Of a DNA stretch of 64,000 nucleotides, positions 1 to 64,000 are shown piece by piece. Made by a program: the position numbers and the translations under genes. The notes beneath the pieces are model-generated. The model had not been told where the DNA came from. It saw only the letters and a list, made by a program, of their open reading frames with translations, and made no database searches. How positions within the stretch are numbered: position 1 is the stretch's first letter; each line of letters starts with the position of its first letter. This DNA comes from Streptomyces sp. SID14478 (GTDB lineage: Bacteria; Actinomycetota; Actinomycetes; Streptomycetales; Streptomycetaceae), in contig NZ_JAAGMG010000142.1 of the NCBI RefSeq assembly GCF_010548525.1, positions 1 to 64,000 of the forward strand, written 5' to 3'.

Positions 1-738
1 GGTGCGCAGCAGGTCGCTGCCTTCGGCCCGGCCCCGCCCGACGTAGGTTCCCGGCGCGCGCCGCACCGCGGCCGTGCACACACCCCGCTCCCCCGCGGCG
101 AGGTGGGGGACGACGGGCCGACCATCCGCGCAGATAATGCGCGCGGGGGCCAGAGCGGCGTCGCTGATGCGCACGGCGTGGGCAGGCCGGTTGCCGGAGT
201 TGACCACCACGTAGCGCACCTGAGCCCGCTGTCGCCCTGTCACCCGGGCCGTCTGGGTGAGCGTCAGCGCGGCGCCCACACCCGCGTATCCGGAGCGCGC
301 TCGCGCCCGCACCGTTGCACGCAGATAGGGCTGCCGGCCGGCGGCCGTGACCTCACCGATCCGCGTCCCCGGGCGGGCGCGTGCGGTGGCGGTGCAACGC
401 GCCGAGCGCAGCCCGGTCAGCATCCGCACGCTGTCCCGTCCGCCCGGGCAGCGGATCACCGCGCCCGGCAGCCCGGGGTCGCGCACCTTGATCCCGTACA
501 GATCGGCGCTGCTGTGGTTGACGAGACGGTACGACTTGACGACGACGGCTCCGGTGCGGATGCCCGGTCGCAACGCATCGAGCCCGGGGCGGGTGTTCAC
601 CGTGACTTCGAGGGCGAGCCCGGACGGTCCCACGCCGTCGGCTGCCGAGGGGCACGCGGCCGACCAGCAGCCGGCACTCAGCAGGAGACCGATCAGCAGC
701 CATCGCACCGCTCGCAGAGCCCGCCGTCCGATGATCAC
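1..738 (-). CDS. Secreted or lipoprotein-like DUF11-type repeat protein, 3' end cut by window
   Basis: A 246-codon open frame runs off the left edge, so the C-terminus is missing. The GTG at 738 is the first start that keeps a plausible signal sequence: a basic N-terminus (RRALRAVR), then WLLIGLLLSAGCWSA, ending in a weak lipobox-like SAGC. The mature part has at least two related units of about 60 residues, each with an Asn/Ser-rich strand, a D-P or D-A turn and a Cys pair (CPGG...CTAT and CADG...CTAA). This pattern resembles DUF11-type surface adhesion or wall repeats. No catalytic motif is visible. It is divergent from the hydrolase at 888. The reading frame and export signal are seen; the family call is inference. 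Confidence 0.6.
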   Translation of the reverse strand, partial: MIIGRRALRAVRWLLIGLLLSAGCWSAACPSAADGVGPSGLALEVTVNTRPGLDALRPGIRTGAVVVKSYRLVNHSSADLYGIKVRDPGLPGAVIRCPGGRDSVRMLTGLRSARCTATARARPGTRIGEVTAAGRQPYLRATVRARARSGYAGVGAALTLTQTARVTGRQRAQVRYVVVNSGNRPAHAVRISDAALAPARIICADGRPVVPHLAAGERGVCTAAVRRAPGTYVGRGRAEGSDLLRT

Positions 739-887
739 ACCGGCATGGTGGTCGCCCGCAGGGGACGTGACCGCTCAGGCACGCGCGCACGCTCGGTGAT
801 TCACCCGAGCGGCCGCAGCACTCTGCCGACGGGCGCCGCGGCGGTTCTACTGCTGAAAGTGGCACGCCGGGACGCTCCAGAGACGAG

Positions 888-2291
888 GTGGCCGAGATGC
901 CGGCCCAGACAGTCGACACCACAGGCGAACAGACATCACAGCCGCAGCAGACCGACCCCGACCTGCTGATCGCCGCCTCAGTACTGCTCGCGGACGCCGC
1001 GCTCACCACCCGCAGGGCGGGCTCCGAAGTCACGGCGGCCGCCGCCAGTTGGCGGGTCGGCTTCGAGGCGCTGCGGCGTCCCGGTTGGGCCCTTGGCAGC
1101 GCCCTGTCGGCGGCCCGCGCCCTGTCGAATCCCTCAGGACTGGGCTTTGCCGTCAACGGAGGACTGGTCGGCGAGAGCGTCCGGTGGGCCGGCGCCCTCG
1201 CCCGCCGCCGGCCCGCGTGCGTGGCCATGGCTGTGGACGCCTTCGCGCTGCGCATCGAGGCCGCCGCCCGTGACCACCCGAGCCTGGCCGCCCCGCTCGC
1301 CAAGCGACTCACCGACGCCGTGATCGCCGGGCGGCGGCTCGAAGCGGTGCGCGCGGCGCGGGAGTTGGTCGATCTGCTCGGCGTCACCCGCACCCTGACC
1401 ACGATCAGCCCCGTGATCATGGAGCTGCTCGCGCTGAACGGGCTCCTCGACGAGAACCCCACCAACGACAGCTTCGCCTGGGTCACCCTGGCGGGCGGTG
1501 TGCCCACCACCGACCCGCTGTTCGGTCTGCCCGCCGCGCTGATCCGCTATCTCAACCCGGGGCCGGGTCGTGCCGAACGCATCGAGGCCGACGCGATGCT
1601 GGCCCGGGTCCTGTCCCGCTCCGCGAACGACATCGTGCGCTACGTGGACGACATCTCCGCCCTGGGCAACCACGGACTGGCCCTGCTCCGGCGCATCGCC
1701 TGCACGGACGGGGCGCAGCGCTACGTGCTGCTGCTGCCGGGAACGAGTTTCGGACGGGTCAGCAACAGCACCCCGCAGGACCTCGTCGGCGCGTTCGACG
1801 CGTTGCTGCGCATCGACACGACCTACAGCCGTGCGGTCAAACAGCTGGTGCTGCGCGCCGGGGTGCCCGAGGGCGCGGAGCTGATGATCGTGGGGCACAG
1901 CCTCGGCGGCATCACCGCCATGAACCTGGCGAGCGACGCCGACTTCGTGGCGACGTACCGCCTCACGCATGTCGTCACCGTCGGCTCGCCCATCGACACC
2001 AAGCGCCCCGCCGACCCGACGACCCAGGTGATCAGCCTCGTCAACGAACACGACGTCATCCCGGGCCTGGACGGCCGCGGCCCCGCCTCCGCCAACGACG
2101 TGCCGGAGAGCTGGATCGAACTGTCCTGGATGGACGAGACGTACGACTACCCCCTCTCCCACGCCCCGCAGGCATACGCCGACACCCTGCGCAGCGGCAC
2201 TGTCCCGCACCGCGCCCGCGTGAACGAGCTGATCACCCGCTACGACGGCGAGATCGTCGGCAACCAGCCCTACTTGCTGCGCGACAAGTGA
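888..2291 (+). CDS. Alpha/beta hydrolase with lipase-type GHSLGG motif, first gene of lipid cluster
   Basis: A 467-residue protein starting at a GTG (V/M-A-E-M) at 888. The N-terminal 250 residues are helical and Ala-rich without signal peptide. The C-terminal half has an alpha/beta-hydrolase core: strand YVLLLPG, then MIVGHSLGG with nucleophile Ser338, then VVTVGSP and NEHDVIPGLD, which could supply the acid. A late His (SHAPQAY) may complete the triad. This layout resembles cytosolic lipases or PGAP1-like hydrolases. Its stop is about 35 bases before the next ATG, so it is probably co-transcribed with the P450-like gene. A role in releasing or remodelling acyl chains fits the neighbouring acyltransferase, ACP and ketosynthase genes, but that is inference. 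The substrate is unknown. Confidence 0.75.
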   Translation: MAEMPAQTVDTTGEQTSQPQQTDPDLLIAASVLLADAALTTRRAGSEVTAAAASWRVGFEALRRPGWALGSALSAARALSNPSGLGFAVNGGLVGESVRWAGALARRRPACVAMAVDAFALRIEAAARDHPSLAAPLAKRLTDAVIAGRRLEAVRAARELVDLLGVTRTLTTISPVIMELLALNGLLDENPTNDSFAWVTLAGGVPTTDPLFGLPAALIRYLNPGPGRAERIEADAMLARVLSRSANDIVRYVDDISALGNHGLALLRRIACTDGAQRYVLLLPGTSFGRVSNSTPQDLVGAFDALLRIDTTYSRAVKQLVLRAGVPEGAELMIVGHSLGGITAMNLASDADFVATYRLTHVVTVGSPIDTKRPADPTTQVISLVNEHDVIPGLDGRGPASANDVPESWIELSWMDETYDYPLSHAPQAYADTLRSGTVPHRARVNELITRYDGEIVGNQPYLLRDK

Positions 2292-2326
2292 CGCCCCCGC
2301 ACAGCCATCCCGAAGAGAGTCAGGCG

Positions 2327-3775
2327 ATGAACGCCAGCGACACCACGACCGCTCCCCGCCGCCCCGCCACGGCCTGGCCCCTGGAGAACGCCCTGATCAG
2401 TGCCGCGATGGCGGCCCAGCGCGTCTCCTGGATCGACGCCCCGGCCCGCGCGCTCGGCCTCAAGCCCTTCACCCGGCACTCTCTGACCCGGCAGGTCCTG
2501 GTCCAGCTGCGCCGCACCGCGCACGGAAGGCCGACGCGGTTGCGCACCGCGTTCGGGACCTTCCTGATGCCGCTCACCACCGACGACGCCACTAGTCTGA
2601 TCGGACAGGCCGAGGAAGCCGGCGTCCGAGGGCCCGTCGCCGCCCTCACCGCGGACGGCCACCGCCTGCGGCTGACCGAGCACGTGGCCCTGCCGGTGTC
2701 CCTGAGCATCCTGCGCGCCCGGGTCAGCGCGGCCGCCGCCGAGGAGGCAGCGGCGCTCCTGTCCGTACGCCAGGGCGACGACACCGTCTCCCGCAGCGAC
2801 TGGTGCGCCCATACCCAGCGGCTCGCCCGCCGGATCGTCCTCGGGGACGACGCCGCGGACGACACCCTCGTCACCGACATCCTCGACGCGACGACGCGGG
2901 CGGCCGATGCCGCGGAACACGCCGACCGCATCGCCGCCCTCCACAGGCGGTTCGATCCCTACCTCCAGGATCCGGGCACCGGCCCGCTCACCGACGACCC
3001 CGTAGCTCTCCAGCACGCTCTGGAGATGCTCACCCGCGCTCTCGACGACACCGCGGCACAAGCCCTCGCCCTGGTGACACTCCAGCCTGCGCTGCCCGCA
3101 GCCGACCGGGCCGAGCGCGCCGTCGACGAAGCGCTGCACCGCTATCCCCCGCTGCCCGCCACGGTGCACGAGGTACGCGCGCCCTTCGCCTGGCACGGTC
3201 TCGCCGTAGAGGCAGGCACCGAGATCCTCTACGCGACCACCTGGCTGAACGACCTGGACGACGATCAGGAGCAGACCGGAGGCACTCCCACCGCCGGACT
3301 GTGCGCGGCGCCCGCCCCCTGCTGCGCCGCCGCACTCGGCGTCCTGGCCGCCACGGAACTCGTCCGTGCCCTCACCCAGCACGCGGAGCCCGCTCTGCGA
3401 GCCCCGCGCCTCAAGGCCGACGCACTGCCCGCCGAACTTCCCGCGCACTCACTCGCTCTCGCCTTCACGGACACAGAGGGCGCCACCGTGCACGCGGCTA
3501 CCGACACCCCTCCTCCTCTCGACGCAGCGCAAGCGGCCGCCGTACGCGCAGCGGCCGCCGCCGGTCAGAGCCCGGCCCACTACGCCCTGCTCATCACGGC
3601 CAGCGCCAGCCGTCTGGAAGAGCACGCACGTCAACTGTCGGACTGCGCACGGCAGTCCGGCTGGAACCACGACGCGTTCGGCGAACGCTGCCGGATGACA
3701 CTGCTCGCCCACGCCGAACGCTGCGCCCGCTCCGCTGCCGACACCCGCAAGGTCGCCGAGTGGCTCGCGAACTGA
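2327..3775 (+). CDS. Cytochrome P450-like protein with degenerate heme and ExxR motifs
   Basis: A 482-residue protein. I chose the ATG at 2327 because a purine-rich GAAGAGAG lies just upstream; an in-frame GTG overlaps the previous stop at 2288. P450 landmarks are recognisable in order and spacing: an I-helix-like ALDDTAAQAL (Thr242), a K-helix-like EALHRYPPLP (Glu268, with His271 where ExxR has Arg), and a Cys-rich loop GLCAAPAPCC with Cys332 where the heme ligand would lie. The Thr-to-Glu and Glu-to-Cys distances (26 and 64 residues) are close to those of true P450s. The invariant Phe/Gly of the heme loop and the ExxR Arg are absent, so heme binding or normal monooxygenase chemistry is doubtful. 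A structural or carrier role, or altered chemistry, is possible. It belongs to the lipid cluster. Confidence 0.6.
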   Translation: MNASDTTTAPRRPATAWPLENALISAAMAAQRVSWIDAPARALGLKPFTRHSLTRQVLVQLRRTAHGRPTRLRTAFGTFLMPLTTDDATSLIGQAEEAGVRGPVAALTADGHRLRLTEHVALPVSLSILRARVSAAAAEEAAALLSVRQGDDTVSRSDWCAHTQRLARRIVLGDDAADDTLVTDILDATTRAADAAEHADRIAALHRRFDPYLQDPGTGPLTDDPVALQHALEMLTRALDDTAAQALALVTLQPALPAADRAERAVDEALHRYPPLPATVHEVRAPFAWHGLAVEAGTEILYATTWLNDLDDDQEQTGGTPTAGLCAAPAPCCAAALGVLAATELVRALTQHAEPALRAPRLKADALPAELPAHSLALAFTDTEGATVHAATDTPPPLDAAQAAAVRAAAAAGQSPAHYALLITASASRLEEHARQLSDCARQSGWNHDAFGERCRMTLLAHAERCARSAADTRKVAEWLAN

Positions 3776-3808
3776 ACGCCCCGCTCCCCCAGGCCGACCC
3801 CGCGGCGC

Positions 3809-4552
3809 CTACCAGAAGGGGTTCGTCCGACGTGCACGATCCCGGTCGACCATGCCCTGCACGGTGAACCGGACCTCGTCGCACAGCCGCCGCGCGGCCG
3901 CCGACCGCACGGCGAAGGAGGCCCCGTCGGCCACGGAGGCCGACACCGGCTCGCCGATGCTGATCCGCCACTTCACGGGCAGCGGCAACAGGGTGGTGAC
4001 CGGGAAGTACGGCAGCGCGAACCGGCGGGCCAGCGACCCGATCTCACCGAGTTTCGGGTACGCCTCCTCGGCCCCCACGATCGCCACGGGCAGGACCGGC
4101 ACACCGGTCTGCACGGCGGTGAGCGCGAAGCCGGGACTGAACGGCCGCAGGCGGTAGCGCTGTGAGAACGGCTTGCCGACCCCGTCGATCCCCTCCGGGA
4201 ACACCGTCACGAGGTGTCCCGCTTCCAGCCTCTCGCGCCCCACCGTCGGGTCGTCGCAGAACACCTCATGCCGGCGGGCGTACGCCGCCAGCGGCTGCAT
4301 CCGGAAGATCAACTCCGAGGCGTACATGTGCACAGGGCGACACAGTTCACGCAGCAGGACCTTGTGCAGGACCAACGCGTCGAGCGCCCAGGCCCCGGAG
4401 TGGTTGGCGATCAGGAACGCGGGCCCCGTCCGCGGCACGTTCTCCAGTCCCGACAGCTCGACGCGGAAGTAGTCGTCGGCGAGCCAGCCCAGCACGCCTT
4501 CCAGCAGATCGGTCGCGGACTCGTCCAGGGATCCTGCATGCGCTTGCGTCAC
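3809..4552 (-). CDS. Lysophospholipid acyltransferase family protein (PlsC type)
   Basis: A 247-residue protein with the acyltransferase signatures: block 1 around LIANHSGAWALD (HX4-5D catalytic site, residues about 50-60) and block 3 VFPEGIDGVGKP. These enzymes transfer an acyl chain to a glycerolipid or other hydroxyl. The GTG start at 4552 follows a GAAAGTGGG purine stretch. No clear membrane segment is seen, so it is probably membrane-associated. It converges on the P450-like gene (33 bases between the stops) and is divergent from the ACP gene. Despite the opposite strand it fits the same lipid pathway, as the likely acceptor-side acyltransferase. Confidence 0.85.
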   Translation of the reverse strand: MTQAHAGSLDESATDLLEGVLGWLADDYFRVELSGLENVPRTGPAFLIANHSGAWALDALVLHKVLLRELCRPVHMYASELIFRMQPLAAYARRHEVFCDDPTVGRERLEAGHLVTVFPEGIDGVGKPFSQRYRLRPFSPGFALTAVQTGVPVLPVAIVGAEEAYPKLGEIGSLARRFALPYFPVTTLLPLPVKWRISIGEPVSASVADGASFAVRSAAARRLCDEVRFTVQGMVDRDRARRTNPFW

Positions 4553-4665
4553 AAGATCCCACTTTCAGCTGAAAACAGACCACCGCAAGGCTAAAGGTGC
4601 CATTGAGGTGGTCTCTCTCACTAGTGCCCGCTTTCGCGGCCACCGTTCACAGAAAGGCCCACCGC

Positions 4666-4910
4666 GTGAGCACCTCTGCGACACCCGCGACCGCCGACCT
4701 GATCAGCGGCATGCTCATCGACCACTTCGAGGTCGACCCCGCCGCCGTGCGCCCCGATGCCCGCATGGCCGACCTGCTCGCCGACTCGCTGATGGTCGTC
4801 GAGATGGCCATCACGCTCAAGGACGAGCTCGGCGTCCAGGCCACCGAGGACGAGCTGCGCGAGCTCACCTTCGCCGAGTTCGCGGCCCGCGTCGACGGCC
4901 GGCGCCCCGT

Positions 4911-4914
<4 letters not shown>
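4666..4914 (+). CDS. Acyl carrier protein
   Basis: An 82-residue acidic protein. The GTG at 4666 is preceded by AGAAAGG at good distance; the longer in-frame reading from 4597 lacks a ribosome site. The phosphopantetheine attachment motif is LLADSLMVVEMA, with Ser41 as the modified residue, and a following helix KDELGVQATEDELRELTFAEF typical of ACP helix 3. Its TGA overlaps the ATG of the ketosynthase by four bases, so the two are translationally coupled and almost certainly partners. A free-standing ACP with its own ketosynthase next to an acyltransferase indicates a dedicated acyl-building pathway separate from primary fatty acid synthesis. Confidence 0.9.
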
Positions 4915-6116
<1,202 letters not shown>

Positions 6117-6335
6117 CCGCCCTCAACCCCGCGCCCGCACCGCTGCGGCTTGAGGAACACGTCAGGACGCCGCCGCAGCACGCGTAGACGGCGTAGATGA
6201 CGACGACGGCTCCGCTGACCCGGAGTTCTTGCGCCGCTTGGCGTGGAAGCACGGGCCGTCCCGCGAGAGATGCGAGGGGACGTGTACGCGCACGACACCC
6301 CCGTGGCTCCCGCCTGCCCGGCTCGTTGGACAGCC

Positions 6336-6719
6336 ATGAGTGAACACGACGACGCCCAGGCCGCCGGCAGGACCTTGCGCACCACCCGCACCAACGGGCC
6401 CACCTCCACTCCTGCCCCCGGCCAACGCCGGGCACCCAGCCCCTGGCTGCCCACACAGGACCGTTTTACTGCGGGCGGGCAGCGCCGCCGCAACGAAGGC
6501 ACCGCCGACCGCCTGCGGGCGGCGGTCCATCTGGGCCGGCTGCTCGCCGCGCACACCACGGCCGAGCTGGAGGAAGCGATCGGAGCGAACGCACGGCTCC
6601 GACTCACCGAGGCCTACGAGCAGTTGCGCGCCGAGACCCGGTCCCCCCTCGAACTGCCCGAGCCCGTACGCCAACTACGCGCGGCGCGACCCGACTGGTG
6701 GAGCCAGTCCGAGAACTGA
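6336..6719 (+). CDS. Hypothetical protein, 127 residues
   Basis: Not recognised. The ATG at 6336 begins MSEHDDAQ; a disordered Pro/Thr/Arg-rich N-terminal third is followed by a helical segment (ADRLRAAVHLGRLLAAHTTAELEEAIGANARL) and a C-terminal RAARPDWWSQSEN. Third-codon positions are strongly GC-rich in this frame, which supports coding on the plus strand rather than the open minus-strand frames over the same bases. It follows the ketosynthase by about 220 bases and need not belong to that cluster. Confidence 0.55.
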   Translation: MSEHDDAQAAGRTLRTTRTNGPTSTPAPGQRRAPSPWLPTQDRFTAGGQRRRNEGTADRLRAAVHLGRLLAAHTTAELEEAIGANARLRLTEAYEQLRAETRSPLELPEPVRQLRAARPDWWSQSEN

Positions 6720-6792
6720 CCGCCCAAGGAGCGCGAGCAACGACCGGTGCCGAAGCCTGGTCATCCCCGCACGAAAGAAGCCTGGTTGCCCC

Positions 6793-6894
6793 CACACGAA
6801 GGGGGAACCGCGCCTCCCCGGGCCGCGCGACATCCAGCAGCCAAGATGAACAGCGCCTATTCCTGGCGGGGTTCTGCCACTGCCGGAGGGAGAG
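6793..6894 (+). ncRNA. Non-coding element copy A (orphan), related to 12149-12252
   Basis: About 100 nt that align by eye with 12149-12252 at roughly three-quarters identity with one gap. Shared blocks include GGGGGAAC, GGCCGCGCG, GCAGCCAAGA, TCCTG, CTGCCACTGCC and a final purine-rich stretch. No frame is conserved, so this is not a coding similarity. Copy B sits directly before a ribosome site; this copy ends about 10 bases before the stop codon of the opposite-strand RidA gene and so has no gene to control. It may be the leftover leader of a lost gene. Confidence 0.5.
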
Positions 6895-6903
6895 AGCCTT
6901 TGC

Positions 6904-7311
6904 TCAGTCGAGAACAGCGGTGGCTTCGATCTCGACCAAGTGCTCGGGTACATCCAGTGCCGCCACCCCCAGCAGCGAAGCCGGTGGGACCGGAGTCATG
7001 CCCAGTCTCGCCGCCGCGCGGGCCATCCCGTCCAACAGCAAAGGCATCTTGTCAGCAGTCCAGTCGACGACGCAGACCGTCAGCTTCGCCACGTCGTGGA
7101 AGGAACCGCCGACCTCGCTGAGGGCTGTGGCGACGTTGACGTAACACTGCTCGATCTGAGCGGCGAGATCGCCTTCGCCGACCGTGACCCCGTCGGAGTC
7201 CCAGGCGACCTGACCGGCGAGGAAGACCAGCCTCGATCCGGTCGCGACCGACACCTGACGGTAGAGGTCGATCTCCGGCAATCCTGTGGCGTTCACCTGG
7301 GTGATGGCCAT
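6904..7311 (-). CDS. RidA/YjgF family protein
   Basis: A 135-residue protein of the usual RidA length. The ATG at 7311 has a GGAGG ribosome site at good distance. Family features are SRLVFLAGQVAWDSDG, QCYVNVATALSEVGGSFHDVAKLTVCVVD and the C-terminal LLGVAALDVPEHLVEIEATAVLD. RidA proteins hydrolyse reactive enamine/imine intermediates, and many paralogues serve specific pathways. The conserved Arg of true RidA (R-x-x-x near the C-terminus) is not evident, so it is more likely an Rid paralogue than a canonical imine deaminase. It is divergent from the HxlR regulator, which probably controls it. Confidence 0.88.
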   Translation of the reverse strand: MAITQVNATGLPEIDLYRQVSVATGSRLVFLAGQVAWDSDGVTVGEGDLAAQIEQCYVNVATALSEVGGSFHDVAKLTVCVVDWTADKMPLLLDGMARAAARLGMTPVPPASLLGVAALDVPEHLVEIEATAVLD

Positions 7312-7423
7312 GCCACCTGCCTCCTTCGCTCTGCGACACGCTCTCTTGTAGTTACTGGGAAACCGTAGGAGAGTGACCGCCGGCATGGAAGAACGCACTT
7401 TTCGGTGACAGGGGAACCCCACG

Positions 7424-7801
7424 GTGACCAAGCAGCTCAGCGGCACGCCCGAGGACGCGGACCTCCGGCGCGCGGACTCCCTGGCGCGGGAGATCTTCTC
7501 GGACGTCGCCAACAAGTGGGCGCTCCTGATCATCGAGGAACTGGGCGAACGCACGCTCCGATTCAGCGAGTTGCGGAACCAGATCGAGGGCATCAGCCAC
7601 AAGATGCTCACCCAGAACCTGCGCATGCTGGAGCGCAACGGCCTGGTCGAACGGACGGTCTACCCCACTGTTCCGCCGCGGGTCGAGTACACCCTCACCG
7701 AAGCGGGCCAGGCCCTACGGGTGACGATCGACGGACTGTGCGACTGGACCCACCGGCACCTGCGCCACATCGAGACCTCCCGCCGCCGGTTCGACGCCTG
7801 A
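7424..7801 (+). CDS. HxlR family transcriptional regulator
   Basis: A 125-residue winged-helix protein. The HxlR pattern is clear: IFSDVANKWALLIIEELGE, then RFSELRNQIEGISHKMLTQ as recognition region, then LRMLERNGLVERTVYPTVPPRVEYTLTEAG as the wing. HxlR proteins are dimeric regulators, often next to the gene they control and often responding to electrophiles or redox signals. It is divergent from the RidA-family gene across 112 bases, the standard arrangement for local control. The GTG at 7424 is preceded by AGGGGAACC. Confidence 0.92.
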   Translation: MTKQLSGTPEDADLRRADSLAREIFSDVANKWALLIIEELGERTLRFSELRNQIEGISHKMLTQNLRMLERNGLVERTVYPTVPPRVEYTLTEAGQALRVTIDGLCDWTHRHLRHIETSRRRFDA

Positions 7802-7988
7802 CGACCGGCACGCCCGCCTCTCCTCCTGGTCAACTGCGGCCGGACCTCGGGCTTCAAGGACGCGCCGCCACTGACGGGCGAGTCGACCCGTGAGCATCCT
7901 CGGCACCACGCGACACACGTGAGTGCGATTGACCCGCCGACATGCTGGGCAGTTCTGTGCGTGATGCACGAAATAGTCCGGAGAGTCC

Positions 7989-8816
7989 ATGTTGTCGCCA
8001 TCCGTGCCCCTCCATCTCGCCCGGTTCCCCGCGGACCTGCCGACCGTCCTGATGTCCCTCGCCGAGGACCGCGCGTGGATCGCCGTCGCGGTGATGGCCG
8101 CCGCCACCGTCGCGGGCCTCGCGCTCGCCCGCCGTCCCGCGCGCCAGGCCGCCCTGACCCTGCTGCTCGCCTCCGGGGCGATGCTCACCGCCGTCGCGGT
8201 CGACCTCGTGCCGGAGACCTGGCACGAGAGCGTCGTGACCGGAGTCTCGCTTTGGCTCGCGCTCGCCACGGCGACCGGCGCCTACGCCCTGGTCGCCGCT
8301 CTCACCCGGCACCACGGAAAGGACCCACAGTCGGCCGTACGACCCGCGGCCGCCCACTCCCCCGGCCGGCACCGCCGGCTCCAGGAAACCGCCGGAGTGC
8401 TCTCGGCCGGACTCGGCGCGGCCACCGCACTCGCCATGCACCGTCTCGTCGAGGGCACCACCCTCACCCTGGTCTTCTCCGTGCCCGTGTGTCTGACCCT
8501 CCTGATCACCTCGGCGGGCAACGGTCTGGCCCTCGGCGCGATGCTCCACGAAGCCCGCCAACGCCTCGCCCCCTGGCTGCTGCTGGCCTGCGCCAGCCCC
8601 GCTGCCGGCGTCCTGTGCGCCCTGCTGCTCCCACTGCCCGCCGCGATCCTGCCGCTCGCCCTCGCCCTGGTGGCCGGGATCGTCGTCCGGGTCGCCGTCA
8701 TCGTCCTGCGCTTCGCAGCACACAAACGCACCGCGAGAGGCCTGTCGACCTGGCAGGTCACCACCGTCCTCGCCGCCGCCTGCGCAACGGGCGTCCTGCT
8801 GCTCGCCGCACATTGA
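7989..8816 (+). CDS. ZIP-like metal transporter / membrane protein
   Basis: A 275-residue polytopic membrane protein with about seven or eight hydrophobic segments. Two features recall ZIP (zinc/iron permease) proteins: LTAVAVDLVPETW in an early helix, and AMHRLVEGTTLTLVF with His151 and Glu155, followed by ITSAGNGLALGAMLHEARQR. The variable loop between them (about residues 105-130) contains three His. These would correspond to the metal-site helices IV and V of ZIP transporters, although the classical HN.P.G pattern is modified. The ATG at 7989 is uncertain, as no strong ribosome site precedes it. It is followed 50 bases later by the DivIVA-like gene. Confidence 0.6.
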   Translation: MLSPSVPLHLARFPADLPTVLMSLAEDRAWIAVAVMAAATVAGLALARRPARQAALTLLLASGAMLTAVAVDLVPETWHESVVTGVSLWLALATATGAYALVAALTRHHGKDPQSAVRPAAAHSPGRHRRLQETAGVLSAGLGAATALAMHRLVEGTTLTLVFSVPVCLTLLITSAGNGLALGAMLHEARQRLAPWLLLACASPAAGVLCALLLPLPAAILPLALALVAGIVVRVAVIVLRFAAHKRTARGLSTWQVTTVLAAACATGVLLLAAH

Positions 8817-8866
8817 CCCGCCCCGCCCCGCCCGCTCGACCACAGCTCACAGAAAGGCAGTCGGCC

Positions 8867-9580
8867 GTGCCAGACGCCCCGTCCACCGAGGGCCGCTCCG
8901 ACCGTTTCCCCACCCGAGCCCCGGACCATCACGAGGTCGGCGAACGCCACCCCGCGCTCCCAGGCCAGGTACGCCCCCTGCTCACCCCCGACGACGTACA
9001 CCACAAGTGGTTCACCACCGCCCGGCTCCGCGAGGGATACGACCTCGGCGAGGTCGACAGCTTCCTGCTCGACGTCGAGATCACCCTCGACCGGCTCTAC
9101 CGCGACAACGCCGCTCTGCGTGCGGAGCGCGGCAGCGAGAACAGCGCCGTCCAGCATGACCCTGCTCACGCCTCCAGAGTCATGGCACTCGCCGACACGG
9201 CCGCCGGTCAAGCCCTGGCCGCCGCCTGCACCGAAGCCGGCCGGATCGTCGGCGAGGCCCAGGACCGGGCTGCGCGGATCGAACAGGAGGCACACAAACG
9301 GGCCCAGTACCTCGACAAGGACACGGCCGAACGGGCCGACCAATTGGAGCGCCAACTGCGCGAACGACAATCCGAGTTGCAGGCACTCGCCAGCTCACGC
9401 CGGTCCCTGGAGCGCCAGCTGTCGGGCCTGCGAAGTCTCGTCGCCGAGTACCGCGGCGGCGTACGCATCACGCTCGACGAGCAGTTCGCCGACCGTCTCG
9501 ACGCCATGGAGCGGCACGCGGAGGCCCTGCTCAGCCACCCCATGGCCGGACATCCCATCGACGAAATGCACCTCGACTGA
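8867..9580 (+). CDS. DivIVA domain coiled-coil protein
   Basis: A 237-residue cytosolic coiled-coil protein. The GTG at 8867 follows AGAAAGG. After a disordered N-terminus comes the DivIVA signature LLTPDDVHHKWFTTARLREGYDLGEVDSFLLDVE (residues about 37-72), then long heptad-like helices with EAQDRAARIEQEAHKRAQYLDKDTAERADQLERQL. DivIVA-family proteins bind curved membrane at poles and septa and scaffold other proteins. The polar growth DivIVA and the Scy/FilP partners of Streptomyces lie elsewhere, so this is an accessory paralogue. Targets are unknown. Confidence 0.85.
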   Translation: MPDAPSTEGRSDRFPTRAPDHHEVGERHPALPGQVRPLLTPDDVHHKWFTTARLREGYDLGEVDSFLLDVEITLDRLYRDNAALRAERGSENSAVQHDPAHASRVMALADTAAGQALAAACTEAGRIVGEAQDRAARIEQEAHKRAQYLDKDTAERADQLERQLRERQSELQALASSRRSLERQLSGLRSLVAEYRGGVRITLDEQFADRLDAMERHAEALLSHPMAGHPIDEMHLD

Positions 9581-9746
9581 CCCGCCTGCGACGGGCAGCG
9601 AGGCAGCAAGGGGCAGCGACTCAGCGTCCTCGGGCGCATTGCCTCGGGCACAGCGCCTCACGCCCCGAGCGCTGCGCCCGGCCGACAGCGCGAGCACACC
9701 GTCACCCGGGGCGAGGCCCTCCGTGAAAAGCGTGGCATGAGGACGT

Positions 9747-10973
9747 TCACGGGCGATCGATGCCCCCGATGCTGTCGAACGCCGTGATAGCCGCGGCCAG
9801 TTGTCGCATATCCGCTGACTGAGTCGCGTCGTACCCGGTGAGCACCTGGATTCGGCCCAGCCGGTACGTCAGGGTATTGCGGTGGATGGTGAGCGCGGCG
9901 GCTGCGGCCGCGCGATGGCAGCCGACAGCAAGGAACTCCCGGAGAGTCACGATCAGATGAGGATGCGCCATCAAAGGCGCGATTCTCCGGGCCAGTGCAT
10001 CCCGGGCCGGGCTCGGCTTGGCGAGTTGATACTCGACGGCCAGGTCGGCAAGCCGATAAAGCCCCGGTGCACAGCGCAGACTCTCCCCCAGGGCCAGGAC
10101 CTCGGCTGCTTCCGTATAGGCATCGGGGATCGCTTCGTGGCTGTGCGCGAGGGCCGCTGCCGCCATGCACCGTGTCCCCGCTGCAGCATTCAGTCGGGCG
10201 AACAGGCGGCTGACTTCCTGCTCATGCGCCGGTTCGCCCTGGAGGGCTGGCAGGAGAAGGGTGCCGCCGTCCCCCTTGAAGGTAGCCAGAACGTCAGGGA
10301 GACGGTCGAACTCGGCGCGGATCGCCCGGAATACGGTCGCGGTCGACCGGGCCGGGGCGAGGACGTCCGCCCTACCGCCGGGGCTCGCAGGCGTGCCAGG
10401 TGTCGGCTCGGGGAGTCGGAAGGTGATGACTTCGTACTGATCGGCCAGTGTCCGCCCGAACCGCTCCGCTGTCCGCCAGGCCGGGCGTCCCGCGAGGAGC
10501 GCACCGGCGAGGTGCTGGCGCTGTTCGCGGTGTTCGAAGTCCAGGTCCGCGTACTCCTGCTGATAGGCCTCCGCGACCCGGGGTGTGACCGTCCCGAGAA
10601 AGTCGAGCATGGCCAAGGCCAGAGCTTCCGGACTGAGTTCCGGACCCGCCGTGACAACCGCCTGCTGCCACGCCTCGCGGGCACCGAGGAGATAAATACG
10701 CAGGACTGCATGAAGAGGGACACCGTCCCGGGCTCTCTCGGCACCCCACGAAATGGGAAGGTCGAGTTCACGCTCGGTGGGTGGACGGCCTTCAGCGATC
10801 GTCGTCAGAAACAGCTCGATGACAGCTCGCGTGTTGGCGAGCAGGTCGCCTTCGAGGACGCTTGCCGGCAATTCTCGGTAGGCAGGGATCTCCCGCACGC
10901 ACGTGTCGACGGCGGCCTGCGCCATCGCATCGACCTGCTGTCTCAACTCCGATACCGCGACCCCTGCTTCCAT
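9747..10973 (-). CDS. PucR/CdaR-type helix-turn-helix regulator
   Basis: A 408-residue regulator. The frame is open much further upstream, but the ATG at 10973 (MEAGVAVSELRQQV) is the most sensible start because the next frame section lies in the lipase promoter. The N-terminal 150 residues form the RsbT co-antagonist/RsbRD-like helical domain (RELPASVLEGDLLANTRAVIELFL), a central GGDEF-like region follows, and the C-terminus has the PucR HTH_30: HRAAAAAALTIHRNTLTYRLGRIQVLTGYD. Such proteins activate nearby metabolic genes. It is divergent from the lipase at 11100, a likely target. Confidence 0.85.
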   Translation of the reverse strand: MEAGVAVSELRQQVDAMAQAAVDTCVREIPAYRELPASVLEGDLLANTRAVIELFLTTIAEGRPPTERELDLPISWGAERARDGVPLHAVLRIYLLGAREAWQQAVVTAGPELSPEALALAMLDFLGTVTPRVAEAYQQEYADLDFEHREQRQHLAGALLAGRPAWRTAERFGRTLADQYEVITFRLPEPTPGTPASPGGRADVLAPARSTATVFRAIRAEFDRLPDVLATFKGDGGTLLLPALQGEPAHEQEVSRLFARLNAAAGTRCMAAAALAHSHEAIPDAYTEAAEVLALGESLRCAPGLYRLADLAVEYQLAKPSPARDALARRIAPLMAHPHLIVTLREFLAVGCHRAAAAAALTIHRNTLTYRLGRIQVLTGYDATQSADMRQLAAAITAFDSIGGIDRP

Positions 10974-11099
10974 CTGCGCATTGTCATCGTGCACAAACGC
11001 GAGGGGAAGCAATCTGCGCAAACAGCCAGGGGACAGTTCCGGGGCTGGAGGCGCAGCCTGTGTCAACGGACCATCTCGCGCAAAGGAAAGGGACTTCCC

Positions 11100-12008
11100 A
11101 TGGCGCGTATGACTGGCACGGCGGGCAGGGCACGGCACAGAGTCAGGCGATGGCTGGCACCGGCAGGACTGGCGCTCGCCCTCGTACTGGGCGGAGCTTT
11201 GCCCGCACAGGCCGCGGACAGCGGCTCTGGCTCCACGCGTGGCATCAACGACTTTTCCTGCCGGCCCAGCGCCGCGCACCCCGAACCGGTGGTGCTCCTG
11301 CACGGCACGTTCGCCACCTGGTACGAGGACCTCAACTACCTCCAGGCCGACCTGGCCGCCCGCGGCTACTGCACCTTCGCCCTCACCTACGGCGCATACC
11401 CCGAATTCCCCTTGGTCGGGGGCCTGAAGCCGGTCGCCGTCTCGAACGTCGAGATCAAGGAGTACGTGGAGAAGGTACGCACCGCGACCGGCGCGGCCCA
11501 GGTGAACGTCGTCGGCCACTCCGAAGGCGGACTGCAGGCCCTGTATCTCGCGAAGATGCAGAACATCCAGTCCCACATCAAGCGCGTGGTGGCCATCGCT
11601 CCACCCACCCACGGAACCAGCGCGGCCGGCCTGGTCACCCTCGGGGACAAGATCCTGGGCCGGGGCGTATTGGACAACATCGCCGCGACGCTCGGAATCC
11701 CCGTCCTGTCCGACGAGTTCCCCGGCGGCCCTGCCATCAACGCGCTCACCAACGGTCCCATCGCCCAGCCAGGCATCGACTACACCATCATCAGCTCCCG
11801 CTACGACGAACTCGTCACCCCCACGGAGACCGCATTCGTCCGCGAGACGGGCGTCCACAACCAGTACGTACAAGACTCCTGCCCGCTGGACCCCGTCGGG
11901 CACATAGGCGAGGCCTACGACCTCAACGTCTGGCACCTGGTACGCAACGCCCTCGACCCCCAGCACGCCACGTCGATCAAGATCTGTGCGGTCGGCTCCC
12001 CGGGCTAG
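11100..12008 (+). CDS. Secreted lipase/esterase
   Basis: A 302-residue exported hydrolase. The ATG at 11100 follows AAAGGAAAGGGA. A signal peptide is clear: basic RRWLAPAG, a hydrophobic core, then ALPAQAA cleavage near residue 38. The mature enzyme begins with a strand PVVLLHGTFATWYEDL and has VNVVGHSEGG with nucleophile Ser141, the acid probably in SSRYDELVTP and a His near VGHIGEAYDLNVWHLV. Cys residues (FSC, GYC, DSCPLD, KIC) suggest disulfides. It matches secreted actinobacterial triacylglycerol lipases of the LipA/EstA kind. Divergence from a PucR regulator suggests local control. Confidence 0.88.
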   Translation: MARMTGTAGRARHRVRRWLAPAGLALALVLGGALPAQAADSGSGSTRGINDFSCRPSAAHPEPVVLLHGTFATWYEDLNYLQADLAARGYCTFALTYGAYPEFPLVGGLKPVAVSNVEIKEYVEKVRTATGAAQVNVVGHSEGGLQALYLAKMQNIQSHIKRVVAIAPPTHGTSAAGLVTLGDKILGRGVLDNIAATLGIPVLSDEFPGGPAINALTNGPIAQPGIDYTIISSRYDELVTPTETAFVRETGVHNQYVQDSCPLDPVGHIGEAYDLNVWHLVRNALDPQHATSIKICAVGSPG

Positions 12009-12148
12009 TCCGACCGACCGGTGAAGTCCCCTCCGCAATGAACGGCGTCGGCCTCGTCATCTGCATCGACCTCGCCGACGCCCGGCAGGACCGCGCACGG
12101 CAGCGCGGCGTCACCCCGCTCGACCTGCGCCAATGCAGGAAGGGCTCG

Positions 12149-12252
12149 CCACTGAATGGGGGAACTACACATCACCTGGCCGCGCGCCACTCGGCAGCCA
12201 AGAGGATCAACGGCTAATCCTGACCGGGTCCTGCCACTGCCCGAAGGGAAAT
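12149..12252 (+). ncRNA. Candidate cis-regulatory RNA leader (copy B) of the collagen-like gene
   Basis: About 100 nt ending just before the ATG at 12257, with the ribosome-site-like CCGAAGGGAAA as its last block. It aligns with the orphan element at 6793-6894, with conserved runs (GGCCGCGCG, GCAGCCAAGA, CTGCCACTGCC) separated by variable positions, as expected of a structured RNA. I compared the blocks from memory with the ydaO (c-di-AMP) and cobalamin riboswitches. Parts such as CTAATCC and GCCACTG recall them, but the order matches neither. A role in controlling translation of the downstream secreted protein is inference. Confidence 0.45.
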
Positions 12253-12256
12253 CCGC

Positions 12257-12973
12257 ATGCAGCTCCGCACCGGCGCGGCCGGCGCCACACTCGGCGCCCT
12301 CACACTTGGTCTGACCATGGCCGTCACCTCCACGGCCGCCTACGCCGCCACCCCCGGCACCGTCACCGCCCGCACCGGCGTGATCGTCCGCGCGAAGGCC
12401 ACCGCCGGTTCCGCCAAGCTCGGCGCCTACCGCGCCAACGCCCGGATCTCGATCCAGTGCAAGGTGAACGGGCAGAACGTCGGCGGCAACCGCCTCTGGT
12501 ACAAGCTCAACGCCCGTTCCGGCTACGTCGCTGCCCGCTACGTACGCAACAACGGCACCGTCCCGATGTGCGGCCACGGGGGCGGCGGCGCGGGCGCGGG
12601 CAAGCAGGGCCCGCCCGGACCCCGCGGCCCCCAGGGACCGAAGGGACCCAAGGGAGCCAAGGGAGCCACCGGCCCGAAGGGGGCAACCGGCCCGAAGGGT
12701 GCCACCGGCGCACGCGGACCGGCCGGCCTCAGCGCCTTGCAGCACGTCAGCGCCGTCAAGGTCATCCCGGCCGGTGACAGTGCGGTCATCCTGGCGAACT
12801 GCCCGGCCGGCAAGAAGGTCATCAGCGGCGGCTTCAGCCGCGGCAACCCGAGCGACGTCGACATCGTGAACTCGCTGCCGCACGGCGACAACGCCTGGAT
12901 GGTCCTCGCCAGGAACAAGGGCACCGGGGTGCAGAACGTGACCGCAGAGGCCACCTGCGCCCACGTGGACTGA
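12257..12973 (+). CDS. Secreted SH3-like and collagen-like repeat protein
   Basis: A 238-residue exported protein; the start ATG has GAAGGGAAA upstream. The signal peptide ends at TAAYAATP near residue 30. Residues 32-105 form an SH3-like domain (GVIVRAKATAGSAKLGAYRA, LWYKLNARSGYVAARYV) with Cys pair, as in cell-wall-binding proteins. Residues about 115-155 are a run of some 13-14 Gly-X-Y triplets (GPPGPRGPQGPKGPKGAKG onward), the collagen triple-helix pattern, with alternating GPK/GAT units. The C-terminal 80 residues (SAVILANCPAGKKVISGGFSRG) resemble the globular domain that follows collagen stalks in actinobacterial secreted proteins. Probably a wall-anchored trimeric stalk. Confidence 0.8.
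   Translation: MQLRTGAAGATLGALTLGLTMAVTSTAAYAATPGTVTARTGVIVRAKATAGSAKLGAYRANARISIQCKVNGQNVGGNRLWYKLNARSGYVAARYVRNNGTVPMCGHGGGGAGAGKQGPPGPRGPQGPKGPKGAKGATGPKGATGPKGATGARGPAGLSALQHVSAVKVIPAGDSAVILANCPAGKKVISGGFSRGNPSDVDIVNSLPHGDNAWMVLARNKGTGVQNVTAEATCAHVD
12635..12721 (+). repeat. Collagen-type Gly-X-Y triplet repeat region
   Basis: Nine-base units coding GPK/GAK/GAT triplets repeat imperfectly inside the gene at 12257. The stretch GGCCCGAAGGG recurs within 20 bases, so slippage or recombination could change stalk length. Confidence 0.6.
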
Positions 12974-13121
12974 TCTACCGCGCTGAACCGCCAGTTGGAC
13001 GAAGCTCCCTGCTCGTCCGAAGCCCCGCACCGCGCCACACCTGGAACAGGCTGGGACGCGTGGCACGGTACGGATGGCGATCGCGACGGACTCCTTTTCG
13101 GAGGCGCAACAATCGCCCTCT

Positions 13122-13155
13122 CGCCCCGTCTCAGTCTGGTAGCTGAGGCGGGGCG
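13122..13155 (+). terminator. Rho-independent-like terminator
   Basis: A 13-base stem (CGCCCCGTCTCAG paired with CTGAGGCGGGGCG, one G-T pair) with an 8-base loop, followed by TTTCT. It lies 150 bases after the collagen-like gene and before the convergent stop at 13314, so it can serve both. The rest of 12974-13313 shows nothing codable. Confidence 0.7.
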
Positions 13156-13313
13156 TTTCTCAACCCGTTGAAGGCACCTCGAGTCGACCTGCCACACCGG
13201 GGGGACCAGGGCTGATCGCCTGCATTTAGCCCCAGTTGGGGTCTGGTGGTTGCAGACGAACGTAAGTGAGGGCCTCGGTCTCGCTGTTGATCGTCCCCAC
13301 CACCACACGTTCG

Positions 13314-14267
13314 TCAGGGGACGGAAGCGCCCTTGGACGCAGTCCCTTCGCGCAGAGCCACTGCCATCGCGTCACGGAAGGACCGCGGCGGCTGGTCGAG
13401 CAGCGTGCGAATGGCAGTGGCGTCGCCGATCATGTCGGCGTCACTGCCCTCGCCGACGAATCCACCGACCGCACCCGGCGGCATCTTCGCAACCCGTTCG
13501 ATGAGCGGGGCGATGCGGGCGATGGCACGGCGGGGAAGATGAATCTTGATCGGGTGACTGCGCCCCAGGTGCTCGGCCGCCACATCCATCATCTCGTCCA
13601 CTGTCAGCACATCGTCGCTGCCCACGTCGAAGTGCTCGCCGAACGAACGCGGTTCGTCGAGGAGCACCACAAGCTGCCGCGCCAAGTCATCGACGGCGAC
13701 CGTACGGAACCTCTGACGTCGACTGCTCATCAGCACCGCCACCCGGCGCCGGGCACCCCGTTCAACGATGCCGAACCCGTCGCCGCCATGGCCCACGATC
13801 ATGCCGGGTCGCAGGACCGTCACGTCCAGACCACTGGTGAACAGCATCTCCTCGATCCGGGCGCGGCCCCGCGTCCAGGAGTTGCGTGCGTTCGCGGCAA
13901 CTCCAATGGACGTCACGTACAGCAACCGGTGAACGGCGTGAGATCGGCAAGCCTCGACGATATTGCCGACGCCTGCCGCTTCGACATCGATGTAATCGTC
14001 GTCTTCCTGTCGCCCTGGCTGCGGGGAGAGCGTGTGGACACACACGATCACCGCTCGGGTCTGCCGGGCGGCGTCGGCGACCGTGGGGGCCTCCAGCATG
14101 TCCCCCTGCACGACCTCGACCTCATCGTCGAACATGCCCGCGGCTTTGGCGGGGTTGCGGACCATGCATCGCACCCGATGACCGTCGCGCAGTAGGGCGG
14201 ACACGACCCGCCGCCCCAGGAACCCAGTCCCACCGATGACCAGTACTGCCTGCTCGCCACCCGCCAT
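13314..14267 (-). CDS. NAD(P)-binding, NmrA/atypical SDR-like protein
   Basis: A 317-residue Rossmann protein starting MAGGEQAVLVIGGTGFLG, with the GGTGFLG dinucleotide loop at residues 11-17. It continues with VRNPAKAAGMFDDEVEVVQGDMLEAPTV, the NmrA/atypical-SDR pattern, and LLYVTSIGV. The YxxxK pair of classical SDRs is not obvious, so it may be a redox sensor or a reductase acting on an isoprenoid or quinone-type substrate. It stands alone between long gaps. The ATG at 14267 is supported by the glycine loop position. Confidence 0.8.
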   Translation of the reverse strand: MAGGEQAVLVIGGTGFLGRRVVSALLRDGHRVRCMVRNPAKAAGMFDDEVEVVQGDMLEAPTVADAARQTRAVIVCVHTLSPQPGRQEDDDYIDVEAAGVGNIVEACRSHAVHRLLYVTSIGVAANARNSWTRGRARIEEMLFTSGLDVTVLRPGMIVGHGGDGFGIVERGARRRVAVLMSSRRQRFRTVAVDDLARQLVVLLDEPRSFGEHFDVGSDDVLTVDEMMDVAAEHLGRSHPIKIHLPRRAIARIAPLIERVAKMPPGAVGGFVGEGSDADMIGDATAIRTLLDQPPRSFRDAMAVALREGTASKGASVP

Positions 14268-14573
14268 GGCTGTACCTTCCCGGGACGGCCTGGAGGGTCA
14301 TCCCTGCTCCTCCACCATGACGGATGCAGGCAAGAAGCGCCCACGGTGACCCGCTACTGAGGCCCAGCCGAGCTTTCTGGTTCCGTGACCGCCCGGTTCG
14401 GGTCACGCAAGGCCGCCAGGAGCTGCACCGCGCACCCGGCGTCGGCGCGGGCGCTGCCGGCCTCCGGTGCCTTCCCCGCGCCGGTCACCGGCGGCGCGCC
14501 CTCGCTCGCGTGTACTCGCCACGCTGCACGCCAGTTGGCACCGGACTGCCCGCCCGCCGCGCCCGGGGCGCCG
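14268..14573. other. Intergenic, no supported gene
   Basis: The frames open here lack third-position GC bias, start signals and recognisable motifs. No hairpin followed by a T-run was found. Confidence 0.5.
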
Positions 14574-14915
14574 TCAGCGCCTGTGGAACGGCCGCCAGTC
14601 ATACCTCCGGTAGACCCAGATCCCGGTGACCGGTGGTAGCGCCAGCAAGGCGGCGCACGTGAGCCAGAACTGGTGTTGCCATCCCCACCACACCAGCGCC
14701 ACCGGTCCGGCCACAGTGATGATGGCCGGCACCAGCGCAAGGATCACGTCGCGAGTGCCCGCTGGGACATGACCCGGTTTGCCACTGGCGAAGCCGTTCA
14801 TGAACTGCACGCGCACGATCAGGAGGAAGGTCAGCCAACCCAACCCCCACAGCGTCATCGCGCTGGCGAGCGCCAGGCCGGCGTCCCACCACACATGCTG
14901 CTGCTCTCCCGCCAT
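14574..14915 (-). CDS. Small membrane protein, 113 residues
   Basis: Not recognised. The ATG at 14915 gives MAGEQQHVWWDAGLALASA; a TTG at 14966 in frame is an alternative. Three hydrophobic segments are visible: ALASAMTLWGLGWLTFLLIV, VILALVPAIITVAGPVALVWW and FWLTCAALLALPPVTGIWV. A basic tail WRPFHRR follows. Probably an integral membrane protein of unknown role; no operon partner is seen. Confidence 0.55.
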   Translation of the reverse strand: MAGEQQHVWWDAGLALASAMTLWGLGWLTFLLIVRVQFMNGFASGKPGHVPAGTRDVILALVPAIITVAGPVALVWWGWQHQFWLTCAALLALPPVTGIWVYRRYDWRPFHRR

Positions 14916-15315
14916 GCGGGCAGTGTGCGACTGCGGAACCGCAGGCACATGAGTACGCGTACTCAAGCTCCGAGCTAGCCGCCACGATCACCACGGCCCG
15001 CTCCCCTGCCAGGTCCGGGCATGGCTGGCCGACACCGCGGTCGGCCCCTGCGCGTCCGCGCGCAACAGGAGATATTCAGAGCCTCCAGGCGAAGAACGCG
15101 GGTCTGGGTTCCGCTCGCAAGTAAGACAGGCCCAAGTGCCCTTCTTGGACGCGCCGATGGATGATGACTCCAGTCGTCACCTCACGGAACTGCTGCGGCC
15201 GCCACAGACGGCGCCCATGAGACCGCTGGGACGTTAGAACCCGCCTTTCATCCTTCGGCCGCCCTGCGATGGGGAGGGGTCAACGTGATCAGCCCTCGCA
15301 TCCGACAGCCCGAGC
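14916..15315. other. Intergenic, no supported gene
   Basis: Nothing codable is supported. The only notable item is a 16-base sequence at 15290-15305 that recurs at 16136-16151 on the other side of the phosphotransferase gene. Confidence 0.5.
15290..15305 (+). repeat. Direct repeat flanking the phosphotransferase gene, copy 1
   Basis: CAGCCCTCGCATCCGA occurs here and identically at 16136-16151, 846 bases apart, one copy on each side of the gene at 15316-16005. Such flanking direct repeats can be scars of insertion or recombination, though chance or copying of a regulatory site is possible. Confidence 0.5.
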
Positions 15316-16005
15316 TCACCTCCTACCGGAGGCGCTCTCACGGGCGTCGGCTCCTGCCGCCAGGATCAGGGCGACCGCCTCGTCGAGGGCGGCGATCTCC
15401 TCCTGAGTGAGGGTCGGATTGGCGGACCGCCGGGCCCGGGCCTCATGCAGCAGCATGCCGTCGGTGCCGCCGAGTCGACGCACCAGGGCGGGGAGGACGG
15501 TCCGGGCGATCTCGGAGGCGGCCGGCATGGTGAGCGCCGCCTGCGCGAGGATCAGCGCGGCCATCGCGGTGTCCAAGCCGGGAGGTCCCTCCTGGGCGGT
15601 GGCCCAGTCGATCACCACGGGGCCGTCGAGGGTGAGGAAGACGTTCTCCGGATGCAGGTCGAGGTGGACGATGCGGTGGGAGGGGTCGGCCCCGGCCCGT
15701 GGCGGAACGGCGTGCAGTCGTAGCAGCAGATCGGCCAGCAACTCGCCCGCCTGCTCGCCGCTGAGCGTGCCCGCAACCAGCGCCTCAAGCATCGTCGGCC
15801 CCGACAGCCGCTGCATCACCAACTCCCCGGCCGTCGCTCCCGGCCACACCGCCGGCACCGGATACCCGTGCTCGGCCAGGTACGCCATCACGACCGCCTC
15901 ACCGGTGGCGTCCTCACCGTCGCGGTAGCGCCGCACGACCCGGTCCTCGTCGAGGGCGAACACATCCGCCGTCCGCCCCGCCCCGATCAACTCCCCGATC
16001 TCCAC
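15316..16005 (-). CDS. Aminoglycoside phosphotransferase (APH)-fold kinase
   Basis: A 229-residue kinase-fold protein. IGAGRTADVFALDEDRVVRRY gives the glycine loop and ATP Lys/Arg region, IVHLDLHPENVF the catalytic Brenner-like loop, and VVIDWATAQEGPPGLD the metal-binding DxD/DW motif. The family phosphorylates antibiotics, choline, sugars or other small molecules. At 229 residues it is shorter than classical APH enzymes (about 260-300), with a reduced C-terminal lobe, so resistance activity should not be assumed. It is flanked by 16-base direct repeats. Confidence 0.85.
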   Translation of the reverse strand: MEIGELIGAGRTADVFALDEDRVVRRYRDGEDATGEAVVMAYLAEHGYPVPAVWPGATAGELVMQRLSGPTMLEALVAGTLSGEQAGELLADLLLRLHAVPPRAGADPSHRIVHLDLHPENVFLTLDGPVVIDWATAQEGPPGLDTAMAALILAQAALTMPAASEIARTVLPALVRRLGGTDGMLLHEARARRSANPTLTQEEIAALDEAVALILAAGADARESASGRR

Positions 16006-16401
16006 ATGGCAGAACTTACACCGAGCGTTGCCGGACCTGCGTCGAGTTCTTCATCGTCCTGGCCACTGCCATCGTCACCATCCGCAGCCTCATCCGCCGG
16101 ACCTGCTACACCCACCGCTGGCACACCCCACCCACCAGCCCTCGCATCCGATGACCCACCGGCGGAAGCCTTTTTAGGGCAACGCCGCGGACGTCGCCAT
16201 GATCGTGCCGCCTACTCCCAGCGAGAGCGTCGCCGCCCGGGACACCAAGTCCCCCGGTGACACTGAAGAATTCCGCACCCAGGTGACCAACGCCGTGACC
16301 GAAGTGGCTCAATCCACGGACGGCCGGGTCACTCTTGCGGCGATTCGGCTGTGGCTCCGCTCGGCACGTCAGCCACCGCAGCGGATGCCTCAGTGGTTGC
16401 C
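16006..16401. other. Intergenic with possible gene remnant
   Basis: No intact gene is supported. Bases about 16230-16375 on the plus strand read ...QVTNAVTEVAQSTDGRVTLAAIRLWLRSA without start or clean end. A similar peptide (TATVAAIRLWLRPQ) can be read at 33925-33965. These may be fragments of one protein type. Confidence 0.3.
16136..16151 (+). repeat. Direct repeat flanking the phosphotransferase gene, copy 2
   Basis: Identical to 15290-15305; see that entry. Confidence 0.5.
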
Positions 16402-16920
16402 TCAGTCGTCGGCGGCGACGACGAGCGTGATCCGTCCAGCCGAGCGGTCGACGAGCACGAACTCGTGGAAGGAGTCGTGCACGCGTCCCCAGTCATGAAT
16501 CGCCTCATCACCCAGCTCGGAGAGGTAGTAGATGCCATCGGCTGCGACCATGCGGGAGAACACCTCCCGCCGGAGCTCTGCCTCTAGCTCGGTGGGCGCC
16601 TCCCAGTGCGGATCCACCCACTTCCGCACGATCTGCGCGGCCTTCTCCTCGCTGATGGGCTCGTACAGGTCGGGGGTGATCAACCGCAGCCAATATGGTC
16701 CGTGCCGGGGCCCGTCCGGCAGCACTCCACCACCTGCATAATCGTCCCGGAACCGCTCATGCCCAATCAGCGCAGCAAGCAGCCCTCTATCGTCCACCGA
16801 CTCCGCGGTGAAGCTGAGCTGCTTGATGTCGACCCACCGAGAACCGTGCTCCTTCGGATCCGGGACGTAGCGTCGAAAGTTGATAAAGACGCTTTCCTCG
16901 TGAGCGAGCCCGATGTCCAT
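16402..16920 (-). CDS. Hypothetical protein, 172 residues
   Basis: Not recognised. MDIGLAHEESVFINFRRYVPDPKEHGSRWVDIK begins a soluble, mixed alpha/beta protein rich in acidic and aromatic residues, ending RSAGRITLVVAADD. Codon use is typical of the chromosome. Local features such as VRKWVDPHWEAPTELEAELRREVF suggest helices without membrane or export signal. It lies alone, 58 bases from the MarR stop. Confidence 0.6.
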   Translation of the reverse strand: MDIGLAHEESVFINFRRYVPDPKEHGSRWVDIKQLSFTAESVDDRGLLAALIGHERFRDDYAGGGVLPDGPRHGPYWLRLITPDLYEPISEEKAAQIVRKWVDPHWEAPTELEAELRREVFSRMVAADGIYYLSELGDEAIHDWGRVHDSFHEFVLVDRSAGRITLVVAADD

Positions 16921-16978
16921 GGCGCCAGCCTAGAAGGCAGCAAGGGGATCCTTCCGACTCACCGGACGGGCCTCAGGG

Positions 16979-17458
16979 TCAGGCCAGGCGCTGAGTGGCC
17001 TCCGCCTGCCGGCGCGCCGCTTCCTTCGTGAAGGAAGCGATCACCTCCAGCTGTTCATCCGAGTACTGCGTGCACAGCTCGCGCAAGGAGGAGACGAGGT
17101 CGGCGAAGTAGTGCATGTTGCGGGCCGCGAACTCCTGGTTGAAGCGCAGCACCACCTTGCGGCCGTCCTGGGGATGCGGCGTCTTGCTCAGCGCGCCCTT
17201 GTCCTCCAGGCGGCCCACGAGCGCGGTCACGGAGGCGGGTCTGAGGGCCAGATGTCGGGCGAGGTCGCCCGCCGTCATCGGACCGAGCCGGGCAACCAGG
17301 TCCAGGGCCTTGATGTCGCTGGCATTGAGTCCCTGCCGGTCTGCAAGCGCCGTATGGAAGAGCACCGCGGCCGTGGAGAGCTCACGCCCGGCCAGCAGGA
17401 CCTCACCCACCAGCCCCTCCCGGCCTTCCGGACCTGTGGCTTCCTCGCGGTTTGTCAC
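16979..17458 (-). CDS. MarR family transcriptional regulator
   Basis: A 159-residue winged-helix dimer. The MarR signature is LNASDIKALDLVARLGPMTAGDLARHLALRPASVTALVGRLEDKGALSKTPHPQDGRKVVL, with the recognition helix at PASVTALVGRLE and the wing at HPQDGRKVV. It is divergent from the FAD monooxygenase gene over 85 bases, and that gap carries a near-perfect 22-base inverted repeat. It is therefore very likely the ligand-responsive repressor of the monooxygenase. Confidence 0.92.
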   Translation of the reverse strand: MTNREEATGPEGREGLVGEVLLAGRELSTAAVLFHTALADRQGLNASDIKALDLVARLGPMTAGDLARHLALRPASVTALVGRLEDKGALSKTPHPQDGRKVVLRFNQEFAARNMHYFADLVSSLRELCTQYSDEQLEVIASFTKEAARRQAEATQRLA

Positions 17459-17480
17459 CTCGGCATCCTACCCGTATTGT

Positions 17481-17502
17481 TTAGTTAGATCGATCAAACT
17501 AA
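17481..17502. promoter_or_regulatory. Likely MarR operator, 22-base inverted repeat
   Basis: TTAGTTAGATC and the reverse complement of GATCAAACTAA agree at 10 of 11 positions. The site lies between the MarR start (17458) and the monooxygenase start (17544) in an AT-rich patch, exactly where an autoregulating MarR protein would bind. Confidence 0.75.
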
Positions 17503-17543
17503 CTAACTTATTGTGATGGACGAACTCGAAGGGTCACCCGACA

Positions 17544-18761
17544 ATGAAGGCACTCATCATCGGGGGCGGCATAGCCGGTCCCTCCGCGGCCATGGCCCTG
17601 CAGCGGGCCGACATCGACGCAACGGTCTACGAGTCCCACTCAGGCGGAGCCGACAACGTCGGCATCTTCATGACACTGGGCTCGAACGGCATCGACGCCC
17701 TGCGCTCCATAGACGCCGACGCCCCGGCCGTCGCCGCAGGCTTCCCCACCCCCGGCATCGACATGGTCTCCACCACCGGAAAGACACTGGGACAGGTGCG
17801 CACCAGCCGACCCGACGGCGACCTCACCAGCCGCACACTCAAGCGGGCCGACCTCTACAGCGCGCTGCGCGACGAAGCCCTGCGCCGTGGCATCGACATC
17901 CAGTACGGCAAGCGCCTGGTCGACGTCAAGGACACCGGAAACGGCATCCGCGCTATCTTCGCCGACGGCACCGAGGAGCACGGCGATCTCCTGATCGGCT
18001 GCGACGGACTCCACTCGACAGTGCGCACGCTCATCGACCCCACCGCCCCGGCGCCCGCGTACTCCGGCCTCATCGGGCTCGGCGGCTACACCCGCGGAGT
18101 CCCCGTGAACACGCCCGCAGGCAGCTACCAGATGATGTTCGGCAAGCACGCGTTCTTCGGCTACGCCCCCGCGCCCGACGGCGAGGTCTGGTGGTTCGTC
18201 AACCTGCCGCGCCCGAGCGAGCCTGCCCGCGGCGAGCTCGAAGGCACGGGAGCCGAACAGTGGCGCAGCCACCTCACCGAACTCTTCGCCGACGACGCGG
18301 GCCCCGCCGCCGAACTGATCCGCGCGAGCCACGAGATCCTGCCCGCAAGCCCGGTCCACGCCATGATGGGCGTCCCCGCCTGGCACCGCGGCCGGATAAT
18401 CGCCATCGGCGACGCCGCCCACGCCCCCTCCCCGACTTCCGGGCAGGGCGCCTCCCTGTCCATCGAGGACGCCGTCGAACTCGCCAAGGCGCTGCGCGAT
18501 CTGCCCACCATCGAGGGGGCCTTCGCTGCCTACGAGACGCTGCGCCGCCCCCGCGTCGAGCAGATCGTCAAACAAGCCGCCCGGATCAACAACAACAAGG
18601 CCGCCGGCCCCATCGGACGCGTCAGCCGTGACCTGATGATGCCGCTGATCCTGCCCCGGCTGGCCAACAGCAAGCACACGCGCCAGACCTACGGCTACCA
18701 CATCGACTGGGACACCCCGACGGCGACAACAGCCAACAGCGGTGCGCCTGCGCGGAACTGA
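17544..18761 (+). CDS. FAD-dependent monooxygenase
   Basis: A 405-residue group A flavoprotein hydroxylase. MKALIIGGGIAGPSAA is the FAD Rossmann loop, GDLLIGCDGLHSTVR the DG motif, and IIAIGDAAHAPSPTSGQGASLSIEDA the GD motif that contacts the flavin ribityl chain. Such enzymes hydroxylate or epoxidise aromatic and polyketide compounds with NAD(P)H and oxygen, and the closest kinds include TetX-like and salicylate hydroxylase-like proteins. The ATG at 17544 begins the FAD strand directly. Control by the divergent MarR regulator suggests induction by a small aromatic or drug. Confidence 0.92.
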   Translation: MKALIIGGGIAGPSAAMALQRADIDATVYESHSGGADNVGIFMTLGSNGIDALRSIDADAPAVAAGFPTPGIDMVSTTGKTLGQVRTSRPDGDLTSRTLKRADLYSALRDEALRRGIDIQYGKRLVDVKDTGNGIRAIFADGTEEHGDLLIGCDGLHSTVRTLIDPTAPAPAYSGLIGLGGYTRGVPVNTPAGSYQMMFGKHAFFGYAPAPDGEVWWFVNLPRPSEPARGELEGTGAEQWRSHLTELFADDAGPAAELIRASHEILPASPVHAMMGVPAWHRGRIIAIGDAAHAPSPTSGQGASLSIEDAVELAKALRDLPTIEGAFAAYETLRRPRVEQIVKQAARINNNKAAGPIGRVSRDLMMPLILPRLANSKHTRQTYGYHIDWDTPTATTANSGAPARN

Positions 18762-19021
18762 GTCGCTCCCTTGCTCCAGGTCCGGCACAGCCTGCCACCT
18801 GGCCGGGCGAAGTGCCCGCACACCCCTGCGGACCGCATCCGCGCCTTCGCGCCGCAGGACCGTCAACAGCTTCCCCAACGGCCTCGGACCCAACCCGGTG
18901 CGGGGGCTATCCACCAAGGTTCCAACGGCGTGATCACAACAGCCAGGAGGCAGATCATGTCAGTTGCCGACGCACCCTCCTGCAACTCATCCTGGGCACC
19001 GGACAAGCAAGGAGGAACAGG

Positions 19022-19399
19022 ATGGGGCTCATGCTCGCCCCCGGAGACGACGCTGTGACCAGCCCGGACGTCTCCTGGTCCTACACCGGCTTCAACATGT
19101 TCAGGAAGTGGTTGGCCCAAGTAGAGGGGTTCACCCTTGCGGAGATGAACGGCTTCGGTGGAGACCGCAAATGGAGCGGCGTCTCCACCACGCTGACACC
19201 GCTGCTCGACCACGCAGACGACGAAGGCTCTCTCACACCCGCTCAATGCGCGGCCATATTGCCCAGGCTCGAAGCAATCGCCGGCCAATGCATCGAGAAC
19301 GAAGACCCGGTCCATGAGCGACGTATCGACGATGTGCGCCAACTGGTCTGCGTAGTGAGGTACTGCTTGGAGAAGGAAGTCGCGCTCGTCTTCTGCTGA
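19022..19399 (+). CDS. Hypothetical protein, 125 residues
   Basis: The ATG at 19022 has AAGGAGGAA upstream, a strong ribosome site. The protein starts MGLMLAPGDDAVTSPDVSWSYTGFNMFRKWLAQ and has a helical C-terminal half (QCAAILPRLEAIAGQCIENEDPVHERRIDDVRQLVCVVRYC). This resembles small Streptomyces proteins of unknown function that are sometimes near toxin-immunity genes. No motif is assigned. It stands alone. Confidence 0.7.
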   Translation: MGLMLAPGDDAVTSPDVSWSYTGFNMFRKWLAQVEGFTLAEMNGFGGDRKWSGVSTTLTPLLDHADDEGSLTPAQCAAILPRLEAIAGQCIENEDPVHERRIDDVRQLVCVVRYCLEKEVALVFC

Positions 19400-19725
19400 C
19401 CACCGCGAACGGCCCATTGTCGGAGGCTCCACCAGCTGCGGCTCAGACCCTAGCGTGCCCGGCGAGTACGGCGGTGCCAGGCCCGATTGTCATCGCGGAC
19501 GGATAGTAGAGGTCGATCGCGACGCATCACAGCCCTTCCGTGCGGCTCGAACCGCGCCGCAACGACACGCCCCTGGCCACGTCAACGCGGTCACCCAAAC
19601 TCGCGGGGCGGATACCCGCGCTTGCCTGTGCGTTCGGCGAGACGATCTTCTGTCCGCACAGGGTCGCGAACTCGAGGGTTTTCGCGGGTCTGTGTAGAAC
19701 GGTGCGGGGTGGGCCGGGCATCAAC
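19400..19725. other. Intergenic, possible IS30-type transposase remnant
   Basis: No intact gene. On the minus strand about 19615-19705 reads TVLHRPAKTLEFATLCGQKIV, recalling the C-terminal R-P-R-K-T-L-x-x-x-T-P block of IS30-family transposases. Inverted repeats and the DDE core are absent, so at most a decayed end remains. Confidence 0.3.
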
Positions 19726-20280
19726 TCATCCGCGTAGGAGCGCAGCCACCTCGGGGAGAGATACGGCCCCCTCGGCTGCGCGGAAGTGCCCAGCACCAGG
19801 TACAACGACTTCCTCGGCTCCCAGCTGATGGCCTAGCTCGGTGGTCAGCGAAGGTATGACGAAGGTGTCGTTGTCGGAGCGGACGACGACGCGACGTCGA
19901 ATGTTTCCGGCGACGCGCGCGAGATCAGGGACGCTCCTGGTGAACGAGTCCAGCTCTGGCAGCGCGGGCGCAGGTTCGACGAATCCGGATACGGCGACAA
20001 GGGCATCGAGCCTCCAGGGTGCGTCGAGGCGGCCAAGGGCATGCAGCGCCGTAACGCAGCCGAGGCTGTGTCCGACTACAGCGGTGCGGTCGTTGGGTTC
20101 GCCGAGTGCCTTTGCCACCGCCGGGATCCAGGCTTGAGGCTGGGGAGCGGCCGAGTTCGGCAGCGCCGGAATCTCGACCTTGATCCCCTGGGGTGTCAGT
20201 TCGTCGTGGAGCCACTTGAACCAGTGGCTGGACGGGGACGCCATATAGCCGTGCAGGATGACGACTCGCTCAAGGCCCAT
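19726..20280 (-). CDS. RBBP9/YdeN-type alpha/beta hydrolase
   Basis: A 184-residue serine hydrolase of compact RBBP9/YdeN size. The ATG at 20280 starts MGLERVVILHGYMASPSSHWFKWL. TAVVGHSLGCVTAL carries the nucleophile Ser, VVVRSDNDTFVIP the Asp, and GAGHFRAAEG the His, so the triad is complete. RBBP9-like proteins are small cytosolic hydrolases of poorly known substrate. No partner gene is adjacent. Confidence 0.85.
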   Translation of the reverse strand: MGLERVVILHGYMASPSSHWFKWLHDELTPQGIKVEIPALPNSAAPQPQAWIPAVAKALGEPNDRTAVVGHSLGCVTALHALGRLDAPWRLDALVAVSGFVEPAPALPELDSFTRSVPDLARVAGNIRRRVVVRSDNDTFVIPSLTTELGHQLGAEEVVVPGAGHFRAAEGAVSLPEVAALLRG

Positions 20281-20489
20281 GGCGCATACCAACGTTACGC
20301 CGAGCAACCGATATTCCCCCGACGCGTATGTACCGGAACCGGGACAGCGGTCCGGGCAACACCGTGAGTCACTGCGGTAGCGGGCCCCGCCGTACCCAGC
20401 GAGAAACCCTCAATGTGTAGAGTCCGCCTCCAGCCCCCGATGCCGTGCCTGCAACCGAACCGCCCACCCAGTCCCGGGAATCATGGCTC

Positions 20490-21485
20490 ATGACGCGTAC
20501 CACGCCACCCCGCCCCGTCGACGTGGAGGCCGCCTTCCCCGAGCTGACCGCCGAGCGGCGGGCTGCAACCCGGCTGCACCCGCGTCGCGGCACACCCACG
20601 GCGCAGGACAGTTCGGTGGGCGGTGTGCTGCTGTGGCCTGCGGACGAGCCCTGGCCCAGGTGCACCGTCCCGCACAAGCGAAGCAGCGGCTACCGGATCA
20701 GCGACGTACTGCGGGAACGGGAGATCCTGGAACGGGCCTGGCGCCGCGATCCCCGGTCGGGGCCGAATTCTGAGGAATCCGAGATCCTCGCCGGATTCAA
20801 ACGAGGTCGCCACGCCCCCCACCTGGCCGACACGGATCCCATCCCCATGCTGGCCGTGGCGCAGTTGTACCGCCGCGACGTTCCCGGCCTGCCGCACTCG
20901 GAGCAAGGGGATTTGCTCCAGGTGTTCTGGTGCCCCTTCGAAAAACACGGCGACAGCCGACACGACCTCCACGTGCAACTACGCTGGCGCCATGCGCGGG
21001 ACGTGGTCGCGCCCCTCGAACAACAGCCGGCCCCCGAGGTCGTCGGCCGGCAAGAACTCGTTCCTTCACCGTGCGTCCTGCATCCCGAGGGGATCGTCGA
21101 GCATCCCTACTTCACGGTCCTTCCTTCTTCGTTGCAGACGCGTATCGACGCGTGGGAAGGACCGGAGGAGGACGACGCCCCCCAGTACATCTACGACTTG
21201 TCCACTGCCCCAGGGTGGAAGGCAGGCGGTTATCTCGCGTGGCGGCTGACACCCCCGCAGTCGACGCCTTGCCTTGAGTGCAGCGCAGAACTCTCCCCTG
21301 TCCTTACCCTCGACGAACGGGAGTGGGACCCCGGTACCACGTCCTGGATCCCGCTGGAGGACCGGCCGTACGCCGACGTGATGGACGCCAACACGCCTAC
21401 CTGGGTATCACCGGGCCGTGGCCGACTCGTCATCGCAGCCTGCCCGAACGCAGCCGCCCATCCCCTCAGGCTCCTCACGCCATGA
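20490..21485 (+). CDS. DUF1963 (YwqG-like) protein
   Basis: A 331-residue soluble protein. The ATG at 20490 is preferred; an in-frame ATG at 20445 adds 15 unlikely residues. VGGVLLWPADEPWPRC, PMLAVAQLYRRDVPGLPHSEQGDLLQVFWCPFE and the later GYLAWRLTPP correspond to the DUF1963/YwqG pattern of strand-rich proteins of unknown role. A Cys pair (CLECSAEL) near residue 260 might bind metal. Its stop overlaps the start of the SUKH-like pseudogene by ATGA. DUF1963 and SUKH proteins both occur in polymorphic toxin immunity clusters, so an immunity-type origin is plausible. Confidence 0.7.
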   Translation: MTRTTPPRPVDVEAAFPELTAERRAATRLHPRRGTPTAQDSSVGGVLLWPADEPWPRCTVPHKRSSGYRISDVLREREILERAWRRDPRSGPNSEESEILAGFKRGRHAPHLADTDPIPMLAVAQLYRRDVPGLPHSEQGDLLQVFWCPFEKHGDSRHDLHVQLRWRHARDVVAPLEQQPAPEVVGRQELVPSPCVLHPEGIVEHPYFTVLPSSLQTRIDAWEGPEEDDAPQYIYDLSTAPGWKAGGYLAWRLTPPQSTPCLECSAELSPVLTLDEREWDPGTTSWIPLEDRPYADVMDANTPTWVSPGRGRLVIAACPNAAAHPLRLLTP

Positions 21486-21898
21486 ACCAGCAAGCACTCC
21501 GCCTGGCCCAACTCCTCCAGGTGGAAACCACTCACACCCGCCAGTCGCACTGGACGGGCATCGAGTCACAGCTTCGAGCCCCTCTGCCCGACGACCACAA
21601 GGAGTGCATCAACCAGGCCGGCGGCGGGCAGACAGACAGACAGATACCTCAACATCCTCGGCCCGTCCTACCGCAACCAGCACTACGACCTGGCGGACGC
21701 GGGCACCGAGCGGCACGAAGCCTACGAGGACACATCTTCGACTCCGAAGACAAGCCCGCCGGGCTGGAGGAGGACAAGCGCCCCCGTGTCAGCGGGGGGT
21801 ACTGCGCTCAGCATGACGCACCTGCCCGTCGATGTGGCGGCTTCGAGGCGCGACTGCGGGTGCGATGGAGTTGGAGTGGGCGGAATCGGCCCAAGTGA
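21482..21898 (+). pseudogene. SUKH/SMI1-KNR4-like gene with frame disruption at a CAGA repeat
   Basis: The ATG at 21482 overlaps the previous stop. The start LLQVETTHTRQSHWTGIESQLRAPLPDDHKECINQAGGG matches the N-terminus of SMI1/KNR4 (SUKH) proteins, which often are immunity proteins against nuclease toxins. Four CAGA units follow at 21632-21647, after which the SUKH sequence continues in another frame as RYLNILGPSYRNQHYDLADAG. Removing one CAGA unit would restore it. Near 21730 the family-like text returns to the first frame (IFDSEDKPAGLEEDKRPRV). The protein made today would carry a missense middle segment. I call it a pseudogene; a slippage switch is possible. Confidence 0.6.
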
Positions 21899-22318
21899 CC
21901 TCACCGGTAACGTCGTTGAGGGTGAACAGGTCGGCGGAGTAAAGCCGCTAGGGCAAGTGGGCGAACCGCGACCTGATCGGTGGCCGGCCAGACCTCGCTG
22001 GTGCCACCAGGAGAGCCATGCCGCCGCCCGTAGCCATCAGCCATCGCCTCCAGTACCGCTGTGAGCCTACGCATCCGTGAAGCCGGTCAAGCGCACGAAA
22101 GAAGCCGGTCAAGCGCACGAAAGCGGATGGCCACTCATCAAAGCGGATCACGGCGGCCTCGACAGGCATCCACAGGCGGGTGATCGACAAGGGCGGGCGC
22201 CGCGCTCGGCACCCGCCCTTCGATCGGCTGACCGTCACCTGCAGTCAAGCAACCGCGCGCCATCCCGCCCGCCGGAACAAGGCGGGAAGCTGCCCGGGCC
22301 GACAGGTACACGCAGTGA
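21899..22318. other. Intergenic with tandem repeat, no supported gene
   Basis: Codon bias is weak in all frames. A 22-base unit is exactly duplicated at 22079-22122. Nothing else is supported. Confidence 0.5.
22079..22122 (+). repeat. Tandem duplication of a 22-base unit
   Basis: GAAGCCGGTCAAGCGCACGA plus AA occurs at 22079-22100 and identically at 22101-22122. It lies in non-coding DNA beside the SUKH pseudogene. Confidence 0.8.
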
Positions 22319-22741
22319 TCAGCAGTTGCGCACCGGGTTGGTCTCGCTGGAGATCGCCGTGTCCTTCATGAAGCCCAGCTGGCCGTTGTCGGCGACGGTC
22401 ATCAGCCAGCGGGTGGGATGCGGTCCGCCGACCCACGCCTGGCCATCGAGCTTGCAGTAGAACCAGCTCGGGTTGGAGTACATGTAACCGACGACCCTGC
22501 TGGGGTCCGGGTAGAGGTGATTGTTGCCGATGGTGCCGTATACCGGCGCGCCCGATACGTTGTTGCAGTACCACCTGATCCCGTCGCTGTCCGGTGCGCA
22601 GTTGGTTGCCGCATGAGCGGACGGCGCCGCTACCGAACCGATCCCCACACACAGCCCTACCGACGCCAGCACTGCTCCCAGTGTCCTGCGTAGACGCACG
22701 CGTCTCCCCCGCTTCCGCTCGTGATACGACGCACTGTTCAT
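22319..22741 (-). CDS. Secreted SH3-like protein, 140 residues
   Basis: An exported small protein with basic start KRGRRVRLRRTL, a hydrophobic core and AAPSAHAATNC cleavage near residue 45. The mature part CAPDSDGIRWYCNNVSGAPVYGTIGNNHLYPDPSRVVGYMYS reads as a small SH3-like beta barrel, and two or more disulfides are likely. Many Streptomyces secrete such single-domain proteins, which probably bind cell wall or act extracellularly. The start at 22741 is ATG (MNSASYHERK). No operon partner. Confidence 0.8.
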   Translation of the reverse strand: MNSASYHERKRGRRVRLRRTLGAVLASVGLCVGIGSVAAPSAHAATNCAPDSDGIRWYCNNVSGAPVYGTIGNNHLYPDPSRVVGYMYSNPSWFYCKLDGQAWVGGPHPTRWLMTVADNGQLGFMKDTAISSETNPVRNC

Positions 22742-23381
22742 GATGTGTCGTCAGGTCACCGAGAGAGACGCGGCGACCGCGCGGAAGGTTCCGCCCTATT
22801 TCCGAAACAGGCGCTCGGGCGAGAGAAGCTGCGCTCCAAGTGACATTCAGGTCGCGGCCCGCCCAACTCCCCCTCACGATGCGCGCCTTCCAGTCCCCGT
22901 TGGATACCAGGGGAGGACCGGGGCCGGGCCTGGCTGAAGACAGTGGCGTCCACTGTGGCCGACGGCCAGGAGGGGACAGCTGGAAGGATCGGCCGTATCC
23001 GGATCCCATCCGCCCACCACCTCCGTGCCGCGCAGCGCACCTCGTCGACGGCGCAGACCGCGGCGGACAGGCCCCGAACGAAGCCAGCTCGGACGGCACC
23101 GCCCCCCGCCTACGAGCACTGGGCTTCTTCGAAGTGCACGTCGCTTCGGGCCTGGAGCCCACAGCGACCCGCATCCCGACGAGTGCGGGGCTCCGCCGAG
23201 CGGCCTGCCGCGCTGCCGCGCTGCCGCTCCATGGGGCGGCCAGTATCGGCTCAGGGGGTGGATAACCCCCAGGCAAGTCACGGGAAATCCCCGTGGGAAG
23301 CCGGACGTGCAGCTCGTAGCGTCGAAGACAGCCAACAGGTCCGGCCCGCTCGGGAGCCGGCCGCTTCCACGGGGAGTCCCC
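22742..23381. other. Long intergenic region, no supported gene
   Basis: 640 bases with open frames on both strands, but none with a good start signal, GC3 bias or recognisable motif. It carries the promoters of the two flanking genes, divergent across it. Confidence 0.5.
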
Positions 23382-23627
23382 ATGCGCAAGATCGTCATCG
23401 TTCTCGGCGTCATCGTAGGCGTCTACCTGGCGGCCCGAGCCGTGGTCGAGCCCTTCGTCATCGACTTCGGCGACGCCTCCTCCTACCGCAACGACTGGGG
23501 CGGTCCCAGCCTGTTCGGCGTACTCGCCGTGCACTGCGGCCCAGGGATCATCGCTGCCTGCCTCATCGGCCGGAACCTGCGGCGACGCCTGCACGGAGCA
23601 TCAGCCAAGGCCTCGACGAGCATGTAG
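23382..23627 (+). CDS. Small membrane protein, 81 residues
   Basis: MRKIVIVLGVIVGVYLAARAVVEPFVIDFGDASSYRNDWGGPSLFGVLAVHCGPGIIAACLIGRNLRRRL: two hydrophobic segments flank an acidic/aromatic loop, with a basic end. ACGGGGAGT precedes the ATG. It resembles small actinobacterial integral proteins of unknown function. Stands alone. Confidence 0.65.
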   Translation: MRKIVIVLGVIVGVYLAARAVVEPFVIDFGDASSYRNDWGGPSLFGVLAVHCGPGIIAACLIGRNLRRRLHGASAKASTSM

Positions 23628-23888
23628 CACCGCTGCCGTCCGAGCACACCAGCCCAATCGACGAATCTGACCGTGCCTGTACGTGGAGCCCTGGCATGGA
23701 GCCGCATGACGCCAGCCGGGCCTGCATGTGACTCGCCCACCCGCTCACGACGGCCACACCCACTCCCCCAGCCTGATCCAGTGCCCGATCACGAGATGGA
23801 CGGCCGGCCCGCGTCCTAAAGCCAGCGGACCACGCAACGGTGCAGCCGGCGCAGGAGTTCGGCGCACGAACATCGGTCTCCGGGCATT

Positions 23889-24146
23889 TCAGGCCAGGCC
23901 AAACATGACAGCACTCACGACGACGGACACGACAGCCACCGCCACCAGCGTCTCCCACACGGCGGGCAGCTCGACCCGCCGGCTCGGCGAGGCCAAGGTG
24001 ACGGTCTCAACGGCAGCTTCGACGGTGAAAAGCTGAGCGCACCAGAGGCATTCGCGGCAGTCCTTGGCCGGAGCCTCTGGCCACGACGCGCCACGCCACG
24101 CGGAAAGGCCATCGGCAGTCGTCTGCTCGGAGGTGAACGATTCCAT
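23889..24146 (-). CDS. Small protein with Cys cluster and C-terminal membrane anchor
   Basis: 85 residues from the ATG at 24146 (MESFTSEQTTADGL); a TTG at 24179 is an alternative start. DCRECLWC is a compact Cys cluster that could bind a metal, and the last 25 residues (VWETLVAVAVVSVVVSAVMFGLA) form a tail anchor. Not recognised. The frame is modestly supported. Confidence 0.45.
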   Translation of the reverse strand: MESFTSEQTTADGLSAWRGASWPEAPAKDCRECLWCAQLFTVEAAVETVTLASPSRRVELPAVWETLVAVAVVSVVVSAVMFGLA

Positions 24147-24551
24147 GCTCTTCGCAACGACACCCTCCCCGCTGTGCAACGGGTCAGACGGAACCTGAAA
24201 TCAGATCGTCACCTGAGATGATTGCCGACTCCATCCGGCCTCTCACCTGCCCGGACCGATGTGACGCCGCCGCCTGAGAGTCCGCCTCGATGTCCAGCCG
24301 CCCCGCGCGCCGTGGGGGTCGTCGTGGACTGCAAGGACGCGAGCCCGACCGCCGACGGCCGAGCTCGCCCAGAAGAGGAACCTGCCCCAGTCCCTGCGAC
24401 GGCTAACGTGCACACGCAGGGTTTCACCGCGGTTGAGGTGTAGCGCGAACGGCCTGGCCGCGGCACCGTTCGCCGCCATTTGGTACACAACCGGCCGGCG
24501 AGAAGGCGGGGCAGGCTGCACCGCTCCCTACGCCGCGGCAGAGTACGGATC
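24147..24551. other. Intergenic, no supported gene
   Basis: Several overlapping open frames occur, none with convincing start or motif. Confidence 0.4.
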
Positions 24552-25025
24552 TCAGTGCGTGGCGGGGCAGGACATCTTCGCCTCAGGCTTTGCCGGGGTC
24601 TGACCGTTCCAGGTCTGGGAGCGGTATTGCCCGCCCCAGCGAACGCATCCGTCCGCGAGGTGCGCACGCGTGGGTCCGGCGTAGCTGCGGAAGTAGCCTG
24701 CGTTGCGCACCAGGACGGAGCCGACCGGCTCGACGTAGGAGCCCATGTAGGCACGGTCCCCGTATTGGGGCGTCGCAGACTGGCGCAGTGTGACAACGCA
24801 AGCGGTGGAGCGCGCCTTGTTGTAGGTGAGGAAGGTAGTTGCTGCCGCCGCGCGGTTCTCGATGAAGGTGTGCCGCTCCAGCAGGTGGTAGCCGCTGCCG
24901 CATACCTTTCGCGCCTGCGCTGCCGGGTCGGGAAGCGGTACCGCGGCCGAAGCCGGACTCGCAACCGCCCCCAGACATACGCCGAGAAGACCGAGTACAG
25001 CGGCAAACGAGCGTACAGAACGCAC
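24552..25025 (-). CDS. Secreted spore-associated-protein-like protein
   Basis: About 157 residues from GTG 25025 (V/M-RSVRSFAAVLGLLGVCLGAVASPASAA), a clean signal peptide; the frame is open to 25079. The mature protein has KVCGSGYHLLERHTFIE, FLTYNKARSTACVVTLRQ and YAGPTRAHLADGCVRWGGQYRS, the spacing seen in spore-associated protein A (SapA) and relatives, a small disulfide-bonded exported protein of Streptomyces. The biochemical role of the family is unknown. Confidence 0.7.
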   Translation of the reverse strand: MRSVRSFAAVLGLLGVCLGAVASPASAAVPLPDPAAQARKVCGSGYHLLERHTFIENRAAAATTFLTYNKARSTACVVTLRQSATPQYGDRAYMGSYVEPVGSVLVRNAGYFRSYAGPTRAHLADGCVRWGGQYRSQTWNGQTPAKPEAKMSCPATH

Positions 25026-25506
25026 GAGGGGGACCAACTTTCCTGAGGGGAGACCCCGCCTGTCCGGGGCCTCGCACACCTCAGCACAAAGGTTTCAGCA
25101 CATTCCGGTGGCCTCACTCGAACAGCCTCACTTCAGGCCGCGAGACCACTCATGGTGGGGACCGGAAGGGCGTCACATAGACGACGACCGGTGGAGAGGA
25201 CTGCTCATCGGACCAACACCAGCATGGCTGTCGGCCACGGTCGCGTTCCTGCCCATGTCCCTCTGCCTCAGAGGGACATGGGCAGGACATACAGGGCCAT
25301 TTCCAACGCCTAGGAACGCTCGGAGATCACGGCGCCCGGAGGACAACCACCCGGACGGCTGCACGAATTGGCCATGCCGGAACCAACGCTGCTTCCATGA
25401 CGCACCATCGTCGGCGCATGTGAACCAGCACGCAGTGGAGGCAAGCCCCTGTGAATGTCCACCGGGCGGAAGACATCTCAGTCCTGTTCACAGGGGCGGA
25501 CCACGC
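25026..25506. other. Intergenic with a perfect 18-base hairpin
   Basis: No gene is supported in 480 bases. A perfect inverted repeat lies at 25248-25286; the rest is unremarkable. Confidence 0.5.
25248..25286. repeat. Perfect 18-base inverted repeat, 3-base loop
   Basis: Arms 25248-25265 and 25269-25286 are exact reverse complements (CCTGCCCATGTCCCTCTG on the left), with CCT as loop. No T-run follows on either strand, so a simple intrinsic terminator is not obvious. It could be a terminator of the Streptomyces T-less type, a processed RNA hairpin, or the end of a decayed mobile element. Confidence 0.7.
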
Positions 25507-26799
25507 ATGAGGTCCACCAGCCAACGCGCCCTCGCAGCCCTGTTGGTTCCCGTCATCTATCTCCTCCTGCAGGTGGCCGGTGGCACACCGCCCACCCCAT
25601 GGACCGACACCGTTCGCTACGCACGCGCCGCCGAGCAGCATGCGGGCGTCGAGCGAGCCGATGCGCAGGCCGCCGCTGTCCGTTACTTCTGCGCGAACAC
25701 CGGCCGGGCCGACGGCCGTGCGGCCGAGCTTCGGCAGCTCCCTCCGGACGTAGCCGCTGTGGCAGCGGCAAGCGAGGCAGCCTGTCTGCGTCAGTACGGG
25801 CACCGCCCCGACGTCACCACCGACGATGCCCGATACCAGTCCATCTTCACCACTCGCTGGGCCTACCCCTGGACCCTGGTGCCGTTCGTCACCACGCTCG
25901 GGATCACCGACGGGCTTCGGCTGCACGCATTGCTCACCACCCTGGGGTGTGCCGTGCTGGCCTATGGTCTGCTGCGATCCGCAGGCCTGTCCCGACAGGC
26001 CGCCATGGCCGGTCAAGTAGCGCTGCTGGCCTCGCCGTTGGGATGGTGGTCACTCCAGCCTCTGACCGAAGGCCTGTCCCTGGCCTGCACTCTCGCGGCC
26101 CTATGGGGCGCGCTCGGACTACTGTCATCAAAGCGCAGGAGACTGCCTTACGCGGCCCTGCTCAGCGGATCCCTTCTCGCGTGCTTCCTGCTGCGGTACT
26201 CAACATCACTGCTGCTCAGCGGTGCACTTGCAGCGGCCGGTGCAGCCATCGCCGGTGCTGTGCACATGCGCAGGCCCACCCACGCCGCGAGAAGCGGCGC
26301 CCTGTGGGTCACCACAGTCAGCGGCTCGGCACTGTGCGCCGGTGCAGGCGCCGTCGTACTGCTCGGCCTGCCCACGTCCGAGGTCACGCTGCAGGACACC
26401 TTCACCGCACACTTCCGCCTCCCTCTGGTAGCAGACCCCTGGTCACGGCTGTGGGACCTCAACGCCGCCTACTGGCCTCAGTGGTGGAGCGCGCAGGTCA
26501 CCCACCCGTATCTGCCCGCGCTTGCGGCGATTGCCTGCTGGGCTCTGTGGCACCGCGCCCGCGCCCTGTGTGTGCTCTGCGCGGTAACCGCGCTGGTGGG
26601 CGTCGCACAGGTAGCCGCGCATCCCTTGCAATCGGAGGCCGAACGCCTGGGTGTGCTGATGTGGCTGCCGATCGCCCTCGGGCTGCCGTTTATGCCCAGC
26701 GCCTGGGCGCGGCGCGGAAACGCGACCCCCGCGTCCCCACTCCCTCCGGCCCGCGCAGCCCTCCCCGACCGTGCTGAGAAGCTGCCTGCCTCGGGCTGA
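25507..26799 (+). CDS. Polytopic membrane protein, glycosyltransferase-like in layout
   Basis: 430 residues from the ATG at 25507. The first hydrophobic segment (ALAALLVPVIYLLLQVAGG) is followed by a long extracytoplasmic loop (about residues 35-115) containing WTDTVRYARAAEQH and DDARYQSIFTTRWAYPW, then some nine further segments. This layout, with an acidic pair in the first loop, recalls GT-C glycosyltransferases or their relatives that use polyprenol-sugar donors, but no diagnostic motif is present. Treat it as a membrane protein of unknown function. It has no operon partner. Confidence 0.6.
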   Translation: MRSTSQRALAALLVPVIYLLLQVAGGTPPTPWTDTVRYARAAEQHAGVERADAQAAAVRYFCANTGRADGRAAELRQLPPDVAAVAAASEAACLRQYGHRPDVTTDDARYQSIFTTRWAYPWTLVPFVTTLGITDGLRLHALLTTLGCAVLAYGLLRSAGLSRQAAMAGQVALLASPLGWWSLQPLTEGLSLACTLAALWGALGLLSSKRRRLPYAALLSGSLLACFLLRYSTSLLLSGALAAAGAAIAGAVHMRRPTHAARSGALWVTTVSGSALCAGAGAVVLLGLPTSEVTLQDTFTAHFRLPLVADPWSRLWDLNAAYWPQWWSAQVTHPYLPALAAIACWALWHRARALCVLCAVTALVGVAQVAAHPLQSEAERLGVLMWLPIALGLPFMPSAWARRGNATPASPLPPARAALPDRAEKLPASG

Positions 26800-26874
26800 G
26801 CTCTTAAACACCCTTGGGCCTCCCGCATCACCGCAGCGGCAGCAGGACCGGTGCCACAGGCGCGCGACCATGGT

Positions 26875-27519
26875 TCAGGCCGAGACAGATGTACGTGTCA
26901 GAGCGGTGCGCAGCGCGAAGACGCCGAGCAGGCCGCCTGACGCGTACCGCTGAGCGGTCATCACGCGGGGCCGTGCGGCCAGAAACCCCGACACCCGTGC
27001 TGCCCCCAGCATGACCAGAGCGTTCACCGAGATCCCCACGATGATCTGCACGCCACCGAGCTGGAGCAGTTGTGCCCAGTCCGGTCCCGCCTGGGGATTC
27101 ATGAACTGGGGCAAAAGAGCGGCGTACATGAGAGCGATCTTGGGGTTGAGCAGGTTGGTCAGGAGCCCCATCGAGAACAGGCGGGCGTCAGAGACCGGGG
27201 GCAGGCCCGGGGCCGGAGTGAAGGGCGAGCGGCCACCGGGCTTGAGCATGCCCCAGGCCAGGTAGGCCAGGTAGGCGGCTCCGGCGAGCTTGACCACTGT
27301 GAACGCCAGCGGTACCGCGGCGAACAACGCCGACAGGCCCATGGCCGCGGCCAGCAGGTAGCACAGGAATCCCACGGCGGTCCCGCTCAGGCTTACCAGG
27401 CCCGCCCTGCGGCCTTGGGTGATCGCGCGGGAGGCGAGGTGAATCATGTTCGGTCCCGGAATCAGGGCCATGCCCAGTTCGACCAGGGCCACTCCCCCTA
27501 CTGCGGCCAGACTGATCAA
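26875..27519 (-). CDS. LysE/RhtB family amino acid exporter
   Basis: A 214-residue membrane protein of usual LysE length with six hydrophobic segments. LVELGMALIPGPNMIHLASRAITQGRRAGLVSLSGTAVGF is the family signature in helices I-II, and LLTNLLNPKIALMYAALLPQF marks helix IV. These exporters move amino acids or derivatives out of the cell using the proton motive force. The substrate cannot be predicted. No adjacent LysG-type regulator. Confidence 0.9.
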   Translation of the reverse strand: MISLAAVGGVALVELGMALIPGPNMIHLASRAITQGRRAGLVSLSGTAVGFLCYLLAAAMGLSALFAAVPLAFTVVKLAGAAYLAYLAWGMLKPGGRSPFTPAPGLPPVSDARLFSMGLLTNLLNPKIALMYAALLPQFMNPQAGPDWAQLLQLGGVQIIVGISVNALVMLGAARVSGFLAARPRVMTAQRYASGGLLGVFALRTALTRTSVSA

Positions 27520-28146
27520 CGGTCAACTCCTGATCGTTCGCCGGGTGCCCGATACCCGGAGCGGGGCGACGGGCGGCTGCGAGACATCGCCCGTACCTGC
27601 CTCGTCTGCCCAAGGGTACGACCCTGCCGTTCGGTGTCTTCAGGCACCGTGACACCGGCGGTCGACGACATCACCGACTGCAGACCGAGTCGACGGCGGC
27701 CTGGAGACGCGAGGCCGGTCGCGCCCATCGGAGACGAGCTGATCCCCGTGATCCATGCTGGATGGTTCTTGAGGCCGATCGTGCAGAAGGGGCACCTATG
27801 CCAGAGCAGGGGCACGACGAGGACACACTCGGTCGGCTCGGCCTGGAGCGGACCATCCTGAGCGCATCGGTGTGCGAGATCGCCCGCAGCAGGCTCATGT
27901 TCATGGGCATCCGCACGTCGCCGCGCTCCCGACCCGCCGACAGGGCGAGATGGTCCGGGTCCGGATCTCGTACGAGGCCGAACTGATCCCCGAAGCGGGC
28001 GGTTCGCCCTGAACTGCCCGCTGATCACGATCGTCATGCTGTGCGCGCTGCAGCGTGAGGCGACTGCCTCCCGACCGCCCGACGTGGGGCGATTCGCACT
28101 GCCGCTGGTGTGTTCGCGGCCCGCCTTCCTCCGGTGGCGCCAGGCT
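27520..28146. other. Intergenic, possible decayed gene
   Basis: Plus-strand text from 27798 (MPEQGHDEDTLGRLGLERTILSASVCEIARSRLM) loses its frame near 27910 and resumes in another frame as GEMVRVRISYEAELIPEAGG. This could be a frame-shifted relic, but I could not name a family. Otherwise nothing. Confidence 0.3.
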
Positions 28147-28773
28147 TCACATTCCTGTCTGTCCCGCGAGACCGGCCGGCACCCCGGCGCCCCGCAGCAG
28201 GGTGTCCACGACGCGGGTGGCAAGCGCGTCAGGGTCACCGTCTCCCGCTCCCTCCTTGGCCGCCTCGTGGATGAGGGCGTAGTAGACGCGCCGGGTCCAG
28301 TCGAGGTCGATGTCGGGGCGGAGCACGCCCGCCTCCTGGGCGCGGCGGAAGAGCCGGATGCAGGTGGCCCGGACCTCGGCGTGGATGCGGGCCGCCTCGG
28401 GGTGGGCTTCCTCGGCCGCGTGGTTCATGGCGAACGACCAGTCGGTCTTCACGCGAAGGACGTTGGCAGTGACCTGGTAGAGGGCGACAAGCGGGGGCGC
28501 AGCGTCCGGGCGGGCGGTGTCGACGGCGGCCGCGAACTGGCGGGCTGCCCAACCAGTGAGCTCTTCCAAGAGCGCCTCACGGGTGGCGAACCGGCGGTGG
28601 ACCGTGGTCCGTGCGACGCCGGCGGCCCGGGCGAGTTGCTCCATGGTCGCCGTCGGATTGGTGGCCAGAACGCGTTCGGCTGTTTCCAGGATCGTCCGCA
28701 CGGTCCGTTCGGTGTCGGCCCGGAGGGGCCGTTTCGCCTGCGGTTCCGTCTGCTGCTGCTTCTGCACGGTCAC
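28147..28773 (-). CDS. TetR family transcriptional regulator
   Basis: A 208-residue protein. The N-terminal HTH is TILETAERVLATNPTATMEQLARAAGVARTTVHRRFATREALLEEL, with the recognition helix VARTTVHRRF. The C-terminal ligand domain is of the usual size. The GTG at 28773 begins V/M-TVQKQQQTE. It is divergent from the aldo/keto reductase at 28911, with an AACATG/CATGTT inverted repeat between them, so it probably represses that gene and itself. Confidence 0.9.
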   Translation of the reverse strand: MTVQKQQQTEPQAKRPLRADTERTVRTILETAERVLATNPTATMEQLARAAGVARTTVHRRFATREALLEELTGWAARQFAAAVDTARPDAAPPLVALYQVTANVLRVKTDWSFAMNHAAEEAHPEAARIHAEVRATCIRLFRRAQEAGVLRPDIDLDWTRRVYYALIHEAAKEGAGDGDPDALATRVVDTLLRGAGVPAGLAGQTGM

Positions 28774-28815
28774 ACCGACATGCTACATCCACACTCCCCC
28801 ACGAGAACTACTTGC

Positions 28816-28834
28816 AACATGACTGATGCATGTT
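28816..28834. promoter_or_regulatory. Likely TetR operator
   Basis: AACATG, seven bases, CATGTT: a perfect 6+6 inverted repeat in the divergent gap between the TetR and aldo/keto reductase genes. Confidence 0.55.
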
Positions 28835-28910
28835 CTAGGTTAACGGCGTCAGGCAGGCAGCAACTCGGCGGCCGACCACGGGAATTGACGACATCAAGGA
28901 GCAGTGAGTG

Positions 28911-29957
28911 ATGCAGCACAGGAAGCTCGGCCGCACCGGCATAACGGTCAGCAAGTTCGCACTGGGCACCCTGCGCCTGGGCGCGTGGGGGAACACGGAT
29001 CACGACGATGCGGCCCGGCTGATCCACACGGCCCTGGACGCCGGGATCAACCTCATCGACACCGCCGACCAGTACTCGGGCGGCGAGGCCGAGGAGATCG
29101 TGGGCAAGGCGATCCGAGACCGCCGCGACGAGGTCGTGCTCGCCACGAAGGGGCACTTCCCCGTCCGCTTCAAGGACGAGAACCCCAACAGGCAGGGAAA
29201 CTCCCGCCGTTGGCTCACCAAGGCCGTCGACGACAGCCTGCGCCGCCTGGGAACCGACCGCATCGACCTCTACCAGGTGCACCGCCCGGACCCGAGCACG
29301 GACATCGACGAAACACTCTCGGTCCTTTCCGACCTGGTACGCGCGGGCAAGATCATGGCCATCGGCACCTCAGACTTCCCGGCCGAACAGCTCGTCGAGG
29401 CCCAGTGGACCGCCGACCGCCGAAACCACATCCCCTTCCGCACCGAGCAGCCCCCGTACTCCGTCTTCGTGCGCGGGATCGAGGCGGACGTGCTGCCCAC
29501 CGCGCAGAAGTACGGCCTCGGCGTGCTGACCTGGAGTCCGCTCAACAGCGGCTGGCTGGCAGGGCGATTCCGCCGCGGCGAGCCGATCGAGATGAACGGG
29601 TTCCGACAGGCGATCGCCCACAAGTTCAACCTCGACCTGCCGGGCAACCAGCGCAAACTCGACGCCGTCGAACGCCTGTCAGCTTTGGCGGCCGAGGCGG
29701 AAATCTCCCTGACGCACCTGGCACTCGCCTTCGCGTCGACCCACCCGGGCGTCACCTCGGTGATCCTGGGCGCCCGCACGGTCGAGCAACTCACCGACCA
29801 GCTCGCAGCCGCCGAGGTCCGGCTCGACGACGAGATCCTCGACCGCATCGACGAGATCGTCGCCCCAGGCGTCACGCTGAACCCGGCCGACGTCGATTAC
29901 AGGCGGCCGGCCCTGACCGACTCCGAGCAGCGCCGCCGACCCGCCCACCACCGCTGA
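28911..29957 (+). CDS. Aldo/keto reductase
   Basis: A 348-residue AKR of (alpha/beta)8 barrel type. Start ATG 28911 follows AAGGAG; the codon before it is also a possible GTG start. Catalytic residues are seen in order: Asp in LIDTADQYSGGEAEE with the catalytic Tyr, Lys in LATKGHF, His in YQVHRPDP. The C-terminal VILGARTVEQLTDQL binds the NADPH adenine ribose. The closest known kinds include the potassium-channel beta-subunit-like and general stress AKRs. It probably reduces a carbonyl compound detected by the divergent TetR regulator. Confidence 0.93.
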   Translation: MQHRKLGRTGITVSKFALGTLRLGAWGNTDHDDAARLIHTALDAGINLIDTADQYSGGEAEEIVGKAIRDRRDEVVLATKGHFPVRFKDENPNRQGNSRRWLTKAVDDSLRRLGTDRIDLYQVHRPDPSTDIDETLSVLSDLVRAGKIMAIGTSDFPAEQLVEAQWTADRRNHIPFRTEQPPYSVFVRGIEADVLPTAQKYGLGVLTWSPLNSGWLAGRFRRGEPIEMNGFRQAIAHKFNLDLPGNQRKLDAVERLSALAAEAEISLTHLALAFASTHPGVTSVILGARTVEQLTDQLAAAEVRLDDEILDRIDEIVAPGVTLNPADVDYRRPALTDSEQRRRPAHHR

Positions 29958-30065
29958 CGGCAGTCCGCCTGCGACAAGTTCCGACGGCACACACCGAGCC
30001 CGGCGCTCACACCTGATGAACTCGGCGGCCTCGGTGAGAGATTGGCCGAATGCACCGAGTTCCGC

Positions 30066-30677
30066 TCACGCCTGCAAGCGCTTGATCCACGGGTGAGGTC
30101 CGTAAGTCTGCCGGATCGCGTCGACGAGCCACAGCCGCTGCTGGTCCGTGAGCACAGGCAGTACCGAGTCGAAGTCCTCTTCATCCTTCGGCCGCGACGC
30201 CTTGGCTTTGTAGTAGAGCTGCACATCAGGCGCAAGAAAGGGAACACCCTCGCCTGACGTCATCCCCAGCGTGCTGATCGGCCTTCGCACTTGCACGTCA
30301 CGCCGGGACACCCATTCCTGACCATGGGACTCGTCTAGCATGACCTGAACGCGCCAGGGCTCATCTGCCCCGGGCCGGCACCAGATGTCGTGCACACCGA
30401 AGGGTAGAACCTCACCTGGCGCCCACGGGCGCAAGCTCCCCGGCGGATCCGCAGCCCACCACTGCCAGCCCGCCAGAACCTGCTGGGCCACCAACTGGTC
30501 CCGCCGCAACAGCAGGACGTCAATGTCGCCGTGGTTTCTGAACGCATGGCCCACCGCAAGCTCGATCGCAAAGCCGCCGGCCACCCACCAACGGGTCTCC
30601 AGACCGGAGAACATGGCGACCAATTCACTCAGAGGAGCGGGATCCCACCGGCCAAACGGAGCCGAACTACGTGCCAT
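30066..30677 (-). CDS. Aminoglycoside/lincosamide nucleotidyltransferase-like protein
   Basis: 203 residues from the ATG at 30677 (MARSSAPFGRW). RWWVAGGFAIELAVGHAFRNHGDIDVLLLRRDQ has the GG and D-x-D catalytic elements of the AadB/LinB-like nucleotidyltransferase fold. The later IWCRPGADEPWRVQVMLDES and YYKAKASRPKDEEDF are typical of family members annotated as AmiNTase-like. Real family members transfer AMP to antibiotics, but many chromosomal homologues have no known substrate. Resistance should not be assumed. Confidence 0.75.
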   Translation of the reverse strand: MARSSAPFGRWDPAPLSELVAMFSGLETRWWVAGGFAIELAVGHAFRNHGDIDVLLLRRDQLVAQQVLAGWQWWAADPPGSLRPWAPGEVLPFGVHDIWCRPGADEPWRVQVMLDESHGQEWVSRRDVQVRRPISTLGMTSGEGVPFLAPDVQLYYKAKASRPKDEEDFDSVLPVLTDQQRLWLVDAIRQTYGPHPWIKRLQA

Positions 30678-31361
30678 GCCACTTGCCCTATCCTCACTGG
30701 CCGCTGACCAGCCGCCGAGGATCGCCTGTCGATCACAAACAGGGCGGGCACGCCAACGAACGACCGTTACGCACACGAACACCGACTACGCAATCAACGA
30801 CGCCTATCAGCCTCAGCCCCCATCACCGTCGCGCACATCCACGCCTACCCGCACGCTACAAGCAGCAGCCGAGGGCTTGCCGACCCTGGGCGACATGGGC
30901 GACACGGGCGGCCTGGCGGCCTCGGCGCGGGCATCGCCAGCCGCATTCCACTCCCCCGACCAAAGGGCGAGTCCAAACAAGTACTTCACGTCAACACCTG
31001 CATATCAACAGCTCACTTCGGCAGGTGCCAAGCGGCAGCGAGCACACCGCCGACGAGCCCCAGCAACGACGGCACAACCTGCAGCACGTCAGGCGTAGTC
31101 CCAGCTTGACCAGCGACGTCGCCAAAGCCGTCCTCGCCTCAATGGGCTTCGGAAGTGATCATCGTGATCTTCGTTGAGAGCCTCACTGGTAGAGCCGGAC
31201 CGAGACCGTCGTTCCACACCTGAAGCCAGGCCGTCCGCCTCTCGCTTGCCTGGACACCGCTACAGCAAGAGTCGTAGAAAGATCACTAGTTGGCATAGGA
31301 GAACGCAGCCGGGACAAGCGGGGCCTACCTGACATTGGTCATTTGAGCCGGGGAGGGCCTC
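30678..31361. other. Long intergenic region, no supported gene
   Basis: About 680 bases with slightly lower GC and no codon-position bias in any frame. Nothing recognised beyond the presumed promoter of the lipoprotein gene. Confidence 0.5.
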
Positions 31362-32240
31362 ATGGCAGCATTTGCGAAGAAGCGTGCGTCCAGGAAAACC
31401 GTGTACGGGGTGGCCGGCCTGCTGGCCGCTGCAGCGCTGGCGGGGTGCGGATCCGGCGAGGACAAGGGCGCGGACAAGAGCCAGGAGTCCACGACGAGTT
31501 CGGCACAGCGCTCGCCGACTCAAGTGGTGCAGGCGACGAACGAGAAGACCACGCAGGCCGGTTCGGCCCGAGTGAAGATGACATCTACCGTCGCTGCGGA
31601 AGGCAAGAGCGAGACGGTCACCGGGGCGGGGGTGATGGACTTCGCGCAGGGCACCAGCCAGCTCACTTTGGGCCAGGCCGGTAAACGTCTGGAACAGCGC
31701 GTTGTCGACAAGACGCTCTACCAAAAGCCCCCGAAGGGCGAGGGGAAGCTGCCCGGCGGAAAGACCTGGATCCAGATCGACCTGAAGAAGCTGGCCGCTT
31801 CCGGCGCGGCGGGCAGTGACCAGGCCAGCGACCCGGCCGATTCCTTCGCCTACTCCAAGTCCCTGTCCCGCAAGGACATCAAGAAAATCGGCAAGGAGAA
31901 CGTCGCCGGGGCCGACACCACGCATTACCGGGTCACGCTCGACATCGACAAACTCGCCCAGGGCGACGCACAAAAGGCCAAGAAGCTGCGTCAACAGCTC
32001 GGGGAGAGCGTGCCCGTCGACCTGTGGATCGACGACAAGGGCCTCACGCGGCGCCAGCAGATGGAGATGACCGTCAAGGCACCCAAGTCGGGCTCCTCGC
32101 CGGCGCAGAGCCAGGGCAAGCTCAAGACAGTCATGGAATTCAGCGACTTCGGCACCGACGTCAACGTCAGCAAGCCCGCGGCGTCCGACACGGCCGACAT
32201 GACCGACAAGCTCATCCAGCAGGGCTCTCAGAAGGCCTGA
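31362..32240 (+). CDS. LppX/LprG-type lipoprotein
   Basis: A 292-residue lipoprotein; start ATG preceded by GGGGAGGG. The signal peptide ends in the lipobox LAGC (GLLAAAALAGCGSGED), after which the chain is acidic and linker-like. The domain from about residue 55 on (QVVQATNEKTTQAGSARVKMTSTV, GVMDFAQGTSQLTL, VDLWIDDKGLTRRQQMEM) matches the DUF1396/LppX fold, a half-barrel that binds lipids in mycobacteria. In Streptomyces the role is not established; lipid shuttling at the membrane is a reasonable guess. A strong hairpin follows it. Confidence 0.85.
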   Translation: MAAFAKKRASRKTVYGVAGLLAAAALAGCGSGEDKGADKSQESTTSSAQRSPTQVVQATNEKTTQAGSARVKMTSTVAAEGKSETVTGAGVMDFAQGTSQLTLGQAGKRLEQRVVDKTLYQKPPKGEGKLPGGKTWIQIDLKKLAASGAAGSDQASDPADSFAYSKSLSRKDIKKIGKENVAGADTTHYRVTLDIDKLAQGDAQKAKKLRQQLGESVPVDLWIDDKGLTRRQQMEMTVKAPKSGSSPAQSQGKLKTVMEFSDFGTDVNVSKPAASDTADMTDKLIQQGSQKA

Positions 32241-32568
32241 GCCTGAGCCCGCACGCGGGAGCACACGAGAGGGGCCCGGCCAAGCCGGGCCCCTCCTCGA
32301 ACTCACGAGCACCGCTCCCCGTGCCGACCGCGGATTGAAGCTAGGCAGACAAGGCCACATGGCCCCGCATCAAATCCGGGGCCACGAATCAGATCCGGGG
32401 AGGGCGAGCGCTGAGCGCGCTGTGCCCTCGTCGGCCGCGGACGGCCAACCCGGATACGCACGCGTGAGCGCCACGTGTGCAGCGTGCCTCGGAGGGACTG
32501 TCTGGGCGAAATGCGTTGTTTGCGGGAAACGAGCGCATACTGGGAACACATCGTGGATCGGAGGAGCC
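32241..32568. other. Intergenic, terminator plus promoter only
   Basis: Apart from the hairpin at 32271-32293 no gene is supported here. Confidence 0.5.
32271..32293 (+). terminator. Hairpin terminator after lipoprotein gene
   Basis: GGGGCCCGGC and GCCGGGCCCC pair perfectly around a CAA loop, 30 bases after the stop codon. No T-run follows, as is usual in this group. Confidence 0.7.
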
Positions 32569-32724
32569 ATGCTCGTTCTCGGTGTCATCTTCCTCGTCAT
32601 CGGCCTGATCACCGGCATCTCGGTGCTCTGGACCATCGGCATCGTGCTCCTGGCCATCGGCGCAGTCCTGTGGATCTTGGGAGCAGCTGGGCATGCCGTC
32701 GGGGGGCGTAAGCACTACTGGTGA
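32569..32724 (+). CDS. DUF6131-type small membrane protein, 51 residues
   Basis: MLVLGVIFLVIGLITGISVLWTIGIVLLAIGAVLWILGAAGHAVGGRKHYW: two hydrophobic helices and the C-terminal GGRKHYW are as in DUF6131 proteins of actinobacteria. The ATG at 32569 has GGAGGAG directly upstream, so the longer in-frame reading is rejected. Function unknown; often seen among stress-related genes. Confidence 0.8.
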   Translation: MLVLGVIFLVIGLITGISVLWTIGIVLLAIGAVLWILGAAGHAVGGRKHYW

Positions 32725-33030
32725 TCTCGGCGGAGCGAGGACACCCGCCTGTGCTTCCTGCCTGCCCGGCTGCGGACCACGCGATTCATCATCGCGAGAT
32801 CATTAACGCCGAAACGACCTGACCCCGACAAGGCACGAAGCGAATCCGCCACCGCGAGCGCGCAAGGCAGCGAATCTGCCACTCACGGTGCCTGCTCCCA
32901 GCCACCCACAGAGTCGTCGCTGGCCGAGAGCCCGCCGCGCAGCGACGAGGGTCGACGCTGCCACGAGAGCCGACGAGGTCGGCGGCGTGCGGGGGTGTGC
33001 GCCACCCCCACCGACCCCTGCCCCCGCGCG
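32725..33030. other. Intergenic, no supported gene
   Basis: Two near copies of GCGAATCYGCCA occur near 32840 and 32871; nothing else. Confidence 0.4.
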
Positions 33031-33669
33031 TCAGCGGCGAACCAGCACCGCGTGCGTGACGTTCGGCGACGCGACCAGCTCGGACACCCTGTACCCGTCG
33101 ATCCCGTCACCCAGATTCTCGAGCAGCCGCTCCCCGTGCCCGATGAGCATCGGCGCGATCGCCAAGTGGAGTTCGTCGATCAACCTGGCGCGCAGATACT
33201 GCTGGATGACCGCCGCGCCACCACCGATCCGGACGTCCTTGCCGCCCGCGGCATCGAACGCGCGCTGGAGCACAGTCTCGAGCGGTTCGTCGGTGAAGTG
33301 GAAGGCTGTTCCGCCGGCCATCTCCAGCGTCGGGCGTAGATGGTGGGTGTGCACGAAGACGTCGTGATGGTAGGTCGGGTTGTCGCCCCACCAGCCCTTC
33401 CAGGACTCGTCCTCCCACGGCCCGCGCTGCGGCCCGAACATGTTCCGCCCCATGATCGTGGCACCGATGTTCTGATCCCCGCGGGCGAAGTACTCGACAT
33501 CGATTCCGGTCTTCCCCGCGGCGGAATCCTCCATCGCGGAGACGAACCAACTGTGCAGCTCGTCGCCCCAGCCGACACCGTCGCCGAACGGGGCGTCCAG
33601 TCGCTGATTCGCGCCGGCCGCGAATCCGTCGAGGGAGATCGTCACGTTGTGTACGCGGACCTTGGGCAT
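33031..33669 (-). CDS. Dihydrofolate reductase-like (RibD C-terminal domain) protein
   Basis: 212 residues from the ATG at 33669 (MPKVRVHNVTISLDGFAAG). The SLDGF start, ATIMGRNMFGPQRGPW, FVHTHHLRP and VRIGGGAAVIQQYLRARLIDELHLAIAPMLIGHGERLL are the RibD_C/DHFR-superfamily blocks, with IGGG as the NADPH loop. These stand-alone proteins are presumed NADPH reductases of unknown substrate, distinct from the folate enzyme and from bifunctional RibD. No partner gene. Confidence 0.9.
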   Translation of the reverse strand: MPKVRVHNVTISLDGFAAGANQRLDAPFGDGVGWGDELHSWFVSAMEDSAAGKTGIDVEYFARGDQNIGATIMGRNMFGPQRGPWEDESWKGWWGDNPTYHHDVFVHTHHLRPTLEMAGGTAFHFTDEPLETVLQRAFDAAGGKDVRIGGGAAVIQQYLRARLIDELHLAIAPMLIGHGERLLENLGDGIDGYRVSELVASPNVTHAVLVRR

Positions 33670-33976
33670 GGCCTTCACCTCTCGTGTTGATGTCGTTCTC
33701 TCACCCCTGCGTCGAACGGAGCCTTCCTGGATCGACCTCCCCGCGCACATTCTCTCGGCGGGCGGGGCCAGGACCCGAGGTCTGCTAGTGGGCGCGGTGG
33801 ATGCGGCGATGTTCCGTATCCAGAAGATCGATTTTGAGCTCAGTCGCCTGGCGGACAGCCCGCGCTCAGATGTCTTCGTCTGGGCCAGCCGGGGCTCATT
33901 CTGACGTACGCCTTCCACGGAACGGCCACCGTGGCAGCGATCCGCCTATGGCTCCGCCCGCAGCGAAGTGACCCGT
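33670..33976. other. Intergenic, no supported gene
   Basis: Nothing is supported except the short peptide-like text AIRLWLR near 33940, shared with 16340. Confidence 0.4.
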
Positions 33977-34339
33977 TCAGAGGTCCTCTGCACCCGGGTA
34001 ATGGTGGCGAAGTTCGCTGAGTACGCGCTCGTCGACAGCCCTGACGTCCCACCAAGAGCTGTCGACCTCGGTCAGGACGACCACCAGGCTGTCCCCGGCG
34101 AACCCCCGTGCTTCGGCGTCGATAAGCTGCAGGAAGGGGGTCGTCAACGACAACAGCGTCAACGTGTCCATGCCGGCGTCAGCGGACTGCCCCTCCATCT
34201 CGACACAGCGAGGATCGACAATCTCGTCGCACTCGACGCGCCACGTCAGATCCAGGCCGAAACTCCCGAGACGAACTAGCAGCTCAGCAAGGGTCACGTA
34301 GTGCCTTCCTTGCCAGGCAGGAAACGCTACCCCCTTCAT
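33977..34339 (-). CDS. Hypothetical protein, 120 residues
   Basis: Not recognised. The ATG at 34339 (MKGVAFPAWQGRHYVTLAELLVRLG) is preferred over the upstream in-frame start at 34375; a G-rich run precedes it. The protein is acidic and mixed alpha/beta, with WRVECDEIVDPRCVEME and DVRAVDERVLSELRHHYPGAEDL. It stands alone. Confidence 0.55.
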   Translation of the reverse strand: MKGVAFPAWQGRHYVTLAELLVRLGSFGLDLTWRVECDEIVDPRCVEMEGQSADAGMDTLTLLSLTTPFLQLIDAEARGFAGDSLVVVLTEVDSSWWDVRAVDERVLSELRHHYPGAEDL

Positions 34340-34445
34340 CCCCCCCGCCTCTGCTTCGCCGGCATCACGCGACATGCGGCCCCCTTCGTCCCTACGAACT
34401 CTAGGCCGCGGTCCTGGTCACCTCACACGACCCATCGGACGGGGC

Positions 34446-34700
34446 CTAGCGATGGGGATGACCCTGATCCGGGTCGTCATCCGGGGTCTGCCAGCCCGTA
34501 CCGTGCTGCGCCTCGTCACTCAAGGAACCGGTGGGGTTTCCGGGGGTCGGGGTTGTCGGGAGCTTGCGGCGCGCAGCGCGGCGTCGGCCCAGGGAGAACA
34601 TGGTGATCAGGCCAAGAACGATGACGATGCCCACGATGATGAGCAGCAGGGCGGGGCCGGTCGAGGCAGCCAGGACGGCTGCGGAGCTGTGAGTGTGCAT
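34446..34700 (-). CDS. Small single-pass membrane protein, 84 residues
   Basis: MHTHSSAAVLAASTGPALLLIIVGIVIVLGLITMFSLGRRRAARRK: a short N-terminus, one long hydrophobic helix and a basic stop, then a Pro/Thr/acidic tail ending DDDPDQGHPHR. This is the layout of several small Streptomyces membrane families (DUF6479-like), but the assignment is loose. The ATG at 34700 was chosen because it starts just before the hydrophobic segment. Confidence 0.55.
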   Translation of the reverse strand: MHTHSSAAVLAASTGPALLLIIVGIVIVLGLITMFSLGRRRAARRKLPTTPTPGNPTGSLSDEAQHGTGWQTPDDDPDQGHPHR

Positions 34701-35074
34701 CCTGGTGGTGTACCCCAGAACGTCCATATCGCACCAAGGTCATCGGCAGGGGAGGCTGCATGCCATGCCGTATCCCTCGTACCGGACTGACCCGTCGGGA
34801 CGTACGCGCGAGGCCACCGCGAGTTGGCGTCGCTTACCCTCGCCTCTCCCCCGCACCAGCCTCGGCTGCATCCGCAAGGTCAGTTCGCACGGCCCCATTA
34901 CGGCTTCTCCACCCCTCTTTGCGCGGTCTGCCTCCTGTCCATTCGGTTCACTCTTCCGCGTGGGGCCTCGACTTGAGGTGATCCCAGGGGGTAGCCGTGG
35001 CGCGAGGTCCCAGGGCGGTCGAGACACTGCGCGAAGGGCGCGGCTGCTGACCGCGAGGGAGTCAGGAGACAACC
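34701..35074. other. Intergenic, no supported gene
   Basis: Promoter region of the carboxylesterase; no codable frame with support. Confidence 0.5.
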
Positions 35075-36700
35075 GTGGTGCTCAGGAGTCGCCGGTGCAG
35101 GAGGCCAGCCGTCGCGATCTCGCTCGCCCTTCTCGTGCTGAGCGGGTGCAGCGGCGGAGAAGACGGGGACGGCGAGTCGGCGGCCCCCCAAGCGCCCACC
35201 GTGGTGAAGACGAGTACCGGCACCTTCCGAGGCCTCCACGACGACGGCGTCCGGACCTTCCAGGGCATCCGGTACGCGCAGGCGCCCACCGGGGTGCGCC
35301 GATGGGCGCTGCCTCGCACCGCCACGGCTCCCAAGGGCGTGCAGCAGGCAACGCGCCCGGGTCCGCGTTGCGCTCAGGCTGCCGCGACGCCCGGCGCGTC
35401 GCCGGCCCTGTCCGAGGATTGTCTGAACCTCAACGTCACCGTGCCCGGCCAGGTGCGCAAGGGGGAGAAGCTCCCGGTCATGGTGTGGTGGCACGGCGGC
35501 GGCTACACCAGCGGGGCAGGCTCCGACTATGGTGCCCGGCGGCTGGCGGACAGCCACCACGTGATGGTGGTGACCGCGAACTACCGGTTGGGGGTCTTCG
35601 GCTACCTCGGTCTTCCCGGTCTCGACGGTTCCGGCAACTTCGGCTTCGCCGACCAGTTGGAGAGCCTGCACTGGACGAAGACGAACGCCGAGCACTTCGG
35701 GGGCGATCCCGGCAACATCACCGTATTCGGCCAGTCGGCCGGCGCGATGTCCACGTGTGCCATGCTCACCTCTCCCGCGGCACGTGGCCTTGTCGACAAG
35801 GCGATCGTCATGTCCGGCTCGTGTGCCCTCAGCTGGCCCACCGGGACACTTTTCCCCGGGGCGCCCGCGCAGACGCCGTACTCCACGCTCGCCGCAGACC
35901 AGGCCGCAGGAGTCGCGGCGGCCAAGAAGCTCGGCTGTCACGGCGAGCGCACCACCGCCTGCATGCGCCGCCTGAGCGTCAAGAAGCTCGTCCCCCTGAA
36001 CCAGGAGTTCGCCGACCACCTCGCGTACAACACGCCGCTGCTTCCCAAGAACCCTGCGAAGGCCCTGAGCGAGGGGGACTTCACCAAAGTCCCGCTGATC
36101 TCGGGCGGCACACGTGACGAGGCCCGCTCCTTCGTCGGCGGGGCGCTGAAGGCAGACCCCGACTCCGTGACGGCAAAGACGTACCCGCAACTCCTGCGGT
36201 CGGCGTTCGGCTCCCACGCCCAGGCGGTCAGCCAGGAGTACCCGCTGTCGAAGTTCGATGGGAACGCGGGGCTCGCATGGTCGACGGTCGCAACCGACTC
36301 GGCCTGGGCCTGCCCGACCCTGCGGGGCAATCAGGAACTCGCGCGGCGCACGAAGGTGTTCGCGTACGAGTTCGCCGACCCAGACGCCCCGGACGTGAAC
36401 GGTATCGGCAAGACGGGACTGCCGCAGGCCGCCGCGCATGCGACAGATATGCCTTACCTCTTCGACCTGGGTGGCAAGAACCTCTTGCACGCGGCGCCCC
36501 AGAAGCAGCTGTCCGCGCAGATCATCGCCTCCTGGACGTCCTTCGCCCGCTCCGGAGAGCCCACCGCGCCGGACACTGACTGGAGTGCCCAGCTCGCCTC
36601 GCAGGGCAAGGCCCTGTCCCTCGCGCCCGGCCACGTACGCCCGGTGGATACCGGGAAGGAGCACCACTGCGCGCTGTGGAACAAGGTGACGCCCTCCTGA
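35075..36700 (+). CDS. Type-B carboxylesterase, predicted lipoprotein
   Basis: A 541-residue enzyme. The GTG at 35075 follows TCAGGAGA. The signal peptide ends with LVLSGCSGG, a good lipobox, so the protein should be anchored on the outer membrane face. Type-B esterase blocks are clear: FQGIRYAQAP, EDCLNLNV, WWHGGGYTSGAG (oxyanion hole), ITVFGQSAGA with nucleophile Ser221, GGTRDEA for the acid and probably AAHATDMPYLF for the His. It hydrolyses carboxylic esters outside the cell; substrate unknown. Confidence 0.93.
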   Translation: MVLRSRRCRRPAVAISLALLVLSGCSGGEDGDGESAAPQAPTVVKTSTGTFRGLHDDGVRTFQGIRYAQAPTGVRRWALPRTATAPKGVQQATRPGPRCAQAAATPGASPALSEDCLNLNVTVPGQVRKGEKLPVMVWWHGGGYTSGAGSDYGARRLADSHHVMVVTANYRLGVFGYLGLPGLDGSGNFGFADQLESLHWTKTNAEHFGGDPGNITVFGQSAGAMSTCAMLTSPAARGLVDKAIVMSGSCALSWPTGTLFPGAPAQTPYSTLAADQAAGVAAAKKLGCHGERTTACMRRLSVKKLVPLNQEFADHLAYNTPLLPKNPAKALSEGDFTKVPLISGGTRDEARSFVGGALKADPDSVTAKTYPQLLRSAFGSHAQAVSQEYPLSKFDGNAGLAWSTVATDSAWACPTLRGNQELARRTKVFAYEFADPDAPDVNGIGKTGLPQAAAHATDMPYLFDLGGKNLLHAAPQKQLSAQIIASWTSFARSGEPTAPDTDWSAQLASQGKALSLAPGHVRPVDTGKEHHCALWNKVTPS

Positions 36701-36851
36701 CCACCGCACGTTGAACGAACGCCTCGAAGCACCGCCCTCGTCCATAACGTTCGCCGCGCGCACCGCCGGGCCAGACCGCATGCGCAGATCACCCGGACAG
36801 GCGGCTTGAGTAGGCCAATAACTGTCCTACATGCGCTCTAATCTGCGGTTC

Positions 36852-37433
36852 ATGCAGAAGCACACGGACGGTGTCGAGATCCTTGTCCCCGCGAGTCCGG
36901 CCGAACTGGAGGCGTGGCTCGACGAGCATCACACGGCGCGGACCGCGCTGTGGGTGAAGATCGCCAAGAAGCACACCGGCATCCCGTCGCTCACCTGGGA
37001 CGAGATGGTGGACACGGTGCTGTGCTTCGGCTGGATCGACGGTCTGCGGCGCGGCTTCGACGACACGTACTTCCTCCAGCGCACCACACCGCGGCGCGCC
37101 CGCTCGCCCTGGTCGCAGGTGAACGTCGACAAGGCCGAGGCGCTGATCGCCGCAGGCCGGATGCGTCCCCGCGGCCTCGCCGAGGTCGAGGCAGCGCGGG
37201 CGGACGGCCGCTGGGAGACGGCGTACGCCTCACAGAAGAACGCCACCGCACCGCCGGATCTCGTCGAGGCACTCGACGCGGCCCCGGTGGCGCGGGCGTT
37301 CTACGAGACGCTCGGCAAGTCAGACCAGTTCGCCCTGTACTACCGCCTGGTCACCGCCCGCACCGAGAAGACGCGCCAGGCCCGCCTGGAGCGGATGGTA
37401 GCGGCGATGGCGAGGTCCGAACGGCCAACCTGA
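36852..37433 (+). CDS. YdeI/OmpD-associated family protein
   Basis: 193 residues from ATG 36852 (MQKHTDGVEILVPASPAELEAWLDEHH); an ATG at 36831 in frame adds seven residues and neither has a strong ribosome site. ALWVKIAKKHTGIPSLTWDEMVDTVLCFGWIDG and RRARSPWSQVNVDKAEALIAAGRM are the YdeI/OmdA signature, and the C-terminal FYETLGKSDQFALYYRLVTARTEKTRQARLERMV completes the family. Homologues are linked to bacteriocin protection in enteric bacteria; the role here is unknown. Confidence 0.88.
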   Translation: MQKHTDGVEILVPASPAELEAWLDEHHTARTALWVKIAKKHTGIPSLTWDEMVDTVLCFGWIDGLRRGFDDTYFLQRTTPRRARSPWSQVNVDKAEALIAAGRMRPRGLAEVEAARADGRWETAYASQKNATAPPDLVEALDAAPVARAFYETLGKSDQFALYYRLVTARTEKTRQARLERMVAAMARSERPT

Positions 37434-37519
37434 TCGGCCGCTTGGCCAATGCGCAGAACAACGCAGAACAAAAGGAACTCACTGCAAGAGCCCGGTGTGC
37501 TCAGCCCTGCCCGGCAGGT

Positions 37520-38041
37520 TCAGGCAGCTTCCTCACCTGTTCCGCGGGGCAGCGCTGCAGCGACGCTCAACGCCGCCAGGAGCGGCAGTGCCACCGCGGC
37601 CAGGAACAGCAGTCGGGCCCTCAGCTGATCGGCCAGTGCCCCTCCCAGCAGGATGCCCAACGATCCGCCGCCCGCGCTGAGCGAGGCGAACCACGCAAAC
37701 GCCTTCGTGCGCAATTCCTGTGGCACACCCTCCGCGAGGGTCGTACTGGCCAAGGTGGCAACGGGTGAGGTCGCCAGGCCGGCGACATACCTCAGAGCCA
37801 ATAGCATGCCGCTCACCGTCGGCGCGGAAAGCAAGGCGAACCCAGCCGCAGCACAGACCGAGATGATCACGTACTGCGAGCGGACTCCTCCTCTCCAGGA
37901 GCGAGCAGCAAAGACGAGCCCGCCCGTGACAGACCCCGCTGCCCACAGCGCGAGACAGCGACCCGCAAGGGCGGGGGTCCCGAGCTCAACAGCCCGTGCT
38001 GAAACGCCCACCTCCACCGGTTCGGGTTTCCGCTTGCGCAA
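37520..38041 (-). pseudogene. MFS transporter, C-terminal fragment
   Basis: 173 residues cover only the last five or six transmembrane helices of a major facilitator protein (GRCLALWAAGSVTGGLVFAAR, LLSAPTVSGMLLALRYVAGLATSPVATL, FAWFASLSAGGGSLGILLGGALADQL). A complete MFS protein has 12 helices and about 400 residues. The upstream sequence (38042-38453) contains no recognisable N-terminal half on the same strand, so the gene is truncated. Confidence 0.65.
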
Positions 38042-38453
38042 CGAAGAGCAACCTCGTTCCGTTCGGAGCCGGTACAGGCCAGCATCGTCAGGACACGCAA
38101 CGCTGGGCCGTCAGCCGAAGTCTGCCGCCTGCACTCGCGCGGGGGGTCCAAGTTTCCCAGGATGCTGGAGATGTGAGCAATTTCGACCGGCGAACTCCAC
38201 GGTCGCCACCCAGCCCACAGTGATCGGTGTGCAGGAGCAGTCGGCACAGCTGCCTGATCATTTCGCACAGGCCCCTCGCGCCCGCACGCCCCCAAGTCTC
38301 CTTCTGACACGATCAGTTCGGTCGGGAAACCCGTGCACACGAGGTCGGCGCTCGCCCGGGCGGCCAGATGGAATTTGTCGTAACGATGGTGGGGAACGGG
38401 GCGCCCGGATACTTTGTGCAGGACGCGCCTGCTTCTCATCTGGAGATGCCACT
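38042..38453. other. Intergenic, presumed deletion junction
   Basis: Here the missing half of the MFS gene would be expected, but only patchy open frames are present. No gene is supported; the right end holds the methyltransferase promoter. Confidence 0.4.
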
Positions 38454-39278
38454 GTGACCGCTGCTCCCCCGCCGGCGGCGGGTAACCGCCCGGATCCCGT
38501 CATCGACGTCACCGTTCCGCACTCACCGCGGATCTGGAACTACTGGCTCGGCGGCAAGGACAATTACGAAGTCGACCGTGCGGTCGGGGATCAGTTCGTC
38601 GAGATCTATCCCGACATCGTGCCCATCGCTCGCCATTCCCGGGGATTCCTCAGCCGGGCGGTGACGCACTTGGCGGGAGAGATGGGGATCCGCCAGTTCC
38701 TCGACATCGGGACCGGGCTGCCCACGCTCGACAACACGCACGAGGTCGCCCAGCGCACGGCCCCCGACGCGCACATCGTGTACGTCGACAACGATCCGAT
38801 GGTGCTGACTCATGCCCGCGCCCTACTGACGTCCAGTCCGCAGGGGGCCACCCACTACATCGACTCCGATCTGCGCGACCCGCAGCGGATCGTCGAACGG
38901 GCGAGCGAGCTCCTCGACTTCGAGCGTCCCATCGCCGTGATCCTGCTCAACATCCTCGGGCACGTGGAGGACACCGACGAGGCAGTGTCCATCGTCCGGA
39001 GTCTGGTGGATGCGCTCCCCACGGGGAGTTACCTGGTCACGGCCGACGGGACGAACGTGATCACGGGGGCCGCCTTCGAGAGGGCCATCTCCATCTGGAA
39101 CGAGGTCGGCCGTCCGACCTACCACTTGCGCAGCCCCGAGCAGATCGCCCATTTCCACGAGGGCCTCGAACTGCTCGAACCGGGCGTGGTGTCGTGCTCG
39201 CGCTGGCGTCCGCAGAAGAACCCGTTCGGCGAGCCCGCACTGGTGGACGAGTTCTGCGCGGTCGGACGCAAGTCCTGA
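38454..39278 (+). CDS. SAM-dependent methyltransferase, SAV2177/DUF574 family
   Basis: 274 residues from GTG 38454, with TGGAGATG upstream. PHSPRIWNYWLGGKDNYEVDRAVGDQF is the hallmark start of DUF574, followed by IRQFLDIGTGLPTLDNTHEVAQ (SAM motif I) and HIVYVDNDPMVLTHARALL (motif II). Streptomyces carry many copies, very often beside XRE/DUF397 regulatory cassettes, as here. The methyl acceptor is unknown. It converges on the XRE gene with 22 bases between stops. Confidence 0.92.
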   Translation: MTAAPPPAAGNRPDPVIDVTVPHSPRIWNYWLGGKDNYEVDRAVGDQFVEIYPDIVPIARHSRGFLSRAVTHLAGEMGIRQFLDIGTGLPTLDNTHEVAQRTAPDAHIVYVDNDPMVLTHARALLTSSPQGATHYIDSDLRDPQRIVERASELLDFERPIAVILLNILGHVEDTDEAVSIVRSLVDALPTGSYLVTADGTNVITGAAFERAISIWNEVGRPTYHLRSPEQIAHFHEGLELLEPGVVSCSRWRPQKNPFGEPALVDEFCAVGRKS

Positions 39279-39300
39279 AGTCCTTGCCCGCTCGCGGCCG

Positions 39301-40218
39301 TCAGAGCGCGGAGAGCAGCCGTTCCAGGAAGCGGACGCTGCTCTCCGCGGTCTCGGCCGCCGCACTGACGCGGTCCATGACGAGCAGGTAGTTCTCCACG
39401 TCCGCGCGCTTGTCCAGATACAGGGCGCTGGTGAGCTGTTCCAGGTACACGATGTCGGGCAGGTCCGGCTCGTCGAAACGCAGGATCGTCACCGGGCCAC
39501 CGACCGCCGTGGACGCGCCCGTGTCGAACGGGGCGACCTGCAACGTGACGTTGGGCCGTGCGGACATCTCGATGAGGTGCCGGATCTGGTTCCGCATCAC
39601 CTCCGCGTCGCCCATCGGCCGGCGCAGCGCCGACTCGTCCACCACGAACCAGAGCTTCGGCGCACCAGGTCTGTCTATCAACTGCTGACGCTGGAGCCGC
39701 AGTTCGACCTTGCGGGTGATGTCACGCGTCACGCCCCGGGCCTCACCGAGACTCGTCACCGCCGTCGCGTACTCGGGCGTCTGCAACAGGCCGGGCACGA
39801 ACTGCACCTGGTAGCTGCGGATGACGGAGGCCGCCTCCTCCAGGCCCAGGACGGTCTCCAGCCAGCTGGGCATCACATCGCTGTACTGCTGCCACCATCC
39901 CGGCGTGCCGGCGCGCCGGGCCAACTCAAGGTAACCCTCGCGCTCTTCGGCGTCGACGACGCCGTAAAGGGTGAGCAAGTCCGCGACGTCGCGCTGCTTC
40001 TGCGCCACCCGGCCGAGTTCCATCCGGCTGATCTTCGCGTGTGATCCGCGGATCGCATCACCGGCGGCTTCCCGGGTGACGCCCCTACCCTCGCGCAGAC
40101 GACGTAGCTGGGTACCCAGCACGATGCGCAGCACGGTCGGCCCACCTCGTCGCTGCGCCAACGACTGTCCGACCGAGGGAACTTCTTGTGCCCGAGCGGA
40201 TGTCGCACGGTCCGGCAC
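39301..40218 (-). CDS. XRE-family regulator with DUF5753 (WhiJ-type)
   Basis: A 305-residue protein. The N-terminal HTH is LGTQLRRLREGRGVTREAAGDAIRGSHAKISRMELG; the remainder is the DUF5753 domain (IRSYQVQFVPGLLQTPEYATAV, RQQLIDRPGAPKLWFVVDESALRRPMG, VYLEQLTSALYLD). WhiJ-like regulators act with a small DUF397 protein and sometimes an ATPase to control development and antibiotic genes. The DUF397 gene lies 35 bases upstream on the same strand, and the ATPase gene is divergent beyond it: the full cassette. Confidence 0.93.
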   Translation of the reverse strand: MPDRATSARAQEVPSVGQSLAQRRGGPTVLRIVLGTQLRRLREGRGVTREAAGDAIRGSHAKISRMELGRVAQKQRDVADLLTLYGVVDAEEREGYLELARRAGTPGWWQQYSDVMPSWLETVLGLEEAASVIRSYQVQFVPGLLQTPEYATAVTSLGEARGVTRDITRKVELRLQRQQLIDRPGAPKLWFVVDESALRRPMGDAEVMRNQIRHLIEMSARPNVTLQVAPFDTGASTAVGGPVTILRFDEPDLPDIVYLEQLTSALYLDKRADVENYLLVMDRVSAAAETAESSVRFLERLLSAL

Positions 40219-40253
40219 CGCAATCGCCCCCCGTCATAGGTCGGCTCAGTCTG

Positions 40254-40553
40254 TCATCGGGGCGGTCTGGCTGTACAGGCATCGAGCGAGTCCCTGGGGG
40301 CCGACAGGTCGTCGAACTCCCCGCCCTTGACGCCCGCGATGAAGGCCGCGATTTCGGCTCGGGTGTAGACGAGCGCAGGTCCGGAGGGGAAGCGGGAGTT
40401 TCGCACGGCGACCTGTCCGTCCGGTAGTTCGGCGAGCTCGACGCATTCGCCGTTGGGGTTGCTGCATACGCTCTTGCGCCAGCTGACTCCGGGAATGTTC
40501 ACGGCAGGAGTGCCGTTGTCATATTCCTCACCAAAGTCATGCCGAGAGTGCAT
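40254..40553 (-). CDS. DUF397 protein (WhiJ partner)
   Basis: 99 residues from the ATG at 40553 (MHSRHDFGEEYD). The core VSWRKSVCSNPNGECVELAELPDGQVAVRNSRFPSGPALVYTRAEIAAFIAGVKGGEFD is the DUF397 signature, including the conserved Cys pair and the VRNSR...P-G-P-x-L-x-Y-T block. It is a little longer than the usual 65-80 residues at both ends. DUF397 proteins bind and antagonise the cognate XRE regulator. It precedes the XRE gene in an apparent operon. Confidence 0.93.
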   Translation of the reverse strand: MHSRHDFGEEYDNGTPAVNIPGVSWRKSVCSNPNGECVELAELPDGQVAVRNSRFPSGPALVYTRAEIAAFIAGVKGGEFDDLSAPRDSLDACTARPPR

Positions 40554-40615
40554 TCGAATTCCCCTGACCTCGTCCCGAGCCCACCCACGGAGGAGAGCGG
40601 CGTCACGGGTGCAAG

Positions 40616-40673
40616 TACATCTGCACGTGCATCCGTGCTTACGATTGTACTTGCGGATGCGCTTGCAGATGTA
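40616..40673. promoter_or_regulatory. 20-base inverted repeat between DUF397 and ATPase genes, likely operator
   Basis: Arms 40616-40635 and 40654-40673 agree at 18 of 20 positions (TACATCTGCACGTGCATCCG on the left), separated by 18 bases. A second, overlapping inverted pair GCAAGTACA/TGTACTTGC (40611-40619 and 40645-40653 region) could form an alternative structure. It lies between divergent starts 40553 and 40737, where the WhiJ-type regulator would be expected to bind. Confidence 0.6.
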
Positions 40674-40736
40674 AGGCCGCGCCTTCACCATGGCAATGTG
40701 AACCCGCCAAATCCCCGTCTTGGCACGGGAGTTCAG

Positions 40737-41273
40737 ATGACGGATGCCGCACCCTGGACCGGTGGACTGTTCCTGGGCGACGACGTACTGGCCTACTCCG
40801 CCTGCTGCTTGCTGGTGGACGGCCCCCTATGCAAGGAGACCGCCTGGGACTTCGTCACATCGACACTGAGCTCCTGGCACCTGCCCGAGCTGATCCCGCG
40901 CGTCCGCACGGCCGTCGACGAGCTCGTCGGGAACGCACTGGTCCACGGCAAGCAGCAGTTGTGCCAACAGCCCTTTCCGCACGCCGGGATGGTGAACGTG
41001 CTGCGCGACGGACCCGACGTGGCCTGCGCGGTATTCGATCCGGGCACGGCGACCCCACGTCGGCACCACGGAACCGCCGGACTGGGAATCGTCGAGACCG
41101 TCAGCGACGCCTGGGGCTGGACGGAGCCGGGCCCGCACGGCAAAGCGGTCTGGAGCTACTTCTCGAGCTCCGGCTCCCCCGTGCTGAACGGTCTCATCGT
41201 CGAACGCCTGTCAACGCTCGTGGAGGTCTTCACCGGAAGCGACGACCTGCGGATGATAACGGCCGGTCCGTAA
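40737..41273 (+). CDS. ATP-binding protein, RsbW-like HATPase
   Basis: 178 residues from the ATG at 40737, with CGGGAG upstream. The GHKL N-box is VRTAVDELVGNALVHGKQQ, the G1 region is DVACAVFDPGTATPRRHHGTAGLGIVETVSDAWGW, where AVFDPG replaces the usual VxDxG and GLGIV is the G2 box. Such single-domain ATPases act as anti-sigma kinases or, in WhiJ-type cassettes, as the third component. It is divergent from DUF397 and XRE genes. Confidence 0.88.
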   Translation: MTDAAPWTGGLFLGDDVLAYSACCLLVDGPLCKETAWDFVTSTLSSWHLPELIPRVRTAVDELVGNALVHGKQQLCQQPFPHAGMVNVLRDGPDVACAVFDPGTATPRRHHGTAGLGIVETVSDAWGWTEPGPHGKAVWSYFSSSGSPVLNGLIVERLSTLVEVFTGSDDLRMITAGP

Positions 41274-41285
41274 GGGCGCGCCGCC

Positions 41286-41519
41286 GTGGCGCGAGCCCAC
41301 GCCGACCCGTACCTCACCCACCCTCGCGGACAGCTGATCCAGCCCTGCCCCGAGTTCGAAGACGGCCCGGCAGTCGGCCATCCCGGGCTCGTCCTGCGCG
41401 CCGTACAAGACTCCGTCCCCGACTCGCCCGCCATGGCCGAAGAGAAGGAGCGTGCCGTCGCCCTCGGCAGCGACATGGCCTCGTACGCTGCCCCGGTCAC
41501 CCGCGTGAAGTGCAGCTGA
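41286..41519 (+). CDS. Hypothetical protein, 77 residues
   Basis: A GTG 12 bases after the ATPase stop opens a frame with very strong GC3 bias (most third positions G or C), which is why I keep it. V/M-ARAHADPYLTHPRGQLIQPCPEFEDGPAVGHPGLVLRAVQDSV is not recognised. It may be co-transcribed with the ATPase gene. Confidence 0.4.
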   Translation: MARAHADPYLTHPRGQLIQPCPEFEDGPAVGHPGLVLRAVQDSVPDSPAMAEEKERAVALGSDMASYAAPVTRVKCS

Positions 41520-41936
41520 AAGCTGCCGCCCTGGTCGCGTCATCGCCTTCGAGGATGAAGCCCTCACCGGCCATCCCCGCTCTCCGGCGGCGTGGCTGAT
41601 TCGCAGTTCTTCTCGGACGTCTCGGTAGCGGACGCTCGAATCTCACTCCACCGTGAAGATCATGAATCCGGGCGCCCTGGCCGACCAGCACGACGCGACC
41701 GGCATAGACCAGCTTGCACCGGTTCACGGCCGGCGGTAAGCGAGGGACAGTCATCCGGGCCGTGCGCGGGGGCAGCACTGTCCACATCACTGCCGCGCGC
41801 CACAACTGCCAGGTGTGACACATGTACGAGACTGGCCGACCGGCAATCAGACCGCGCCGGAAACGGGCCCCTCCCGGAAGGGTGGCCCGTCGCAGTCTCT
41901 CCCGCATGAAGATCACGCCTGATCCCAAGGACGGAA
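41520..41936. other. Intergenic, no supported gene
   Basis: No frame with support on either strand; the right end carries the GPP34 ribosome site. Confidence 0.5.
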
Positions 41937-42599
41937 ATGCACCTGTCGCTGCCACAGCGCATGTACCTGCTCTCCTACACCGTGGACAAGGAGAAGTTCG
42001 AGGCGGTCAATCTTCAGGGGCGCGGGCAACTGCTGCGCGCAGCAGCCCTGGCTGAGCTCACCTTCGCAGGGCTGCTCACCACTCAGCAGCAGAAGGTCGT
42101 CCAGTGCGTCGGCGAACCTCCCCTCGATCCGTTCCTGGTTGATGTGTGGCGTGACATTCCCGCACCTGCGGACAAGCCCAAGAATTGGCTGCAATTCGTG
42201 CACAACAAAGCCACCACGTCGGAGGAGCCGGTTCGTGACCAACTCATCGCGGCCGGACTCATCGCGCCCGCAGCAAAACGCAGCTTGCTCTCTCCGCTCG
42301 CGTCCCACCAAGTGACCGTCAATGACCCGCAGCAAGTTCTCGAGCTCCAAGAGACGGCCCGTCGCAGCGTCCTGGGCGGCACTGACCCGGCAACCGTCCC
42401 AGTGGACGAGCTGTCCATGGCGGTGCTGCCCGTCGAGTGCGAAATGGTCAGCGTCTTCAGGTGGAAGGAGACGCGCGAGCACAAGCACGCGTTCAAGGCG
42501 TACGCCGAACAGTTCGACACCCTCGCCCCAGGGCTTCGGAAGGCGTTGCGCGACTCGTTCCTTCTGGTCAGGGGCGTCGGTGGAGGCTGGGGACGCTGA
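41937..42599 (+). CDS. GPP34 (GOLPH3/Vps74-like) family protein
   Basis: 220 residues; the ATG follows AAGGACGGAA. LSLPQRMYLLSYTVDKEKFEAVNLQGRGQLLRAAALAELTFAGLL is the N-terminal GPP34 block, with helix-rich remainder ending in EQFDTLAPGLRKALRDSFLLVRG. Eukaryotic members bind phosphatidylinositol 4-phosphate at the Golgi; the many Streptomyces members are of unknown function, presumably membrane-lipid binding. Single gene. Confidence 0.85.
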   Translation: MHLSLPQRMYLLSYTVDKEKFEAVNLQGRGQLLRAAALAELTFAGLLTTQQQKVVQCVGEPPLDPFLVDVWRDIPAPADKPKNWLQFVHNKATTSEEPVRDQLIAAGLIAPAAKRSLLSPLASHQVTVNDPQQVLELQETARRSVLGGTDPATVPVDELSMAVLPVECEMVSVFRWKETREHKHAFKAYAEQFDTLAPGLRKALRDSFLLVRGVGGGWGR

Positions 42600-42907
42600 G
42601 AGGGCACTGCCGCGCTCGCTGAGTCACGTGAGGACTTCGCCATTGAAAACCTCAGGACGTCACGGGGCATGACATGGTGACGAGTCGACCTTCCTGAGGG
42701 GCGGCCCGACGTACAGGGAGATCGTCGAGCAGCTCTGCAGGAGGGGCACTGCCAGACCGTCGTGGTGACTGAACGTCACCGAATGTGTACTTAAAATTCT
42801 TAGGTGTGGCGAAACGCCACAGAAGTCAATCCGTATGCACGGGCTCGTAGAATCGCGCCAACGCACAGAGGGAATTCAACCGGCACAAGGCGTAGGAACC
42901 TGCCGAG
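42600..42907. other. Intergenic with small hairpin
   Basis: Lower GC than the surroundings. TGTGGCG/AAA/CGCCACA at 42805-42821 is a perfect 7-base hairpin upstream of the small gene at 42908. No gene is supported. Confidence 0.5.
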
Positions 42908-43150
42908 GTGAATTCCCCGTGCGGCACTCGCTATTCGGACGTCGATCCCAACGGAGATGCCATTTTGCAACAGCTTAGCAACACCGGCCTGTCGACGGAG
43001 GGATTTGCGTCCCGGCAACTTCGTCACGCCCAGGACTGGTACTCCAAAAGCAGACGAACGCTGGTAGAGGAAGTTCTGCGTGGCGCAGCCTATAGCGTCG
43101 GCTCCGGCGTCGTGAGTGTCGTCATCGTCTGGATCCAGAGTCGTTTCTGA
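42908..43150 (+). CDS. Small protein with C-terminal hydrophobic segment, 80 residues
   Basis: GTG start at 42908 (V/M-NSPCGTRYSDVDPNGDAILQQLSNTGLS). A polar, helical middle (SRQLRHAQDWYSKSRRTLVEEVLRG) is followed by AAYSVGSGVVSVVIVWIQSRF, a likely membrane or amphipathic end. Base use is less GC-rich than in the neighbours, hinting at recent acquisition. Not recognised. Confidence 0.5.
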   Translation: MNSPCGTRYSDVDPNGDAILQQLSNTGLSTEGFASRQLRHAQDWYSKSRRTLVEEVLRGAAYSVGSGVVSVVIVWIQSRF

Positions 43151-43271
43151 CGGGGACGACGATGAGTAGGAGGACGAGGGTTCGCGAATCAGGGAATCAG
43201 CGCGCGCCGTTGTGGCCGGCTCGTGAGCACTCGGTGCGAGTCGGTAGTCGACGGTGGTGCTCAGATGGGCG

Positions 43272-44789
43272 TCAACAGCGGGCGGGCATGGCGTAGGTCC
43301 AGCGGAGCAGAGCTTCGCCGATCGTGCGGTCGTCGGGAAGGTGATCCCAGGCTTCGGCGACATGGCCGTCGGGTCTGACCAGGGCGGCGCTCGCACCGAA
43401 GGCACCGGAGGCGTGCTCAGGCAGGAGCAGAGTGTCGGGGAGTGAGACGGAGCTCCACAGCTCGGACGTGCCGTCACGCAGGGCCAACAGGAAGCGCCCT
43501 GGGCGGAGACGGTCCAACAGGTGCGGGTCCTGAAGGCGACTGCCGACCAGCGGATGGGCGTCGGGCGGGGCGGGGTACCGGACGTCAAGCCCGGAGACCC
43601 AGCCGGCCAGGCGGCGAGCGGCGCTCTCTTCCTGGGTGATCAGATCACTCATCAGGCCGCGCAGGGCGGCGCCGGCCGGACTGAACGTATACATGAGCGC
43701 GCTCTGGGCGAGCGTGTTGTGGGCCAGGGCCTGGGCCACGGGATGCCGCTCTTCGTGGTAACTCGCCTGCTCGGCAAGGATGTTGGGTGGAGCGATGCCG
43801 TTGCACTCGGCGGCCAGTTTCCAGGCCAGATTGGCGGCGTCCTGCAGGCCGACGTTCAATCCCTGGCCGCCCGCCGGGAACTGCGTGTGCGCAGCATCCC
43901 CGGCCAGGAAGACACGACCGCTTCGCAACCGCTCGGCAGTGTGGGTGGTGTCCGTGACCCTGGAGCGCCACACGATCTCGCGCAGGGCGAAGTCGGTGCC
44001 GGCGATGCGACGCATGGAGCGCCGCAGGTCCCGCCCGGTCAGCTCGGCGTCCTGCACGGCGCGCACTTTCGCGGGACTCAGGCCGGTGTCACAGGGCTGA
44101 GCCCCGAAAAGGCGATGCAGACCGCCCGGCAGCGGCAACACGCTGAGCGTGCCGGACCGGACATCCCAGTGGTGCACGGGGCGCGGTGGCGGCGCGCCCA
44201 GCCGTACGTCGGCAACGAAGGTGATCAGTGACGGGGCGGTGCCGGGGAAGGCGATGCCGGCCTGCCGACGCACCGTGCTGTGGGTGCCGTCGGCGCCGAT
44301 CAGATAACGCGCTTCGTGCACAGCCCCCTCGCCCCGGACCCGAACCCGGACCCGGACGCTGTCGTGGTCCTGTTCCACCCGCTCGACCCGATGCCCGTAT
44401 CGGACCGGGACGCCGCGAGAGCGCAGGTGCTCCAGGAGCAGCCCCTCGGTGCGGGTCTGCGGAACCATCAGGACGTACGGGTAGCGCGTGGGCAGCGCGG
44501 AGTAGTCCAACAGCGAAGGCAGGAGCGCGAAGTGGGCGCCGGTAATCGTGCGTCCCTGCGCCGCCAGTACGTCTCCGAGGCCGCGCCCGTCGCATGCACG
44601 CAGGGCGCTGAGGACCTCCAGGGTGCGCGGGTGGACGGTGGCGCCCTTGGAGTGCTCGCTGGGGCCGGCATGCTGCTCCAGGACGGTCACCTTGACGCCC
44701 GCCCCGTCCAGCAGGGCGGCGGCGAACAGCCCCACCGGCCCGCCGCCGACGATCAGTACGTCCGGAGCGCCACCACTGCCGGAGCTCAC
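43272..44789 (-). CDS. FAD-dependent aromatic monooxygenase (PheA/TfdB type)
   Basis: 505 residues from the GTG at 44789. PDVLIVGGGPVGLFAAALLDGAGVKVTVLEQ is the FAD loop, ARYLIGADGTHSTVRRQAGI the DG motif and GRVFLAGDAAHTQFPAGGQGLNVGLQDAANLAWKLA the GD motif. The C-terminal thioredoxin-like domain (HPLVGSRLQDPHLLDRLRPGRFLLALRDG) is as in rifampicin monooxygenase and polyketide hydroxylases. It would hydroxylate an aromatic substrate with NADPH and oxygen. Its start overlaps the stop of the upstream membrane-protein gene (GTGA), so the two are coupled. Confidence 0.93.
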   Translation of the reverse strand: MSSGSGGAPDVLIVGGGPVGLFAAALLDGAGVKVTVLEQHAGPSEHSKGATVHPRTLEVLSALRACDGRGLGDVLAAQGRTITGAHFALLPSLLDYSALPTRYPYVLMVPQTRTEGLLLEHLRSRGVPVRYGHRVERVEQDHDSVRVRVRVRGEGAVHEARYLIGADGTHSTVRRQAGIAFPGTAPSLITFVADVRLGAPPPRPVHHWDVRSGTLSVLPLPGGLHRLFGAQPCDTGLSPAKVRAVQDAELTGRDLRRSMRRIAGTDFALREIVWRSRVTDTTHTAERLRSGRVFLAGDAAHTQFPAGGQGLNVGLQDAANLAWKLAAECNGIAPPNILAEQASYHEERHPVAQALAHNTLAQSALMYTFSPAGAALRGLMSDLITQEESAARRLAGWVSGLDVRYPAPPDAHPLVGSRLQDPHLLDRLRPGRFLLALRDGTSELWSSVSLPDTLLLPEHASGAFGASAALVRPDGHVAEAWDHLPDDRTIGEALLRWTYAMPARC

Positions 44790-45199
44790 CGTCCTGCGGC
44801 CCTCGGACGCGTCAGGGCGACACCGCCGAGCAGCCCAACGGTCGCAGCGGTGTGCACCATCAGCGCCTGTCGGTTGGGCGCCCACACCCCGGCGGTCGGC
44901 CCGCCGGACCACAACGCGGCGCAGTATCCGCCTGCCGCGGCCGCCGTCGCCCGCCACAGATTCCGGCTGCGCCCGGGGCCGGTGAGCACACCGATGCCGA
45001 CCGCCGTGAGCGCACCCGCGCTGATGAGCACCTCGCGGGCCATGTGGTACTGCAAGTGCCGTTCACCGTAACGAAGTTCAGGAGTCCGGCACGCGTCATC
45101 CGTGATGTGGGTGAAGGTGTGCCACACGGACGGGACGGCTGCGGCGATCCCGGACAAGGTGAGGCAGGTGCCGAGGTATTCACGGGCGGTGCGGGGCAT
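44786..45199 (-). CDS. Membrane protein co-transcribed with the monooxygenase
   Basis: 137 residues, MPRTAREYLGTCLTLSGIAAAVPSVWHTFTHITDDACR..., with three or four hydrophobic segments (VLISAGALTAVGIGVL, AAAAGGYCAALWSGG, MVHTAATVGLLGGVAL). A conserved-looking polar stretch ELRYGERHLQYHMAREV lies between helices one and two. Unknown family. The 4-base overlap with the monooxygenase gene suggests a functional link, perhaps substrate or product handling at the membrane. Confidence 0.7.
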   Translation of the reverse strand: MPRTAREYLGTCLTLSGIAAAVPSVWHTFTHITDDACRTPELRYGERHLQYHMAREVLISAGALTAVGIGVLTGPGRSRNLWRATAAAAGGYCAALWSGGPTAGVWAPNRQALMVHTAATVGLLGGVALTRPRAAGR

Positions 45200-45216
45200 C
45201 GGGGCCTTTCTTCCGA

Positions 45217-45435
45217 TCAGGGTGGCGCCGCCCGGCCTCCGTTGTCCGCCGGCGGCCTGACGGGCTTGTGCGTGGCCTCAGCCCACTGCTTGTCGACACG
45301 GGAGATTCGGGCCTGGCGAGCGCGTTCCGCGAGGGTCGACTCGGCAGACATATCGAGTTCAAGGGGCCACGTTCCCAACGGCGTGGGGCCCGCGCCAGGT
45401 GCGCTGCTCCGGTAGAGCGTTCCGTTCACCCACAT
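45217..45435 (-). CDS. Small hypothetical protein, up to 72 residues
   Basis: The frame MWVNGTLYRSSAPGAGPTPLGTWPLELDMSAESTLAERARQARISRVDKQWAEATHKPV ends 17 bases before the membrane-protein start and may be the first gene of that operon. An internal Met (MSAEST) is an alternative start. The helical AERARQARISRVDKQWAEAT segment is coding-like. Not recognised. Confidence 0.4.
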   Translation of the reverse strand: MWVNGTLYRSSAPGAGPTPLGTWPLELDMSAESTLAERARQARISRVDKQWAEATHKPVRPPADNGGRAAPP

Positions 45436-45576
45436 GGCGCCGCAGGAATGCAGACGAGAAGAAGAGGGCGTTCTCCCCTTTCGGCGAGCTGGCCGGCCCC
45501 GCAGGGAACTACTCCGAGCGCTGCCCCCACCGCGCTACCCGATGCCACCAATCGGCTTCGGTACTCGCGGACGCGA

Positions 45577-45616
45577 CCCGGCGGCCCGACTGCGAACGCG
45601 CAGTCGGGCCGCCGGG
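45577..45616 (-). terminator. Perfect 18-base hairpin, terminator of the YVTN gene
   Basis: Arms 45577-45594 and 45599-45616 pair without mismatch around a 4-base loop (left arm begins CCCGGCGGCCCGACTGCG). It lies 36 bases after the YVTN stop on the minus strand. Confidence 0.75.
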
Positions 45617-45651
45617 ACCAGGAAGGGACGCGGCATCCCGCGGATTCCCTG

Positions 45652-47109
45652 TCAGGGGCAGGTGACGAGGAGGACGGTGATGGCGTTGCAGGTGACGGAC
45701 GCCGAGTCGTTGGCGGGATTCGGATCGGTGGGAGCGGAGGCCGTGCGCAGACCCGACACCTTGACCGGGCCGAGACTCAGCAACTGCAGCGGGACGCGGA
45801 ACGTCTTGTTCACGCTCGCGTTGTTGGCGATGGCTCCGTAAGTGCACGTCACCGTCGTGGTGGCGGCGGTGCACCCGGCAGCGAGGTTGGTGGCCCTGGC
45901 GCCCGCGGGGAGCTTCGCGGTCAGGGTCGCCGAAGTGACGGCCTGCGGGCCGACGTTGTGAGCGGTGAGGGTGTAGGACAAGTACGGCGCCAGGAGGCTC
46001 AGGTGCGGCTGCGCGGTGAGACCGACCTTGATGTCCGCCTTCTCCCCCGGCGACGGTGCGGAGGCGAAAGCCAGACCGTACGGGCCGCTGAACCCGTCGA
46101 TCGTGGCCGTGACGGCGTTCGTCCCGGTGTCGATGACCGAGACGGTGCCGGCATCGACGTTGGTGGCATACACCGCCGTGCCGGACGGGGCGGGCTCGAC
46201 CCTGGCCGGACCGTCTCCAACCGGGACGGTCGCCGTCACGGTCGCGGTCGACGTGTCGATCACCTTCACGTCGTCGCTCCCCCGGTCGGCGACGTAGGCC
46301 CGTGCGCCCGATGCGTCGAAGGCGACGCTGTTCGGGGCGGTGCCGACCGCGATGGTGGCGCTGACGGCGTTCGTCGTCGTGTCGATGACCGAGACCGTGG
46401 TGCCACCACTGTTGGTGACATAGGCGGCGGTGCCGGAGGGGCTGACCGCCACACCGGCCGGGGAGGCCCCGACGGGGACCGTGGCCGTCACCGTGTTCGT
46501 GGCCGTGTCGATCACCGAGACCGTGGCCTCGTCGCTGTTGGTCACGTAGGCGGTGGCGCCCGACGGAGCGACGGCCACGCCGTTCGGTGAGATGCCCACC
46601 GGGACGGTGGCGCTGACGGCGTTCGTCGCGGTGTTGATCACCGAGACCGTGGTGCTACCACTGTTGGTGACGTAGGCGCGGGTCCCGGACGGAGAGAAGG
46701 CCACGTTGAGCGGGTTGCTGCCGACGGCGATCGTCGCGGTGACCGCGTTGGTGTCGGTGTCGATCGCCGAGACGGTGGCTTCGTTGTAGTTGGTCACATA
46801 GGCGTGTGCGTCTGCCGGGTCGACGGCCACCCCGACAGGTCTGCTGCCGACGTCGATGCTGCCGGTGACGGTGTTGGTGCTCGTATCGACCACCGAGAGG
46901 GTGTTGCCGTAGAAGTTGGCCACGTACGCCGTCGGGCCGGTGGCGGCCTGCGCGGGCGCGGACAGAACCGTCATGCCCGTCAGTGCCAGAGCACCGCCGA
47001 CGGCGAATGATGTCAGCTGCCGCTTCCGGACGGTCGAAGCCGTTCGTCCTGGCGCGGAGCGTCGGACGCCTCCGAAGAATCTGGAGGGTCTGGAGAGTGC
47101 ACGGGTCAA
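45652..47109 (-). CDS. Secreted seven-repeat YVTN beta-propeller protein with DUF11 domain
   Basis: 485 residues from a TTG at 47109 that has GAAGGGGG seven bases upstream. The signal peptide ends TVLSAPAQAATG. Residues about 60-350 hold seven YVTN-type repeats (YVANFYGNTLSVVDT, YVTNYNEATVSAIDT, YVTNSGSTTVSVINT and four more), enough to close a seven-bladed propeller. Residues about 365-485 form a DUF11 strand domain (ADIKVGLTAQPHLSLLAPYLSYTLTAHNVG) with Cys residues. Similar surface-layer proteins act in adhesion. A 92-codon gene lies just upstream on the same strand. Confidence 0.9.
   Translation of the reverse strand: MTRALSRPSRFFGGVRRSAPGRTASTVRKRQLTSFAVGGALALTGMTVLSAPAQAATGPTAYVANFYGNTLSVVDTSTNTVTGSIDVGSRPVGVAVDPADAHAYVTNYNEATVSAIDTDTNAVTATIAVGSNPLNVAFSPSGTRAYVTNSGSTTVSVINTATNAVSATVPVGISPNGVAVAPSGATAYVTNSDEATVSVIDTATNTVTATVPVGASPAGVAVSPSGTAAYVTNSGGTTVSVIDTTTNAVSATIAVGTAPNSVAFDASGARAYVADRGSDDVKVIDTSTATVTATVPVGDGPARVEPAPSGTAVYATNVDAGTVSVIDTGTNAVTATIDGFSGPYGLAFASAPSPGEKADIKVGLTAQPHLSLLAPYLSYTLTAHNVGPQAVTSATLTAKLPAGARATNLAAGCTAATTTVTCTYGAIANNASVNKTFRVPLQLLSLGPVKVSGLRTASAPTDPNPANDSASVTCNAITVLLVTCP
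45990..46960 (-). repeat. Seven tandem YVTN-coding repeats of about 126 bases
   Basis: Each repeat encodes about 42 residues with the pattern Y-V-T-N-x5-T-V-S-V-I-D-T and V-A-x-x-P-S-G-x-x-A. DNA identity between units 3, 4 and 5 is high, so gain or loss of blades by recombination is possible, though seven is the structurally closed number. Confidence 0.8.
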
Positions 47110-47122
47110 AGAACTGCCCCCT

Positions 47123-47401
47123 TCAGCGTGTCCGCACCCCGACGGCGGGTCCGTGAGGCCCCGGGGACCGGCGGTGGTGCGGTCGTGCGGGCCCCATCAG
47201 TAGCTGTCGCTCCAACCACCGGTCGACGAGGCCCTCGTACGGCGCGTACGGCGCCTGCATCGGCCGGGGATCGCACCACCGTCGCCCGTCCGAAGACCGG
47301 CAACGCCAACACCCGGCAATGTCAGGGGAATCATTGCGCTCACTCGCCGACTCAGGAGTCAATTCTTCACTGTTGTCCGAATACGGCCAGTAGCTGACCA
47401 T
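47123..47401 (-). CDS. Hypothetical Cys-rich protein, 92 residues, upstream of the YVTN gene
   Basis: The ATG at 47401 has AAGGTGTCGG upstream and the stop is 13 bases before the YVTN start, so the two probably form an operon. MVSYWPYSDNSEELTPESASERNDSPDIAGCWRCRSSDGRRWCDP: acidic start, then Cys-x2-Cys and a third Cys that could bind zinc, then YAPYEGLVDRWLERQLL. The first half is less GC3-biased than the second. Not recognised. Confidence 0.45.
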   Translation of the reverse strand: MVSYWPYSDNSEELTPESASERNDSPDIAGCWRCRSSDGRRWCDPRPMQAPYAPYEGLVDRWLERQLLMGPARPHHRRSPGPHGPAVGVRTR

Positions 47402-47590
47402 CCGACACCTTGACGCTGGGCCGAGCGGCGCTGCGACACTCAGCCACTGAGTTGCTGGGCGGGGCCGTGCCAGACGGGTGCCGCCATCTGTACCCGCACG
47501 ACTCGGAGTACGCCGCCAATGCTGCACTCTTGACCCGATCATGGAGACTCCGGCGACCTAGATGCACCGACGAATGGCAGGATTCGCCAC

Positions 47591-48160
47591 GTGACGGAGT
47601 ACACGTGGCCGAAGGGTGTCGGTGGTGCGAGGCCTGAGGACATACGGCATGCCTGGCCGGCGACGAAGGCGGCCCTACCTATCGGTGCCACCGTGAGTGG
47701 CAAGGTCGTCGGGCGGCAGCCCTTCGGCGTCTTTGTGCAGATCGACGGCGTCAACGATGCCATGGGCTTGGCAGAGATCTTCGCCGCGCCGCCAGGAAGC
47801 GTCCCTCCGCCACTGGGGTTCATGATCAGTGGGCATGTTGTCGCGCATGCAGATCACAACTGTCAGGTCCGGCTCAGGCTCGACGACTGGGGTGGCGAGC
47901 GTGCAGCCCTGCCGCTAGAACCCCATGAGCGACTCGCCGATCGCGAAGCCTTGAGCGGTTTCCTGAGGCGTCTTCGAGAAGACTTCGAGGCAGCAGGCGC
48001 CCAGTGGGAAAATCGAACACTGGACACTTTCCTGGAAGCGCTGGAAGCGTGGGTATCGGACGCGCCGGGATGGTACGCGAATCATGACCAGGAGCTACCG
48101 GCCGACGGCGACTGGCAGTTCATCGCTCGGGCCCTGAGCGCGGCTCGGTTCTACGAGTGA
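47591..48160 (+). CDS. S1 RNA-binding domain fused to DUF7660-like domain
   Basis: 189 residues from GTG 47591. Residues 28-85 read as an S1/OB fold: PIGATVSGKVVGRQPFGVFVQIDGVNDAMGLAEIF and GHVVAHADHNCQVRLRLDD. Residues 112-189 (FLRRLREDFEAAGAQWENRTLDTFLEALEAWVSDAPGWYANHDQE) match the DUF7660 pattern seen in stand-alone Streptomyces proteins with conserved W and D-W-Q-F-I-A-R-A-L. The fusion is unusual. Function unknown; RNA binding by the N-terminus is likely from fold. Confidence 0.75.
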   Translation: MTEYTWPKGVGGARPEDIRHAWPATKAALPIGATVSGKVVGRQPFGVFVQIDGVNDAMGLAEIFAAPPGSVPPPLGFMISGHVVAHADHNCQVRLRLDDWGGERAALPLEPHERLADREALSGFLRRLREDFEAAGAQWENRTLDTFLEALEAWVSDAPGWYANHDQELPADGDWQFIARALSAARFYE

Positions 48161-48244
48161 CGCCGTACTCCTCCGCCCGCCGCGCGTACAGACCGCGGGC
48201 GCACGGCTGCGGGGGCACTCGCAATATCTGCAGGTCGGTACTGG

Positions 48245-48316
48245 TCAGCTCCTCCGTGACTTGATGAACCACACGGCGGCGACGGCGAGGACGACGAGGA
48301 CGATCAGAAACTTCAT
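48245..48316 (-). CDS. Micro membrane protein, 23 residues
   Basis: MKFLIVLVVLAVAAVWFIKSRRS: a single hydrophobic helix with basic end, as in small bacterial membrane peptides. CACGAGGTTCTC precedes the ATG. Coding is plausible but hard to prove at this length. Confidence 0.35.
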   Translation of the reverse strand: MKFLIVLVVLAVAAVWFIKSRRS

Positions 48317-48678
48317 GAGAACCTCGTGCCCACGATCACGGTGGATAGTCCGTGAACACCTCAGGCGCACCTCGCCGACGCGACAGCCCCTCGACGAGCC
48401 ATGGCGCCGCTCCCGCGGATTCCCCTTGTTGCCGGCCGCTCCCCCACGGACCACCCCACGCCTCATGCAAGGCGGCCACGTCGCGGGCACTCCCCCACTC
48501 GGGCGGACCTCAGAATGCTACTTGCGCTCGCCCCTTCTCCTCCCCTGGCTGTTCCGCATGAGCCCCGTGCCTCGCTCCGCGCCTCCCCCAGCCCGATCCT
48601 GATGTCTCTGCCCACAACGCGGCGCGGGGCCGGCCCGAAGTGGGCCGGCCCCGCGCCGGGTGTGTACCGCTCATGGGA
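48317..48678. other. Intergenic with strong hairpin
   Basis: No gene is supported; the terminator at 48621-48659 is the only clear structure. Confidence 0.5.
48621..48659 (-). terminator. Perfect 17-base hairpin after CsbD gene
   Basis: Arms 48621-48637 and 48643-48659 pair exactly around GAAGT. It lies 20 bases after the CsbD stop on the minus strand. Confidence 0.75.
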
Positions 48679-48852
48679 TCAGTGCTTGCCCATGTCCTTC
48701 GCGGACTCCTTGGTCTCGCGGGCCGCACCCATCGTCTTGGCCGCGCGGCCCTTGGCGGTCAGGCGCTCGTTGCCGACGGCGCGTCCCGTGGCTTCCATGG
48801 CGGCGCCCGCAGCCTGCTCCGCCTTCGCCTTGGCCTTCTCACTCGCGGTCAT
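48679..48852 (-). CDS. CsbD-like stress protein (copy 1)
   Basis: 57 residues from the ATG at 48852: MTASEKAKAKAEQAAGAAMEATGRAVGNERLTAKGRAAKTMG. Small, Lys/Ala/Glu-rich and helical, with the GNERLTAKG block of CsbD proteins. CsbD is a SigB-dependent stress protein in Bacillus of unknown mechanism. A near-identical gene lies at 57362, with a similar upstream stretch (GCGGCCA, then GTCAGCACAT-like). It fits the sigma factor and phosphatase genes in this region. Confidence 0.85.
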   Translation of the reverse strand: MTASEKAKAKAEQAAGAAMEATGRAVGNERLTAKGRAAKTMGAARETKESAKDMGKH

Positions 48853-49040
48853 GCTGTTCACCATCCGTTCCATGGACTGCAATGTGCTGATCTTCGACTG
48901 GCCGCTTCTCGTCCGGCTAAACCCGCCGGTGTGGAAGGAGTTTTTCGTGCTTGGGGCCGTCGTGCGGCTCCTGGTCCGGTGCATTCGTCCGGGAACGTCG
49001 TGGGGGACGAATGCCCTCGCGAAGCGCCACCCGTGAGGCG

Positions 49041-49610
49041 CTATCCGCGCTCGCGCCCGACGAGAGGCTTCGTGGCGGCGTCGGCCGGCCGGGGGGTCGT
49101 GTCCTCGTCGCGCAACGCGGCGTCCATGACGTGCAGCCGACGGTTCTGCAGCCCGCTGAAGTACGTCAGCCAGGAAACGAACACCACGGTCAGCACGGAG
49201 AATCCGACGATCTGCCGGGGCCCCGCCGTGAGGCCCATGAGGACGGTGATCGTCACGAACATGACCGCCATGAACACGAGCGCCGCCTTGCGATGGCGTG
49301 TCCGGTGCAGGCGCTGGTCGACCAACTGGCGCATCGCCTGTCGTTGGCCGGGTTCGGTGGGGACGTCCCCGGAGCGCAGCCTGCGGTCCAAGGAGATCAG
49401 GCCGTCCGTGTCACCGGCAGCACGCTTCTCCCTGCGCCGGATGACCAGGACGACGACGATTCCGCCGACCGACGTGGACGCGGTGCGGGACAGGACCGCG
49501 GCGAACGAGCCCTGCGGGTAGAGGAGTTGGACGAGCACGGCGCCGACTAGTACCGCCAGCGCCATCTGGACCCAGAGATGCTTGGCGAGAAAGGTGTTGA
49601 CACGTTCCAC
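49041..49610 (-). CDS. Membrane protein with four hydrophobic segments, 189 residues
   Basis: The GTG at 49610 has GGAGGGG seven bases upstream, so the longer frame is rejected. V/M-ERVNTFLAKHLWVQMALAVLVGAVLVQLLYP and GGIVVVLVIRRREKRA form a first membrane pair, then a 50-residue basic cytosolic region, then AALVFMAVMFVTITVLMGLT and IVGFSVLTVVFVSWLTYF. The tail is acidic. Unknown function; similar proteins occur in several Streptomyces. Confidence 0.75.
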   Translation of the reverse strand: MERVNTFLAKHLWVQMALAVLVGAVLVQLLYPQGSFAAVLSRTASTSVGGIVVVLVIRRREKRAAGDTDGLISLDRRLRSGDVPTEPGQRQAMRQLVDQRLHRTRHRKAALVFMAVMFVTITVLMGLTAGPRQIVGFSVLTVVFVSWLTYFSGLQNRRLHVMDAALRDEDTTPRPADAATKPLVGRERG

Positions 49611-49717
49611 GGCGGTCCCCTCCGCTCGACGGCTGGAGCACCCGCATACCCCTGCCGACACCCCGCACGCGGCCGTCGCGGCGCAGGATGCGGAGGTCCG
49701 CCGTCCGCCGTCGTGCC

Positions 49718-50758
49718 TCAGTCGACCTTTTCCTCGTCGCGCTCGTCCCAGGCCTGGGTGTCACGCGGCTCGATGAAGGGCTCCGAATCCTCCGGGTGAC
49801 CGGCCTCCACGGCGCGCTGCCGGGCCAGCTCCGCATCGAACTCCAGGCCGAGCAGGAGCGCGAGGTTGGACAGCCAGAGCCAGACGAGGAAGACGATGAC
49901 GCCCGCCATCGCGCCGTAGGTCTTGTTGTACGAGGCGAATCCGGAGACGTAGAAGGTGAATCCGCCGGAGGCCAGCAGCCATACCAGCAGCGCGAGGAAA
50001 CCACCGGGTGTCACCCACAGCCAGCCGCGGCCCTTGATGTTGGGTGTGGCCCAGTACAGCAGGGCGATCATCAACACCAGCAGGATGCCGAGGACCGGCC
50101 ACTTGGCGATCGACCACAGCGTGAGCGCGCTGTCCCCCACACCGACGAAGCTTCCGGCGCGTTCGGCGAAGGACCCGGTGAACACGACGATGAAGGCACT
50201 CGCGGTGGCGAGCAGCATCAGGGCGACGGTGAGGCCGAGCCGCAGCGGAAGGATCTTCCACAGCGGGCGGCCCTCGGGGACGTCGTAGACCTTGTTCGCC
50301 GTCCTGACGAACGCCGCGACGTAGCCGGACGCCGACCACACCGCGAGCACGATGCCGAGCACCGCCATCACGGAACCGGTCCCGGCGTTCCCCTTCAGCT
50401 GGGTCACGGTCGTGGTGAGGAGGTCGCGCGCCGGTCCCGGGGCGAGCGTCTCCAAGTGGTCGAGGATCTTCTTCGTCGCGCTCTCGCCCATCACGCCGAG
50501 CATCGACACCAGGACCAGGAGAGCGGGGAAGAGCGACAACACCGCGTAGTACGTCAACGCGGCTGCGCGGTCGGTGAGTTCGTCCTCCTGGAACTCCCGG
50601 AAGCTGCGCTTGAGGATCGCGCCCCAAGCCTGCCGGGGCAGTTTCAGCGGCGAGTCAGGGGCCTCGCGTTCGACCTCGTCCGCCGGGCCGTACTCCTGCG
50701 GCCCGCGGTCCGCCACCTCGGTGGCGCCTGTGTCTTCGTCGCTCTTTACGTGCGTCAT
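49718..50758 (-). CDS. YihY/BrkB family membrane protein
   Basis: 346 residues from ATG 50758. AILKRSFREFQEDELTDRAAALTYYAVLSLFPALLVLVSMLGV is the family start, with about six hydrophobic helices, including VWSASGYVAAFVRTANKVYDVPEGRPLW and YWATPNIKGRGWLWVTPGGFLALLVWLLAS. The C-terminus is highly acidic. The family was once called RNase BN in error; it is now regarded as a membrane transporter or envelope factor of unknown substrate. Fits the stress/envelope region. Confidence 0.92.
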   Translation of the reverse strand: MTHVKSDEDTGATEVADRGPQEYGPADEVEREAPDSPLKLPRQAWGAILKRSFREFQEDELTDRAAALTYYAVLSLFPALLVLVSMLGVMGESATKKILDHLETLAPGPARDLLTTTVTQLKGNAGTGSVMAVLGIVLAVWSASGYVAAFVRTANKVYDVPEGRPLWKILPLRLGLTVALMLLATASAFIVVFTGSFAERAGSFVGVGDSALTLWSIAKWPVLGILLVLMIALLYWATPNIKGRGWLWVTPGGFLALLVWLLASGGFTFYVSGFASYNKTYGAMAGVIVFLVWLWLSNLALLLGLEFDAELARQRAVEAGHPEDSEPFIEPRDTQAWDERDEEKVD

Positions 50759-51110
50759 GAACACCTAATCACCCGTTCCGGCGCGCGCACGCCCCTAAAG
50801 GAGGCTCCGCTTCCGGATGGGCGAGCGGCCGGGACACTGTCATCGAGCCGGTCGTGGCCACGCGTCCCGTTCGAAGGGGGTCCGTCGAAGTGATCCGAAG
50901 GGGGTCCGTCGAAGTGATCTGCCGCGCGTCATGGATGGTCGTGGTCCCGCGCGGGCAGCCGGGAGTGACCCCCTGGCGGCTGAGATCGCCGACCGGGCGT
51001 GATGATCTCGTCACATAGATGCGCAGCAGCGACAGCACATGGGGCTGCTGCCGACGGTTCCCCTGCCCGCTCTCCGAATCCGCCGAGAGCGTCCCTCAAG
51101 GCGTGCGCAG
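50759..51110. other. Intergenic with 24-base tandem repeat
   Basis: No gene is supported. A tandem duplication at 50872-50919 is the main feature. Confidence 0.5.
50872..50919 (+). repeat. Tandem duplication of a 24-base unit
   Basis: Positions 50872-50895 are repeated exactly at 50896-50919 (unit starts CGAAGGGGGTCCGTCGAAGT). Each unit contains a GTCGAAGTGATC box, so the duplication might double a protein-binding site in front of the YihY gene. Confidence 0.8.
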
Positions 51111-51392
51111 TTATGCGTCCGCCGTCTCGCGCACATGGTGGCGGCGTGCGGATTCCAGGAGGGAGCGCCACGAGGTGACGTCGGGGCGGCGGCGCAGGAG
51201 GGCGCGGCGCTCGCGTTCCGTCATGCCGCCCCACATGCCGTGCTCGATGCGGTGGTCAAGGGCGTGGGCCAGACACTCAGTGCGTACGGGGCACGGCTTA
51301 CAGATGCTTTTCGCGCTCGACTGCGCGGCCCCGACGAGGAACATCTCGTCGGGATTCACGGCGTAGCAGTTCGCTTGCTCTTCCCATTCCAC
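51111..51392 (-). CDS. WhiB-like (Wbl) iron-sulfur regulator
   Basis: 93 residues from GTG 51392. The four cluster ligands are Cys9, Cys31, Cys34 and Cys40 (C-x21-C-x2-C-x5-C), followed by the GMWGGMTERERRALLRRRP turn that contacts sigma factor and DNA. Wbl proteins bind [4Fe-4S], sense NO or redox state and act with sigma factors. Which of the Wbl subfamilies is present cannot be settled by eye. The nearby SigB-type operon makes a stress role plausible. Confidence 0.94.
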   Translation of the reverse strand: MEWEEQANCYAVNPDEMFLVGAAQSSAKSICKPCPVRTECLAHALDHRIEHGMWGGMTERERRALLRRRPDVTSWRSLLESARRHHVRETADA

Positions 51393-51559
51393 CGTGTCCC
51401 ATTGCCCCCGAACGTCACGTGTACGCCGGTGAGTTCGTCAGCGCGACGAATGCCGAGGGCTCAAGTCGGTGTAGTCGTCGATGAGTTCGGTTGTCCGACG
51501 GCCGTGGTCCGGAGAGGCTGAGAAGGTGATCTGCTGCCGGGCGGACGCGCGGGAGGTGT

Positions 51560-51703
51560 TCAGCGGCGACGCAGTCGGCTGAGCCAGGCGCGAGCCTGAG
51601 CCTGCCTGCGGGGGTCCGAGGCGGTCCGGCGGGCCGTGGCGATGACCCGCTTGCCCTGCGGGCTGCGGCTGTACTGCTTGATCTGGTCGAAAATACCGGG
51701 CAT
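51560..51703 (-). CDS. Small basic protein, 47 residues
   Basis: MPGIFDQIKQYSRSPQGKRVIATARRTASDPRRQAQARAWLSRLRRR, with GAAGGAGG six bases upstream of the ATG: a clear translated gene. Very basic and helical. Homologous small proteins occur near stress genes in Streptomyces; role unknown. Confidence 0.75.
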   Translation of the reverse strand: MPGIFDQIKQYSRSPQGKRVIATARRTASDPRRQAQARAWLSRLRRR

Positions 51704-51846
51704 GACGCCTCCTTCGTGGTGACTGTGGTGCGGTGCGGGCGGCGACTCTGCACCCCCGCTCGACATTCCGGTTACCCGGGAAGCGGTACGGAACACGAAA
51801 GAGGGCACAAGGGCGTCGACCACACCGACGAGGAACGGGAGTTCCC

Positions 51847-52026
51847 ATGTTCGCCATCGCCGCTGCCGTGCTGTTTTTCCTGGCCTTCCTGATCAACGCC
51901 GCCGACATCTCGACGAACGACGTCTTCACCTCGGTGAACGTCATGCTCCTCGGGCTCACCGCGCTGGCCCTTCATCTTGCGGGGGCCGGCGGGTGGGCGC
52001 GCAGCAGATCGTCGCGCCGTCGTTGA
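51847..52026 (+). CDS. Small membrane protein, 59 residues
   Basis: MFAIAAAVLFFLAFLINAADISTNDVFTSVNVMLLGLTALALHLAGAGG, followed by a basic tail: two hydrophobic helices with a short acidic loop. GGGAGTTCCC precedes the ATG. A perfect terminator follows at 52075. Unknown function. Confidence 0.75.
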   Translation: MFAIAAAVLFFLAFLINAADISTNDVFTSVNVMLLGLTALALHLAGAGGWARSRSSRRR

Positions 52027-52074
52027 GGCGGCCCGCGCGGCAGCGCGCCCCGCAACGCGTCTGTCGCTCCTGAC

Positions 52075-52130
52075 GGAGTTGAGCCCCGCAACGGCCTCGA
52101 TGAGGTCGGTACGGGGCTCAACTCCTTTTT
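52075..52130. terminator. Strong bidirectional terminator with T-run
   Basis: Arms 52075-52088 and 52112-52125 (GGAGTTGAGCCCCG and its exact complement) with a 23-base loop, followed by TTTTT. It separates the convergent small membrane-protein and sigma-factor genes. Confidence 0.85.
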
Positions 52131-52139
52131 GTGCAGGTG

Positions 52140-53018
52140 CTATTGCTCGGTCATCAATCCTGCCCTGAGGCCCGCGACAACACGGGAGATGAGGCGGGAC
52201 ACGTGCATCTGCGAGCAGCCGATCTCGTCGGCGATCTGCTGCTGGGTGCGCTCCTCGACGAAGCGCAGGTGGAGCAGGCGCCGATCACGCTCGTCGAGGT
52301 CGGCGATCAAAGGCGCGAGGGAGTGGAAATTCTCCACGAGTTCGAAGCGGTCCTCGTCGCAGCCGAGGAAGTCGCCCAGCAGCACCTCGGCATCGTCGTC
52401 CTTGCCGTTGGCCGCCGCGTCCAGGGAGACGCTGTTGTAGCCGTTCGACGCCCTCTGCGCCTCGGCCACCTCGGACGGCTCCAGCTGCATCAGCTCGGCG
52501 AGCTCCGCCGTCGAAGGCAGGCGCCCGAGTCGAGTACGCAACTCCTCGGTGGCCCGGGACAGTTCGAGCCGGGCCTCCTGGAGGCGACGCGGCACGTGCA
52601 CGGCCCAGGACGTGTCCCGGAAGAACCGCTTGATCTCGCCGGTGATGTACGGGATGGCGAAGGAGGTGAATTCGACCTCGCGGCAGAGTTCGAACCGGTC
52701 GATCGCCTTGATCAGGCCGATCGTGCCGACCTGGGTGATGTCCTCCATTTCCTGCGGTCCGCGGTGCTTGAACCGCGACGCCACGTACTGCACCAAGGAG
52801 AGGTTGACCTCGATGAGCACGTTGCGCACGTAGCTGTACTCGTGCGTGCCCTCCTCGAGTTCGGTGAGGCGCGAGAAGAAGTGCCGCACGATACCGCGGG
52901 CGTCCTTCGGCGCGATCGAGGCCGGGTCTGCGTAAGCGCGGGCGAGAAGGCTCTCCTGGTCCGCTTGGTTCTTCTGGGCTGCTTCGTGGGTCTGTGCGCG
53001 TTCTGTCGTATTGATCAT
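52140..53018 (-). CDS. RNA polymerase sigma factor, SigB/SigF/SigG subfamily
   Basis: 292 residues. Region 2 is YVRNVLIEVNLSLVQYVASRFKHRGPQEMEDITQVGTIGLIKAIDRFE, region 3 VHVPRRLQEARLELSRATEELRTRLGR, region 4 LDERDRRLLHLRFVEERTQQQIADEIGCSQMHVSRLISRVVAGLR. This is the stress/sporulation sigma class of Streptomyces, with nine or so paralogues per genome. The start ATG overlaps the stop of the small STAS-like gene, making it the last gene of a four-gene operon with a PP2C phosphatase and a B12-binding protein. Confidence 0.94.
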   Translation of the reverse strand: MINTTERAQTHEAAQKNQADQESLLARAYADPASIAPKDARGIVRHFFSRLTELEEGTHEYSYVRNVLIEVNLSLVQYVASRFKHRGPQEMEDITQVGTIGLIKAIDRFELCREVEFTSFAIPYITGEIKRFFRDTSWAVHVPRRLQEARLELSRATEELRTRLGRLPSTAELAELMQLEPSEVAEAQRASNGYNSVSLDAAANGKDDDAEVLLGDFLGCDEDRFELVENFHSLAPLIADLDERDRRLLHLRFVEERTQQQIADEIGCSQMHVSRLISRVVAGLRAGLMTEQ

Positions 53019-53365
53019 GCGTCCGCCCCTTCGAATCGTGTGCTGCTGTCGTGGTCGGTCATCTGCCGCGCTGGTGGCGCGCCCCCGCAGGGGGCAGGGG
53101 CGCGCCCGGCTCCGGCCGACTCGTGTCCGTGAGGGATTGTTGCCGCCTGGCCGATGACGTGGTCGACGGTTTCGGTGGTGGTCAAAAGCTGGGCCGTCCG
53201 CACCGAGCGTGCGGTGAGGTGCAAGGTCACGTGCTCCTTGTCGAGTCGTTGGCGCCGCGCCAGGAGGGGCGGCGGGTTCATGGCGTCGAAGCCGCTCGAG
53301 TCCGCGCGGTCCGGTCGCAGCCGGCGTGCCGCGGCGGGCTGGATGGCTTCGCGGGCGGCGGTCAC
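53015..53365 (-). CDS. Short STAS-like (anti-anti-sigma) protein, 116 residues
   Basis: The gap between the B12 gene and sigma gene is exactly one reading frame: a GTG at 53365 overlaps the B12-gene stop (GTGA) and its TGA overlaps the sigma ATG (ATGA). Residues 16-65 (LRPDRADSSGFDAMNPPPLLARRQRLDKEHVTLHLTARSVRTAQLLTTTETVDHVI) resemble the second half of a STAS domain, with the DSSG phosphorylation motif at 22-25. The first strands of the fold are missing and the tail is disordered. In RsbV-type proteins this Ser is phosphorylated by an anti-sigma kinase and restored by a PP2C phosphatase. The gene is certain by overlap; the family is inference. Confidence 0.6.
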   Translation of the reverse strand: MTAAREAIQPAAARRLRPDRADSSGFDAMNPPPLLARRQRLDKEHVTLHLTARSVRTAQLLTTTETVDHVIGQAATIPHGHESAGAGRAPAPCGGAPPARQMTDHDSSTRFEGADA

Positions 53366-54486
53366 GCGGTCCCTCCGAGTGCGCAGGCGCTGAGAGCGGT
53401 GCGTGCGGCGGCGAGGGCGCCGGTGGCGCGCGGGAAGTCGATGAGCTGGTGCTCCAGGGAGTCGAGCACGGGCAGCAGGCTCCTCGGCGGGACGCCGCGG
53501 GCCTGCAGGATGTCGGCGGTCCAGGTCAGGAAAGTGGTGAACAGGTCGGCGTCGTCCACGTACACGGCCGTGGCCAGGTACGTGACGATGTGGTCGATGT
53601 CCTCGGCGGTGCGCTCGCGCTGGTACTCGGAGTAGGAGCGCAGGGGCGGGAATGCGGCCTCGACGTCGAGGAGTGCTTGTTTGACCAGCTGTCGTTTCGT
53701 CTGCCTGACCAGCGTGTACTCCTGGTCCTTCAAGTGCGGCAGGTCCAGGTCGGGCAGGCGGGCCGCGGCCGCGGTGGGCCGTTCGAGCCCCTGCATCAGC
53801 ACACGGTGGGCACCGGGGGCGTCCGGAGCCCAGGCGGCCTGCATCTGGTGGGCGTACCGGCCCCGGGGACCGAATGCGGCGCCCCCGGCCATGACGGGGA
53901 CACCCGCGGCCTGGCACGTGCTGATCGCCGTGTGCGCGGTCGGCAGGTGCGCCGGGATGGAGGAGGACAGGAGGACCGCGTCCGTCGGCCGTTGATGGAG
54001 GTGGGCTATCAGGTGCTCGGTGGGCACCTGGGCGCCCAGGTAGTCCACGCGCCAGCCGCGCAGGCGCAGCACCTCGGTGACCAGACGGGCGGGCAGGGCG
54101 TGCCACTCACCGTCCACGCAGGCCACCGTGACCCGGCCCGGGGTGTCCGTGTCGGCCAGTGCTGAGGCTGCTGCGTCGGCGACGGCGGAGACGCAGCGTT
54201 CGTTCAGGGCGGTGGCCGCGTGTTCCTGCGCCACCGTGATGGCGTTGGCCGCCCACTGGATGCCGACACGTTCCTGCACAGGTGCGATCAGCCGCAGCAG
54301 CGTCCGCTCGGCCGCGGCCAGCACGTCGCGCGCAGAGCCCGCGCCCACGGCATGCCGCACCAGGGCTACGGCGTGCGTCTCGTCGCAGGCCATTGCCGCC
54401 TGCCACAGTTGCTCGCGCAGTTCGTCGTCACTGGCCGCCACCTCGTCCGTGGTGGCCTCCGGGGTCATGGGGGCAGCTGTGGTCAT
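53362..54486 (-). CDS. Cobalamin-binding, CarH/LitR-like photosensor domain protein
   Basis: 374 residues from ATG 54486, which overlaps the phosphatase stop. Residues 55-100 are the helical B12 cap: ERVGIQWAANAITVAQEHAATAL contains W78-x9-E88-H89, the motif that covers adenosylcobalamin in CarH photoreceptors. GEWHALP (His129, lower axial ligand) and the Rossmann-like DYLGAQVPTEHLIAHLHQ form the B12 domain. The CarH MerR-type HTH is absent; instead about 150 C-terminal residues form an unknown helical domain. It is a sensor without DNA-binding domain, presumably passing the signal to its operon partners. Confidence 0.85.
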   Translation of the reverse strand: MTTAAPMTPEATTDEVAASDDELREQLWQAAMACDETHAVALVRHAVGAGSARDVLAAAERTLLRLIAPVQERVGIQWAANAITVAQEHAATALNERCVSAVADAAASALADTDTPGRVTVACVDGEWHALPARLVTEVLRLRGWRVDYLGAQVPTEHLIAHLHQRPTDAVLLSSSIPAHLPTAHTAISTCQAAGVPVMAGGAAFGPRGRYAHQMQAAWAPDAPGAHRVLMQGLERPTAAAARLPDLDLPHLKDQEYTLVRQTKRQLVKQALLDVEAAFPPLRSYSEYQRERTAEDIDHIVTYLATAVYVDDADLFTTFLTWTADILQARGVPPRSLLPVLDSLEHQLIDFPRATGALAAARTALSACALGGTA

Positions 54487-56159
54487 GAGGGGAAACCGCC
54501 TTGCGTGGTGCCGTCGACGGCCGCGAGGTAAGGGGTGCGCGGTGCGGTGATGGCCAGCACGGCCATGTCGTCGTGCGGTCCCTCGCCGACCCACTGGGCG
54601 GCGACCATCTGCAGGCGTTCGGTGATCGCTTCGGCCGGCATACCGGCGCACTCGGCCAGCGTGTTGCACAGGCGCTGCTCGTCGAACAGGACGTCGCCGA
54701 GCGGGCCGCCGCGGGCTTCGGTGAGGCCGTCGGAGTAGAGCAGACAGGTCTCTCCCGGTGCGAGGTCGACGGTTGCGGTGGCGACCTTGAGCAGGTCCGT
54801 GGGGAGGACGCCGATCAGAGGGCCCTTGGTCTGCGCCTTTTCCACTCGTCCGTCGGTCCGCAGGATCAGGGGGGCGGGGTGCCCGGCGCTGGAGATCCGC
54901 AGCCGCACGCGGCGTCGCTCGCGTCGTACGGAGGCCAGGGCCAGGGTCGCGAACCGTGTGTGGTGCGAGGTCAGCAGCGCGTTGTTGAGCAGCGTGAGCA
55001 GCTTGAGGTGGTCGGCGGCGAAGGGCAGCAGTGCCTCTATCGTGTTGCGGATCTTCCCGGTCAGTACGGCCGCCTCAAGTCCTTTGCCGCACACGTCGCC
55101 CAGGACCGCGAAGGTCTCCGGGTCGTCGCTGTCGACGGGATAGACGTCGTAGAAGTCTCCGCCGATCCGGTCGGTGGCCGAGGCCGCACGGTAGCGGCCG
55201 GAGAAGTCGATGCCGTGCACGCTCTCGAGCACGGGCGGCAGCAGCTCGCGCATCAGGACGTCCGTGATGTGCCGCTGCTCGGCATAGATCCGCGCCGAGG
55301 ACAGGGCCACGCCCGCGCGGGTGGCGAAGAGCCGGGCGAAGGCCTCCTCGGTCTCGGTGAACGCCGCTTCCTCGCTGTGCCGCAGCAGCACCATCGCACC
55401 GGCGGGTACGCCGTGCCCGGGCAGCGGGACCACCACGAGCGAGCCGATCTGTGCGCGCCCGGCCGTGAACTGCTCCGGGAGCGCCCAGTCCGGCACGAGA
55501 TCCGGATCGATCCATCGTGACGGCACGGGCGGGAAACCCGCCAGCGCCTCCGCGAGGCCGGGCATCTCCTCCGGGTCCAGCGCGATGGTCTCCTGCTCCA
55601 CCGGCTCGCCGGTGACGCACCAGGTGACGGGGTACAGCTGTCCCGAGCTGACGCCGACGACGACCGCCGCGTCCGCGAGATGCGTGGCCGCTATGCGGGC
55701 GGTCACTTCCGCGCACCGGTTCACGTTCAGCGATGCCAGAAGCTCGTCGGACATCTCGTGCCTGGCCCGCGAGCGAGCTCTTTCCTCGGCCAACTCTGCG
55801 CGCAGATGGCGTAGTTCACTGTCGTCGACCAGCCACCACGCCACCTCGCCGCCAGCCGCGCGGCTCGCGAAGGCGTCCACGGTCGCCTCGCCGATCCGGC
55901 CGCGGACCGCCACGGAGGGGCCCGGGCCGTCGCCCACGGCGCCCCGGACGACGTCGGCGTGCGCTTCGGCCAGCCAGGAAGGCGCCACGTCCGCGAGCAG
56001 GGCGCCGGCCCGCAGCCCTGCCAGGAGGGCGCCGGCCCGGTCGTCGCAGGCCATTACGCGTCCCGCCGTATCCACCGTGACAGACGGGTGCGAGGTGCCG
56101 TGGCGGGCAGCGGGGCTGTGGTTTCGGGGGGAACGCGCCGGTTCCGTTGGGGACTTCAT
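54483..56159 (-). CDS. SpoIIE-type PP2C phosphatase with PAS and GAF domains (RsbU-like)
   Basis: 558 residues from ATG 56159 (GTG at 56162 also possible). Residues 25-115 are PAS-like (SVTVDTAGRVMACDDRAGALL), residues 140-310 GAF-like, and residues 320-545 the SpoIIE phosphatase with intact acidic sites: IGGDFYDVYP, LGDVCGKG, LLYSDGLTEA and GPHDDMAVLAI. Such enzymes dephosphorylate STAS anti-anti-sigma factors. It is the first gene of the operon running to the sigma factor, and its promoter region contains a GTTGCC inverted repeat shared with the second phosphatase gene. Confidence 0.93.
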   Translation of the reverse strand: MKSPTEPARSPRNHSPAARHGTSHPSVTVDTAGRVMACDDRAGALLAGLRAGALLADVAPSWLAEAHADVVRGAVGDGPGPSVAVRGRIGEATVDAFASRAAGGEVAWWLVDDSELRHLRAELAEERARSRARHEMSDELLASLNVNRCAEVTARIAATHLADAAVVVGVSSGQLYPVTWCVTGEPVEQETIALDPEEMPGLAEALAGFPPVPSRWIDPDLVPDWALPEQFTAGRAQIGSLVVVPLPGHGVPAGAMVLLRHSEEAAFTETEEAFARLFATRAGVALSSARIYAEQRHITDVLMRELLPPVLESVHGIDFSGRYRAASATDRIGGDFYDVYPVDSDDPETFAVLGDVCGKGLEAAVLTGKIRNTIEALLPFAADHLKLLTLLNNALLTSHHTRFATLALASVRRERRRVRLRISSAGHPAPLILRTDGRVEKAQTKGPLIGVLPTDLLKVATATVDLAPGETCLLYSDGLTEARGGPLGDVLFDEQRLCNTLAECAGMPAEAITERLQMVAAQWVGEGPHDDMAVLAITAPRTPYLAAVDGTTQGGFPS

Positions 56160-56707
56160 CACGTGGGACCCGCTGCGTGCGGGGTCCCCATCATCCTTCG
56201 CTCGGGGTCCTGGGGCGGCAATCAGTGCTGGTTGATTGGCCTAGACTGCTCCATGATCATTACGAATCACCATAGTTGCCATAGGGCAACAGTCGCATGA
56301 TCCAGGGCTCCCGGGCAACCATGCCCACCCTCAGTCGCCCACGGCCCCACCCGCCGACCGAGACCGCCGGCAGTCGTGGGCAGGAGCCGAGTACCACAAG
56401 ACGCAGAAAACGAACCGAATTCGCGGAACCAGTGCGCACCTTCGGCCGACTCACATCCCTTTCTGCCGGCCCTGGCCCTGGGCTCGCATCTCGCGCACCC
56501 TCAGAACCGGGCAGCGGACGGCACGTCGTATTCCCAGGCGCAACGCTTCTCGATGCGTACCACCACGCCCACCCGTGGCTCTCCCCCACAAATCTTCACG
56601 ACTGCACCGGAGATCGTCACGGCGGGGCACGGATACTTTGCGCACAACGGGCACACGAGGGGTACGAGTACCGACAACCTCAGCCCGCGAGAGGTTCACT
56701 TCACCTT
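56160..56707. other. Divergent control region of phosphatase and MarR genes
   Basis: About 550 bases with no supported gene, carrying the inverted repeat at 56275-56290 in an AT-richer patch (56260-56300). Confidence 0.6.
56275..56290. promoter_or_regulatory. GTTGCC/GGCAAC operator candidate upstream of PP2C gene 1
   Basis: GTTGCC ATAG GGCAAC, a perfect 6+6 inverted repeat with 4-base spacer. A close copy (TTGTC ATGG GGCAAC) lies at 58915-58930 upstream of the second phosphatase gene. MarR-type regulators commonly bind such sites and one is encoded next door at 56708. Confidence 0.6.
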
Positions 56708-57205
56708 ATGGACGACAGTGACGGTCGCGCTGACTTCGTCGGCCCCCTGAACTACCCCCGCCCTGCTCTGGCGCCGGAGACGACGGCGGCACTCGACATG
56801 CTCGTGACACTGTGGACGCACACCGCCAGGAACGGCACACCGCAGCTCTCCGCACTGCAACTCCGCGCCCTGCACACCACGCGGACCAGGCCCGGCATCA
56901 ATCTCAGTGCCCTCGCGGGGACCATCGGCACCATGCCGTCGGCCGCCAGCAGGCTGTGCGACCGCCTGGAGGCCGCAGGCCTGATCCGCCGGGAGCCCAG
57001 TCCGGCCAACCGTCGCACGATCGGCCTCACGCTCACCCGGCGCGGGCACAATGCGCTCGATGCCGTGACGGCCCGGCGCGAACGCCTGCTCAACGAGGTA
57101 CTCGACCGCATGCCCACGAGCCTGCGACACCAGCTGCTGAACGGCCTGCACGGCTTCGCCGTGGCGGCGCCCCCGCCCGAGGCCGACGGACCGAAGCCCC
57201 CCTGA
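56708..57205 (+). CDS. MarR family regulator (copy 1)
   Basis: 165 residues from the ATG at 56708 (MDDSDGRADFVGPLNYPRPALAPE). The HTH is LSALQLRALHTTRTRPGINLSALAGTIGTMPSAASRLCDRLEAAGLIRREPSPANRRTIGLTLT. It is a paralogue of the gene at 59104 (both have S-R-L-C-D-R-L-E-A in the recognition helix). It is divergent from the phosphatase operon, so it probably acts on the site at 56275. Confidence 0.9.
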   Translation: MDDSDGRADFVGPLNYPRPALAPETTAALDMLVTLWTHTARNGTPQLSALQLRALHTTRTRPGINLSALAGTIGTMPSAASRLCDRLEAAGLIRREPSPANRRTIGLTLTRRGHNALDAVTARRERLLNEVLDRMPTSLRHQLLNGLHGFAVAAPPPEADGPKPP

Positions 57206-57361
57206 CGGCAGCGCAGCCATGTCCGAGCGCTCCACGGGCGAGCCGCCCGGCCGGAGAAGCCGCTCACCGAGTCCGATCGCACGAAGCATGTTTGCCGCGC
57301 CGCTGAGCGGCCAAGCGAAGGTCAGCACATGATGTCGATGCCAGAAGGACGGTGAGCGGAC

Positions 57362-57535
57362 ATGACCGCCAGCGAGAAGGCCAAGGCAAAGACCGAGCAG
57401 GCCAGCGGCACCGCCAAGGAAGCCGCCGGACGCGCCGTGGGCAACGAGCGCCTCACCGCGGAAGGCCGTGCCCAGCAGATGAAGGGCGACGCCCGCGAGG
57501 CCAAGGAAAAGACCAAGGACATCGGCAAGCACTGA
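57362..57535 (+). CDS. CsbD-like stress protein (copy 2)
   Basis: 57 residues: MTASEKAKAKTEQASGTAKEAAGRAVGNERLTAEGRAQQMKGDAREAKEKTKDIGKH. Same start, length and end (D-x-G-K-H) as the copy at 48679, so they are recent paralogues. GACGGTGAGCGGAC precedes the ATG. It ends just before a 56-base perfect palindrome that acts as terminator. Confidence 0.88.
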   Translation: MTASEKAKAKTEQASGTAKEAAGRAVGNERLTAEGRAQQMKGDAREAKEKTKDIGKH

Positions 57536-57541
57536 GTTCAT

Positions 57542-57597
57542 CACGCATGAGTGAGGGGCGGGCCCACTGCAGTGGGCCCGCCCCTCACTCATGCGTG
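57542..57597. terminator. Perfect 56-base palindrome, bidirectional terminator
   Basis: Arms 57542-57569 and 57570-57597 are exact reverse complements with centre CTGCAG and no loop bases. It lies between the convergent CsbD and phosphatase genes. No T-run flanks it. Confidence 0.8.
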
Positions 57598-57651
57598 GCT
57601 CTTCCCCGGAACGCGCATGCTCCGTTCCCGGCGGCGCGGCACGGGCCGACC

Positions 57652-58833
57652 TCAGGCGCGGGCGTCGCGCCCGAACCAGTCCAGGCACAACACCAGTGCG
57701 TCATCGCCGACTTCCGGGCCGGGGCCCGCATCCAGGTACTCGGACAACTCCTGCAGGATCGCGCGCGGCACGGCCGCCGCCGGCAGCAGGCGCGCCGCCT
57801 GGATCGCTCGCCCCAGCATCTTTTCGCCGAAGGCCTCGCCCTTGTCCGACAACGCGGCGAACACGCCGTCACTGACGAACACCAGACGGTCGCCCGGCAC
57901 CACCTGGAACTCCTGCGTGACGTAGTCGGTCTCCTCGAACATGCCCAGCGGCAGCTGCGCGTCGAACGGGACGTGCTCCACCGTCTTGCCCCGATGCCGC
58001 CACAGCTGCGGGGAGCCTCCGTCGACGACCTCGACACGGCCGGTGTCCAGGTCGAACGAGAGCAGCAGCGTCGCCACGTACTCCTCACCGCGGTACTGCG
58101 CGAACAACGCCTGATCGGCCAGTGCCGCCTGGTCCGCGATGCCGATGCCCGCTCGTCGTGCGTTGCGCAGGGCGTTGACGGCCAGGCTGGTCAGCAAGGC
58201 CGCCTGGATGCCCTCACCCATGCCGTTGGTGACGCTGAGGGTGAGGGTGTTCTCGGTCTCGGCCCAGTCGAAGTTGTCGCCGTAGATGGCGTACGCCGGC
58301 TCCAGCTGAGCCCCGATCGCGTACTCCTTGCCGCCGCAGGCCCGCCCGGGAAGGAGGTCCCACTGCACCTCGGCCGCCAGCGTGAGGCGGTTGGCCCGGC
58401 GGGCCTGGAGGTAGACGTCCGTGTCCCGTTCCGCGACGAGGATCTCGTGCCCGATGACGTCGGCGATCGCGGTGATCTCGTCGACGACGTGCGGCGGCGC
58501 CTTCTCCTCCGGCAGTCGCACGGACAGGATTCCGAGCCGGTCTCCGTGCGCGGTCACCGGCACGTGCATCTCGATGGAACCCTCATGCCGGACGGTCTGG
58601 ACACGCTCACGGCTGTCGAAGGCCCGCCCCTCGGCACTGCCGCGGACCGGCAGGGGCCGCCCGCCGGCCGGAGCGCCGGTAACGGACTGAAGCACCTTGG
58701 AGCTGTAGTCGACGAGGAGCAGATCGACGTACAGGGCTCCGTAGTACTCGGCCAGTGCGGCACGCGCCGCGGGAAGGAGGTCGTACGGTGCGGCGGTGCG
58801 CAGCGCGCGCTCCACAGCCAGGAAGTTCGTCAC
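57652..58833 (-). CDS. GAF and SpoIIE-type PP2C protein with altered metal site
   Basis: 393 residues from GTG 58833, chosen because GAAGG lies six bases upstream. Residues 1-150 are GAF-like (VDLLLVDYSSKVLQSVTGA, GILSVRLPEE). The phosphatase-like part has YGDNFDWAE for GGDxFD, SVTNGMGEG where active enzymes have GDxxGHG (Asp replaced by Asn), FVSDGVFAAL and GDDALVLCLDW. One metal-binding Asp is therefore missing at the conserved G-D position, so catalytic activity is doubtful or altered. Its upstream region carries the same operator motif as the first phosphatase gene. Confidence 0.85.
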   Translation of the reverse strand: MTNFLAVERALRTAAPYDLLPAARAALAEYYGALYVDLLLVDYSSKVLQSVTGAPAGGRPLPVRGSAEGRAFDSRERVQTVRHEGSIEMHVPVTAHGDRLGILSVRLPEEKAPPHVVDEITAIADVIGHEILVAERDTDVYLQARRANRLTLAAEVQWDLLPGRACGGKEYAIGAQLEPAYAIYGDNFDWAETENTLTLSVTNGMGEGIQAALLTSLAVNALRNARRAGIGIADQAALADQALFAQYRGEEYVATLLLSFDLDTGRVEVVDGGSPQLWRHRGKTVEHVPFDAQLPLGMFEETDYVTQEFQVVPGDRLVFVSDGVFAALSDKGEAFGEKMLGRAIQAARLLPAAAVPRAILQELSEYLDAGPGPEVGDDALVLCLDWFGRDARA

Positions 58834-58914
58834 GGCAGCCTTCGTTGGTGGTGCGAGCACAGCTCAGCGGTGGTCGGGACATCGGGCCGAACAAATCGTC
58901 GCCGTCGAGCAAAT

Positions 58915-58930
58915 ATTGTCATGGGGCAAC
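58915..58930. promoter_or_regulatory. GTTGCC/GGCAAC-like operator candidate upstream of PP2C gene 2
   Basis: ATTGTCATGGGGCAAC matches the site at 56275-56290 in 12 of 16 positions and keeps the right arm intact. It lies 82 bases upstream of the GTG at 58833. Confidence 0.5.
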
Positions 58931-59103
58931 GGTTGAGTGTATCTCCCCCGTCTGTGCGGGAGCGCGGAAGTGAGATCCGGCCTCCGATGGCCTGCGACCT
59001 TCGACCTCAAAAGACCATGAACGCAGACATACCGGCGCGGCTGGAGAGACCCGCCCGACCGACGCCGGTGCGCGCACCCACGCAGCCCGGCCGACGTGGC
59101 GGG

Positions 59104-59601
59104 TCAGGCGATCGCCGAAGCGTCTTCGTCCTCGGCCGGGTGCAGGCCGACATGCGCCCTCGCGGCCTGCTGCAACTGCTCCAGCCCCTCAGCCAGGATG
59201 CCCAGGTGCGCCGGCGCCATCGTCTCCAGCACCGCCTCGACCTCGCGCATACGCGCCTGGCGCAGTTCCTCCAGGACCTTCGCACCCTGGGCACTCAAGG
59301 TCAGCTCGACCTCGCGCCGGCTCGTCGCGCTGGGAATCCGCTCCAGCAGACCCGTGGCCTCCAGCCGGTCGCACAGACGGCTGATGGAGGACGGCCCCGT
59401 GCCCAGCACGTCACCCAGCGTGCGCTGGTTGACGCTCCGCTGCGCCTCGATCACCTTCAGGGCCCGCAGCTGCGAAGGAGGAATCGGCCCCGACGGCGCC
59501 TTCTCCTGCGCCCGCCCCCACAGGACCTCGAGCAGTTCGGCCACACGGTTCGCGGTGTCTGCCACCTGCTCGGGATTACGGGGCGGAAGATTTCGGGGCA
59601 T
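59104..59601 (-). CDS. MarR family regulator (copy 2)
   Basis: 165 residues from ATG 59601 (MPRNLPPRNPEQ), with GAGGGTG upstream. The HTH is SQLRALKVIEAQRSVNQRTLGDVLGTGPSSISRLCDRLEATGLLERIPSATSRREVELTLS. Paralogue of 56708. A perfect CTCTCT-GCT-AGAGAG inverted repeat lies just before the gene, a likely autoregulatory site. Confidence 0.9.
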   Translation of the reverse strand: MPRNLPPRNPEQVADTANRVAELLEVLWGRAQEKAPSGPIPPSQLRALKVIEAQRSVNQRTLGDVLGTGPSSISRLCDRLEATGLLERIPSATSRREVELTLSAQGAKVLEELRQARMREVEAVLETMAPAHLGILAEGLEQLQQAARAHVGLHPAEDEDASAIA

Positions 59602-59611
59602 TCTTACACCC

Positions 59612-59626
59612 TCTCTGCTAGAGAGT
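59612..59626. promoter_or_regulatory. Inverted repeat upstream of MarR copy 2
   Basis: CTCTCT GCT AGAGAG, a perfect 6+6 repeat about 10 bases upstream of the start codon and overlapping the ribosome site. Confidence 0.5.
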
Positions 59627-59867
59627 GACACGGCTGGCTGTCGAGCTTACCGTCACGCACAAACTGCCCGGAACAGCAGGCACGGCGACGACGCCCCGAA
59701 GGGGCCCGGCGGAGACCTACCCGATTGCGGCACGGGCCGGGGCCGAGCCCTGTCTCACCGTGAGGCAGCTACCCGCCCCTCGCCGCGGGTGGCGACGGTA
59801 CGCCCCGGACCGGCGGGATGTCTGGGGGCCCGGTCACCGCCCCGCCCCCAGCCGGCAGACCGCCTCG

Positions 59868-60386
59868 TCAGCCGCGGCCCAGCACACGTCGCGCGGAGCG
59901 GCGCTTGAGGTAGAGCGGCAGGCCGTACCAGCACAGCGCGAACCACAGAAGAACCGATCCTGCAAAGATCTCGGCCAACAGATCCGGCAGCACCACGTGC
60001 AGGATCAACAGCACCGTGCCGCTGATGGTGAGCGAGAGCAGCACCAGCCCGGTCACCATGAGCCGTCCGGCAATGGCCACGAGGTCGTCCTTCATCTGCT
60101 GGCCCGTCAGGAACCGGTGCAGCGAAACCGGAGCGATCAGCGCCCCGGTGGCCGCGGCCCCCAAAATCACGGTCGCCACATAGACGTGGGTGTCGAACGC
60201 GCTGAGATCGTCGAAGCGCGCGGTGAAGGCCACGCTCAGCAAGAACCCGAAAAGAATCTGGACCCCGGTCTGCGCGACGCGAGTCTCCTGCAGCACCTCG
60301 GCCCACCGCCGATTGACTCTCTCGTGAGCCTCCTCCCGACTGTCACCCGCAGATATGTCCGGTCTCGCTCGCTCGTCCGTGGTCAC
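59868..60386 (-). CDS. DUF6328 membrane protein
   Basis: 172 residues from GTG 60386, with GAAGGAGG upstream. RWAEVLQETRVAQTGVQILFGFLLSVAFTARFDDLSAFDTHVYVATVILGAAATGALIAPVSLHRFLTG is the DUF6328 signature with four helices, followed by LVLLSLTISGTVLLILHVV and a last helix. Unknown function; common in actinobacterial stress regions. Confidence 0.88.
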   Translation of the reverse strand: MTTDERARPDISAGDSREEAHERVNRRWAEVLQETRVAQTGVQILFGFLLSVAFTARFDDLSAFDTHVYVATVILGAAATGALIAPVSLHRFLTGQQMKDDLVAIAGRLMVTGLVLLSLTISGTVLLILHVVLPDLLAEIFAGSVLLWFALCWYGLPLYLKRRSARRVLGRG

Positions 60387-60515
60387 GACCGCCTCCTTCG
60401 TAGAGACGTCACATGCCCACCCTCCCGGCATTTACGACTGCACGTCCCCTGGTCACACCGCACCGCACCTACGGCGTGAAGGGGTCAGGCCGCTCAAGGC
60501 CGGACGGAAACAGAA

Positions 60516-60555
60516 AGCGAGGAGGGGCAGCCCGTCCGGGCTGCCCCTCCTCGCT
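60516..60555. terminator. Perfect 19-base hairpin
   Basis: Arms 60516-60534 and 60537-60555 pair exactly around two bases. It lies 34 bases after the SRPBCC stop on the minus strand (60589). Confidence 0.75.
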
Positions 60556-60588
60556 CACAGGACGCGTCGGTCGACTACGCCCACGGCC

Positions 60589-61029
60589 TCACAAGTCGGC
60601 CTTGTCGGGATGGGCCGTCACTTCGGCGAGCTTCTGGAACTCCCCGAGGTCGTAGTTGGCCAGGGCCGCGTCGAGGTTCGTCAGGGCTCCGAGGCGTTCG
60701 ATGAAGCCCTTCGGGTCGTACTCGATCTGCAGGGTGACGCGGCTCGTCGTATCGCTCAGGCGATGGAACGTCACCACGCCGGCATGATGCACACCCTCGA
60801 CGGTGTGCCAGGCGATGCGATCCTGCGGAATCACTTCGGTGAGCTCGGCGACGAAGTTCTTGTCCGCACCCGGCAGTTCCAGCTGCCAGGCGAAGCGGCG
60901 TTCGTCCAAGGGCTCCACGAGGCGGACGTGGCTGAGGAAAGCAGGCCAACGCGAGACGTCACTCCACAGCTCCCAGGCCGTGGAGACGGGAGCGTTGAGA
61001 TCGATGGACTCGAGCAATGACGCGGACAA
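60589..61029 (-). CDS. SRPBCC (polyketide cyclase/dehydrase-like) family protein
   Basis: 146 residues from a TTG at 61029, chosen because AGGAAAGGGG lies at ideal distance before it. SASLLESIDLNAPVSTAWELWSDVSRWPAFLSHVRLVEPLDERRF is the SRPBCC start; HTVEGVHHAGVVTFHRLSDTTSRVTLQIEYDPKGFIERLG follows. The fold binds hydrophobic ligands. Such proteins in Streptomyces stress regions are of unknown role. Confidence 0.87.
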   Translation of the reverse strand: MSASLLESIDLNAPVSTAWELWSDVSRWPAFLSHVRLVEPLDERRFAWQLELPGADKNFVAELTEVIPQDRIAWHTVEGVHHAGVVTFHRLSDTTSRVTLQIEYDPKGFIERLGALTNLDAALANYDLGEFQKLAEVTAHPDKADL

Positions 61030-61235
61030 GAGTGCCCCTTTCCTGAGGTGAACAGAGCGGGACCCCTTCGGTTCGTGTCGGTCGCCGCCGTACGTCACTC
61101 CGGTACCCCGCCAAAGCGGGCACACGCGGGGCACTTGTTCCTGGCGTCGCGCACAACTCCTTCGTATGAGCGGGCCGAGTCGGGACATTCGTATCAGCGA
61201 ACCCGCCCCTCTCCTCCGTACCAGGGAGCACCGCC

Positions 61236-61469
61236 GTGCTGATGCCCGACCCGAAGTTCGTCCGCACACTCCTGGGCCGTTACGCGGAGCTGCAGATGCG
61301 CTACGCGGAAAAGCCGTGCCAGGAGATCCGCTGGCAACTGGACGATGTTGCCTACACGTTGTGCGTCAGCACCGGTACGCGCACGATCCCGGATGCTCTG
61401 GCGGTGGCCGACCGAGTACTGCAACAGGCAGCGGCCAACGGGCCGGCCCATCCCACCCAGGCGGCTTGA
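61236..61469 (+). CDS. DUF5133 protein
   Basis: 77 residues from GTG 61236, with CCAGGGAGCACC upstream. MLMPDPKFVRTLLGRYAELQMRYAEKPCQEIRWQLDDVAYTLCVSTGTRTIPDALAVADRVL contains the DUF5133 block ending in Y-T-L-C-V-S-T-G-T-R. A small cytosolic helical protein of Streptomyces; function unknown. Confidence 0.88.
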   Translation: MLMPDPKFVRTLLGRYAELQMRYAEKPCQEIRWQLDDVAYTLCVSTGTRTIPDALAVADRVLQQAAANGPAHPTQAA

Positions 61470-61664
61470 CCCGCCAGCGCACAGCCGCGGACGAGTCCGA
61501 CAGCAGCGCCGGTCCCGTCTCGGAAGTTGCGCCCATACCGTGGACATCACCCCGGACGTCGCCCTCCCCCGGCCGACCGGAAAGCAGCAGCCGGACCGCC
61601 GTGTGAAGAGATCGTGACGGGGCAGTGGATGTCGTGGCCCTGACCCCGACACCCCGGAGACTTC

Positions 61665-62876
61665 GTGACCACCAGCATCCCGGCCCCCACCAGCGTCGCC
61701 GTGGCCGCTGACGACCTTCCCCAGGACCCTCGTCAGCGGCTGCGGCGACGTCTGGAACGGCTGATAGGCATCGCCGCCACCGAGGGCAACGCGCTCACCC
61801 CGCTGCGCAACGGTGACGAGATCTTCCCCGCCATGCTCGACGCCATCCGTGGCGCCCGGCACACCATCGACATGATGACGTTCGTGTACTGGCGAGGCGA
61901 CGTCGCCCGCGAATTCGCCGAGGCCCTCGCCGACCGCGCCCGCGCCGGTGTCCGGGTACGCCTCCTTCTTGACGGCTTCGGCAGCCGCACCATCGAGGGA
62001 GACCTGCTCTCCCTGATGGACGAGGCCGGAGTACAGGTCGCCTGGTTCCGCAAGCCGCTCCTCCTCTCCCCGTTCAAACAGAACCACCGTTGCCACCGCA
62101 AGGTCCTGGTCACGGATGAGACCACGGCGTTCACCGGCGGAGTCGGCATCGCCGAGGAGTGGTGCGGGGACGCCCGCGACCCGAGCGAATGGCGCGACAC
62201 GCACGTGCAGGTCCGCGGCCCCGCCGTCGACGGCATCTGCGCGGCCTTCGCCCAGAACTGGGCCGAGTGCCACGACGAGCTCTTCGACGACCGCGACCGC
62301 TTCGTCGAACACGAGCCGAGCGGCGACGCCATCGTCCAGGTCGTGCGCGGCTCCGCCAGCATCGGCTGGCAGGACATGCAGACCCTGCTGCGCGTGGTCA
62401 TCCAGTCCGCACAGCACCGCCTGCGCCTCGCCACCGCCTACTTCTCGCCCGACGTCTACTTCGTCGACCTGCTCTGCCAGGCCGCGCGGCGCGGCGTCGA
62501 GGTCGAACTGCTCGTCCCCGGGCCGCACACCGACAAGCAGGTCAGCCGGATCGCCGGCCGCCACCACTACGAACGGCTCCTGGAGTGCGGAGTCATCGTG
62601 CGCGAGTACCAGCGCACGATGCTGCACTGCAAGGTCGTCACGGTCGACGGGACCGCTTCGCTGGTCGGCTCCACCAACCTCAACCGGCGTTCCCTGGACC
62701 ACGACGAGGAAGTCATGCTCGCGGTCCTGGACGAAGGTTTCACCGCACAGCTCGACGCCGACTACGAACGCGACGTCACGCACAGCATGCGTGTGACACC
62801 CGACCGCTGGTCCGCCCGCCCCCTCCCCTTCCGCGCCGCGGAGAAGGCGACCCGCGCCATCCAGCACTTCCTGTGA
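61665..62876 (+). CDS. Cardiolipin synthase-like phospholipase D protein
   Basis: 403 residues from GTG 61665. Two HKD motifs are present: HRKVLVTDETTAFTGG (His144, Lys146, Asp151) and MLHCKVVTVDG (His321, Lys323, Asp328), followed by LVGSTNLNRRSLDHDEE. No N-terminal membrane helices are seen, unlike classical ClsA, so it is a soluble-start ClsB/C-like enzyme. It probably joins phosphatidyl groups to glycerol or a phospholipid. In an envelope stress region such enzymes adjust anionic lipid content. Confidence 0.92.
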   Translation: MTTSIPAPTSVAVAADDLPQDPRQRLRRRLERLIGIAATEGNALTPLRNGDEIFPAMLDAIRGARHTIDMMTFVYWRGDVAREFAEALADRARAGVRVRLLLDGFGSRTIEGDLLSLMDEAGVQVAWFRKPLLLSPFKQNHRCHRKVLVTDETTAFTGGVGIAEEWCGDARDPSEWRDTHVQVRGPAVDGICAAFAQNWAECHDELFDDRDRFVEHEPSGDAIVQVVRGSASIGWQDMQTLLRVVIQSAQHRLRLATAYFSPDVYFVDLLCQAARRGVEVELLVPGPHTDKQVSRIAGRHHYERLLECGVIVREYQRTMLHCKVVTVDGTASLVGSTNLNRRSLDHDEEVMLAVLDEGFTAQLDADYERDVTHSMRVTPDRWSARPLPFRAAEKATRAIQHFL

Positions 62877-63215
62877 TCCACCGCCGCAGGGCCCTCCGGC
62901 CGGCCTGAAACGGGAAGCCGCCGCCGCGCCTTGAACTGAGGTTGTGGGTGGGGACCCAGCACTGCAGCCGCCAACGCCCCGCGCACCCGGGTTCTGTCCC
63001 GGGTGCGCGGGGCGTTGGCGCGGCCCACATCGGCGATCAGGTCCGCGAGCGTCAAAGCGGTGTCAGCGCCGAGGCACTCACCGAGCTCGGCCGTGCAGAT
63101 CGTCGCGGGGCACTCACCACCACCGGCATGTCCCCCACTCCCACCGCCATCCAGAACTCCGGCTCAACAACTCGGTTCCGCTCGGCTTCGGCCGGACAAC
63201 AGCGCGTGTACCGAC
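62877..63215. other. Intergenic with strong terminator
   Basis: Only the hairpin at 62969-63020 is supported. Confidence 0.6.
62969..63020. terminator. Perfect 23-base hairpin
   Basis: Arms 62969-62991 and 62998-63020 pair exactly with a 6-base loop, about 90 bases after the cardiolipin synthase-like gene and before the convergent small membrane gene. Confidence 0.8.
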
Positions 63216-63407
63216 CTATCGGCGGCGCCTCTTCCACTTCTCGCGGAGACGATCCCCCACCAGCGTCCCGAGCAGCACACCGCTCGCCGTGATCGACATC
63301 CCCACCGAATCGTCCACGTCGAACACCCATCGCAGGACGACCCACACCACCACGCCCCACACCGCCGCGATCGCCAACGCCACAACGGACCGCCGAAGCC
63401 ACCCCAT
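63216..63407 (-). CDS. Small membrane protein, 63 residues
   Basis: MGWLRRSVVALAIAAVWGVVVWVVLRWVFDVDDSVGMSITASGVLLGTLVGDRLREKWKRRRR, with GGGAGG upstream of the ATG. Two hydrophobic helices and a strongly basic tail. It follows the 63591 gene by ten bases, so both are probably one operon. Confidence 0.7.
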   Translation of the reverse strand: MGWLRRSVVALAIAAVWGVVVWVVLRWVFDVDDSVGMSITASGVLLGTLVGDRLREKWKRRRR

Positions 63408-63417
63408 GTCGTCCTCC

Positions 63418-63591
63418 CTACGGCCGGTTCGCCCGACGAATCCACACGAAGTAGAGCAGCGACCACACCACCAGCCACACCGCCCCGGCGATCAGCGCCG
63501 ACGGCCACGACTCGTGCGAGGCGAACCGCCAGAACAGCACGAGCACCCCTGCGCCGATGACCGGTGCCGCCACATTCCGTAGCCGTCTCAT
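63418..63591 (-). CDS. Small membrane protein, 57 residues
   Basis: MRRLRNVAAPVIGAGVLVLFWRFASHESWPSALIAGAVWLVVWSLLYFVWIRRANRP, ATG at 63591 with GGGAGG upstream. Two hydrophobic helices with basic ends, similar in build to the next gene of the operon. Unknown function. Confidence 0.7.
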   Translation of the reverse strand: MRRLRNVAAPVIGAGVLVLFWRFASHESWPSALIAGAVWLVVWSLLYFVWIRRANRP

Positions 63592-63850
63592 GCCTCCCAA
63601 CTACCCACAAACTCAAGCGCGATGACACCGGCTCGCTTACCGCGTCGGGAGAGGCGCACGCCGCCGGGACGGTCCGATGGGGAGTCGTCGCTGAGTTGGG
63701 AGGCGGCCGTGGTGAGGCAGTTTGCCGCCGTTCTGCGTTGCTCCGAAGAGGGCTGTCGCGTCTCTGCCCATTCACCGCGAAGAGGCTTACTATCCGGTAG
63801 CACCTTCCGGTCCCCTGCGTCTCCCCCGTAACCCCACGTCGGAGGTTTAG

Positions 63851-64000
63851 ATGCACCGTCGAATCGCCGTGCTCCTGGCCCTGTTGACCGCGCTGGCCGG
63901 TCTGCTCTGCGTGGCACCGGCGGCATCCGCCGCCGCGCACCGCCCAGTGATCCTCGTACACGGCTACAACGCCGACCCCGGCGTATGGGGGTCACTGACC
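63851..64000 (+). CDS. Secreted lipase/esterase, N-terminal part, cut by window edge
   Basis: The first 50 codons are visible. ATG 63851 has GGAGG seven bases upstream. MHRRIAVLLALLTALAGLLCVAPAASAAAHRPVILVHGYNADPGVWGSL: signal peptide with AASAA cleavage, then the first strand and oxyanion loop (VILVHGYNADPG) of an alpha/beta hydrolase, the start of a secreted triacylglycerol lipase-type enzyme. The catalytic Ser lies outside the window. Confidence 0.8.
   Translation, partial: MHRRIAVLLALLTALAGLLCVAPAASAAAHRPVILVHGYNADPGVWGSLT

Follow-up and report, generated by a model that had tools for sequence, protein, structure and literature searches.

The analyzed window, a stretch of 64,000 nucleotides from Streptomyces sp. 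SID14478, contains four adjoining genes on the minus strand, encoding, in the order of transcription, a PP2C (SpoIIE-type) phosphatase with a GAF domain (54483..56159; 558 aa), a putative photocobilin consisting of a B12-binding domain and a C-terminal bilin-binding globin domain (53362..54486; 374 aa), a STAS (anti-anti-sigma) gene that looks decayed (53015..53365; 116 aa), and a SigB/SigF/SigG-type sigma factor (52140..53018; 292 aa). The translations bore out the gene order and the three 4-base overlaps of the original prediction, whose letters are ATGA (54483-54486), GTGA (53362-53365), and ATGA (53015-53018). Note that the third overlap (STAS/sigma) is present where it had been placed but looks secondary, because a 2-base difference from the related locus L044, in which the STAS gene ends 70 bases short of the sigma gene, carries the frame of the window to the sigma start.

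A WhiB-family protein is encoded downstream of the sigma gene (51111..51392, minus strand). On the other side of the operon lie a divergent MarR-family regulator (56708..57205, plus strand; the start codon at 56708 was our choice within the open reading frame 56297-57205), a second SpoIIE-type protein of 402 aa with the altered metal-site motifs GDNFDW and TNGMGEG (57652..58860, minus strand), and a second MarR-family regulator (59104..59631, minus strand). All four flanking genes are syntenic in L044, where the counterpart of the divergent regulator occupies the same place. The Rfam search of 47000-64000 and the tRNA search of the window gave no matches.

The probable photoreceptor

The 374-aa product had been described as a CarH-like B12 sensor with a W-x9-EH motif. 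The motif was found (W78-x9-E88-H89) and, together with H129, represents the W-xn-EH and E/DxH signature of a CarH-type B12-binding domain; Pfam/NCBIfam matches were obtained to B12-binding (PF02310; 4.9e-15) and B12-binding_2 (PF02607; 8.5e-12). With phmmer, residues 24-367 matched SasPcob (PDB 8J2W/8J2X) with an E value of 8.3e-74. The AlphaFold2 model (pLDDT 86.5, with an input alignment of 13) was searched with Foldseek, and the best match was 8j2w_A (43% identity, TM 0.79/0.89, 351 columns); three SasPcob chains ranked first, followed by AbPcob and then by CarH. Both searches placed a five-helix bilin-binding globin domain at the C-terminus. The residues W78, E88, H89, H129, D296, and W322 align to W61, E71, H72, H108, D270, and W296 of SasPcob, which are named as chromophore residues in PMC10979010 (Trp61, Glu71, His72, His108, Asp270, and Trp296); for this alignment, the numbering of that paper minus 6 was used, the sole offset between -12 and 12 that fitted all six. 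D296 and W322 thus stand at the biliverdin-contact positions Asp270 and Trp296. Whole-length homology to SasPcob and the kept B12- and biliverdin-site residues predict that the protein is a probable photocobilin. The assignment to a B12 photoreceptor type lacking the MerR domain was supported, but "CarH-like" falls short of a protein with a globin domain.

A DNA-binding regulator of the CarH/LitR type was considered and rejected, as the protein gave no MerR-type Pfam match at E ≤ 1; against the CarH profile NF052513 it scored 50.5 bits (cut-off, 400). Heme oxygenase, the source of biliverdin, is encoded in the genome of the window and in 181 of the 199 genomes of the genus, so that its presence says little, and a co-occurrence test was dropped as uninformative.

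The phosphatase and the sigma factor

The labels given to the first and last genes of the operon proved correct. The 558-aa product matched GAF (1.4e-5) and SpoIIE (2.6e-42) and carries the catalytic motifs (GGDFYD, GDVCGKG, YSDGLTEA, and HDDMAV); it had no Pfam/NCBIfam match to a HATPase domain. The sigma factor matched TIGR02980 (SigB/SigF/SigG) with an E value of 9.6e-82 and 274 bits (cut-off, 234.35). In comparisons with three relatives, dN/dS was 0.15-0.27 for the sigma gene and 0.25-0.27 for the photocobilin gene; the phosphatase gene was compared with L044 alone (dN 0.155, dS 0.428, dN/dS 0.36). Judged from these substitution ratios, the sigma factor is under purifying selection.

The sigma factor shares 85% identity with that of L045, 81% with that of the contig C58 of the same genome, and 79-80% with those of L043, L044, and the genome's own contig C1418. 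Sigma relatives (69-82% identity) were located at 15 other places, seven of which have a HATPase domain within 5 kb (a weak one in one case); two of the seven are the C1418 and C58 copies. Orphan sigma genes of the SigB type are common. The SigB/SigH-type promoter consensus is GTTT-N13-17-GGGTA, and no site fitting it strictly was found in the window.

The STAS remnant and the missing kinase

The third product had been called STAS-like. At E ≤ 1 it did not match STAS, in contrast to the L044 counterpart (PF01740, 2.9e-14), and it is therefore better described as a STAS remnant. Compared with L044, 111 nt (37 codons) are missing in frame, the phosphoacceptor position reads DA for DS (a change from Ser to Ala), and, close to the 3' end, a difference of 2 nt lets the frame run past the stop of L044 as far as the start of the sigma gene. 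Among 61 aligned STAS stretches from relatives, the phosphoacceptor place holds serine or threonine in 56, some other residue in four, and a gap in one; the operon of the window has no STAS gene with such a Ser/Thr. When the remnant alone was modelled with AlphaFold2 (pLDDT 61.3, pTM 0.30), no strands and no STAS fold were obtained. The dN/dS of the remnant to three relatives was 0.67-0.81, which by itself is weak proof of decay since intact STAS pairs already gave 0.46-0.66. It is from the deletion, the lost serine, and the frameshift that the local STAS gene looks decayed, although the deletion may be an error of the draft assembly (1499 contigs).

As had been noted, no RsbW-type kinase adjoins the operon, and none was found in the window locus; the nearest HATPase-like stretch found on the contig is 11 kb off (40848-41144, plus strand; 19.8 bits, below the Pfam cut-off), beside genes that we take to be of XRE and DUF397 type. 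The genome of the window has 46 PF13581 domains at E ≤ 1e-5. What had been overlooked is the kinase in kin, namely, the RsbW-type HATPase gene that accompanies the sigma gene in L043 and L045. Since the STAS gene looks decayed, the switch as originally drawn cannot run on local parts.

Gene neighborhoods in relatives

Photocobilin matches at E ≤ 1e-3 were obtained in 87 of 199 genomes of the genus (best E value ≤ 1e-40 in 75), and the genome of the window has three copies. From the scan of named genomes, the best 80 of at least 467 relatives were taken as loci, with flanks of at most 10 kb (less where a contig ended): 61 from Streptomyces (one labelled Kitasatospora), 14 from Mycobacterium/Mycolicibacterium, three from Nocardia, and two from Streptacidiphilus. 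The control consisted of 80 regions of 20 kb; it had started with 40 regions (sigma in 2/40) and was extended to 80 (sigma in 3/80) once the first count was known.

Among these best 80 of at least 467 relatives, a SpoIIE-type phosphatase sequence lies directly upstream of photocobilin in 79 (78 under the initial rule, with L116 added), a STAS gene lies downstream in 58, and a sigma gene was found in the fetched flanks of 13 and not in those of 67. Three loci depart from the usual phosphatase gene: L069 has a 61-residue piece only, L099 has the gene split in two frames, and L068 has none. For the same best 80 of at least 467, Fisher P values, which ignore kinship, were 0.008 for sigma genes (13/80 against 3/80 control regions) and 2e-6 for HATPase domains searched with a rebuilt profile (41/80 against 13/80), so that both were enriched near photocobilin genes; 9/80 had a sigma gene no more than 2 kb from the operon (expected, 0.8), and 37/80 a HATPase domain, a generous count because the distance was measured from open frames and not from domains. 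The first HATPase profiles were poor; the one that lost four of its ten seeds (three containing stops, one from a short locus) gave 30/80 of these best loci against 10/80 control regions, with 26/80 within 2 kb (expected, 2.0). Hence, of the neighborhood whose conservation had been proposed as a check, the phosphatase-photocobilin pair was conserved, but the sigma gene less so.

No sigma or HATPase gene was found in the fetched flanks of the 14 mycobacterial loci among the best 80 of at least 467, and eight loci (L048-L055) have the phosphatase-photocobilin pair with no STAS, HATPase, or sigma gene. On the photocobilin tree (83 rows), a sigma gene within 5 kb as a label required eight changes, at least four of which were forced by starred branches. 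The window copy groups with L043, L044, and L045 (SH-aLRT 99), all of which have a sigma gene. The order is PP2C-photocobilin-STAS-STAS-HATPase-sigma in L045, PP2C-photocobilin-STAS-sigma in L044 (no HATPase gene in its 10-kb flanks), and HATPase-sigma-PP2C-photocobilin in L043, where STAS was not found; in L047 and L056 it is sigma-STAS-HATPase-PP2C-photocobilin-STAS. In the genome of the window itself, C1418 has a full set (PP2C-photocobilin-STAS-HATPase, then STAS-HATPase-sigma 6 kb on), and C58 has a STAS-HATPase pair and a sigma gene about 16-18 kb from photocobilin.

A candidate operator upstream of the operon

A palindrome of the form GTTGCC-N4-GGCAAC (GTTGCCCTATGGCAAC; 56275..56290) lies 115 nt ahead of the start of the phosphatase gene and is a candidate operator, for which the divergent MarR-family regulator is the candidate binder. 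L044 has the identical palindrome, which there precedes the phosphatase gene by 111 nt and lies inside a longer conserved block. Strict copies were found in two of the best 80 of at least 467 loci (L044 and L045, both beside MarR genes) and in none of the 1.6 Mb of control sequence; one further copy is in L125, a stretch of the window's own genome, far from its MarR-like gene. No copy within 3 mismatches was found in L043. A related site (58915-58930) lies ahead of the second SpoIIE gene. A MarR-type regulator acting at this palindrome probably governs transcription of the operon.

Interpretation

The conserved context supports a light-controlled partner switch. In our reading, the operon would feed a light signal into a SigB-type partner-switching system whose distal steps, if run, would go through a STAS protein and a kinase from elsewhere, and our confidence in this reading is evenly balanced. 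Photocobilins are converted by green light acting on adenosylcobalamin or by red light acting through biliverdin, as reported in PMC10979010. Light would cleave the Co-C bond of adenosylcobalamin, directly (green) or via biliverdin (red), and the quaternary state of the photocobilin would change and alter the phosphatase; dephosphorylated STAS proteins would then capture RsbW-type kinases, and the sigma factor would be freed. With an apparently decayed STAS gene of its own and no nearby kinase, the operon would draw on parts from elsewhere for the last steps, if these run, most plausibly from the paralogous C1418 and C58 loci. In PMC10151467, photoglobins are regarded as homologs of the globin domain in RsbR, a sensor of the SigB stressosome, and this fits such a mechanism. 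A photocobilin-phosphatase link is most likely, given the near-universal adjacency of the genes, and for the link to the sigma factor the same grade is drawn from the enrichment and the fuller modules in kin. Of the light- or B12-driven partner switch first proposed, a photoreceptor without a MerR domain tied to SpoIIE, STAS, and sigma genes stands, but the local STAS step does not. As the window lacks local parts for the last step, the sigma factor may be controlled in trans or by direct contact, or may be free; it must depend on kinases elsewhere (the genome has the two paralogous loci), be active without a partner, or be regulated at transcription via the MarR-type palindrome.

It is possible, though doubtful, that the photocobilin and the phosphatase act on the STAS proteins of other systems and that the sigma factor, its switch lost, is controlled by transcription only (through the MarR-type regulator) and is independent of light after its synthesis. 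The STAS deletion with the missing serine, the missing kinase, the conserved palindrome upstream of the operon, and the bare phosphatase-photocobilin pairs of L048-L055 would all agree with this; however, the sigma gene has a low dN/dS (0.15-0.27) and closes the operon in L044 too, and paralogous kinases could still bind its product. Unlikely is the view that the neighborhood reflects a tendency of stress and regulatory genes to cluster in Streptomyces, the photocobilin regulating the phosphatase and the sigma factor having no functional tie: a sigma gene in the flanks of only 13 of the best 80 of at least 467 loci and arrangements that differ even inside the window's own clade are consistent with it, but the enrichment over the control, the at least four separate gains or losses on the tree, the gene overlaps in the operon, and the HATPase-sigma pairs that several lineages have next to the operon argue against it. 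Direct control of the sigma factor by the photocobilin or the phosphatase, replacing STAS/RsbW in this lineage, would amount to switching RNA polymerase with B12/bilin-sensed light in one step, the photoreceptor itself not binding DNA, and it would suit the intact photocobilin, phosphatase, and sigma genes beside a decayed STAS gene and an absent kinase as well as the light-driven quaternary-structure change reported for photocobilins (PMC10979010), but it is quite improbable, because the 46 PF13581 domains of the genome make remote control simpler.

Under the partner-switching reading, the window copy would be a module losing its central parts, with the sensor, the phosphatase, and the sigma factor keeping dN/dS well under 1. 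In actinobacteria, the repeated linkage to SpoIIE, STAS, RsbW-type HATPase, and SigB-type sigma genes suggests a testable output for standalone photocobilins, namely, light input to stress sigma factors, and makes the module a candidate for optogenetic control by red and green light.

Comparison with known systems

The SigB partner switch consists of the RsbU/RsbP phosphatase, the RsbV STAS protein, and the RsbW kinase, with YtvA as the light input in the Bacillus stressosome. Phosphatase, STAS, HATPase, and sigma genes likewise stand together in L045 and other kin; the difference is that the sensor is a photocobilin and that, in the window, the STAS gene is broken and a nearby RsbW-type gene is lacking. 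The window protein has the B12-binding half of the CarH/LitR photoreceptors (PDB 5C8D), including the W-xn-EH and ExH motifs; unlike them, it has an extra globin domain and no MerR DNA-binding domain. AbDPcob (PDB 8J2Y; PMC10979010) has the same sensor fold (28% identity in the fold match) and, as a photocobilin-diguanylate cyclase in which light is reported to activate the fused cyclase, offers a precedent for light-activated output; the fused enzyme sets it apart, and the Asp270 equivalent, given there as His, is kept as Asp in the window.

Among the open-licence literature searched by title and abstract, no other paper joining photocobilins to a SigB-type sigma operon was found. The nearest known system is SasPcob of Saccharothrix syringae (PDB 8J2W/8J2X; PMC10979010), from the 2024 in vitro characterization of photocobilins, which agrees with the window copy, known from sequence alone, in whole-length homology, domain order, and the six chromophore residues, and for which interaction with STAS and SpoIIE/PP2C proteins was suggested there from network analysis. 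Unlike the SasPcob case, the window operon has a decayed STAS gene and ends with a SigB-type sigma gene; a SpoIIE/STAS link had already been suggested for Saccharothrix in that paper.

Related loci and neighbouring genes

Among the best 80 of at least 467 photocobilin relatives, eight loci (L048-L055) formed a clade with the phosphatase-photocobilin pair only, and no STAS, HATPase (RsbW-type anti-sigma kinase domain) or sigma gene was found near the pair in the fetched flanks (up to 10 kb); this pair-only clade suggests that the phosphatase-photocobilin pair is the minimal unit. Beyond the window end, an overlapping STAS gene and SigB-type sigma gene were located on the same contig (stretch L123, 14368-15827), and this second sigma factor was 74% identical to that of the window.

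The gene at window 57652-58860 (minus strand) encodes a second protein of the SpoIIE type, in which the metal-site motifs are altered (GDNFDW and TNGMGEG); this protein is possibly a pseudo-phosphatase. Its gene is adjoined by a MarR gene of its own, and a GTTGCC-type site, related to the operon palindrome, precedes the SpoIIE gene (58915-58930). Two stretches, 48679-48984 (minus strand) and 57359-57532 (plus strand), code for similar small proteins (72% over 58 residues), which we take to be CsbD-like. The row at 39301-41273 consists of what we take to be an XRE-like regulator gene, a short DUF397-like gene and a HATPase-like gene, and presumably represents a triad common in Streptomyces.
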